Both the position numbers and the translations under genes were made by a program. From the NCBI GenBank assembly GCA_030626795.1, contig DAOUTI010000005.1:1-34342 (forward strand): a stretch of 34,342 nt of DNA, in the 5' to 3' direction. The notes under the pieces are model-generated. The model made no database searches. It was not told the DNA's origin and saw nothing but the letters and a program-made list of their open reading frames with translations. Below are positions 1-34,342 of the stretch, one piece after another (the first letter of the stretch is position 1; every line of letters begins with the position of its first letter). This DNA comes from Flavobacteriaceae bacterium. Lineage in GTDB: Bacteria; Bacteroidota; Bacteroidia; Flavobacteriales; Flavobacteriaceae.

Positions 1-99
1 CAAGATAGAAAAATTGTTGACAAAAAATGGGAAGACCTATTGGCTTATGAAGCCGAATTTATGAAAAATCGTGGTAACAAAGCTACAGTTCATGGCTAG
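1..99 (+). CDS. C-terminal tail of an unidentified protein (5' end outside window)
   Basis: Frame 1 is open from the first base and stops with TAG at 97-99, giving 32 residues ending in NRGNKATVHG. The residues are polar and charged (KKWEDLLAYEAEFM), which suits the C-terminus of a soluble protein. A hairpin terminator follows at 164-178, which supports a genuine gene end. I do not recognise the family, and the fragment is too short to name. Confidence 0.6.
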   Translation, partial: QDRKIVDKKWEDLLAYEAEFMKNRGNKATVHG

Positions 100-163
100 G
101 AAGTAGTTGGTTTCAAATAATTTTTATTTCTTAGCTCATCCCTAATATTCAACATAAAAAAAC

Positions 164-178
164 CACGCTAAAAGCGTG
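164..178. terminator. Bidirectional hairpin terminator
   Basis: CACGCT (164-169) and AGCGTG (173-178) pair around an AAA loop. A run of A precedes the hairpin, which reads as a U-tract on the minus strand, and ATTTTAAT follows it on the plus strand. It lies between the convergent ends of the gene stopping at 99 and the DUF2807 gene stopping at 231, so it can serve both. Confidence 0.75.
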
Positions 179-230
179 ATTTTAATATCATTTAGATTAG
201 ACATTTTTTGACTGAATATATAATTCGGGT

Positions 231-950
231 TTAACTGTTTTTATTTTTTATACTCCCTCCAGAGCTTTTATCTTTATTAACAACTTTAGGGTTTCCTCTA
301 TATTTTATATCTGCTCCACTAGTTGCTTTTCCTTTAAATGAATCAGAAACATTAATTTTAATATCAGAACCACTTGAAGCCCTTGCATTACCATTTTTTG
401 CTTTTAACTCATAAGCATTTATTTCGCTTCCACTAGAAGAGCTCGCTTCAAGGTTTATTGTAAAACCACTTAGATTGATTTCTGCCCCACTTGAAGCATC
501 ACATATCAAATTATTAACTTTTAATGTTAGATTTGCTTCAGACCCACTAGTTGCATTGATTTTTAAATCTTTTGCAGAAAAAGTGTTTTCCGAATATATT
601 TCGGCTCCACTGGCAACGAGTATTTCATTTAAATTTTCAACAGATAAGTGTATTTTCTTAGCTGTCGCTAAACCAATATTTTTTTTTGTAGTTATTACCA
701 ATGTTCCGTTAACAACATCTGTTTCAATTAACTCATGCAGGTTTTCATCAGCCTCAACAGTCAATGATAAATCGCTGCTTTTTGTTATATAAACATCTAA
801 ACCTCTACTTGCTTTAATACGAATAAAATCATTCGAAATTTTTCTGTTTTTTGTGATAACATTTCCGTTACCTCTTACTCCATCAAAAAAACATGATGTA
901 GTCGTTATAAATAATAAAAGTACTGCAGTGATTTTCAATAAGGTTTTCAT
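231..950 (-). CDS. DUF2807 (GIN domain) lipoprotein
   Basis: This 239-residue protein begins with a lipoprotein signal peptide: a hydrophobic stretch then TTSC, with Cys20 as the likely lipidated residue. The rest is a GIN/DUF2807 domain with repeating short turns such as ATSGSE, ASSGAEI, ASSGSDI and TSGADI, the pattern of a right-handed beta-helix. It is probably anchored in the envelope. The family has no firmly assigned reaction. It is the last gene of a minus-strand group with a PadR regulator and a PspC-domain protein; the 94-base gap to the PspC gene has no obvious terminator, so cotranscription is likely. In Bacteroidota such proteins commonly sit beside PspC and PadR genes, which suggests a role in sensing or responding to envelope stress. 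That role is inferred from context. Confidence 0.88.
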   Translation of the reverse strand: MKTLLKITAVLLLFITTTSCFFDGVRGNGNVITKNRKISNDFIRIKASRGLDVYITKSSDLSLTVEADENLHELIETDVVNGTLVITTKKNIGLATAKKIHLSVENLNEILVASGAEIYSENTFSAKDLKINATSGSEANLTLKVNNLICDASSGAEINLSGFTINLEASSSSGSEINAYELKAKNGNARASSGSDIKINVSDSFKGKATSGADIKYRGNPKVVNKDKSSGGSIKNKNS

Positions 951-1044
951 TTGTTTAAGGTTTTTATCTATTCAAATTTATTTTGATTCATTAATATATC
1001 CAATCTATTGTTTACGAACTGTTATATATTAATGATGAACTGTA

Positions 1045-2811
1045 TTATATAGAATCTTTTGCACTGGTTATGGTCAATCCATTTTCATCAATTTTTACTT
1101 CTGCTTTTATATTATTATCATCTTGCACCTCAATATGAACTCCTCTTTTGTCAATTTTCATATTAAATGAATCAGAGTCATTATTACTACTACTAAACTC
1201 ATACCCTTCACAATCTAAACATGTAAGCCCACTTTCAGTCATTTTAAAATAATGTTTTGCCATATCTCTATCGTAAATATTTTGTGTATTATCTACATCG
1301 TATAAAAATGACCTTGTTGTTTTATCTAAATAAATTGTTTTATTTTTGGGTATATACAAATCTATATATATTTTTTGTTCCCTAAATTTATTTTTTACAT
1401 CTGCTAAAAAATAGCCATCTAAACGCAGTTCATCTTCAAACAATTGAAAATCATAACCAATTGTTTCGGCATTTTCTCTTGCTTCCGTTCTACTTCTTCC
1501 TTGAGATTTTTTTCTTGTTTTTACATAAACCTGATCATTATCAGACGTATATACATTCAACCTAATATTATTAGAATAAATTTTCTCGACATTATTTTCA
1601 TCAAAAACCGTACTATAACCCCAACCTCGTTTTAATTCGCTATGGTTTGAAAAGTTTTTATTATCTACCAATTTAATCTTTAATGTATCATTTGAAATGA
1701 CACTAATTTCTTGATTACTAGTAACTGTACCATCATAAGCAGATTGCATAAATTGTTTTGTTCCGAAGAAGATAGCAAATAATAATGCAACCAACCAAAC
1801 ACCAAAAAGTGATAATTTTGCTACTTTACCTATAGATTTGGAATTGTTAGATAATATTCGTAAACCCAATGAAAATAAAAAGAAAAACGGAATTCCAACC
1901 AGTATAAATGTTAATACAGAAATCATCCAAATGGGTAAACCCGAATTATTATAAGCCATTGTATTTTGATAAAACCAATCTTCTTGAATAAAATCTAAAG
2001 AACCTACAGTAAACATACCTATAAGTAAGCTTATAATAGTAACCACAGATATGATAATTAATATCACCCCAATAAATTTACCAATCACCATAAAAATAGC
2101 AGTAAAGATTTTACCCAAAGTCTCTACCATATCTTGTGAACCAGATTTGGCTTTATCTCTATATTTTGTATAATCAGCACTCTTTACTTTATCGCTTACT
2201 TCATTGATACCGTTTTTTACTCTTTCAGAAGCATCAGTAAGTTCGTCTTTAATTTTTTTTTCAATATTACTAATATTCACATCTTCACCTTCCATTTCTA
2301 GCTTCTCGGCAGTAGTATTTGCCTGCGGTAATAAGATCCAAAGTATAGGATAAACAATAAAGCCAAATCCAAAACCGAAAGCAGCTACTAACCATGCCAA
2401 ACGAATCCAAATAACATCTGCATTAAAATAATGTGCAATACCTGATGATACTCCTCCTAAAAACTTATCGTTTCCATCACGGTACAATTTTTTATTATTT
2501 GATCTTTGATGTGTTTGGTAATCATTATCACTAAACACCTCATCATCAACCATATAATCCTCTGGCTTTCCCATTACCTCAACAACTTCATCAATATCAT
2601 TTTCATTAATAACCTGGCGAATATCTTTAACTTTTTCTGATAAAAGTTCACCTATTCTAGATTCAATATCAGTAATTATTTCATCTCTCCCTTTTGGATC
2701 ATCGCTCAATGAACGACGAATTGCGTCTAAATACTTTTTTAGCTTTTGATAAGCCATTTCATCGATATGAAAAAATACTCCGCCTAGATTTATATTTATT
2801 GTCTTGTTCAT
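1045..2811 (-). CDS. PspC-domain multi-pass membrane protein
   Basis: The 588-residue product has a cytoplasmic N-terminal segment (about 1-105) rich in charged helices, then a PspC domain (about 108-165) with the typical LGGVSSGIAHYF and a following membrane helix pair. More membrane helices lie near residues 230-270, 293-320 and 333-352. The C-terminal third (about 360-588) has a beta-strand-rich, toastrack-like composition and is probably periplasmic. PspC domains belong to phage-shock-type membrane stress responses; this long architecture is common in Bacteroidota and lacks a demonstrated function. Its ATG overlaps the stop of the upstream PadR gene by 4 bases, so the two are translationally coupled and PadR probably controls the unit. 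Confidence 0.88.
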   Translation of the reverse strand: MNKTININLGGVFFHIDEMAYQKLKKYLDAIRRSLSDDPKGRDEIITDIESRIGELLSEKVKDIRQVINENDIDEVVEVMGKPEDYMVDDEVFSDNDYQTHQRSNNKKLYRDGNDKFLGGVSSGIAHYFNADVIWIRLAWLVAAFGFGFGFIVYPILWILLPQANTTAEKLEMEGEDVNISNIEKKIKDELTDASERVKNGINEVSDKVKSADYTKYRDKAKSGSQDMVETLGKIFTAIFMVIGKFIGVILIIISVVTIISLLIGMFTVGSLDFIQEDWFYQNTMAYNNSGLPIWMISVLTFILVGIPFFFLFSLGLRILSNNSKSIGKVAKLSLFGVWLVALLFAIFFGTKQFMQSAYDGTVTSNQEISVISNDTLKIKLVDNKNFSNHSELKRGWGYSTVFDENNVEKIYSNNIRLNVYTSDNDQVYVKTRKKSQGRSRTEARENAETIGYDFQLFEDELRLDGYFLADVKNKFREQKIYIDLYIPKNKTIYLDKTTRSFLYDVDNTQNIYDRDMAKHYFKMTESGLTCLDCEGYEFSSSNNDSDSFNMKIDKRGVHIEVQDDNNIKAEVKIDENGLTITSAKDSI

Positions 2812-3155
2812 TTTTTTGTTGATTTTGTAGTTGTTTTTGTAATTAAATTCACTGCCTTAACCAAATCACTCCATGTTGTATTTAATTCGGTTAAAAAGAG
2901 TTTACCTGTTTCGGTTAAACCGTAATATTTTCTCGGTGGTCCAGATGTAGATTCCTCCCATCGATATTTTAAAAGTCCGGCATTTTTCAACCTTGTTAAC
3001 AAAGGATAAACTGTTCCTTCAACAACAAGCATTTTAGCATCTTTTAATTGCGATAGAATTTCGGAAGTATATGCATCACCATTTTGTAAAATGGATAATA
3101 TGCAAAACTCTAATACTCCTTTTCGCATTTGTGCCTTTGTGTTTTCTATTTTCAT
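2808..3155 (-). CDS. PadR-family transcriptional regulator
   Basis: This 115-residue protein is a compact winged-helix PadR regulator. Residues 9-90 carry the family pattern (RKGVLEFCILSILQ, then EGTVYPLLTRLKNAGLL, then GPPRKYYGLTETGK), where the wing and the YPLLTRL recognition helix are visible. The C-terminal helix (about 92-112) would form the dimer interface of the short PadR subfamily. PadR proteins are usually ligand-responsive repressors of adjacent membrane-protein genes. Here the stop overlaps the start of the PspC gene by 4 bases, so the regulator heads the operon and probably represses it. No clear palindromic operator was identified in the 116 bases upstream. Confidence 0.93.
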   Translation of the reverse strand: MKIENTKAQMRKGVLEFCILSILQNGDAYTSEILSQLKDAKMLVVEGTVYPLLTRLKNAGLLKYRWEESTSGPPRKYYGLTETGKLFLTELNTTWSDLVKAVNLITKTTTKSTKK

Positions 3156-3271
3156 ATTATTAATATTATTCTTTTTAATAAATTTTTAAACTATTCATTC
3201 TAAAACAAAAACATTTGAATTGCATTTGCTATGAAAATTACGATTTTAATGAGTATAGTAATCATGATATA

Positions 3272-3667
3272 TTATTTTATAAATTTTATTGTTAAGGGGT
3301 ATTTATAAACTTCGCCTTGATTTGCTTTAATTGCTGCATAAATAATAAGCACAAATTTCACCATTGCTAAAACACCTATTAACGATGCCATACTTATAAT
3401 TCCAAAAAGTGGTAAATGGTGTAATCCTGAAAAAATAGAATGAAAAGCAAATGGTATAATAGACAACCCTAGTACAAATGCGTATAATAAATAACTCAAG
3501 TTAAAATTAACAGCTTCTTTTCCATTTTTATCTAAAAAAATACTTTCTCTTTTTTTTAATTCCCAAAATACCAACGGAGCAATTACTCCTCCAAAAGGAA
3601 ATAAATAACCTGTAAAACTGGATAAATGCATTAAAAATGCGCTGTTATTTTCTGATGTTTTTGTCAT
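3272..3667 (-). CDS. DUF4870 small membrane protein
   Basis: The 131-residue protein has the DUF4870/Tic20-like layout: an N-terminal segment with the helix SSFTGYLFPFGGVIAPLVFW, a charged loop ending in GKEAVNFNLSYLLYAF, two further hydrophobic helices (about 58-80 and 85-115), and a short basic tail. The conserved GxEAVNFN stretch is the hallmark. Function is unknown for the family. It lies 116 bases upstream of padR on the same strand and has its own likely promoter (3697-3728), so it may lead a four-gene envelope unit. DUF4870 genes often neighbour PadR, PspC and DUF2807 genes in flavobacteria, so the grouping looks conserved. Confidence 0.88.
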   Translation of the reverse strand: MTKTSENNSAFLMHLSSFTGYLFPFGGVIAPLVFWELKKRESIFLDKNGKEAVNFNLSYLLYAFVLGLSIIPFAFHSIFSGLHHLPLFGIISMASLIGVLAMVKFVLIIYAAIKANQGEVYKYPLTIKFIK

Positions 3668-3696
3668 AATTTTATTTCATATAATACTTGCTTATG

Positions 3697-3728
3697 CAAA
3701 TATATGGATAAAAACTAATACTATGCAA
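3697..3728 (-). promoter_or_regulatory. Bacteroidota-type promoter of the DUF4870 gene
   Basis: On the minus strand TATATTTG (3704 to 3697) matches the -7 consensus TAnnTTTG, and a TTG (3728 to 3726) lies 21 bases further upstream as a -33 element. Transcription would begin about 20-25 bases before the ATG at 3667. Confidence 0.55.
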
Positions 3729-3784
3729 TACAAAGTACTAAATTTTAACATTTGTTTAACATTTATAAAAGCCAAGAATTTCTT

Positions 3785-3792
3785 TAAATTTG
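3785..3792 (+). promoter_or_regulatory. Candidate -7 element of the DUF4442 gene
   Basis: TAAATTTG fits TAnnTTTG exactly and lies 28 bases before the ATG at 3821. I see no TTG at the usual -33 distance, so only the -7 element is supported. Confidence 0.4.
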
Positions 3793-3820
3793 TTGTACAT
3801 TGTGAGCTTAAAGCAATAAA

Positions 3821-4279
3821 ATGTCAAAATTTACCATTAAAAAATTAAATCATTTTTTACTATTCAAATTGCCATCGGCTTACTTTTCTGGTATTCGTGT
3901 TCGCTCAATCACCAATCAAGAAGCTATGGCAACCGTTAAGCACCAATGGATAAATCAAAACCCATTCAAGTCACTTTATTGGGCTACCCAAGGTATGGCA
4001 TCTGAATTAGTTACTGGTATTTTAGTAATGAAACAAATTGACGAAAGTGGTAAAAAAATATCTATGCTAGTAACCCAGCAGAAAGGAACATTTACTAAAA
4101 AAGCTACCGGAAAAATTACATTTATATGTAAAGATGGCGATAAGATTAAAGCAGCTATTGATAAAACTATAGCAACTGGTGAAGGTCAAACATTAGTTAT
4201 GACAGCCGAAGGTTTTAATGAAGAATATGAAAGTGTATCTCAATTTGAATACACCTGGAGTGTGAAAATAAAATCATAA
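3821..4279 (+). CDS. DUF4442 hotdog-fold protein
   Basis: This 152-residue cytoplasmic protein matches the DUF4442 family, a hotdog-fold group related to acyl-CoA thioesterases (PaaI-like). Visible family traits are the N-terminal helix with PSAYFSGIRV, the central QWINQNPFKSLYWATQGMASELVTG (equivalent to the N-P-x-S-xx-ghxxxxxE helix of hotdog enzymes), and several beta strands up to the C-terminus. There is no signal peptide. Hydrolysis of an acyl thioester is plausible but undemonstrated for this family. It is a single gene between divergent and convergent neighbours, with a TAnnTTTG element just upstream. Confidence 0.8.
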   Translation: MSKFTIKKLNHFLLFKLPSAYFSGIRVRSITNQEAMATVKHQWINQNPFKSLYWATQGMASELVTGILVMKQIDESGKKISMLVTQQKGTFTKKATGKITFICKDGDKIKAAIDKTIATGEGQTLVMTAEGFNEEYESVSQFEYTWSVKIKS

Positions 4280-4298
4280 CAAAAGGTGTTTAACCTTG

Positions 4299-4333
4299 AT
4301 CCCGCTGATTAAGATAGCTATCGGGAGCGGGAT
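4299..4333. repeat. GC-rich nested palindrome between convergent genes
   Basis: ATCCCGCT (4299-4306) is inverted as AGCGGGAT (4326-4333), and the loop contains a second perfect palindrome, GATAGCTATC (4313-4322). It is far richer in G+C than its surroundings. It lies between the convergent DUF4442 and DUF4369 genes and may act as a terminator, although no U-tract follows. It resembles dispersed intergenic palindromes of flavobacterial genomes. An AT-only hairpin (4347-4354 with 4361-4368) follows it. Confidence 0.6.
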
Positions 4334-4391
4334 TAGTTCGACAGACAAAAAATTGAAATGAATTTTTTAGGGTCTCACGAATAAAACATCA

Positions 4392-5087
4392 TTATTTTTC
4401 GTCTTCTTTAATTTTAAGAACAAACTCATTCAATTGAATTCCGTATTTTGATTTTTTAACCTTATCGGATAAACTATTATTTATAGTATCTAATAATTTT
4501 AAAGTCGCATCATTCAATTCCGTTAAAGCGATATAGGGCGCTACTTCAAAATCTGCATTATTTATAGCAAAATTGGTTGTGTATAAATATTTTCTTCGTA
4601 CCAAGTTTTTTAATTTATTTTGTACTAATAAAATCGAATCTTGATTTGCTGATTTTCTTGCTTCAAATTCAGCCTTGATCAAATCTAAATTTTGATCTCT
4701 AAATTTATCTTTTATCACATAATAACTATCTAATAAAGCTTGATTTTTTGAACCAGAAATTTTAGCTTTTAAAACAAATTTATCTAACCTAGATGTAATA
4801 CTAATGGTATCTTTTTCTCCAAAAAATGGAATCTTTTTATTTGAATTATCCAAAGTTAGGTAATACATTTCAGGGGTTATAACCTCATCGGTAAGTAAAA
4901 AATCTTGTGTTCCGTTAACTTTAACAGAATCGATAGATATTACTAAAGAATCAATTTGTTTTTGTAAATAAAGTGTTCCTTTCTTTAACCCCTTGATTGA
5001 TCCTTTTACATACATGGTGTTTTTATTTTCTTCACTACAAGAAACTAATAACAAAACACCCATTACAAAAAACAATACCTTTTTCAT
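4392..5087 (-). CDS. DUF4369-domain lipoprotein
   Basis: The 231-residue product starts with a lipoprotein signal peptide (MKKVLFFVMGVLLLVSC, lipobox LVSC, Cys17). Residues 25-110 fit DUF4369, with the typical opening YVKGSIKGLKKGTLYLQK and FFGEKDTISITSRL. In Bacteroidota this domain often precedes an AhpC/TSA-Redoxin domain (TlpA-like); here the thioredoxin part is absent and a helical, charged C-terminal half (about 115-230) follows instead. It is therefore a DUF4369-only lipoprotein rather than a thiol-disulfide oxidoreductase. No function can be assigned. It stands alone, with a TAnnTTTG element at 5109-5116. Confidence 0.82.
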   Translation of the reverse strand: MKKVLFFVMGVLLLVSCSEENKNTMYVKGSIKGLKKGTLYLQKQIDSLVISIDSVKVNGTQDFLLTDEVITPEMYYLTLDNSNKKIPFFGEKDTISITSRLDKFVLKAKISGSKNQALLDSYYVIKDKFRDQNLDLIKAEFEARKSANQDSILLVQNKLKNLVRRKYLYTTNFAINNADFEVAPYIALTELNDATLKLLDTINNSLSDKVKKSKYGIQLNEFVLKIKEDEK

Positions 5088-5108
5088 CTTATTTATTTAT
5101 TTTGTGCG

Positions 5109-5116
5109 CAAATATA
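5109..5116 (-). promoter_or_regulatory. Candidate -7 element of the DUF4369 lipoprotein gene
   Basis: The minus strand reads TATATTTG, an exact fit to TAnnTTTG, 22 bases before the ATG at 5087. No convincing -33 TTG was found. Confidence 0.45.
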
Positions 5117-5156
5117 TCAGAAAATTATAATAAAACGATGTTGTTCTTGAAATGAA

Positions 5157-6470
5157 TTATGGAGATACTGCAACCATCTGCATTAATATAGTACACCCTA
5201 TTGCGGCTATAGTACCTACTGCATAACCAAATACTGCTAATAAAACTCCTACAGTTGCCAATGAAGGGTGAAAAGCAGCTGCAACAATTGGTGCTGAGGC
5301 AGCTCCACCTACATTTGCCTGACTCCCAATTGCTAGATAGAAAAATGGTGCTTTTATAAGTTTGGCTACCAAAATCAATAATAAGGCATGTATTGTCATC
5401 CAAACGGCACCAATGGCCACCAAACCAATATTATCAAAAATCAATCTAAGATCCATTTTCATTCCAATGGAAGCAACTAATATATATATAAAAACAGATC
5501 CTATTTTACTCGCACCAGCACCTTCATAATTTTTAGCCTTAGTAAATGAAAGAGCTATTGCAATAATTGTAGATAGACTAATCATCCAAAAGAAGGAAGA
5601 ACTTAAAAAGGTGAAAACATTTTTAGTAGTTTGGTTTTCTAATCCGTTAACAAAATCAGTAAAAAATGTACTTAAATAACCAGAAGCTAAATGCGCAAAA
5701 CTTACCGTACCAAAAGCAATGGCTATTATAATCATATAATCCGTTAAAGTAGGTATTCGTTCTACTTTTTTTGCATAAGTTGATACTTTTTCTTTAAGCT
5801 CATCAATTGCAGATGTATCTGCTTTTAACCATTTGTCTATTATCTTTGATTTACCGACCCCAATCAATATTATTGCCATCCAAATATTTGCAATAACAAT
5901 ATCGACAAATACCATTCCGCCATAAAGTTTTTGGTTGTAACCATAAATTTCTAACATTGCTGTTTGGTTTGCTCCTCCTCCTATCCAACTTCCTGCCAAG
6001 GTAGAAAGACCTCTCCATACAGCATCTGGCCCTGCCCCTCCTACTGTTTCGGGTGAAACCATTGAAATTAACATAATGGCTATAGGTCCTCCTATTATAA
6101 TACCTATGGTTCCTGTAAAAAACATAGCTAGTGCTTTCCAACCCAAGTTGAATACAGCTTTTATATCTATACTAAGCGTCATCAATACCAATGCCGCTGG
6201 CAATAAATATCGACTTGACATAAAATATAAATTTGAAGAATGTTCAATAATTTCACCAGTTTCAGAAGTGGTTTCCCAATCAGGAGCTATTAAACCTAAG
6301 GTTGTAAATAAAGCTGGCACCATATATGCCATAAATAATCCTGGAACAATACTGTAGAATTTATGCCAAAATCCTTTTTTTATAGATGAGGTATAAAAAA
6401 TAAATCCTAATGAAAGCATTAACAATCCAAAAACAATGGTGTCATTTGTAAATATTGGTTGGTTTCCCAT
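5157..6470 (-). CDS. DUF819 family integral membrane protein
   Basis: From the ATG at 6470 the product has 437 residues with about 11-12 hydrophobic helices and matches the DUF819 (YjcL-like) family. Conserved features include GTIGIIIGGPIAIML, the GSWIGGGANQTAM segment, and the near-symmetric C-terminal ANVGGAASAPIVAAAF, all glycine-rich re-entrant-like motifs seen in transporters with an inverted repeat. The substrate is unknown. A GTG at 6512 would add 14 residues, but the ATG gives the normal family N-terminus, so I chose it. The gene is monocistronic and convergent with nothing; a TAnnTTTG element lies at 6532-6539. Confidence 0.88.
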   Translation of the reverse strand: MGNQPIFTNDTIVFGLLMLSLGFIFYTSSIKKGFWHKFYSIVPGLFMAYMVPALFTTLGLIAPDWETTSETGEIIEHSSNLYFMSSRYLLPAALVLMTLSIDIKAVFNLGWKALAMFFTGTIGIIIGGPIAIMLISMVSPETVGGAGPDAVWRGLSTLAGSWIGGGANQTAMLEIYGYNQKLYGGMVFVDIVIANIWMAIILIGVGKSKIIDKWLKADTSAIDELKEKVSTYAKKVERIPTLTDYMIIIAIAFGTVSFAHLASGYLSTFFTDFVNGLENQTTKNVFTFLSSSFFWMISLSTIIAIALSFTKAKNYEGAGASKIGSVFIYILVASIGMKMDLRLIFDNIGLVAIGAVWMTIHALLLILVAKLIKAPFFYLAIGSQANVGGAASAPIVAAAFHPSLATVGVLLAVFGYAVGTIAAIGCTILMQMVAVSP

Positions 6471-6770
6471 AATAAAATAATTTTGCTGGCTAATGTACCA
6501 AAAAAATAACACCTATGACTTGGAGTTTTAACAAAAGTAAGACAGGAAACACTGTTGTCCGGTAAAGATATAAAAGACCGCTACGCTTTTAGAAAAAAGA
6601 ACAAAGACTTGTATGTAACTAACCGACAATCTTATAGGTAATTATTTAAAGGTTTTACATTATGTTTTTTTATACAATATGCAAAAAGCAAGGTGTACTA
6701 TTTCTAAAACGCTTTAAACATAACAATAACAAAGTATTTAATAATTTTACTCGGACACTACTAGATGCTT
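6471..6770. other. 300-base intergenic gap
   Basis: No open frame worth calling was found here. The right half contains neither a clear terminator for the kinase gene ending at 6771 nor a repeat I can define. The left part carries the candidate promoter of the DUF819 gene (TACTTTTG on the minus strand at 6532-6539). A slightly GC-richer stretch near 6560-6600 (GACCGCTACGCTTTT) stands out from the AT-rich background but has no recognisable identity. Confidence 0.5.
6532..6539 (-). promoter_or_regulatory. Candidate -7 element of the DUF819 gene
   Basis: The minus strand reads TACTTTTG, fitting TAnnTTTG, about 62 bases before the ATG at 6470. No -33 TTG is seen at the expected spacing. Confidence 0.35.
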
Positions 6771-7817
6771 TTAAACTAATTTATTCAAAATTATTGATTT
6801 CATATAATCTTGATTATCTAAAGCTAGTTGGGCAAAAGTAAATAGGCTAAGACAACGGTCTAAATTTTGATTTTCATAAGAAACTTTATAATATTTATTA
6901 TTTTCAAGATAATCGGTTAGCGCTCTAATACCATGTAAAAAAGGCAACAAAACAACCCCTAATGATAAATATTCAAGCTCTTTAGGATTGAAGAAGTCTT
7001 TATGTTTAGACAGTCCTTCAACAAAAGATTCAAACAGTGCATTGGTGAAATTAATTTTAGATAGGTCTTTTTCATCTTCTGCAGCAGTATTGGCAATTGT
7101 TCTTACAGCATCGCCAAAATCATATAAAAAAGTGCCTTTCATAATTGTATCTAAATCAATTAAGCAGAGTGCTTTATTGCTTTTTGAAAACAAAATATTA
7201 TTCAATTTAGTATCATTATGACAAACTCGAACAGGCAAATCATCAACCTTAATATGGAGAAGTGTTTTTATGTGAGTATTTACAAAATCAATAGCTTTTT
7301 GCGAATTTTTAATCGTATCAAGTTTTGCATTAACCAACGCCTCTTTAAATTGTTGGTATCTAAATGACACGTTGTGAAAATCAGGCAAAGTATCTTCTAA
7401 TAATTCTGCATCAAAGTTGTTTAAAATTGTATGGAATAAACCAATTATTTTTCCTGCTTCAAATGCTATTTCAGGATTTGTAGTTGTATTAAAAGTCAAG
7501 CTGTTTTTAATAAAAGTCATTAAACGCCAAACATGATTTGATTCTGTTTTAATGAATGATTTTCCAAGTGCAGTTTTAACCAATGTAACACTTTGATAAT
7601 GTTTACCTTTTAGCAATGGTAAAACTAAATCTAAATTATGAATTAGCGAATCTACATTTGTAAAGACATCATTATTAATACGTTGCAAAATGTATTCAGG
7701 AGCCCCATTGGCAGAAACCATATAGGTATCATTAATAAATCCATTAGAAATGACATCAAATTTATATTTTGATTTCGGGATTTTAAATTGACCTAAAATT
7801 TTATTTAAATCTTCCAT
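6771..7817 (-). CDS. APH-fold sugar kinase, NahK-like (N-acetylhexosamine 1-kinase type)
   Basis: The 348-residue protein has the aminoglycoside-phosphotransferase/choline-kinase fold. The catalytic loop is VCHNDTKLNNILF (His200, Asp202, Asn207) and the metal-binding motif is CLIDLDT (Asp221/Asp223). The HNDTKLNN and IDLDT forms, plus the N-terminal SNGFINDTY loop, resemble Bifidobacterium NahK more than antibiotic kinases. NahK phosphorylates C1 of GlcNAc or GalNAc. Its start overlaps the stop of the upstream nucleotidyltransferase by 13 bases, so the two are translationally coupled. Together they would make an NDP-sugar from a free sugar: kinase gives the sugar 1-phosphate, transferase adds the nucleotide. 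The kinase fold is clear; the sugar is inferred. Confidence 0.8.
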   Translation of the reverse strand: MEDLNKILGQFKIPKSKYKFDVISNGFINDTYMVSANGAPEYILQRINNDVFTNVDSLIHNLDLVLPLLKGKHYQSVTLVKTALGKSFIKTESNHVWRLMTFIKNSLTFNTTTNPEIAFEAGKIIGLFHTILNNFDAELLEDTLPDFHNVSFRYQQFKEALVNAKLDTIKNSQKAIDFVNTHIKTLLHIKVDDLPVRVCHNDTKLNNILFSKSNKALCLIDLDTIMKGTFLYDFGDAVRTIANTAAEDEKDLSKINFTNALFESFVEGLSKHKDFFNPKELEYLSLGVVLLPFLHGIRALTDYLENNKYYKVSYENQNLDRCLSLFTFAQLALDNQDYMKSIILNKLV

Positions 7818-8692
7818 AATGGCGTAGGATATTCTTTAAGGTTAGTCTTGTTTTTTAATAATCTTACTGCATTTGTTTTATCATCAGCATAAGTAATACC
7901 AAACCATGAAGATGCTGAATCTGTAAGTTTTACAGTTGATTTTTTTGAATCAATCAAATTTTTAATTACTAGCGGAATGTAAATTTCACCCTTTTTAATA
8001 TGCGTTTCTCTTGCAAGAAAAACTTTTAAATCTTTTTCTATTTGATCAAAAATCAAAGGGTTAAAGATCCAAAAATTCATGGATGTAGGCTCATCACCAG
8101 TTAAATTTGTTTTTGAATCTATATCCATAATTACTTGATCATCCATTTTAATTTTAGTGAGTTCTTCTATACTCAATAACAAATTATTTTGCACTTTACA
8201 AATCCCTCTTGATACCGAACCAAATTTTGATAAAGTATTTTTTAGATGATAAGGCACTAAACCATAAGTGTTTTTTGATGTATTATTATTTATAAATTCA
8301 GCTGCTTTTTTGAAAGCATATTTTCCGTAATAATCATCCGCATTTATCACAACAAAATTATTATTAATCAAATTCTTTGCTACCCAAACTGCATGTGCTG
8401 TGCCCCAGGGTTTTTCTCTTTTAAAATCAATATTTATACCTCTTGGAAGGTCATCCACTTTTTGAGCAATAACATCAATTGTAATGTTTTGAGCTAACCT
8501 TTTTAATAAATAATCTTTAATGGTTTTAACAAACTGTTCTTTAGTAATAATTACAATATGATTAAACCCCTGTAAAATAGCATCATAAATACTAAACTCA
8601 AACAAAAACTCTTTATTCGGTCCTAATTCATCAAATTGTTTTAATGCTCCATATCTACTGCCATTACCTGCAGCCATGATTAATAATGTCAT
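7805..8692 (-). CDS. Sugar-phosphate nucleotidyltransferase (GT-A-like)
   Basis: The 295-residue product begins directly with the nucleotide-binding signature MAAGNGSRYGALKQF (residues 6-20), a variant of the GxGxRxxxxTxxxPK loop of sugar-phosphate nucleotidyltransferases, here with Lys18 and the unusual tail DELGPN. A metal-binding acidic motif, VINADDYYG, is at about 115-123. It has no left-handed beta-helix, so it is not a GlmU-type bifunctional enzyme. It probably transfers UMP, GMP or dTMP to a sugar 1-phosphate made by the downstream NahK-like kinase, with which it overlaps by 13 bases. Which nucleotide is used cannot be read from the sequence. Confidence 0.8.
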   Translation of the reverse strand: MTLLIMAAGNGSRYGALKQFDELGPNKEFLFEFSIYDAILQGFNHIVIITKEQFVKTIKDYLLKRLAQNITIDVIAQKVDDLPRGINIDFKREKPWGTAHAVWVAKNLINNNFVVINADDYYGKYAFKKAAEFINNNTSKNTYGLVPYHLKNTLSKFGSVSRGICKVQNNLLLSIEELTKIKMDDQVIMDIDSKTNLTGDEPTSMNFWIFNPLIFDQIEKDLKVFLARETHIKKGEIYIPLVIKNLIDSKKSTVKLTDSASSWFGITYADDKTNAVRLLKNKTNLKEYPTPLWKI

Positions 8693-8752
8693 ATTTTCTT
8701 ATGAATTTTTATAGCTAAAATATAAAAATTTATTCGTTAAAACTGCTAAAAA

Positions 8753-8781
8753 TTGTATATTGGACCAAAATTTATATTTTG
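8753..8781 (+). promoter_or_regulatory. Candidate promoter of the DUF4421 gene
   Basis: TTG at 8753-8755 and TATATTTTG at 8773-8781 (TAnnTTTG with one extra base) are 17 bases apart. The predicted transcript starts about 28 bases before the chosen ATG at 8817. Confidence 0.35.
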
Positions 8782-8816
8782 TATTTCTGTTAGTTTTAAA
8801 TAGCAAATCTTTATTA

Positions 8817-9821
8817 ATGTTTAAGTATTTATATCTCTATTTTTTATTGTTTCCCTTAATAATTTTTTCTCAAAATAATTCCAGTTTTGGTGAATCTAAT
8901 TATTTTGAAACCATGCAAAATAAGCTAAATATTAAATTGGAATTAGATAATGATGTGCAGTCTTTTCGATTTGATAATGAAATAATTAGTTATACTGTAA
9001 AACCAAATGCAGGGTTAAGAACTTCTATTTCAGCAAATTACCGATTTTTAACACTTAGAGTTGGTTATTCACCCAAATTCTTGGAAAACCATAACTCAGA
9101 ATTTAGGGGGAACACAAAAATATTTAAGATTAATATGTTTCTTTTTATGAAAAACTGGATGCAAAATTTTGAATATAACTATACAAAAGGTTACTACGTT
9201 GATGATTATATAGATACTAGCCAGCCAATTACTTTTAATAATGATGAAATCACTATTTTACCAAATTTAGGAACTAAAACATTTACAGCTACCACTTCAT
9301 ACAAATTCAATGATAATTTTTCTTTTAAAGCAATTTTTAATCAATATGAAATTCAAAGAAAAAGTGCCGGCAGTTTTATTGCAAGCATGACCTATACTCA
9401 CTTTACTCTGACTGACAAAACAAGTCCACAGGATTTACAAATATCTGGAACTGTATTAAATGCAAGTTATTTTTACACTTTTGTGATCAATAAAAAGTGG
9501 TATTCAAGTTTTGGATTATCACCTGGATTGGGTATGGAATTTAACAAACTTAAAACTCGAACCGAAGAAGGGCTAGTAAAAACCAGTTCGAATGAAGTTG
9601 TATTTAATATCAATTCTCATATTGGCTTGGGCTATAATTCTAAGTCATTTTTTGGAGGTGTGACACTAAAAGGAATTGCTACCACACGTTCTAATAATTC
9701 AGTAATCAAATTTAGCACCGAAAGAAGTAGTTTTCTTCTTTTTGTTGGTTATAGATTTAATTCACCAAAATTTTTAAAAAATACATTTGACTGGATTGAA
9801 GATCAAAACCCACTTAAATAA
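8817..9821 (+). CDS. DUF4421 outer-membrane beta-barrel protein
   Basis: From the ATG at 8817 the protein has 334 residues and a clear signal peptide (MFKYLYLYFLLFPLIIFSQ). A TTG at 8760 would extend it by 19 residues before this signal peptide, which would spoil it, so I reject that start. The mature protein shows alternating hydrophobic/polar strands typical of a barrel and the DUF4421 opening (KLNIKLELDNDVQSF, then the segment TVKPNAGLRTSISANYRFLT). It ends without the usual terminal Phe. Function is unknown; a small outer-membrane barrel is likely. It lies 18 bases upstream of the S46 peptidase gene, so both are probably cotranscribed. Confidence 0.82.
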   Translation: MFKYLYLYFLLFPLIIFSQNNSSFGESNYFETMQNKLNIKLELDNDVQSFRFDNEIISYTVKPNAGLRTSISANYRFLTLRVGYSPKFLENHNSEFRGNTKIFKINMFLFMKNWMQNFEYNYTKGYYVDDYIDTSQPITFNNDEITILPNLGTKTFTATTSYKFNDNFSFKAIFNQYEIQRKSAGSFIASMTYTHFTLTDKTSPQDLQISGTVLNASYFYTFVINKKWYSSFGLSPGLGMEFNKLKTRTEEGLVKTSSNEVVFNINSHIGLGYNSKSFFGGVTLKGIATTRSNNSVIKFSTERSSFLLFVGYRFNSPKFLKNTFDWIEDQNPLK

Positions 9822-9839
9822 CTCTTTTAATTATATAAT

Positions 9840-11969
9840 ATGAAATACTTTAAAATAATACTTTTATTTATCACCTTACAATTGACTGCCCAACAAGGAG
9901 GCATGTGGATTCCTTCTCTTTTAGAAGGCATGAACGAAACCGAAATGCATAATCTTGGCAGCAACCTATCTGCCAAAGATATTTACGATGTAAATAATTC
10001 CAGTTTAAAAGATGCTATTATACATTTTAATGGAGGATGTACTGGTGAAATTATTTCAAACCAAGGTCTAATTTTAACCAATCACCATTGTGGCTACGGT
10101 GCAATTCAATCTCATTCTTCAGTTGAACATGACTATTTAAAAGATGGTTTTTGGGCAATGAAAGAAACCGAAGAACTATCCAATCCCGGTATGTTTGTTA
10201 CCTTTATTAACAGAATAGATGATGTTACCAATACCGTTTTAAATGGTGTTACAAGTGCATTATCCGAAAAGGAAAAACAATCAAAAATTGATCAAAATAT
10301 CGCACAAATCAAAAAAAATGTAAAAAAAGAAGATTGGCAAGGCGTAATTATAAAACCGATGTATAAAGGAAATCAATACCTCCTTTATGTTACCGAAACA
10401 TTTAATGATATACGATTGGTTGGAGCTCCTCCATCATCTATTGGTAAATTTGGATCTGACACTGATAATTGGATGTGGCCTCGCCATACTGGTGATTTTT
10501 CACTTTTCAGAATTTATGCTGACAAAAACAACAAACCTGCAACATATAACAAAGATAATGTGCCATACCAACCCAAGCACTTTTTACCAGTTTCATTAGA
10601 TGGCGTATCTGAAAACGATTTTACATTAGTTTTTGGTTTTCCTGGAAGAACCAATGAGTATTTACCTGCCGTTGCAATTGATCAAATTGTGCATAAAGAA
10701 AATCCTGCAAAAATAGAAGTAAGAGACGAAGCACTAAAAATAGTTGATAAATATATGCGTGCTGATGAAAAAATTAAAATTCAATATGCCTCAAAATATG
10801 CTCGAATTGCCAATTATTGGAAAAAATGGATTGGAGAAAATCAAGGAATAGAAAAATCAAATGCCATAGCAAACAAAGAAAAATTAGAAAAATCTTTTCA
10901 AGAAAAAATTAAAAATAATAAGCAATACAATCGATTGTTAAGCGATTTTGACAAACTTTATAAAGAAATTGATAGTGCTACACTTGCTCGTGCTTATTGG
11001 TCGGAAGTTGTTTACCGTAATATTGAATTGCTTAATGCAACAGTAAAATTATACCAATTTGAAAATAAAATAATAAAAGACCCTAGCTCTTTTGAAAAAG
11101 AACGAACAAAGCTTTTAAAAAAATCTGCCTCTTTTTATAAAAATTACAATGCTACGGTAGATCAAGATGTTTTTGAAAAATTGATGTCTTTATACAAAGA
11201 TAAAATGCCAACTGCCTATTTATCTAACACAGTAAAAACTGCAAATATTGGCGAGTTAACTAAAGAAGTGTATCACAATTCTAGGTTAGTAAATTATACA
11301 AGTTTTCAAGATTTGATGTCGGGTTCGCAAGAAGAAGTGATAAAAAAAATAAATGCAGATAAAGGGTATGTTTTAGGTAAAGAACTTTCTAATGATTATT
11401 TCAAAAAAATAAATCCTAAATTTAATGAGATCAATATTCAAATTCAAGCTGTTCAAAAAACTTATATGAAAGCTTTGATTGAAACTTTTCCTGATGAAAG
11501 ATTTTTTCCTGATGCGAATAGCACTTTACGTGTAACCTATGGTAAAGTTAATGGTTATGCACCAAAAGACGCAGTTTACTATAAACCTGTTTCGTATTTA
11601 AATGGTGTTATGGAAAAATACAAACCAGGCGATTACGAATTTGATGTTCCCCAAAAATTAATTGATTTATACCAAAATAAAGACTTTGGTGATTATGGTG
11701 AAAATGGTAAAATGCCTGTTAATTTTATTGGTACAAATCATACTACTGGAGGAAATTCGGGTAGCCCAGTAATTGATGCTCATGGTAATTTAATTGGTTT
11801 AAATTTTGATCGTGTTTGGGAAGGTACTATGAGTGATTATAATTATGATCCAGCCATTTGTAGAAACATTATGGTTGATGCTCGATACATTTTATTTATT
11901 ATTGATAAATACGCTGGTGCGGAAAGGATTATCAATGAAATGAAATTGGTTCACCCAAAAAAGAAATAA
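9840..11969 (+). CDS. S46 dipeptidyl-peptidase, DPP11-like (Asp/Glu-specific)
   Basis: The 709-residue exported serine peptidase carries a signal peptide (cleavage near LTAQ) and the S46 N-terminus GGMWIPSLL. The chymotrypsin-like triad is visible: His in LTNHHCGYG (82/83), Asp219 in PRHTGDFS, Ser640 in GGNSGSPV. A helical cap domain (about 290-560) interrupts the fold, as in DPP7 and DPP11. Eighteen residues after the catalytic Ser is Arg658 (LNFDR); the equivalent Porphyromonas position is Arg673 in DPP11, which selects Asp/Glu at P1, but Gly in DPP7. I therefore predict release of N-terminal dipeptides ending in Asp or Glu in the periplasm, for use as nutrients. Length fits the family (about 700-720). 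Confidence 0.93.
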   Translation: MKYFKIILLFITLQLTAQQGGMWIPSLLEGMNETEMHNLGSNLSAKDIYDVNNSSLKDAIIHFNGGCTGEIISNQGLILTNHHCGYGAIQSHSSVEHDYLKDGFWAMKETEELSNPGMFVTFINRIDDVTNTVLNGVTSALSEKEKQSKIDQNIAQIKKNVKKEDWQGVIIKPMYKGNQYLLYVTETFNDIRLVGAPPSSIGKFGSDTDNWMWPRHTGDFSLFRIYADKNNKPATYNKDNVPYQPKHFLPVSLDGVSENDFTLVFGFPGRTNEYLPAVAIDQIVHKENPAKIEVRDEALKIVDKYMRADEKIKIQYASKYARIANYWKKWIGENQGIEKSNAIANKEKLEKSFQEKIKNNKQYNRLLSDFDKLYKEIDSATLARAYWSEVVYRNIELLNATVKLYQFENKIIKDPSSFEKERTKLLKKSASFYKNYNATVDQDVFEKLMSLYKDKMPTAYLSNTVKTANIGELTKEVYHNSRLVNYTSFQDLMSGSQEEVIKKINADKGYVLGKELSNDYFKKINPKFNEINIQIQAVQKTYMKALIETFPDERFFPDANSTLRVTYGKVNGYAPKDAVYYKPVSYLNGVMEKYKPGDYEFDVPQKLIDLYQNKDFGDYGENGKMPVNFIGTNHTTGGNSGSPVIDAHGNLIGLNFDRVWEGTMSDYNYDPAICRNIMVDARYILFIIDKYAGAERIINEMKLVHPKKK

Positions 11970-11990
11970 ATATTAATCTTTATATCATAA

Positions 11991-12018
11991 AAAACTCCAA
12001 ATTTTCATTTGGAGTTTT
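11991..12018. terminator. Bidirectional hairpin terminator
   Basis: AAAACTCCAAAT (11991-12002) pairs perfectly with ATTTGGAGTTTT (12007-12018) around a TTTC loop. A-rich and T-rich flanks give a U-tract on either strand. It ends both the S46 peptidase gene (stop 11969) and the convergent RHH gene (stop at 12019). Confidence 0.9.
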
Positions 12019-12183
12019 TTATTCTTCTTTCTTTTTTGGTAATCGATTATAATCTTTTAGGCATTTATTTAACATCCATTCCAATTGTCCATTGGTTGAA
12101 CGAAACTCATCAGCCCCCCATTTTTCAACAGCATTGAGTATGTCTTCATTAATTCGCAATGCAAATGCCTTTTTCTTTGCCAT
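12019..12183 (-). CDS. Arc-type ribbon-helix-helix DNA-binding protein (54 aa)
   Basis: A 54-residue reading frame begins with ATG at 12183 (MAKKKAFALRINEDILNAVE) and ends with KKKEE. The pattern is a ribbon-helix-helix fold: a basic arm, a short strand KAFALRI whose alternate residues would enter the DNA major groove, helix A (EDILNAVEKWGADE), and helix B (TNGQLEWMLNKCLKDY). Such Arc-family proteins bind operators as dimers. It is the last gene of a four-gene unit with an SPFH protein and lies 13 bases after the membrane-protein gene. No toxin gene is adjacent, so an antitoxin role is unsupported; autoregulation of this operon is possible. Too short for many gene callers. Confidence 0.82.
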   Translation of the reverse strand: MAKKKAFALRINEDILNAVEKWGADEFRSTNGQLEWMLNKCLKDYNRLPKKKEE

Positions 12184-12196
12184 TTTACTTTAATAA

Positions 12197-12709
12197 TTAA
12201 CTAATCGTACTAGTTTTCATTTTAAGGATATAATTATTTATAGTCAATTTTGCCTTTTCAGGATTTTGTGTGCCTATTAATAATTTAGCCCCGTCAACAA
12301 ATTCTAATTGAATTCCCATATTACCCTTAATATTAAAAGCTCTACTACTTTTATTAAAACCTCTAAAGCCCCAACCTCCATATTCTAAAATTGGAGAATA
12401 TTTACGAACATAGCATTTCGACAAATCTGACCAAGGAATATTTTTATATTTTAAATGAATCGGAAAAAATTGATATGAAATACCATTTTCATCAATCTTA
12501 GAATTCAACTTTAATGCATGTATAAAAAGAAACACCATTAGTATCATTATCATACTTAACACCATCGCAGTTATTGATTTACTGCCTGTACCGTTTTTAA
12601 TATGTTGAAATTCTTTTAACAAATCAAAAACAACAAACAACAAAACAATTACTTCAAAAATAATCAACCACCACTGGTTAAATCGTTGTGTTTCTTTAAA
12701 AATTTTCAT
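12197..12709 (-). CDS. Small membrane protein, two helices plus PH-like domain
   Basis: From the ATG at 12709 the protein has 170 residues (a TTG just upstream adds one residue). Two hydrophobic segments (about 14-33 and 48-68) form a hairpin in the membrane, followed by a soluble domain (about 70-165) with IDENGISYQFFPIHLKYKNIPWSDL and a run ending in LEFVDGAKLLIGTQNPEKA. This resembles the bacterial PH-like domains found behind membrane hairpins. I cannot assign a precise family. It sits between the DUF4177 gene (28 bases upstream) and the RHH gene (13 bases downstream), so it belongs to the SPFH operon and may be a partner of the SPFH scaffold. Confidence 0.75.
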   Translation of the reverse strand: MKIFKETQRFNQWWLIIFEVIVLLFVVFDLLKEFQHIKNGTGSKSITAMVLSMIMILMVFLFIHALKLNSKIDENGISYQFFPIHLKYKNIPWSDLSKCYVRKYSPILEYGGWGFRGFNKSSRAFNIKGNMGIQLEFVDGAKLLIGTQNPEKAKLTINNYILKMKTSTIS

Positions 12710-12737
12710 CAATAAATAACTTAATTAATTAAACAAA

Positions 12738-12905
12738 CTATTCTTCTTTTTTATCTCTCTCAATTACTGCTTTTAAAATCCCTCTATGGGTAAACATATT
12801 AATCACTTTCCAGTCCATTTTAGCATAACTATTGATCAAATCTTCAAAGTCCTGTTGTGATTTAACGGCTGTACCAGTTTGCTTAATAATTTTATATTCT
12901 TTCAT
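12738..12905 (-). CDS. DUF4177-like small protein (55 aa)
   Basis: A 55-residue frame runs from ATG at 12905 to TAG at 12738. It starts MKEYKIIKQ, contains a helix with FEDLINSYAKMDWKVINMF and ends with IERDKKEE. This is the DUF4177 pattern: a strand (EYK), an acidic helix whose end reads LN.Y...GW.V, then a strand with a final ER. Function is unknown; no membrane segment or signal peptide. It lies 156 bases downstream of the SPFH gene and 28 bases upstream of the small membrane protein. The tight downstream spacing supports a real gene. Confidence 0.75.
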   Translation of the reverse strand: MKEYKIIKQTGTAVKSQQDFEDLINSYAKMDWKVINMFTHRGILKAVIERDKKEE

Positions 12906-13061
12906 TAGATATTATTGTTAGTGTTATTTTTATAGAGAATTACTATAATTCTTCAAGATGCAAAATTACTATTTAATCATTTACAATAAAGTGATAAAAC
13001 TATTTTTTAAAAATCATTTAAAAGTTTTGATACAAAATTTAAAAATAGCTCATTTCACAAA

Positions 13062-13919
13062 CTAATGACTTAAAGTTCCTGCATTTACAACTGGTGTAGC
13101 ATCTTTATCCGAGCATAAAATAACCATTAAATTACTAACCATAGCTGCCTTTCTTTCTTCATCAAGTTCTACTATATTTTTTTTACTTAATTTATCTAAT
13201 GCCATTTCAACCATACTCACCGCCCCTTCTACAATTTTATGTCGAGCAGCTATTATTGCAGTAGCTTGTTGCCTTTTTAGCATCGCACTAGCTATTTCTT
13301 GAGCATAAGCCAAATAACCTATTCTTGCCTCTAAAACTTCAATTCCTGCCATGGTTAATCTTTCTGATAATTCTTTTTCTAGTGCATGACTTACTTCATT
13401 CACACTTGCTCGTAAAGTAATTTCTTCATCTTTACCATCATCTTCAAAATTATCATAAGGATACAGGCTTGCCAATTTTCTAACAGCAGCATCAGATTGT
13501 ACTCTTACAAAATTCTCATAATTATCAACATCAAAAGCAGCTTTATAAGTGTTTTTAACTTTCCAAACCAAAATGGTACTAATCATTATAGGGTTACCCA
13601 ATTTATCATTCACTTTTACACGTTCACTATCAAAATTACTTGCTCTTAACGAAATACTTTTATGGGTATAAAATGGATTGGCCCAAAAGAAACCATTTTC
13701 TTTAATAGTACCTACATATTTTCCAAATAACAAAAGCACCTTAGAGGTATTCGGATTAACCAAGAAAAAACCCTTAATCAAAAATACACCTAGGATAATT
13801 GAAGCCAAAAGCCAAATTTGTTCATTAACAATTCCGTATATACCTAATATTAGTAACAAAATTGTTACTACCAATATTAAATAACCATTAAATACTTTAA
13901 TTATTTTCTCTTCTTTCAT
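13062..13919 (-). CDS. SPFH/Band 7 (stomatin-prohibitin) membrane protein
   Basis: The 285-residue protein has two N-terminal hydrophobic helices (about 12-30 and 34-53) followed by a band 7 domain beginning with FFLVNPNTSKVLLLFGKYVGTI. The domain continues through ENGFFWANPF, VWKVKNTYKAAFDVDNYENFV and the long helical stretch ending in ARIGYLAYAQEIASAMLKRQ, all standard SPFH landmarks. These proteins oligomerise into large rings or cages in the inner membrane, often organising lipid domains or proteases. Alone it cannot be given a specific role. It heads a minus-strand unit with DUF4177, a small membrane protein and an RHH protein, from a good promoter at 13955-13985. Confidence 0.93.
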   Translation of the reverse strand: MKEEKIIKVFNGYLILVVTILLLILGIYGIVNEQIWLLASIILGVFLIKGFFLVNPNTSKVLLLFGKYVGTIKENGFFWANPFYTHKSISLRASNFDSERVKVNDKLGNPIMISTILVWKVKNTYKAAFDVDNYENFVRVQSDAAVRKLASLYPYDNFEDDGKDEEITLRASVNEVSHALEKELSERLTMAGIEVLEARIGYLAYAQEIASAMLKRQQATAIIAARHKIVEGAVSMVEMALDKLSKKNIVELDEERKAAMVSNLMVILCSDKDATPVVNAGTLSH

Positions 13920-13954
13920 GGGGATATGATTTTAATGATATTATTTTGATATCA

Positions 13955-13985
13955 CAAATATATCATATTAATTTTAATTGAGCAA
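13955..13985 (-). promoter_or_regulatory. Promoter of the SPFH operon
   Basis: On the minus strand TTTG (reverse of CAAA starting at 13983) and TATATTTG (13962 to 13955) are separated by 20 bases, a close match to the Bacteroidota TTTG-N19-TAnnTTTG promoter. The transcript would start about 30 bases before the ATG at 13919. Confidence 0.65.
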
Positions 13986-14048
13986 ATTTTTATTAGAAAA
14001 TCAATTTTTATATTCACAAACTATCAAAATTAGCTTTATTTTTTTTAC

Positions 14049-14068
14049 ACCCCTTATTTTTTAGGGGT
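14049..14068. promoter_or_regulatory. Inverted repeat upstream of the ammonium operon
   Basis: ACCCCT (14049-14054) and AGGGGT (14063-14068) are inverted around an 8-base T-rich loop. It lies in the 294-base space between the divergent SPFH and porin genes, about 146 bases before the porin ATG. The short GC arms in a very AT-rich region could bind a regulator of either operon. No clear TAnnTTTG element or sigma-54 site for the porin gene was found nearby. Confidence 0.35.
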
Positions 14069-14213
14069 ATAAATTATTATATATGTAATTATTGTAATAT
14101 TTGATATTTTTTTTGGGGGTTGCTATATTTATTTTAATTTTACATCGATTAATCACATTACTATTATCGATAATTATTAATTCAAAAATAATGAAACTAA
14201 TACTAAAATTATT

Positions 14214-15269
14214 ATGAAAACAAACAACTACTTGAAAAAAAAATCAAAAACCAAGTTAAACTTATTTTTAATTCTATTTTGTACACTTATTACCTTTACA
14301 GGACTCTCTCAAGAAGATGAAAAGGAAAAAAAAGGGAAATTCAAATTTAGTGGAAGTGCTGATGCCTATTTTAGACAAAACATTTCTGGGCCAAACGGAG
14401 AGGACGCCATCTCTCCTAACACTTCATTTGCTAATCAAAATGGTTTTGCTATCGGTATGGCAAATGCCATTTTATCCTATGAAGGAGAAAAAGTTGGGGC
14501 GGTAATAGACCTTGTTTTTGGACCAAGAGGTGCAGATGCTGTTTTCGAATCAAATCCGAGTGCAAATATAATCAACCAACTATATGTATATTGGAATGTG
14601 TCTGACAAAGTTACCTTAACATTTGGTAATTTTAATACTTTTTTAGGCTATGAAGTTATTTCACCTGTAGGTAATTTTAACTACAGCACATCCTATATGT
14701 TTTCATACGGACCATTTTCTCACACAGGATTAAAAATGGATTATGCTATTACCGACGACTGGTCAATGTTGTTAGCCGTTATGAACGATAATGATTTAAC
14801 TGAGTTTAACCCTACTAACAATTATACGTTAGGAGCACAAATCGGCTACAAAGGAACTTACCTTAACTTCTTGTACGGACCACAATTCCAAATAGATCTT
14901 ACTACAGGATTTGATCTTAGCAATAATTTCTATTTAGGCGCTAATGCTACTTATTATGATGACGATAATGGAAGTTTCTATGGAGTTGCATTATATCCTC
15001 AATATCAATTATCAGATTCTTTTAAACTTGGTTTGCGTGGAGAATATTTCGCTGAAACCAATGAAGGAGTTGGCGCCATTGGCGAATATGATGATGGAGA
15101 AGCAAACGTGTTTGATCTAACCTTAACCGGAAATTATAGCATTGGCAATCTAATGCTTATCCCTGAATTGAGAATAGACTCTGCTAGTGAAAATACATTC
15201 ATAGACAACAATATGGATGCCTCAAAATCTTTAAGCTCCTTCTTATTAGCAGCAGTATATAACTTTTAA
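14214..15269 (+). CDS. Outer-membrane porin (BBP2-like) of the ammonium operon
   Basis: The 351-residue protein has a basic N-terminus and signal peptide (cleavage near TGLSQ), then an acidic-lysine linker and a beta-barrel. Strands such as KFKFSGSADAYFRQN, LYVYWNVSDKVTLTFGNFNT and a closing SFLLAAVYNF, with the terminal Phe expected by the Bam machinery, are visible. The arrangement (paired strands around GNFNTFLGYEVI and HTGLKMDYAITDDWSMLLAV) fits the putative BBP2 porin family. It lies only 11 bases before the PII gene and is cotranscribed with amtB, so it probably lets ammonium or a small nitrogen compound cross the outer membrane. That substrate is inferred from context. Confidence 0.82.
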   Translation: MKTNNYLKKKSKTKLNLFLILFCTLITFTGLSQEDEKEKKGKFKFSGSADAYFRQNISGPNGEDAISPNTSFANQNGFAIGMANAILSYEGEKVGAVIDLVFGPRGADAVFESNPSANIINQLYVYWNVSDKVTLTFGNFNTFLGYEVISPVGNFNYSTSYMFSYGPFSHTGLKMDYAITDDWSMLLAVMNDNDLTEFNPTNNYTLGAQIGYKGTYLNFLYGPQFQIDLTTGFDLSNNFYLGANATYYDDDNGSFYGVALYPQYQLSDSFKLGLRGEYFAETNEGVGAIGEYDDGEANVFDLTLTGNYSIGNLMLIPELRIDSASENTFIDNNMDASKSLSSFLLAAVYNF

Positions 15270-15280
15270 AATAATAAACC

Positions 15281-15619
15281 ATGAAAAAAATAGAAGCAAT
15301 TATTAGAAAATCAAGATACTCAGCAGTAAAAAAAGCCCTACACGAAGCCGGAGTAAATTTCTTTACCTATTGGGATGTTACCGGAATAGGCCATGAAAAA
15401 CAAGGACATGTTTATAGAGGCGTAGCTTTTAGCACTAGCGATATTCAACGCCGATACATATCAATTGTTGTAAATGATGATTTTATACAACCTACTATTG
15501 ACGCTATAATGGATGCTGCTAAAACTGGTGATGTTGGTGATGGTAAAATATTTGTTTCCGATATATCGGAAGCCTACAGAATTAGAACTGGAAACAAAGG
15601 TGGAGAAACTTTAAAATAA
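15281..15619 (+). CDS. glnK: PII family nitrogen-regulatory protein (GlnK type)
   Basis: The 112-residue protein spans the PII fold: MKKIEAIIRKSRY at the start, a B-loop TGDVGDGKIF (82-91) and a C-loop RIRTGNKG (102-107 region), which bind ATP/ADP and 2-oxoglutarate. PII trimers of the GlnK type plug AmtB when nitrogen is plentiful. The T-loop reads GHEKQGHVYRGVAF: Tyr45 corresponds to E. coli Tyr46, but the uridylylated Tyr51 position is Phe50, so modification by GlnD is not possible at that site. It lies between the porin gene (11 bases) and amtB (21 bases), which strongly supports the GlnK assignment. Confidence 0.95.
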   Translation: MKKIEAIIRKSRYSAVKKALHEAGVNFFTYWDVTGIGHEKQGHVYRGVAFSTSDIQRRYISIVVNDDFIQPTIDAIMDAAKTGDVGDGKIFVSDISEAYRIRTGNKGGETLK

Positions 15620-15640
15620 ACTAAAAAAATCAAAATAATT

Positions 15641-16861
15641 ATGGAAATGTTTACTATAAATAATGTGTGGATGATGATATCAATTTTCTTGGTATTTATC
15701 ATGCATCTTGGATTCGGAACTTTAGAATCAGGATTAACTAGATCAAAAAATACAATTAATATCCTTTTTAAAAATGTGATGATAGTTTCAATCGGACTGT
15801 TAACCTACACTTTTATTGGATTTAACCTTATGTACCCAGGTGCTGAATTTGCTGGCGAATTTTTCGGATTTGCAGGATTTGGATTGACCTTACCTGAAAA
15901 TGGTTTGACCCCTGAATATAGTGAAGGATACACATACTGGACCGACTTTTTATTCCAAGCCATGTTTGCAGCAACTGCTGCAACCATAGTATCAGGTGCC
16001 GTTGCCGAAAGAATTAAACTAAATGCATTTTTAATTTTCTCAGTAATCTATGTAGGTTTGGTTTATCCTATTGTAGGTATGTGGAAATGGGGTGGCGGAT
16101 TTTTGGATGCTTTAGGCTTCTACGATTTTGCAGGATCAACATTAGTACACTCAGTTGGAGGATGGGCTGCTTTAATTGCCGTTATTTTATTAGGCCCACG
16201 TATTGGTAAATACAACGGCGGAGCAAAAGCCATTGAAGGCCATAATATTCCTCTAGCTTTTGTCGGCGTATTTTTACTTTGGTTTGGGTGGTTCGGTTTT
16301 AATGGCGGTTCGGTTTTAAGTGCTGATGCCGGAACAGTTTCATTAGTTTTAGTTACCACTTGTTTGGCAGCTGCCGCAGGAGCAATAAGTGCATTTTTTA
16401 CTTCTTATGCTCTCTTTAAGTCTTATGATATCACTATGGTTTTAAACGGTATTTTAGCTGGATTAGTTGGTATTACCGCTGGAGCGGATTTAATGAGCCC
16501 TACAGATGCTATCTTAATTGGATTGATTGCTGGTGTAATTATCGTATTGGCAGTAACCGCCTTAGATAAATTAAAATTGGATGACCCTGTTGGAGCCATT
16601 GCAGTGCATTTAATTTGTGGTATTTGGGGAACTTTAGCTGTTGGTATATTTGGATCTAAAGCAAGTTTAGAACAATTAGGTAGTCAATTTATTGGAGTTT
16701 TAGCCGTTGGTGCTTTTTGTGTAATCGCCTCGTTTATAATTTTATTTACATTGAAAAAGACCATTGGAATAAGAGTTTCTGAAAAAGAAGAAATTGAAGG
16801 CTTAGATCTACATGAACATGGTATGAGCGCCTACCCAGATTTTAGAATGAACGAGCATTAA
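15641..16861 (+). CDS. amtB: Ammonium transporter AmtB
   Basis: The 406-residue integral membrane protein has 11 predicted helices. Family signatures are visible: FQAMFAATAATIVSGAVAER (about 105-124), and DFAGSTLVHSVGG (162-174) with Asp162 and the first pore His170; the second pore His323 is in AVHLICGIWG. These twin His line the conduction path of Amt proteins, where NH4+ is deprotonated and moved across the inner membrane. The protein has no signal peptide of the cleaved E. coli type. It is last in the porin-glnK-amtB operon, whose products would act at the outer membrane, in the cytoplasm and in the inner membrane. Two hairpins follow it. Confidence 0.97.
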   Translation: MEMFTINNVWMMISIFLVFIMHLGFGTLESGLTRSKNTINILFKNVMIVSIGLLTYTFIGFNLMYPGAEFAGEFFGFAGFGLTLPENGLTPEYSEGYTYWTDFLFQAMFAATAATIVSGAVAERIKLNAFLIFSVIYVGLVYPIVGMWKWGGGFLDALGFYDFAGSTLVHSVGGWAALIAVILLGPRIGKYNGGAKAIEGHNIPLAFVGVFLLWFGWFGFNGGSVLSADAGTVSLVLVTTCLAAAAGAISAFFTSYALFKSYDITMVLNGILAGLVGITAGADLMSPTDAILIGLIAGVIIVLAVTALDKLKLDDPVGAIAVHLICGIWGTLAVGIFGSKASLEQLGSQFIGVLAVGAFCVIASFIILFTLKKTIGIRVSEKEEIEGLDLHEHGMSAYPDFRMNEH

Positions 16862-16920
16862 TAATTATATTTCACACTAAAATTATAAATGAGAAAAAAA
16901 ACTCATTAAATGCTTTACAA

Positions 16921-16956
16921 AAGAGAGTTTAGTTACATTAACTAACTCTCTTTTTT
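16921..16956 (+). terminator. Rho-independent terminator after amtB
   Basis: AAGAGAGTTTAGTTA (16921-16935) pairs with TAACTAACTCTCTT (16939-16952) with a single bulged T, and six T follow. A smaller hairpin (AATGAG 16888-16893 with CTCATT 16902-16907) precedes it. Confidence 0.85.
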
Positions 16957-16958
16957 CA

Positions 16959-16966
16959 TATATTTG
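16959..16966 (+). promoter_or_regulatory. Candidate -7 element of the S1/P1 nuclease gene
   Basis: TATATTTG matches TAnnTTTG exactly and lies 19 bases before the ATG at 16985, right after the amtB terminator. No -33 TTG was found at normal spacing. Confidence 0.5.
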
Positions 16967-16984
16967 CTGTTCAAAACAAATAAG

Positions 16985-17770
16985 ATGTCAAAACAAGTAT
17001 TTTTTATATTCATTCTTTTATTTTCTTTCACTAACATTGCCGCAAATGATAATCCTAAATGGGGCTCAACAGGTCATAGAGCAATTGGTGTAATTGCCGA
17101 AAAACACTTAACAAAAAAAGCAAAAAAGCAAATTAACAAATTACTTCAAGGTCAAAGTTTAGCTTTTGTATCTACCTACGGTGATGACATAAAATCTGAC
17201 AGCAGATATGCTAAATTTTACACATGGCATTATGTGAATTTCCCTTTCAATTCAAAATATGAAAATTCCGATAAAAACCCAAAAGGAGATATCGTTACCG
17301 GAATAAACACATGTATCTCCATATTAAAAGATAAAAATACAAGTCAGGAGGATCAAATTTTTTATTTAAAGTTTTTAGTCCATTTAATTGGTGATTTACA
17401 CCAACCTTTACATGTTGGAAGAGGAGAAGATAAAGGTGGTAACGACATTCAAGTACGGTGGCACAATAAGGGAACCAACTTGCATAGAGTTTGGGATAGC
17501 AACATGATTGAATCTTGGAACATGGGCTATACAGAACTTGCAAAAAATGCGAAAAAATTAAATAAACCGCAAATTCAATCTATACAAAAAGGCACTGTTT
17601 TAGATTGGACTTATGAATCTCAAAAACTAGCCATACAAGTATATAAATCAGCAGAAATTGGCGAAAAATTAGGTTACAAATATTCTTATAAACATTTTGG
17701 GACAGTACGATCGCAATTACAAAAATCCGGTATTAGATTGGCTAAAATTTTAAATGACATTTATGGGTAA
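16985..17770 (+). CDS. S1/P1 family nuclease, secreted
   Basis: From the ATG at 16985 the protein has 261 residues and a signal peptide ending near NIAAND; a TTG at 16964 would add seven residues ahead of it and is less likely. All nine tri-zinc ligands of S1/P1 nucleases can be placed: Trp26 (mature start) and His31 in KWGSTGH, Asp67 in YGDD, His82 in TWHY, His133 and Asp137 in HLIGD, His143 in PLHVG, His167 and Asp171 in HRVWD. These enzymes cut single-stranded DNA and RNA and remove 3'-phosphates outside the cytoplasm, here probably to scavenge phosphate or nucleosides. It forms a single-gene unit with its own -7 element. Confidence 0.95.
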   Translation: MSKQVFFIFILLFSFTNIAANDNPKWGSTGHRAIGVIAEKHLTKKAKKQINKLLQGQSLAFVSTYGDDIKSDSRYAKFYTWHYVNFPFNSKYENSDKNPKGDIVTGINTCISILKDKNTSQEDQIFYLKFLVHLIGDLHQPLHVGRGEDKGGNDIQVRWHNKGTNLHRVWDSNMIESWNMGYTELAKNAKKLNKPQIQSIQKGTVLDWTYESQKLAIQVYKSAEIGEKLGYKYSYKHFGTVRSQLQKSGIRLAKILNDIYG

Positions 17771-17783
17771 ACAAACCTTATTG

Positions 17784-18185
17784 TTAGCTGTATTTTTGCT
17801 TAATTTTATTTACTGAATCCTTTATCATTTCTATCAATAAGTCTTTATCAATATCTTCTAGTTTTTTAATATAAAAACAAGATTTACCAATTTTATGTAA
17901 AATGCTTTCATACTTTTCTACTCCCGAAACAACATAAATTGCCATGTTTTGTTTTCGTGGAGAAAAACCTGACAAAAACATATCACCTTCTCTTCCACTA
18001 TCATATTTATAGTGATACTCGCCAAAACCAACAATGCTAGTGCCCCACATTTTAGGTTTTTCTTTTGTAATTTCTTCCATTATTTTTAACAATTCAAAAG
18101 CATCTCTTCTTTTTTGATCGTCAACAATTTTATTCAAAAAAATTGCAACATCAGTTTCATTAGGAATAGTCTTATTTTTTGCCAT
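17784..18185 (-). CDS. DUF1801 domain protein
   Basis: The 133-residue cytoplasmic protein fits the DUF1801 (YdhG-like) family, with the landmark EKPKMWGTSIVGFGEYHYKY and the SGREGDMFLSGFSPRKQNMAIYV segment. The function is not established; related proteins resemble iron-sulfur scaffold or YdeI-like small folds. It has no signal peptide or membrane segment. The stop lies 13 bases from the end of the convergent nuclease gene. It appears monocistronic. Confidence 0.85.
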   Translation of the reverse strand: MAKNKTIPNETDVAIFLNKIVDDQKRRDAFELLKIMEEITKEKPKMWGTSIVGFGEYHYKYDSGREGDMFLSGFSPRKQNMAIYVVSGVEKYESILHKIGKSCFYIKKLEDIDKDLLIEMIKDSVNKIKQKYS

Positions 18186-18317
18186 ATTATCTTTATTTTA
18201 TTATTTAGATATCACCTCAAACAACTTTCAAGACAACTAGTTAAGCATTAAATTACCCTAAATATAATAAAAACATTAATTTATCGTTTTAAGCATGCAT
18301 ATCTTAACAATTGCAAT

Positions 18318-19016
18318 ATGAAATTGAATAATATATTTAGGGTTTTAATTATCCTATCACTATTTGGCTTTACCAATAATAGTGGTAATCCAACAAGTGA
18401 ACCTCCAACAAAAAAAGATTTCGTTTACCTAAAAGAAATCATGCCAAATTTAAGATCAGACTTAAGATACTATGGCTCAAATAATTTTGTAGGAAGACCT
18501 ATTGATGGGTACAATAGCCCAAAATGTCTTTTAACCAAAGAAGCTGCTTATGCCTTAAAAAATGTGCAAGAAGAATTAGAAAAAATTGGTTTTGGTTTAT
18601 TAATTTATGATGCTTACAGACCTCAAAGAGCCGTTGACCATTTTATCAGATGGGCTCAAGATGAAAATGACACTGCAATGAAGATAGAGTTTTATCCAAA
18701 TATTGATAAAAAAGATATTTTTCCCAGAGGCTATATTTCAGCAAAATCAGGACATAGCAGAGGCAGTACCGTTGATTTAACGATTGTTTCTTTAAAAACT
18801 CGTCATATTTTAAATATGGGGAGTCCTTATGATTTGTTTGATGAAGTATCAAGCATTGAAGATAAAACCATCACAAAAAACCAACGCTCTCTTCGTATGC
18901 TATTAAAACGCAGAATGGAAAAACACGGGTTTAAATCTTATCCAAAAGAGTGGTGGCATTTTACTTTAGAAAAAGAACCTTACCCAGATACTTATTTTGA
19001 TTTTCCAGTAGAATAA
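18318..19016 (+). CDS. D-alanyl-D-alanine dipeptidase (VanX/DdpX-like, M15D)
   Basis: The 232-residue protein has an N-terminal hydrophobic segment (about 6-20), probably a signal peptide or anchor. The zinc-peptidase core follows the VanX pattern: YDAYRPQRAV with Arg101, SGHSRGSTVDL with His146 and Asp153 as zinc ligands, and EWWHF with catalytic Glu211 and third ligand His214. Such enzymes cut D-Ala-D-Ala released from peptidoglycan, recycling D-Ala. There is no vanA, vanH or vanS/R nearby, so the gene is a cell-wall recycling enzyme rather than a resistance determinant. Export is supported by the leader. A terminator shared with htpG follows. Confidence 0.92.
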   Translation: MKLNNIFRVLIILSLFGFTNNSGNPTSEPPTKKDFVYLKEIMPNLRSDLRYYGSNNFVGRPIDGYNSPKCLLTKEAAYALKNVQEELEKIGFGLLIYDAYRPQRAVDHFIRWAQDENDTAMKIEFYPNIDKKDIFPRGYISAKSGHSRGSTVDLTIVSLKTRHILNMGSPYDLFDEVSSIEDKTITKNQRSLRMLLKRRMEKHGFKSYPKEWWHFTLEKEPYPDTYFDFPVE

Positions 19017-19041
19017 AACATCTATAAACTATAACGAATAC

Positions 19042-19075
19042 AAAAAAAACCTCAATAGAAATTGAGGTTTTTTTT
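19042..19075. terminator. Bidirectional hairpin terminator
   Basis: CCTCAAT (19050-19056) pairs with ATTGAGG (19061-19067) around an AGAA loop, with eight A before and eight T after. It ends the VanX-like gene and the convergent htpG gene. Confidence 0.92.
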
Positions 19076-19096
19076 ATGGATTTTAGATTACCTTTT

Positions 19097-21028
19097 TTAG
19101 CCTTTCATTAAATCATAGCTACGCTTGATAAAATCAGTCATTTCTTTTCCTTGTAAAAGATTTTGTGACAGTCTTGCCAAATCTAAAGCTTGATTGATAT
19201 ATTCTGATCGTTTTGCTTTAGCTTTTAAAATCTTTTGCATCAAATCACTATTGGTATTTACAACCAAATTGTACATTTCAGGAAAATTACCCATTCCCAT
19301 CATTCCACCTCCACCAGTTTGCTGCATTTCTTTCATACGACGCATAAACTCTGGTTGCGTAATTATAAATGGATTTGATTTTGAATCTAATGCTTCTAAC
19401 TGAACTGTATATTTCTCACTCGGAACAACCTCTTCTACAAAACCTTTCAATTTTTCTTGATCTTCATCACTTAATTTTGAAATTTGATTTTCATCTTTTT
19501 GGATTAGTTTATCCATAGAGTCAGCATCAACACGAGCAAATTTAATTGGACTCTTTTTATCTGACAATTCAGAGTTTTCACTTTCTATTTTTTGAATTAA
19601 ATGTGAAATGATTGGAGAATCTAACAATATTACTTCATAATCTTTTGTCTTTGCTTCTTCAATAAAACTATGCTGCGTATCTTTATTGGTTGCATATAAT
19701 ATAACAACATTTCCATCTTTATCCGTTTGGGATGGCTTAACCTTTTCAACCAATTCTTCAAAAGTAAAATAGGCATCATTTACCGTTGGATACAGAGCAA
19801 ATTTTTGAGCTTTTTCAAAGAATTTTGGCTCTGATAACATACCATATTCAATAACAATTTTGATGTCATTCCATTTTTCTTCAAAGCTCTTTCTATCATT
19901 TTTATATAATGAATTTAACTTATCTCCTACTTTTTTAGTTATATAAGAAGCTATTTTCTTTACTGCACCATCAGCTTGTAAATAACTACGAGAAACATTT
20001 AAAGGAATATCTGGAGAATCTATTACACCTCTTAACATTTGTAAGAAATCTGGTACAATACCTTCCACATTATCTGTTACATAAACTTGGTTTTGATACA
20101 GTTGAATCTTATCTTTTTGCACATCAATATTAGCCGTCATTTTTGGAAAATATAAAATTCCCGTAAGGTTAAACGGATAGTCAACATTCAAATGGATATG
20201 GAACAAAGGCTCTTCAAATTGCATTGGATACAATTCATGATAAAAAGATTTATAATCTTCATCCTTTAAATCTGCCGGCAGTTTGGTCCATGCTGGATTT
20301 GGATTATTGATAATATTATCAACGGTAATCATTTTTTGATCTTCCGTAGTTTCTTTTCCCTCTTTATCTTTCGTTGTTTTTGGTTCGTGACTTGGGTCGG
20401 CAATTTCTTTAGTGCCAAACTTAATTGGTACTGGCATAAACTTATTGTATTTCAACAATAGCTCACTAATTTTGCTTTCTTCCAAAAATTCTAAAGAGTC
20501 ATCATCAATATGTAAAATGATTTCTGTTCCTCTATCTTTTTTATCAGATTTTTTTAATGAATACTCTGGAGATCCATCACAGGCCCAATGCGCTGCATCT
20601 TCTCCTTCTTTAAATGATTTGGTAATAATCTCTACCTCTTTTGATACCATGAATGAGGAATAAAAACCTAAACCAAAATGACCAATAATACCTGAATCAT
20701 TTTTTTCATCTTTAAATTTATCTAAAAATTCTTCAGCTCCAGAAAAAGCAATATCATTGATATATTTTTTTACTTCTTCTTTGGTCATCCCAATCCCCTG
20801 ATCAATAATATGAAGTTTTTTACCTTCTTTATCAATTTTTACTTCTAATTTGACATCATCAACACTCCCCTTAAATTCACCAATAGATGCTAGGTGATTT
20901 AATTTTAAAGTTGCATCAGTAGCATTTGATATCAATTCTCTTAAAAATATTTCGTGATCAGAATATAAAAATCTCTTAATCAATGGAAATATATTTTCTA
21001 CCGCCACATTAATTTTTCCTTTAGCCAT
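19097..21028 (-). CDS. htpG: Chaperone HtpG (Hsp90)
   Basis: The 643-residue chaperone has the GHKL ATPase domain at the N-terminus: FLRELISNATDA (Glu31 activates water, Asn35 binds magnesium), DQGIGM (Asp76 contacts adenine) and GHFGLGFYSSFMVS as the lid/glycine-rich region. The middle domain includes SPDIPLNVSRSYLQ, with the Arg that reaches the ATP gamma-phosphate. There is no MEEVD tail, as expected for bacteria. It refolds proteins under stress together with DnaK. It is monocistronic, ending at a strong terminator. Upstream, a 17-base imperfect palindrome at 21102-21118 lies between the start codon and a candidate -7 element, a possible heat-shock operator. Confidence 0.98.
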   Translation of the reverse strand: MAKGKINVAVENIFPLIKRFLYSDHEIFLRELISNATDATLKLNHLASIGEFKGSVDDVKLEVKIDKEGKKLHIIDQGIGMTKEEVKKYINDIAFSGAEEFLDKFKDEKNDSGIIGHFGLGFYSSFMVSKEVEIITKSFKEGEDAAHWACDGSPEYSLKKSDKKDRGTEIILHIDDDSLEFLEESKISELLLKYNKFMPVPIKFGTKEIADPSHEPKTTKDKEGKETTEDQKMITVDNIINNPNPAWTKLPADLKDEDYKSFYHELYPMQFEEPLFHIHLNVDYPFNLTGILYFPKMTANIDVQKDKIQLYQNQVYVTDNVEGIVPDFLQMLRGVIDSPDIPLNVSRSYLQADGAVKKIASYITKKVGDKLNSLYKNDRKSFEEKWNDIKIVIEYGMLSEPKFFEKAQKFALYPTVNDAYFTFEELVEKVKPSQTDKDGNVVILYATNKDTQHSFIEEAKTKDYEVILLDSPIISHLIQKIESENSELSDKKSPIKFARVDADSMDKLIQKDENQISKLSDEDQEKLKGFVEEVVPSEKYTVQLEALDSKSNPFIITQPEFMRRMKEMQQTGGGGMMGMGNFPEMYNLVVNTNSDLMQKILKAKAKRSEYINQALDLARLSQNLLQGKEMTDFIKRSYDLMKG

Positions 21029-21101
21029 AATTTTATTTTTATGTTTAATTATTTTAATATTTACATATCTCCCTAATCAAAATAAATACCAAAAAAGTAT
21101 T

Positions 21102-21118
21102 TCTGCCAAGATGACAGA
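21102..21118. promoter_or_regulatory. Imperfect palindrome upstream of htpG (candidate operator)
   Basis: TCTGCCAAGATGACAGA reads, on the other strand, TCTGTCATCTTGGCAGA: the half-sites TCTGnCA/TGnCAGA are inverted around a 3-base core with one mismatch pair. It lies 73-90 bases before the htpG ATG and, if the -7 element at 21132-21139 is used, just after the transcription start. Such a position suits a repressor. It does not match the CIRCE element. Confidence 0.45.
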
Positions 21119-21311
21119 TAGCATTATCAAACAAATTTATTGACTCCTATTAATTTTATAAAATCTTTGGTTTGATTTTAACAAAAATAAAATTTAAACT
21201 AAAAAAAATATAATATTATTTTTTAATGACCACTATATTATTATATCATTAAAAATGACTGTTTAATTAAAATAATCGAAAGAAAGTGCGTATTAAAAAC
21301 GTTAAGTTTAT

Positions 21312-21319
21312 TATTTTTG
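21312..21319 (+). promoter_or_regulatory. Candidate -7 element of the CBM48 gene
   Basis: TATTTTTG fits TAnnTTTG, 44 bases before the ATG at 21364. No TTG stands at the expected -33 position. Confidence 0.4.
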
Positions 21320-21363
21320 CTCATTAATAATCAAACTAAAAAAGAAATAAAATTTAAATTATT

Positions 21364-21675
21364 ATGGGAGTTAAAAAACAATTTTTGAAATCGAAACCAG
21401 TATGCAAAGTATCCTTCAAAGTAAAAGCTAACGAAGCAATGGATGCTCAAAAAATACAAGTACTTGGTGATTTTAATAACTGGAATCAATCAACATCTTT
21501 AATGAAAAAACTTAAATCTGGTGACTTTTCTCAAACCATCGAATTAGAACAAAATAATAATTATCAATTTCGTTACCTCATCAATGGCCAAATATGGACT
21601 AATGACACTGAGGCCGATGCTAAAACTAGCAACCCTTTTAACGAACAAAATGATATTGTTTCTACTTTTGTTTAA
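21364..21675 (+). CDS. Small CBM48/isoamylase early-set (glycogen-recognition-like) protein
   Basis: The 103-residue protein is almost entirely one early-set/CBM48 immunoglobulin-like domain: VCKVSFKVKAN, then VLGDFNNWN, then a run to YQFRYLINGQIWTNDTEAD. The GDFNNWN and Y.FRY.I.G..W.ND.EAD patterns are the recognised ones, shared with AMPK beta subunits and starch-branching enzymes. No catalytic domain is attached and there is no signal peptide. It may bind glycogen or act in protein interaction; no glycogen gene is adjacent. It has its own terminator and a distant divergent htpG gene. Confidence 0.88.
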   Translation: MGVKKQFLKSKPVCKVSFKVKANEAMDAQKIQVLGDFNNWNQSTSLMKKLKSGDFSQTIELEQNNNYQFRYLINGQIWTNDTEADAKTSNPFNEQNDIVSTFV

Positions 21676-21694
21676 TTAATATTAACTAACTTTT

Positions 21695-21727
21695 AAAGCT
21701 CTTTACTATCATGTAAAGAGCTTTTTT
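21695..21727 (+). terminator. Rho-independent terminator after the CBM48 gene
   Basis: AAAGCTCTTTAC (21695-21706) pairs perfectly with GTAAAGAGCTTT (21713-21724) around TATCAT, followed by more T. Confidence 0.92.
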
Positions 21728-21773
21728 TATTTTTTTATTTTTCAAATATAAATATTGAATAAATTAAATTAAT

Positions 21774-21781
21774 TACATTTG
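21774..21781 (+). promoter_or_regulatory. Candidate -7 element of the FabH-type gene
   Basis: TACATTTG fits TAnnTTTG, and TTG at 21755-21757 lies 16 bases upstream. The leader to the ATG at 21877 would be about 90 bases. Confidence 0.4.
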
Positions 21782-21876
21782 ATTGACATTTACTTTACTT
21801 TTAAGTAGAATAAACTCTATTTAAATAATAAATAAGAAAACAATACTTTTTAACCCACTGAAAAACAATAATATAT

Positions 21877-22881
21877 ATGTATAATTCAAAAATAACCGGA
21901 CTCGGTTTTTATGTACCCGAAAATGTAGTAAGCAATGATGACTTATCAAATATGATGGATACAAATGACGCATGGATTCAAGAGCGTACTGGGATAAAAG
22001 AAAGACATTGGATTGAGGAAGGTAGCGAAGACACATCGGCAGTAATGGGTGCAAAAGCTGCTAGAATTGCAATTGAAAAAGCCAACTTAACCAAAGATGA
22101 TATTGACTTTATTGTTTTTGCAACTTTAAGTCCTGATTATTATTTCCCTGGCTGTGGTGTTCAAATTCAAGAAATGCTTGAAATGCAAACCATTGGTGCT
22201 ATTGACATAAGAAATCAGTGTTCTGGATTTGTTTATGCGCTTTCAACTGCCGATCAGTTTATCAAAACAGGTATGTATAAAAACATATTAGTTATTGGTG
22301 CCGAATATCATTCCAATGGTTTAGATAAAACAACACGAGGCAGAGGAGTTTCTGTAATTTTTGGCGATGGCGCTGGTGCTTGCGTACTTTCTAGAACAGA
22401 AGACAACAACAAAGGTATTTTATCGTCGCACCTACACAGCGAAGGAAAGTATGCCGATAAATTAATTGTACCGTCTCCAAGCATAAAAAATTGGGTGCCT
22501 GAGATTCTAGCTTCTAATGGTGAAGATATTTCTTATTTTCCATTTATGGATGGAACTTTTGTGTTTAAACATGCTGTTGTACGCTTTAGCGAAGTTATTA
22601 TGGAAGGTTTAACTGCAAATAATTTAACCCCTAATGATATCGATTTGTTTATACCTCATCAAGCAAACTTAAGGATATCACAATTTGTACAACGCAAATT
22701 CAAGCTAAGAGATGATCAGATCTACAATAACATTATGAACTACGGAAATACTACTGCTGCATCCATAATTATTGCCTTATCAGAAGCTTTTGAAAAAGGT
22801 AAAATTAAAGATAATGATTTGGTTGTGCTCGCAGCTTTTGGTAGTGGTTTTACATGGGGAAGCGTTGTAATTAGATGGTAA
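21877..22881 (+). CDS. fabH: 3-oxoacyl-ACP synthase III (FabH-type ketosynthase)
   Basis: The 334-residue thiolase-fold enzyme contains the FabH Cys-His-Asn triad: Cys115 in NQCSGFVYAL, His261 in IPHQANLRI and Asn291 in NYGNTTAAS. DTNDAWIQERTGIKERH near the start is the family signature. It condenses an acyl-CoA primer with malonyl-ACP to begin fatty acid synthesis. It is not next to plsX, fabD or acpP, so it may be a second copy with another starter unit, for example branched or specialised primers; this is inferred only from position. It ends at a very strong hairpin shared with the convergent symporter gene. Confidence 0.92.
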   Translation: MYNSKITGLGFYVPENVVSNDDLSNMMDTNDAWIQERTGIKERHWIEEGSEDTSAVMGAKAARIAIEKANLTKDDIDFIVFATLSPDYYFPGCGVQIQEMLEMQTIGAIDIRNQCSGFVYALSTADQFIKTGMYKNILVIGAEYHSNGLDKTTRGRGVSVIFGDGAGACVLSRTEDNNKGILSSHLHSEGKYADKLIVPSPSIKNWVPEILASNGEDISYFPFMDGTFVFKHAVVRFSEVIMEGLTANNLTPNDIDLFIPHQANLRISQFVQRKFKLRDDQIYNNIMNYGNTTAASIIIALSEAFEKGKIKDNDLVVLAAFGSGFTWGSVVIRW

Positions 22882-22900
22882 CTAATATTATTGAAAAATA

Positions 22901-22938
22901 AAAAGAGGATAAAGTTTTACAAAACTTTATCCTCTTTT
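22901..22938. terminator. Strong bidirectional terminator
   Basis: AAAAGAGGATAAAGTTTT (22901-22918) and AAAACTTTATCCTCTTTT (22921-22938) are an 18-base perfect inverted repeat around AC, with A and T flanks. It ends the FabH-type gene and the convergent symporter gene. Confidence 0.93.
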
Positions 22939-22976
22939 TATTTAAATTAGATTTCCCATTTACATGAGATTATACC

Positions 22977-24278
22977 TTAATGTTCGTAATTGTCATCCCA
23001 ATTTTTAACATGAGGGTCGCTTAGTTTTCCTTCCGATTTTGCCACCATCATCGAAACCGTAGCATCACCAGTTACGTTCACAACGGTTCTACACATATCT
23101 AAAGGTCTATCAATGGCAAAAATTAATGCCAAACCTGCTTCTGGTATTCCTGCTTGCGCTAAAACAATAACCAACATTACCATACCTGCTCCAGGTACTG
23201 CTGCTGACCCAATACTCGCTAAAGTTGCTGTTGCAACAATACCTAATTGTGTTCCAAATGATAGATCCATTCCAAATGCTTGAGCAATAAAAACTGCAGC
23301 TACGGCTTGATATAAACTTGTACCATCCATATTAATGGTTGCTCCAATTGGCAATACAAAACTAGACACCTCTTCATCAACACCTAAATGCTCGTGAACT
23401 CTCTCCATAGTTACAGGTAATGTTGCGGCACTTGAACTTGTTGAAAAGGCCAATAATTGTGCAGGAGAAATACCATTAATAAACACTTTAGGTTTTGTTC
23501 CCGTAAAGATGTAAACTAAAAACATATAAAATCCTATCATCATTAGCAGGCCTGTAACTACGGTTAAAGCATACCAACCTAAAGCTTTAAATAAATCTGC
23601 ACTTGGTGACTCAACAATCAGAGCTGCAAGTAATGCCAAAACGCCATATGGTGCTGCCAACATGATTAAGTCAATCATTTTTAATATGACCTCATTAAAG
23701 CCATCAAAAAAATCTTTAACAGGTTTTGCTTTACTTTCAGGAATTAAAATCAATCCTATTCCGAAAAATATTGCAAAGAAAATAACTTGTAACATGTTTT
23801 TATTTTCACCAGCTGCACCAATAATATTTTCAGGAACTAAATCTACCAAAGCTTGTAATGGACCTCTTTCAATCTGACTTGCAGCTTCATCTTTATATTT
23901 TTGTGCACTATCAGAATAACTACTAACCAATTCAGTTCTGGTTTTTTCTGTGATGGAATTTCCTGGCTTGACAATATTTACTAATCCTAATCCTATAGAA
24001 ACAGCAATAACTGTAGTTAAAACATAAATTAGTATGGTTTTTCCTCCCATTTTAGAGAGTTTAGAAATATCTTTTAAATCAGACACACCTTTAATTAAAG
24101 ATCCTAAAATCAATGGAACCGCAATTAATTTTAATGAATTTATAAAAATTGTACCAAATGGTTTTACCCAATCTTGAACAATTTCTTTACCACCATCAAA
24201 ACTTGACATAATAAATCCTAATAAAACACCAAGAACCATTCCTATTAATATTTTCCAGTGTAGCGCTAATTTTTTCAT
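22977..24278 (-). CDS. Glutamate/aspartate:cation symporter (DAACS family, GltP-like)
   Basis: The 433-residue inner-membrane transporter carries the landmarks of the glutamate transporter fold: the serine-rich hairpin STSSSAATLPV (279-289), NMDGTSLY (316-323) of the sodium/proton-coupled TM7, and the final signature DRPLDMCRTVVNVTGDA (390-406). Asp394 and Arg397, in the same places as in archaeal GltPh, bind the substrate amino group and side-chain carboxylate. C4-dicarboxylate carriers (DctA) lack that Asp, so uptake of glutamate or aspartate is more likely. The gene stands alone and ends at the strong terminator shared with fabH. Coupling ion cannot be decided. Confidence 0.93.
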   Translation of the reverse strand: MKKLALHWKILIGMVLGVLLGFIMSSFDGGKEIVQDWVKPFGTIFINSLKLIAVPLILGSLIKGVSDLKDISKLSKMGGKTILIYVLTTVIAVSIGLGLVNIVKPGNSITEKTRTELVSSYSDSAQKYKDEAASQIERGPLQALVDLVPENIIGAAGENKNMLQVIFFAIFFGIGLILIPESKAKPVKDFFDGFNEVILKMIDLIMLAAPYGVLALLAALIVESPSADLFKALGWYALTVVTGLLMMIGFYMFLVYIFTGTKPKVFINGISPAQLLAFSTSSSAATLPVTMERVHEHLGVDEEVSSFVLPIGATINMDGTSLYQAVAAVFIAQAFGMDLSFGTQLGIVATATLASIGSAAVPGAGMVMLVIVLAQAGIPEAGLALIFAIDRPLDMCRTVVNVTGDATVSMMVAKSEGKLSDPHVKNWDDNYEH

Positions 24279-24320
24279 AATAAATCGTTAATTTTCCGAA
24301 ATATATAAATAATAATTATA

Positions 24321-24332
24321 TTGTTTAAACAA
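24321..24332. promoter_or_regulatory. 12-base perfect palindrome between divergent genes
   Basis: TTGTTTAAACAA lies between the divergent symporter (start 24278) and DUF937 (start 24361) genes. It could be an operator for either gene, but palindromes of this AT-rich type can occur by chance. Confidence 0.3.
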
Positions 24333-24360
24333 ACTAAACTTTAATTTAAAAAATAGTATT

Positions 24361-24993
24361 ATGAGTGGAATCTTAGATTTATTAAATAGTAGCATGGGTA
24401 AAGAGCTTATCAATGGTGCAAGTCAACAAATGGGCTTAAACAAAGCAAGTACAGCATCAGCTCTTGGTGCAGCTATGCCTTTGATATTAGGAGCAATGAA
24501 AAATAATACCTCTACATCAAGTGGAGCTGCAGGATTATTAGGGGCTTTAGGAAATTCTAGTCACCAAGGAGGAATGTTAGATAATTTAGGAAGTATTTTA
24601 GGAGGGAGTAATATTGATGATAATGTGATGACAGATGGAGGTAATATTTTAGGACATGTTTTTGGTGGTCAAGAAAAAAATGCCGCAAGTGCAATTAGTA
24701 AATCTAGCGGAATAGATATGGGGTCTGCTATGAACATGATGAAAGTAGCTGCGCCATTTGTTATGAGTTATTTAGGAAAACAAGCGATGAGCAATGGAGT
24801 TTCTGATCAAAATGGTTTGTCTGGATTATTAGGTGGGTTACTAGGTAATGTTGGAGGAGCACAACAAGACATGGCATCTAAAATCCAAGGCTTTGACAAT
24901 AATGATTTCTCTATTGATGATATTGCAGGCTTAATGACTGGAGGAGGAAATAGCGGTGGCCTTTTAGGCACTTTAGGTAAGTTATTTAGTTAA
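24361..24993 (+). CDS. DUF937 (YidB-like) protein
   Basis: The 210-residue protein fits the DUF937/YidB family: the opening MSGILDLLNSSMGKELINGA, a helical segment with ASALGAAMPLILGAMKNN, and glycine-rich stretches (LLGALGNSSHQGG, GLLGGLLGNVGGAQQD, MTGGGNSGGLLGTLGKLFS). There is no signal peptide. The duplicated arrangement suggests two related helical units (about 15-60 and 100-150). The function is unknown. It is transcribed away from the symporter gene; a perfect 12-base palindrome TTGTTTAAACAA lies 29 bases before its start. Confidence 0.87.
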   Translation: MSGILDLLNSSMGKELINGASQQMGLNKASTASALGAAMPLILGAMKNNTSTSSGAAGLLGALGNSSHQGGMLDNLGSILGGSNIDDNVMTDGGNILGHVFGGQEKNAASAISKSSGIDMGSAMNMMKVAAPFVMSYLGKQAMSNGVSDQNGLSGLLGGLLGNVGGAQQDMASKIQGFDNNDFSIDDIAGLMTGGGNSGGLLGTLGKLFS

Positions 24994-25017
24994 AATAATT
25001 ACAGAATTTTTATTTTT

Positions 25018-25051
25018 AAAAAACTGTTATTTTTCAATGACAGTTTTTTTT
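25018..25051 (+). terminator. Rho-independent terminator after the DUF937 gene
   Basis: AAAAAACTGT (25018-25027) pairs with ACAGTTTTTT (25040-25049), extended by a wobble pair and three more pairs around TTTC, and ends in a run of T. Confidence 0.88.
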
Positions 25052-25098
25052 ATCAATATTATTTTACTGTTTACAGTTATTAAATTTATAAATCACTG

Positions 25099-25106
25099 TA
25101 TATTTG
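25099..25106 (+). promoter_or_regulatory. Candidate -7 element of the DUF6787 gene
   Basis: TATATTTG, an exact TAnnTTTG match, lies 17 bases before the ATG at 25123. No clear -33 TTG. Confidence 0.5.
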
Positions 25107-25122
25107 CTGAAATTATTACAAA

Positions 25123-25428
25123 ATGGATAAATTAAAACAACGCTGGGGGCTATCTTCAAATTGGCAAGTATTAGCAATTATTATTGTTTTTACCCTTAAT
25201 GGCTCTTTTGCTACATGGGTAGCGAAACCAGTTACTGAATTTTTTGGGTTAAGTTCAGAAACTACAAACCCATATATTTTATACTTAACATTAAGAATAT
25301 TACTTATTTTTCCTATTTACCAAATTACCTTACCAATTGTTGGATGGTTTTTTGGACAATTTAAATTCTTTTGGGAGTTTGAAAAAAAAATGTTAAGAAG
25401 ACTTGGATTAGGTAGGTTTGTTGATTAA
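25123..25428 (+). CDS. DUF6787 family small membrane protein
   Basis: The 101-residue protein begins MDKLKQRWGLSSNWQVLAII, the family pattern, and has two or three hydrophobic helices (about 15-35 and 48-80) ending in an amphipathic FFWEFEKKMLRRLGL. Proteins of this type are common in Bacteroidota and have no known function. Its TAA overlaps the TAA of the convergent orf84 in a shared TTAA at 25425-25428, so both stop codons lie on the same four bases. No terminator separates the two, and transcripts would run into one another. Confidence 0.75.
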   Translation: MDKLKQRWGLSSNWQVLAIIIVFTLNGSFATWVAKPVTEFFGLSSETTNPYILYLTLRILLIFPIYQITLPIVGWFFGQFKFFWEFEKKMLRRLGLGRFVD

Positions 25429-25679
25429 GATTTCTCTTTTTTCAAAATATAAACATATAACCAAGTTAAAGTAAAAGAAGGAAAAAAATCAAGTCCAGGA
25501 ATTGCTTCTTCGACAAAAGAAACTAAACCTCCTATTTTACCAACATTACCTTTGTACATTTTTATCATAATATAAGCTGATAAAGGCGCCCATACGATAT
25601 CTATTAGAGGGAATATAAAAGACATCATTCCAATCAAATCAAATAGAATACCTAAAATTAGTTTCTTATTTTTGTTCAT
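25425..25679 (-). CDS. Small membrane protein of unknown function downstream of hemJ (orf84)
   Basis: From the ATG at 25679 the protein has 84 residues (an upstream ATG at 25709 would add 10 and overlap hemJ by 20 bases). It has about three hydrophobic segments: LILGILFDLIGMMSFIFPLI, then VWAPLSAYIMIKMYKG, then FTLTWLYVYILKK, linked by a GKIGGLVSFVEEAIPGLDF loop. Such small three-helix proteins are widespread in flavobacteria without a function. It follows hemJ by 10 bases and hemH-hemJ by operon logic, so a role in heme membrane steps or in HemJ assembly is possible, but this rests only on position. Confidence 0.7.
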   Translation of the reverse strand: MNKNKKLILGILFDLIGMMSFIFPLIDIVWAPLSAYIMIKMYKGNVGKIGGLVSFVEEAIPGLDFFPSFTLTWLYVYILKKEKS

Positions 25680-25689
25680 TTGAAAAATA

Positions 25690-26241
25690 TCACGTTTTAT
25701 CCCAATCATTATTAGCTCTAATCCTTTTATAAAGTTTTATACCTAACATTAAAAGTACAGAAATCAACACAATTCCTAACACTCCAAAAATCCAGTTAAT
25801 AGCGTTTTTCAACACTACTAAAAATACAACGGCAAATAAGATTATGGTGGCAACTTCATTCCAAATACGTAATTTAAATGAAGATATTTTTATTGAACCA
25901 TTTATCATTTGGTTTAAAATAACATGACAAGACCAGTGGTAAGCATACAAAGCCACAACAAACAACAATTTAATAATCATCCATTTTTGGGTTAAAAATG
26001 ATGGATTAATAAACAACATCCAATATGCAAATATACTTGCTAAAATTGCAGATGGCCATGTAATAATATACCATAATCTTTTACTCATTAACGCATACTG
26101 ATTTTGTAAAATTGACTTAGCAGGTTCTTCTTTTTCTTCAGCTTCTTTAAAATAAATAAAAAGTCTAATGATATAAAATAAGCCTGCAAACCAAGTGGTT
26201 ACAAAAATAATATGTAAAGATTTTATATATAAATAATCCAT
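25690..26241 (-). CDS. hemJ: Protoporphyrinogen IX oxidase HemJ
   Basis: The 183-residue membrane protein has four or five helices and matches HemJ (UPF0093), often annotated as CopD family in this phylum. The first helix carries SLHIIFVTTWFAGLFYIIRLF with conserved His10 and Arg26, and a later helix carries WMIIKLLFVVALYAYHWSCH with Trp88-region, Lys91 and His102. The His residues would bind heme b. The enzyme oxidises protoporphyrinogen IX to protoporphyrin IX in many bacteria lacking HemG and HemY. Its position 6 bases after hemH, the ferrochelatase that uses its product, strongly supports this role over a copper-resistance annotation. Confidence 0.88.
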   Translation of the reverse strand: MDYLYIKSLHIIFVTTWFAGLFYIIRLFIYFKEAEEKEEPAKSILQNQYALMSKRLWYIITWPSAILASIFAYWMLFINPSFLTQKWMIIKLLFVVALYAYHWSCHVILNQMINGSIKISSFKLRIWNEVATIILFAVVFLVVLKNAINWIFGVLGIVLISVLLMLGIKLYKRIRANNDWDKT

Positions 26242-26247
26242 AACAAA

Positions 26248-27282
26248 TTAATTTTTCAATCCTATTTTCTCCCAGTTTTTAACCCATTTACTCAAAGCAT
26301 CAACCCATTCTTTACTATCATTCATGCAAGGTATATGCTTAAATTCAACACCTCCTGCATTTAAAAATTCCTTTCCCCCTTCCATTGCAATTTCTTCTAA
26401 GGTCTCTAAGCAGTCTGCTACAAAAGCTGGAGTAATTACAGCCAAATTTTTTACGCCTTGTTTAGGTAATTTTACCAATTCAAAATCAGTATATGGTTTT
26501 AACCAAGGGTCTTTTAACATACGTGACTGGAACGAATTACTGTACATACCTTCTTTTAAACCTAATTCTTTAGCTATTAATTTAGTTGTTTCAAAACACT
26601 GGTGTCTATAACAAGTTTTATGTGCAACAGATAGTTTGTTACAACAAGTTCCATCTATTTTACAATGTGAGTTAGTTGGGTCTGATTTTATAATATGTCG
26701 CTCTGGTAAACCATGATAGGAAAATAAAATATGATCATAATCAAATTCATTCAAGTGATTTTTAATATTTTTAACCATCGCCTGGATATAATCAACATCA
26801 TTATAAAACGCAGGAAGCACATCTAAATGCATATTTGAAAAATCATTTTTTATTACCTCTTCAACTTTTACCACTACAGTTTCAGTTGAAGACATAGCAT
26901 AATGTGGATAAAGAGGTATTAATAAAATATGATCAACACCTTGACTATTTAATTCTTGTATCGCTCTTTTTATACTCATCGAACCATATCGCATTCCTAA
27001 AGCAACAGGGATTTCTATTTTCTGAACTACTTTTTCTTTAAATTTTTCTGAAAAAACAATCAAAGGCGAACCATCTTTTGTCCATATTTTTTTATAAGCT
27101 TTCGCCGATTTTTTTGGACGTGTATTTAATATAATACCTTTAATTAATAAAAAACGTTTCCAATACGGAATATCGATAACTCTTTCATCCATTAAAAACT
27201 CATCTAAATATTTTCTAACATCCTTAATTTCAGGGGTTTTAGGTGACCCCAAATTAATTAACAATAGTCCTTTTTTTCCCAA
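26248..27282 (-). CDS. hemH: Ferrochelatase HemH, TTG start, Cys-rich insertion
   Basis: The 344-residue enzyme inserts Fe2+ into protoporphyrin IX, the last heme step. Landmarks are LLLINLGSPKTPEI at the start, SYHGLPERH with active-site His190, the YSNSFQSRML segment, and FVADCLETLEEI with catalytic Glu293. Between 206 and 229 is an insertion with Cys207, Cys213, Cys214, Cys224 and Cys229, absent from E. coli HemH and possibly metal- or cluster-binding. The N-terminal strand is encoded from a TTG at 27282: no in-frame ATG exists before it, and an in-frame TAA lies five codons upstream, so TTG is the likely start. The gene leads a unit with hemJ (6-base gap) and orf84, divergent from hemA. 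Confidence 0.95.
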   Translation of the reverse strand: MGKKGLLLINLGSPKTPEIKDVRKYLDEFLMDERVIDIPYWKRFLLIKGIILNTRPKKSAKAYKKIWTKDGSPLIVFSEKFKEKVVQKIEIPVALGMRYGSMSIKRAIQELNSQGVDHILLIPLYPHYAMSSTETVVVKVEEVIKNDFSNMHLDVLPAFYNDVDYIQAMVKNIKNHLNEFDYDHILFSYHGLPERHIIKSDPTNSHCKIDGTCCNKLSVAHKTCYRHQCFETTKLIAKELGLKEGMYSNSFQSRMLKDPWLKPYTDFELVKLPKQGVKNLAVITPAFVADCLETLEEIAMEGGKEFLNAGGVEFKHIPCMNDSKEWVDALSKWVKNWEKIGLKN

Positions 27283-27313
27283 TTGTAATTCGATTTAATG
27301 AATAAAATAATTT

Positions 27314-27336
27314 CAAATATAAAGAATGCAAATATA
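27314..27336 (-). promoter_or_regulatory. Two tandem candidate -7 elements before hemH
   Basis: On the minus strand TATATTTG occurs twice, at 27321-27314 and 27336-27329, both exact TAnnTTTG matches and 15 bases apart. The inner one would start transcription about 25 bases before the hemH TTG at 27282. Confidence 0.5.
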
Positions 27337-27568
27337 ATCTTTTTAATTTTTAGCCTATCAAATATCACTTTTATTTAATGAATAAAATATAATTTTTTAT
27401 CGTTATTTTTTTTATTTTTTATGATATTATTTAAATATCTATCCATCTATTTTTGCTAAAATAAAATGATTTATTTGTTTTATCAATATTTGTTAAAAAA
27501 TACTTTGATTACATAGAATAAATATTAAAAAGACAATCTCATCTGTTTTTGTGATAAATATCATCTTA

Positions 27569-27594
27569 TTGAAATTCTTTATTCTTTATTTTTG
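27569..27594 (+). promoter_or_regulatory. Candidate promoter of the hemA operon
   Basis: TTG (27569-27571) and TATTTTTG (27587-27594) are separated by 15 bases, slightly shorter than usual. The leader to the ATG at 27650 would be about 50 bases. Confidence 0.45.
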
Positions 27595-27649
27595 CAACTA
27601 ATGTTACATTATAAATGTTTTAAAATAATTTTAATTGATAAAGTTGAAA

Positions 27650-28891
27650 ATGATTAAAAATATAGATAATAAAAAGTTTTATGTAATTGGATTAAATTAT
27701 AAAAAAGCTGATGTTAAAACTAGAAGTAATTTCAGTCTAAGCATAGAAAAACAGAAACAATTATTACATGAAGCCAAAGCTTTTAACATTAAAAGTTTGA
27801 TTATTCTTTCTACTTGTAACCGAATTGAAATAATAGGTTTTGCAAATCATCCTTTTGAGTTAATCTCCTTATTATGCAAGTTTTCAAATGGAACCGTTGA
27901 AGAGTTTGCAAAAGTATCTTATGTTCATAAGAATAGTGATGCTGCCGAACATATTATAAGAATTGCTACAGGTATTGAAAGTCAAATATTGGGAGATTAT
28001 GAAATTGTTGGTCAATTAAAAGTTGCTTTTCAAATAGCTAAAAAAGAAGGAACAATTAACGCTTATTTAGAAAGGTTGTTTAACGTAGCATTACAAGCTA
28101 GTAAAGAAACCAAAAACAAAACATCATTAAGTTCAGGAACAACAACTGTTTCATATGCTGCAATTCAATATATCAAAGGTGCTATAAAAAATTATAACGA
28201 CAAAAAAATATTAATTTATGGGCTTGGCAATATTGGTGACAGCACAGCAAAAAGCAGTGTTAAATATTTAAATAGTAAAAACATAACGGTTATTAATCGC
28301 ACTGATAATATAGCAATTACATTATCTAATACCATAGCTTTAAAAGCTGCACCTCATAAAAACTTAAAGAAAGAAGTTCAACTAGCAGATATCATAATTG
28401 TAGCAACTGGAGCCTCTAGCCCTACAGTTATTTTAGATCATTTTGATACTGAAAAAAAACAATTGATTATCGATTTATCAATTCCTAGAAATGTAGATAG
28501 AAGCATTGAAGCGCTAAAAAATAAAACTATAATTGATGTTGATATGCTGTCTAAAAAAACTAAAGAAACACTTGAAATTAGAAAAAAACAAATTCCTTTA
28601 GCAGAAAAAATCATCAAAAAACATAAAGCAGAATTTTATGAATGGTTAGATTTTAGACGAAGTACACCTGCAATAAATGTTTTTAAAAAATCATTAGAAA
28701 ATATACAAAAAGATGCCATATTTTTGCACGCAAAGAAACATCAAGATTTTAATATCGACCATGCCGAAGAAGTAACATCTTTAATTGTGAATAAAATCGT
28801 TTCCAAATTTGTAATGCATTTAAAGGAAGATAACTCACAAGCCAATCAAAGTATTCAAATGATGAAACAAATATTTAAGGTAGAGGTCTAA
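27650..28891 (+). CDS. hemA: Glutamyl-tRNA reductase HemA
   Basis: From the ATG at 27650 the protein has 413 residues, the usual family length; a TTG at 27635 would add five. Residues 1-150 form the catalytic domain with Cys56 in LSTCNRIE, the thiolate that attacks glutamyl-tRNA, and the SQILGDYEIVGQ segment. Residues 170-300 form the NADPH domain with IYGLGNIGDSTAKS, and the C-terminal part is the helical dimerisation domain. It makes glutamate-1-semialdehyde, the first committed step of the C5 route. It leads the plus-strand heme operon; hemCD follows after 10 bases. Its product feeds HemL, encoded in the same operon. Confidence 0.97.
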   Translation: MIKNIDNKKFYVIGLNYKKADVKTRSNFSLSIEKQKQLLHEAKAFNIKSLIILSTCNRIEIIGFANHPFELISLLCKFSNGTVEEFAKVSYVHKNSDAAEHIIRIATGIESQILGDYEIVGQLKVAFQIAKKEGTINAYLERLFNVALQASKETKNKTSLSSGTTTVSYAAIQYIKGAIKNYNDKKILIYGLGNIGDSTAKSSVKYLNSKNITVINRTDNIAITLSNTIALKAAPHKNLKKEVQLADIIIVATGASSPTVILDHFDTEKKQLIIDLSIPRNVDRSIEALKNKTIIDVDMLSKKTKETLEIRKKQIPLAEKIIKKHKAEFYEWLDFRRSTPAINVFKKSLENIQKDAIFLHAKKHQDFNIDHAEEVTSLIVNKIVSKFVMHLKEDNSQANQSIQMMKQIFKVEV

Positions 28892-28901
28892 AAGTAATTA
28901 C

Positions 28902-30491
28902 ATGAAAAGAACAATTCGAATAGGCACTAGATCAAGTGAATTAGCTCTTTGGCAAGCTAAAACCGTAGCACAACAATTAAATCATCTTGAATATGAGACT
29001 GAAATTATTAAAATTGATGGTTTAGGCGATGAGGTTTTAAACAAACCAATCTATGAAATTGGTGTTACTGGAGTTTTTACAAAAAACCTAGACACTGCTT
29101 TATTGAATAATAAAATTGATATCGCTGTACACTCTTTAAAAGATGTCCCAACAATTTTACCTGAAGGAATTGTACAAGCTGCTGTTTTAAAAAGAGGAAT
29201 GTTTCATGATGTTTTGGTATTAAAAAACAATGAAGATTTTTTTGCTAACAAGACTGCAATCATTGCAACAGGAAGTTTACGAAGAAAAGCGCAGTGGCTA
29301 CACCGCTATCCTAATCACACAACAACCAATTTAAGAGGCAATGTAAACACTCGTTTACGAAAATTAAATGAAAACGATTGGGATGGAGCTATTTTTGCTA
29401 TGGCTGGATTAAAAAGAATTAAATTATTACCTGATGAAGACGGCCATCTTAGATTGGATTGGATGCTTCCTGCTCCTGCTCAAGGAGCGGTTGTAATTGT
29501 TGCACTTGAATCAAACAATGATTTAGTAAACATTATCAAAGAATTGAATGATACAGAGACAGAAATTTGTACCACAATTGAACGTGAATTTCTTCATGCT
29601 TTAGAAGGTGGATGCTCTGCTCCTATTGGTGCTTTAGCGACTATTAGAGATGAAGAACTAAAATTTAGAGGTGCTGTATTTAGCCCTGATGGTAAAAATA
29701 AATTAGAATTCTCTAAAACAGTTCCCGTAGATCACACAACAGATATTGCCCAATTTGCTGCACAATTTATTTTAGATCGCGGTGGTAAAAAAATAATGAG
29801 ACAAATTCCTGATATTGAAAAAGAAACGCTTATTTTTTCAACCAAACATCTTTCCATTACGCAAACAAGTAATTTAAAATCGCATATTGGCATTACCATG
29901 AGCGATTTTATAACCATTCAATACAATCGATTAAAACCTGTTGTGGTTAAAAATACGATTGAAAATATTGTAATTACTAGCCAAAGTGCTGTTGAATCTC
30001 TTTTAAACAGTTTCGATAAATCGGAATTAAATTTCACTAACATCTATTGTGTTGGTAGAAGAACCAAACGTTTAATTGAAAGAAACATAGGCAAAGTAGC
30101 ACATGTTGAAAACTCAGCAGAAAAATTAGCAAATCACTTAGTAGAAAATCTAAAAACTAAAGAAGTTACTTTCTTTTGTGGCAACAGAAGAAGAGATGAG
30201 TTACCAAATATTTTATCAAAAAACGATGTTTTAGTTAATGAAGTTGAATGCTATAAAACCATTTTAACGCCAAATAGTATTGACACAAAATATAAAGGAA
30301 TATTGTTTTTTAGCCCTACTGGAATTGAAAGTTATTTATTAGAGAACCCCGCAAATGATGAAGTTATATTTTGTATTGGCGAAACAACTGCCACAGAAGC
30401 AAAAAAACATTTTAACAATATAATTATTGCAAAACTTCCAACTTCCGAAAGTTTATTGAAATCTGTTAATGAATACTTTTCAGAAAAATAA
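28902..30491 (+). CDS. hemCD: Hydroxymethylbilane synthase / uroporphyrinogen III synthase fusion
   Basis: The 529-residue protein joins two enzymes. Residues 1-300 are hydroxymethylbilane synthase: [13 protein letters not shown], Asp81 in HSLKDVP, the GSLRRKAQ motif, and Cys238 in [10 protein letters not shown], which holds the dipyrromethane cofactor. Residues about 312-529 match uroporphyrinogen III synthase, with [22 protein letters not shown] and [13 protein letters not shown]. The frame is continuous, with no stop or frameshift at the joint, and a linker of about 10-20 residues. The fusion would pass the unstable hydroxymethylbilane to HemD directly, limiting spontaneous formation of the I isomer. 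It follows hemA by 10 bases and precedes hemB by 14. Confidence 0.95.
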
Positions 30492-30505
30492 CAACATACA
30501 ATATT

Positions 30506-31471
30506 ATGAATCGAACAAGACGTCTTCGTAAAACCGAAAATATTCGCCGATTAGTTAGAGAAAATCAACTAACCATTAACGATTTAATTTACCCTTTATT
30601 CATTGAAGAAGGAACAAGCATTGAAGCAGATATTGTTTCTATGCCAGGTATTAAAAGATACTCTTTAGATACTCTTTCTAAAGAATTAGACGAAGTAGTT
30701 GCTTTAAACATCCCTGCTGTTTTACTTTTTGGTATTCCTACAAAAAAAGATGAAGACGGATCTGAAACATGGAATGATAAAGGAATTATACAACAAGCAA
30801 TTCGTTTTATCAAGAAAAATTATCCAAAACTATATGTAATTACCGATGTATGCTTTTGTGAGTATACAAGCCATGGTCATTGCGGAATAATTCATAATAA
30901 TGACGTTGATAACGATGCTACACTAACAAACATAGCGAAACAAGTAATTTCTCATGCAAAAGCAGGTGTCGATATGGTTGCTCCTTCTGGAATGATCGAT
31001 GGCACAATTCAAACAATTCGTGAAGCATTAGATAATACTGGCTTCGTAAATTTACCAATTATGGCATATGCAGTAAAATACAGTTCTGCTTTTTATGGAC
31101 CATTTAGAGATGCAGCTGATTCTTCACCATCTTTTGGTGATCGTAGAACGTATCAAATGGACCCTGCAAACAGAGATGAAGCATTGCGTGAAGCAACTTT
31201 TGACGATCAAGAAGGCGCAGATATACTTATGGTTAAACCCGCTTTATCCTATTTAGATATAATTAGAGATTTAAAAAATAATTTTGATAGACCAATAGCA
31301 TGCTATAATGTAAGTGGTGAATATGCAATGATAAAAGCAGCAGGTGAAAAAGGTTGGATTGATGAAGAACGTGTTATGATGGAAAGCTTACTCTCAATGA
31401 AAAGAGCTGGAGCTGATATCATTATCACTTATTTTGCAAAAGACGTTGCAAAAGTTTTAAATAGAAAATAA
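30506..31471 (+). CDS. hemB: Porphobilinogen synthase HemB (ALA dehydratase)
   Basis: The 321-residue TIM-barrel enzyme joins two 5-aminolevulinate molecules into porphobilinogen. Catalytic lysines are Lys191 in [15 protein letters not shown] and Lys244 in [11 protein letters not shown]. The sequence [16 protein letters not shown] holds Cys116, Cys118 and Cys126, the zinc-binding triad of zinc-dependent HemB; many bacterial enzymes replace these with Asp, so this one is probably zinc-dependent. The [10 protein letters not shown] segment is also conserved. It lies between hemCD and hemL; its stop is followed after two bases by a perfect palindrome. Confidence 0.97.
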
Positions 31472-31473
31472 TC

Positions 31474-31490
31474 TTTCCGTTTAACGGAAA
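31474..31490. promoter_or_regulatory. Perfect palindrome between hemB and hemL
   Basis: TTTCCGTT (31474-31481) and AACGGAAA (31483-31490) are perfectly inverted around a single T. It starts 2 bases after the hemB stop and ends 15 bases before the hemL ATG at 31506. As RNA it would form a short hairpin near the ribosome-binding region of hemL; as DNA it is a typical dimer-binding site. No U-tract follows, so it is not a terminator. Confidence 0.5.
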
Positions 31491-31505
31491 TTGATAATAC
31501 TGAAA

Positions 31506-32804
31506 ATGAAATTAGAAAAATCAATTGAATTATATACAAAAGGACAAAAACATTTAGTTGGAGCTGTAAATTCACCTGTTAGAGCATTTAAATCTGTTGG
31601 AGGAGTTCCTTTATTTATTGATAAAGCAGAAGGAAGTAAAATTTTTGATGTAGATGGCAATGAATATATAGATCTTGTTTTATCCTACGGACCCATGATT
31701 TTAGGTCACAGAAATAGAAAGGTTGAAAAAGCAGTAAAAAAAGCCTTGAAAAAAGGAACAACCTTTGGTGCTTCTACTAAAGGGGAAATAAAATTAGCTA
31801 AAATTGTATGTAATGCTTTTCCAGGAATGGATAAAGTGCGTTTTGTAAACTCTGGTACCGAAGCTGTTTTAAGTGCAATTCGTTTAGCTAGAGCCTTTAC
31901 AGGAAATAATAAAATTATAAAATTTGCTGGTTGTTATCATGGACATTCTGATGCCTTATTGGTTGCTGCAGGTTCTGGCTTAGCTACTTTGAGTATACCA
32001 GGAAGCAAAGGTGTACCTGATGAAGCTGTAAAAAACACATTGATTGCCGAGTATAATAATATAACAAGTGTTAAAGAGCAATTAACAAAACACAACGATA
32101 TTGCAGCCATAATTATTGAACCAATTGCAGGTAATATGGGTGTTGTAAAACCTATACCTGAATTCATTAAAGAATTAAGAACAATAACAAAAGAAAAAAA
32201 AATATTGCTAATAATTGATGAAGTGATGACTGGTTTTCGTTCAAAATTTGGTGGAGCTCAAGAACTTTTAAATATTGAAGCAGATATTACCTGTTTAGGA
32301 AAAGTTGTTGGAGGTGGTTTTCCTGTAGGCGCTTATGGAGCAAGAAATGAAATTATGGAAATGGTTTCTCCATTAGGGGAAATGTACCAAGCAGGGACTT
32401 TGTCTGGTAATCCAATAGCAATGGCGTGTGGTATTGCAACACTAAAAGAACTAAAAAATAAAAACCCATACAAGCAGTTTGAAAAAACTGCAAAACGTAT
32501 AGAAGAAATATTATTAGAAGCTGCGAAAGAAAACAATATTGATTTACAAGTTAACAGATTTGGCTCTATGATAAATCCATTTTTTACTAAAGAAAAAGTA
32601 ACTGATTTTAAAACAGCACAATCTAGTGATACAGATAAGTTTAAAACGTTTTTCTGGAAAATGATAGAGAACGGAGTGTTTTTACCTCCTTCCCAATTTG
32701 AATCTTGGTTTTTATCTACAAAACTAAGTAAGAAAGATCTAGAAAAAATAACAAAAGCTGTAAATATTGCTATGCAAGCTGTAGCTACTAAAACTAAAAA
32801 CTAA
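31506..32804 (+). CDS. hemL: Glutamate-1-semialdehyde 2,1-aminomutase HemL
   Basis: From the ATG at 31506 the protein has 432 residues, close to the typical 426-430; a TTG at 31491, placed directly on the edge of the palindrome, would add five. It converts glutamate-1-semialdehyde to 5-aminolevulinate. The PLP-dependent class III aminotransferase fold is shown by [13 protein letters not shown] near the start, [41 protein letters not shown], and the Schiff-base Lys266 in [16 protein letters not shown]. It lies 34 bases after hemB and 2 bases before hemE. With hemA it gives a full C5 pathway to ALA. Confidence 0.97.
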
Positions 32805-32806
32805 AC

Positions 32807-33832
32807 ATGTCAAATATTAAAAACGACTTATTTTTAAGAGCCTTAAAAGGGGGGATTGTTGATCGACCACCAGTATGGATGATGCGACAGGCAGGAAGGT
32901 TTTTACCCGAATTTATGGCTATTCGTGATAAATATGATTTTTTTACACGATGTCAAACTCCTGAATTAGCTTCAGAAATTACGGTACAACCCATCAGAAG
33001 GTTTGGCATGGATGCTGCGATTTTATTTTCTGATATTTTGGTTATTCCACAAGCAATGAATATCCCATTTGAAATGAAAGAAGGTTTGGGTCCTTATTTA
33101 CCAAATCCTATTCGGTCTCAAAAAGATGTTGATGAAACTATAGTACCTAATATTGATGAAACTTTAGGTTATGTAATGGATGCTATAAAATTAACCAAAG
33201 AAATGCTGAACAATGAAATACCTTTAATTGGTTTTGCAGGCTCACCATGGACGATTCTATGCTATTGTGTTCAAGGTCAGGGTTCAAAAACTTTTGATAA
33301 AGCAAAAGAATTTTGTTTCACCCAACCTATAGCGGCACATACGCTTTTACAAAAGATTACAGATACTACTATTGCTTACTTGAAAGAAAAAGTAAAAGCT
33401 GGAGTAGATGTTGTTCAAATATTTGATTCTTGGGGAGGTATGCTATCACCAACTGATTATCAAGAATTTTCTTGGAAATATATCAAACAAATTATTGATG
33501 CACTGAAAGATGATGCTCCGGTTATAGCTTTTGCCAAAGGATGCTGGTATGCCTTAGAAGATATGTCAAATTCAAATGTTTCTGCTTTGGGTGTTGACTG
33601 GACAATCACTCCTCAAATAGCAAGAAAACTGACTGGAAACAAAGTTACTTTACAGGGTAACCTTGACCCTACTCGATTATTATCTCCTCCAAAAGAAATA
33701 AAAAAATTAGTCACCAAAATGATTGATGATTTTGGTAAAGACAAATACATTGTAAACTTAGGTCATGGTATTTTACCAAATATACCATTAGATAATGCAA
33801 AAGCATTTATTGATGCTGTAAAAGAATATTAA
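32807..33832 (+). CDS. hemE: Uroporphyrinogen decarboxylase HemE
   Basis: The 341-residue enzyme removes the four acetate carboxyls of uroporphyrinogen III to give coproporphyrinogen III. Conserved residues are Arg27 and Arg31 in [14 protein letters not shown], Asp76 in [10 protein letters not shown], Tyr153 in [11 protein letters not shown], and the NLGHGILPN segment near the end. The length is normal. It is separated from hemL by only 2 bases, so the two are translationally coupled, and from hemN by 64 bases that contain a hairpin. No anomaly was noticed. Confidence 0.97.
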
Positions 33833-33849
33833 ATAGTTGTTAGTTTATT

Positions 33850-33882
33850 GTTATTGGTTGTTAAACATTATTAACCAATAAC
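33850..33882 (+). promoter_or_regulatory. Hairpin between hemE and hemN
   Basis: GTTATTGGTT (33850-33859) is perfectly complementary to AACCAATAAC (33873-33882), with a 13-base loop. It lies 18 bases after the hemE stop and ends 14 bases before the hemN ATG at 33897. It is not followed by a U-tract, so it is more likely to affect transcript processing, stability or hemN translation than to terminate. Confidence 0.5.
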
Positions 33883-33896
33883 CAACAAACAAAAAT

Positions 33897-34342
33897 ATGA
33901 AGAATTTAATTCAAAAATACAATATTCCTGGGCCAAGATATACCAGCTACCCCACTGTTCCGTTTTGGGACAAAGAAGGTATTGCTTTAGAAAATTGGAA
34001 ACAATCCACTATCAAATCATTCAAAGAAAGTAATGACAGTGAAGGTATTAGTTTGTATATTCATTTGCCTTTTTGTGAGAGTTTATGTACGTTTTGCGCC
34101 TGCCACAAACGCATCACAAAACGCCATAGTGTTGAAGAGCCTTACCTGCAAACCGTTTTAAAAGAATGGAACTTATACTGCAATATGCTAGTCGAGAGAC
34201 CAAAAATAAGAGAAATCCATCTAGGAGGAGGTACGCCAACATTTTTTTCTTCAGAAAATTTAAAAGAATTAATTGATGGAATTTTTAAAAGAGCAGACAA
34301 ATTCAAAAATTTTGAATTTAGTTATGAAGGACATCCGAATCA
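33897..34342 (+). CDS. hemN: Oxygen-independent coproporphyrinogen III oxidase HemN (5' part)
   Basis: The frame is open from the ATG at 33897 to the end of the window, giving 148 residues of about 450. The start MKNLIQKYNIPGPRYTSYPT is typical of HemN, and PFCESLCTFCAC carries the CxxxCxxCxC cluster that binds the [4Fe-4S] of this radical-SAM enzyme. EIHLGGGTPTFF is the SAM-binding GGGTP motif. The enzyme converts coproporphyrinogen III to protoporphyrinogen IX with S-adenosylmethionine rather than oxygen. No hemF is seen in this window. It is the last visible gene of the heme operon. Confidence 0.95.
   Translation, partial: MKNLIQKYNIPGPRYTSYPTVPFWDKEGIALENWKQSTIKSFKESNDSEGISLYIHLPFCESLCTFCACHKRITKRHSVEEPYLQTVLKEWNLYCNMLVERPKIREIHLGGGTPTFFSSENLKELIDGIFKRADKFKNFEFSYEGHPN

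Follow-up and report, generated by a model that had tools for sequence, protein, structure and literature searches.

In Bacteroides thetaiotaomicron, GalNAc is phosphorylated by BT4240, a kinase 39% identical to NahK of Bifidobacterium longum and encoded in a gene cluster that also holds a GH109 enzyme (PMC11992087). According to the parts of that report covered here, BT4240 is a 1-kinase that prefers GalNAc over GlcNAc about 275-fold; for GlcNAc, phosphorylation at O1 was demonstrated, and for GalNAc it was argued. The enzyme is essential for growth on GalNAc and is needed for about half of the growth on chondroitin sulphate, and GalNAc kinase matters to the competitive growth of B. thetaiotaomicron on mucin (PMC11992087). 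The phosphorylation is said to serve “downstream metabolism”; in the parts covered the fate of GalNAc-1-P is not named, and the terms “nucleotidyltransferase”, “UDP-GalNAc” and “epimerase” give no match in the main text (PMC11992087). Nor is a bacterial transferase partner for a GalNAc kinase named in the portion of the open-licence PMC literature searched.

Other described systems also invite comparison. First, B. longum NahK (LnpB; structures 4wh1 and 4ocj) belongs to the LNB/GNB pathway. Second, AmgK and MurU act by the same kinase-then-nucleotidyltransferase logic as the pair described below, and Tannerella is said, in the parts of the source covered, to make UDP-MurNAc through them (PMC7670621). 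Third, a pair like LicA and LicC would yield an activated choline or amino-alcohol compound.

The window analysed here, the whole of a 34,342-nucleotide stretch of DNA from a Flavobacteriaceae bacterium (GCA_030626795.1, contig DAOUTI010000005.1), carries a nucleotidyltransferase gene that overlaps a kinase gene (Table 1). We consider it probable that the pair is a two-gene GalNAc salvage unit, which would convert GalNAc to GalNAc-1-P and then to UDP-GalNAc. This reading draws on homology, fold, conserved catalytic residues, gene coupling and co-occurrence; from these we infer GalNAc as the substrate, UTP as the nucleotide and the direction of flow.

Table 1. The gene pair and its downstream neighbours in the window
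Feature	Coordinates	Strand	Remarks
Sugar-1-phosphate nucleotidyltransferase, 3PNN-like	7805..8692	-	295 aa; first gene of the pair; proposed UTP:GalNAc-1-P uridylyltransferase
NahK-like N-acetylhexosamine 1-kinase	6771..7817	-	348 aa; second gene of the pair; proposed GalNAc 1-kinase
Overlap of transferase and kinase reading frames	7805..7817	-	13 nt
DUF819 membrane protein	5157..6512	-	keeps this downstream place in close relatives only; may be an importer; alignment with homologues starts at window residue 15 (MGNQP)
DUF4369 protein	4392..5087	-	follows DUF819 in the same close relatives

Identity of the two predicted enzymes

The preliminary description had reported a 13-base overlap and a motif in each protein, and all of this was borne out: the reading frames share 7805-7817, HNDTKLNN occupies kinase residues 200-207, and GNGSRYGALKQF occupies transferase residues 9-20. 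Transcription runs through the transferase (8692..7805) before the kinase (7817..6771), and translational coupling of the two is likely given the overlap of their frames.

Pfam assigns the kinase to APH (62.8 bits) and, weakly, to Choline_kinase (31.7 bits against a cut-off of 29). The second match is what favours a LicA-LicC-like pair, but sequence and fold both lead elsewhere. In a single-sequence search of solved structures NahK 4wh1 was closest (E 3.5e-63, 35% identity), and NahK chains were the sole sequence matches at E ≤ 0.001; a profile of 11 relatives reached NahK at 1.3e-79, again with NahK chains alone at E ≤ 0.01. The AlphaFold model (pLDDT 89.6) fits NahK with bound GlcNAc (4ocj) at a TM of 0.91, whereas the second-best fold, homoserine kinase, reaches 0.68 and choline kinases about 0.5-0.6. 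A choline or amino-alcohol product is accordingly improbable in the extreme. By whole-length homology and modelled fold, the window kinase is a NahK-type N-acetylhexosamine 1-kinase. It shares with BT4240 the description of a NahK-like APH kinase from Bacteroidota, a comparison made by description and not by sequence, and on the BT4240 side from the parts of the report covered.

Most of the residues checked agree with this assignment. With NahK numbering counted from the kinase-4wh1 alignment, D208, N213 and D228, which we take to be catalytic or Mg residues, and R306 and Y317, which we place on the sugar side, are conserved in the window kinase as D202, N207, D221, R298 and Y309. NahK and the window kinase thus have the catalytic and most of the checked sugar-site residues in common. 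The difference is at His31, presumably another sugar-site residue of NahK, whose position is Phe27 in the window kinase. Given that His31 is absent throughout the window's clade, the sugar specificity of the kinase may differ from that of NahK.

The transferase matches NTP_transferase in Pfam (41.2 bits). Among solved structures 3pnn is closest (E 8.4e-66, 39% identity), and a profile of 16 relatives found 3pnn first and then GalU-type UTP-glucose-1-phosphate uridylyltransferases (best E 1.5e-9), which would make UTP the likeliest nucleotide. The model (pLDDT 91.1) fits 3pnn over the whole protein with a TM of 0.91, and its fold also fits RmlA, GalU and inositol-1-P CTP transferase. Residues G9, G11, S12, R13, Y14, G15, K18 and D119-D120 are invariant in all 16 relatives; we take them to be the N-terminal nucleotide loop and metal aspartate of a GT-A sugar-1-phosphate nucleotidyltransferase. 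The 3PNN protein itself comes from Porphyromonas gingivalis W83, where it is labelled “conserved domain protein” or “glycosyltransferase”; its structure entry text gives no tested function, and none of the papers found to mention 3PNN concerns such proteins by title. The 3PNN-type transferase is the best candidate for the step from GalNAc-1-P to UDP-GalNAc. The earlier proposal of a salvage route in two steps, leading from free sugar to NDP-sugar, finds support as a reading of the pair, with both activities predicted.

The same two-step logic would also suit peptidoglycan recycling in the manner of AmgK-MurU, with MurNAc passing through MurNAc-1-P to UDP-MurNAc. The example of Tannerella counts in its favour, and so does the count of APH proteins: two were found in the window's genome (83.5% complete), and the other one lacks an adjoining NTP_transferase. 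Against it, when solved structures were searched by sequence and by profile, the kinase matched NahK alone and the transferase matched 3PNN, GalU, GlmU and inositol types; no chain labelled AmgK or MurU was among the hits. The glycan-related neighbours across related loci are GH109, sulfatases and SSF symporters, with no peptidoglycan-recycling gene among the identified neighbours (many neighbours lack an assignment). We regard the MurNAc route as very unlikely.

Compared with the LNB/GNB pathway, no GH112 phosphorylase, GalT or GalE was seen in the window, and a 3PNN-type transferase stands in their place. It had already been noted that no phosphorylase lies nearby, and neither a sugar-phosphorylase family nor GalT or GalE appeared in 31 of the 33 window ORFs of at least 100 aa (all except 475-792 and 25123-25428, both on the plus strand), which were scanned with Pfam, or with NCBIfam only in the case of 9840-11969. 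The phosphorylase route was set aside because GH112 was found in none of 60 genomes, the window's own included, a weak ground since no control matched either.

Coupling of the genes among relatives and across the phylum

Three overlapping sets of genomes, all of which hold the window's genome or its relatives and some of which share contigs, judged by length, were used to follow the pair: the loci of the best 80 of 305 confirmed kinase relatives in named genomes (the named loci), a set of 60 genomes (the window's and 59 relatives), and an even sample of 198 Bacteroidota genomes that includes the window's. The scan behind the named loci used patterns from the window's own kinase clade and favours it, and their 80/80 adjacency describes that clade; the 198-genome sample is the broader test. 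Related genomes in the co-occurrence counts are not independent samples, although the Fisher values for these counts treat them as such.

In 81/81 loci (the window and the 80 named ones), the ORF immediately before the kinase, on its strand, encodes the transferase, and the two genes overlap by 10, 13 or 16 nt in 36 of these (simple ORF caller). Together with NahK 4wh1 and 3pnn as the closest structures, this constant adjacency upholds the initial description of the locus as a NahK-like kinase coupled to a sugar nucleotidyltransferase. The BT4240 cluster differs here: no transferase is named in it, in the parts of the report covered, whereas transferase and kinase genes are adjacent or overlapping in the window's clade. 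One locus (L049, G010:C247:7960-9000) has a single in-frame TAA in the kinase frame and a late ORF start, through decay or assembly error.

Beyond adjacency, the two genes also keep company at the level of whole genomes. Thirty-one genomes in the 60-genome set have the kinase and all 31 have the transferase, which occurs alone in 6 more (6/37). Across the 198 Bacteroidota genomes, with a transferase threshold of E ≤ 1e-60, the kinase was found in 35, the transferase in 38 and both in 34; ten genomes with weak transferase matches alone (E 1e-9 to 8e-4) were left out, and the kinase is in none of them. Of the 35 kinase genomes, 18 have the two genes on one strand and no more than 60 bp apart, 16 have them further apart or on separate contigs, and in the remaining one (G153) the transferase was not found. 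That the genes occur together even where they are not adjacent is the better indication that one enzyme depends on the other. The transferase stands without the kinase in 4 of 38 genomes (G122, G176, G215 and G246), and in G122 an AA_kinase, not a sugar kinase, follows the transferase gene. The coupling of transferase and kinase genes is not due to chance. Six small genomes (G043, G044, G045, G047, G056 and G057; L139-L144) of the window's order have a 3PNN-type transferase, and no NahK-type kinase was found in them.

Neighbours further along the window vary more. Eight of the 80 named loci, those of the closest relatives, repeat the order pair-DUF819-DUF4369. DUF819 was considered as a specific importer on proximity alone and was rejected, for it occurs in 45 of the 60 genomes, 18 of them among the 29 that lack the kinase; no evidence was found for it as a MurNAc transporter. 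Elsewhere in the window, a beta-barrel porin (BBP2), a P-II protein and an ammonium transporter stand in a row (14214-16861), and the latter two share the fetched stretch with the pair in four loci (L048, L050, L056 and L057). Heme synthesis genes adjoin one another at 25690-33832 (UPF0093, ferrochelatase, glutamyl-tRNA reductase, a 529-aa porphobilinogen deaminase-HemD fusion, ALAD, a class-III aminotransferase and URO-D), and at 1045-3667 a PadR regulator adjoins a PspC/toast-rack membrane protein and a DUF4870 protein, which may together make up a unit for envelope stress.

GH109, kinase clades and the sugar

The choice of sugar turns largely on GH109, the alpha-N-acetylgalactosaminidase family. 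GH109 is present in 33 of the 35 kinase genomes and in 23 of the other 163 in the 198-genome sample, where related genomes are not independent. The 60-genome set gives 24/31 with the kinase vs 2/29 without, and the window's family within that set 23/30 vs 1/7. GH109 might also be a marker of a glycan-degrading lifestyle in general.

Position adds to these counts. In 9 of the 35 kinase genomes (G091, G095, G099, G104, G138, G150, G153, G184 and G207), spanning 6 families (f17, f18, f19, f20, f36 and f44), GH109 lies within 1.3 kb of the kinase or transferase on the same strand, against 0.08 expected by chance in a rough model that assumes a genome size and a copy number. A further GH109, divergent, lies near one of the two genes in G187, and in the other 25 kinase genomes GH109 is more than 1.3 kb from either gene or absent. 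GH109 adjoins the kinase in G091, G138, G153 and G207, with the transferase elsewhere or not found, and adjoins the transferase in G095, with the kinase elsewhere. The three genes form a run, GH109-transferase-kinase, in G099, G104, G150 and G184 and also in the named locus L064; in G104, G150 and G184 an SSF symporter precedes them (recognised by Pfam in two and by BLAST in G184). G091 resembles BT4240-43: its genes for GH109, the kinase and a GH2 beta-galactosidase stand next to one another, and the transferase gene is 4.7 Mb distant.

Among the named loci, GH109 occurs in the flanks (up to 8 kb) of 12 of 80, the other 68 being without it. It is an immediate neighbour in 11 of those 12, within 282 bp or touching, with overlapping genes in L110, and is 6.1 kb from the pair in L120. 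The 11 adjoining copies are divergent in 9 loci; in L064 GH109 comes just before the pair on its strand, with a gap of 13 bp, and in L100 just downstream. The L079 protein was confirmed by Pfam and by a match to alpha-N-acetylgalactosaminidase 2ixa (5.1e-156), and the other 11 were assigned by clustering with it. The BT4240 cluster and some related loci have GH109, whereas the window has none: no GH109, SSF symporter or sulfatase was seen among the window proteins scanned, and no GH109 was found in the 83.5% complete assembly of its own genome or in three more window-type genomes (G003, G018 and G019, 70-77% complete). Its absence from the window's assembly may reflect incompleteness or a real difference. 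Arenibacter latericius KMM 426T is the source of a GH109 alpha-N-acetylgalactosaminidase described in the parts of the study covered (PMC6356649); strain DSM 15913 of that species (L117) has the kinase-transferase pair in a fetched stretch without GH109.

Other neighbours proved less useful as clues to the sugar. A sulfatase lies in the flanks of 23 of the 80 named loci, a count that has no control, and the closest solved matches of the L111 sulfatase have mixed substrates, so sulfatases were dropped as evidence on the substrate. Many of the sulfatase-bearing genera are probably rich in sulfatases anyway. Epimerase matches occur in 31/31 genomes, too commonly to discriminate, and those in the window's genome are weak (best E 6.8e-26).

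A tree of 69 kinases and NahK, which includes 8 kinases picked from the named loci and leaves out that of G153 (missed by the ORF caller), places the window kinase in clade A (25 sequences), 24 of which can be read at the His31 position and have F, L, M or Y there. In the adjacent clade B, His is present in 16/16. Counted across the window and the 80 named loci, this position is Y in 36, L in 22, F in 21 and M in 1, one sequence being truncated. The GH109-linked kinases have Leu there in G091, G138 and G207 and His in G104, G150 and G184, so that the loss of His31 cannot be read simply as a sign of GalNAc use. Within the window's genus (G000-G021, n=22), 11 genomes have an A pair, 11 a B pair and none both, which suggests that A and B pairs fill one role. 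One of these genomes (G017, L147) has, besides its B pair, a second NahK-like kinase that branches next to NahK and lacks an adjoining transferase; a GH109 gene lies about 3.5 kb from it (L147 6799-7908 and 11462-12814).

The neighbours of clade B widen the question. Thirteen clade-B loci hold a LacI-type regulator (6), an MFS transporter (5), a NagB/PIG-L protein (5) or an SDR epimerase (4), families assigned by Pfam in one locus each and by clustering in the remainder. In L031 the epimerase gene overlaps the kinase gene, and its closest solved relatives include WbgU and WbpP, which we take to act on UDP-HexNAc; such an arrangement would be expected for conversion of UDP-GalNAc to UDP-GlcNAc. 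The NagB/PIG-L-like proteins could instead fit the same chemistry with GlcNAc (from chitin or peptidoglycan, for instance) or the two HexNAcs together as the physiological sugar and UDP-GlcNAc as the product. B. longum NahK is similarly active on GlcNAc and GalNAc, as reported in the parts of two sources covered (PMC11992087, PMC8106489), and without His31 the window kinase is of uncertain specificity. However, the recurrent glycosidase neighbour is an alpha-GalNAcase, and the characterised Bacteroides homologue BT4240 prefers GalNAc (PMC11992087, in the parts covered). The window's genome also matches GlmU of the alternative bacterial type (alt_bact_glmU, over cut-off; G000:C227, E 7.3e-138), so UDP-GlcNAc can be made without the pair, and a role for the pair as a GlmU replacement was rejected as unneeded. 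We consider GlcNAc an unlikely physiological sugar, though a less remote one than MurNAc, and GalNAc the likely substrate. The suggestion that the sugar is an algal or cell-wall hexosamine fares unevenly on these data: the cell-wall part is disfavoured, as related loci point to GalNAc released by GH109, and an algal source is neither supported nor opposed.

A proposed route for GalNAc

Under the GalNAc salvage reading, GH109 in relatives would free GalNAc outside the cytoplasm, some of these relatives also having a sodium-solute symporter or sulfatases next to it. Free GalNAc in the cytoplasm would then be phosphorylated at C1 by the NahK-like kinase (ATP + GalNAc giving GalNAc-1-P + ADP), and the transferase would join GalNAc-1-P to a nucleotide, most likely UTP, to give UDP-GalNAc and PPi. 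A 4-epimerase could convert UDP-GalNAc to UDP-GlcNAc.

The kinase is of an already known kind, and the transferase is a good candidate for the step left unnamed in the gut Bacteroides work. A wider proposal, to which we give even chances, is that the 3PNN-type transferase is the missing second GalNAc enzyme across Bacteroidota, gut Bacteroides included, whether beside the NahK-type kinase or far from it, and that the Flavobacteriaceae clade rebuilt the sugar pocket of the kinase, with the loss of His31, around GalNAc. If this is true, GalNAc would pass through UDP-GalNAc by a two-enzyme route analogous to the eukaryotic one, which consists of GalNAc kinase and UDP-HexNAc pyrophosphorylase. GalNAc ranks among the main sugars of mucins and of chondroitin sulphate. 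The near-perfect genomic partner of the kinase offers a single gene with which to test the fate of GalNAc-1-P. The proposal would also give the uncharacterised 3PNN family a function and provide a kinase-transferase pair for making UDP-GalNAc.
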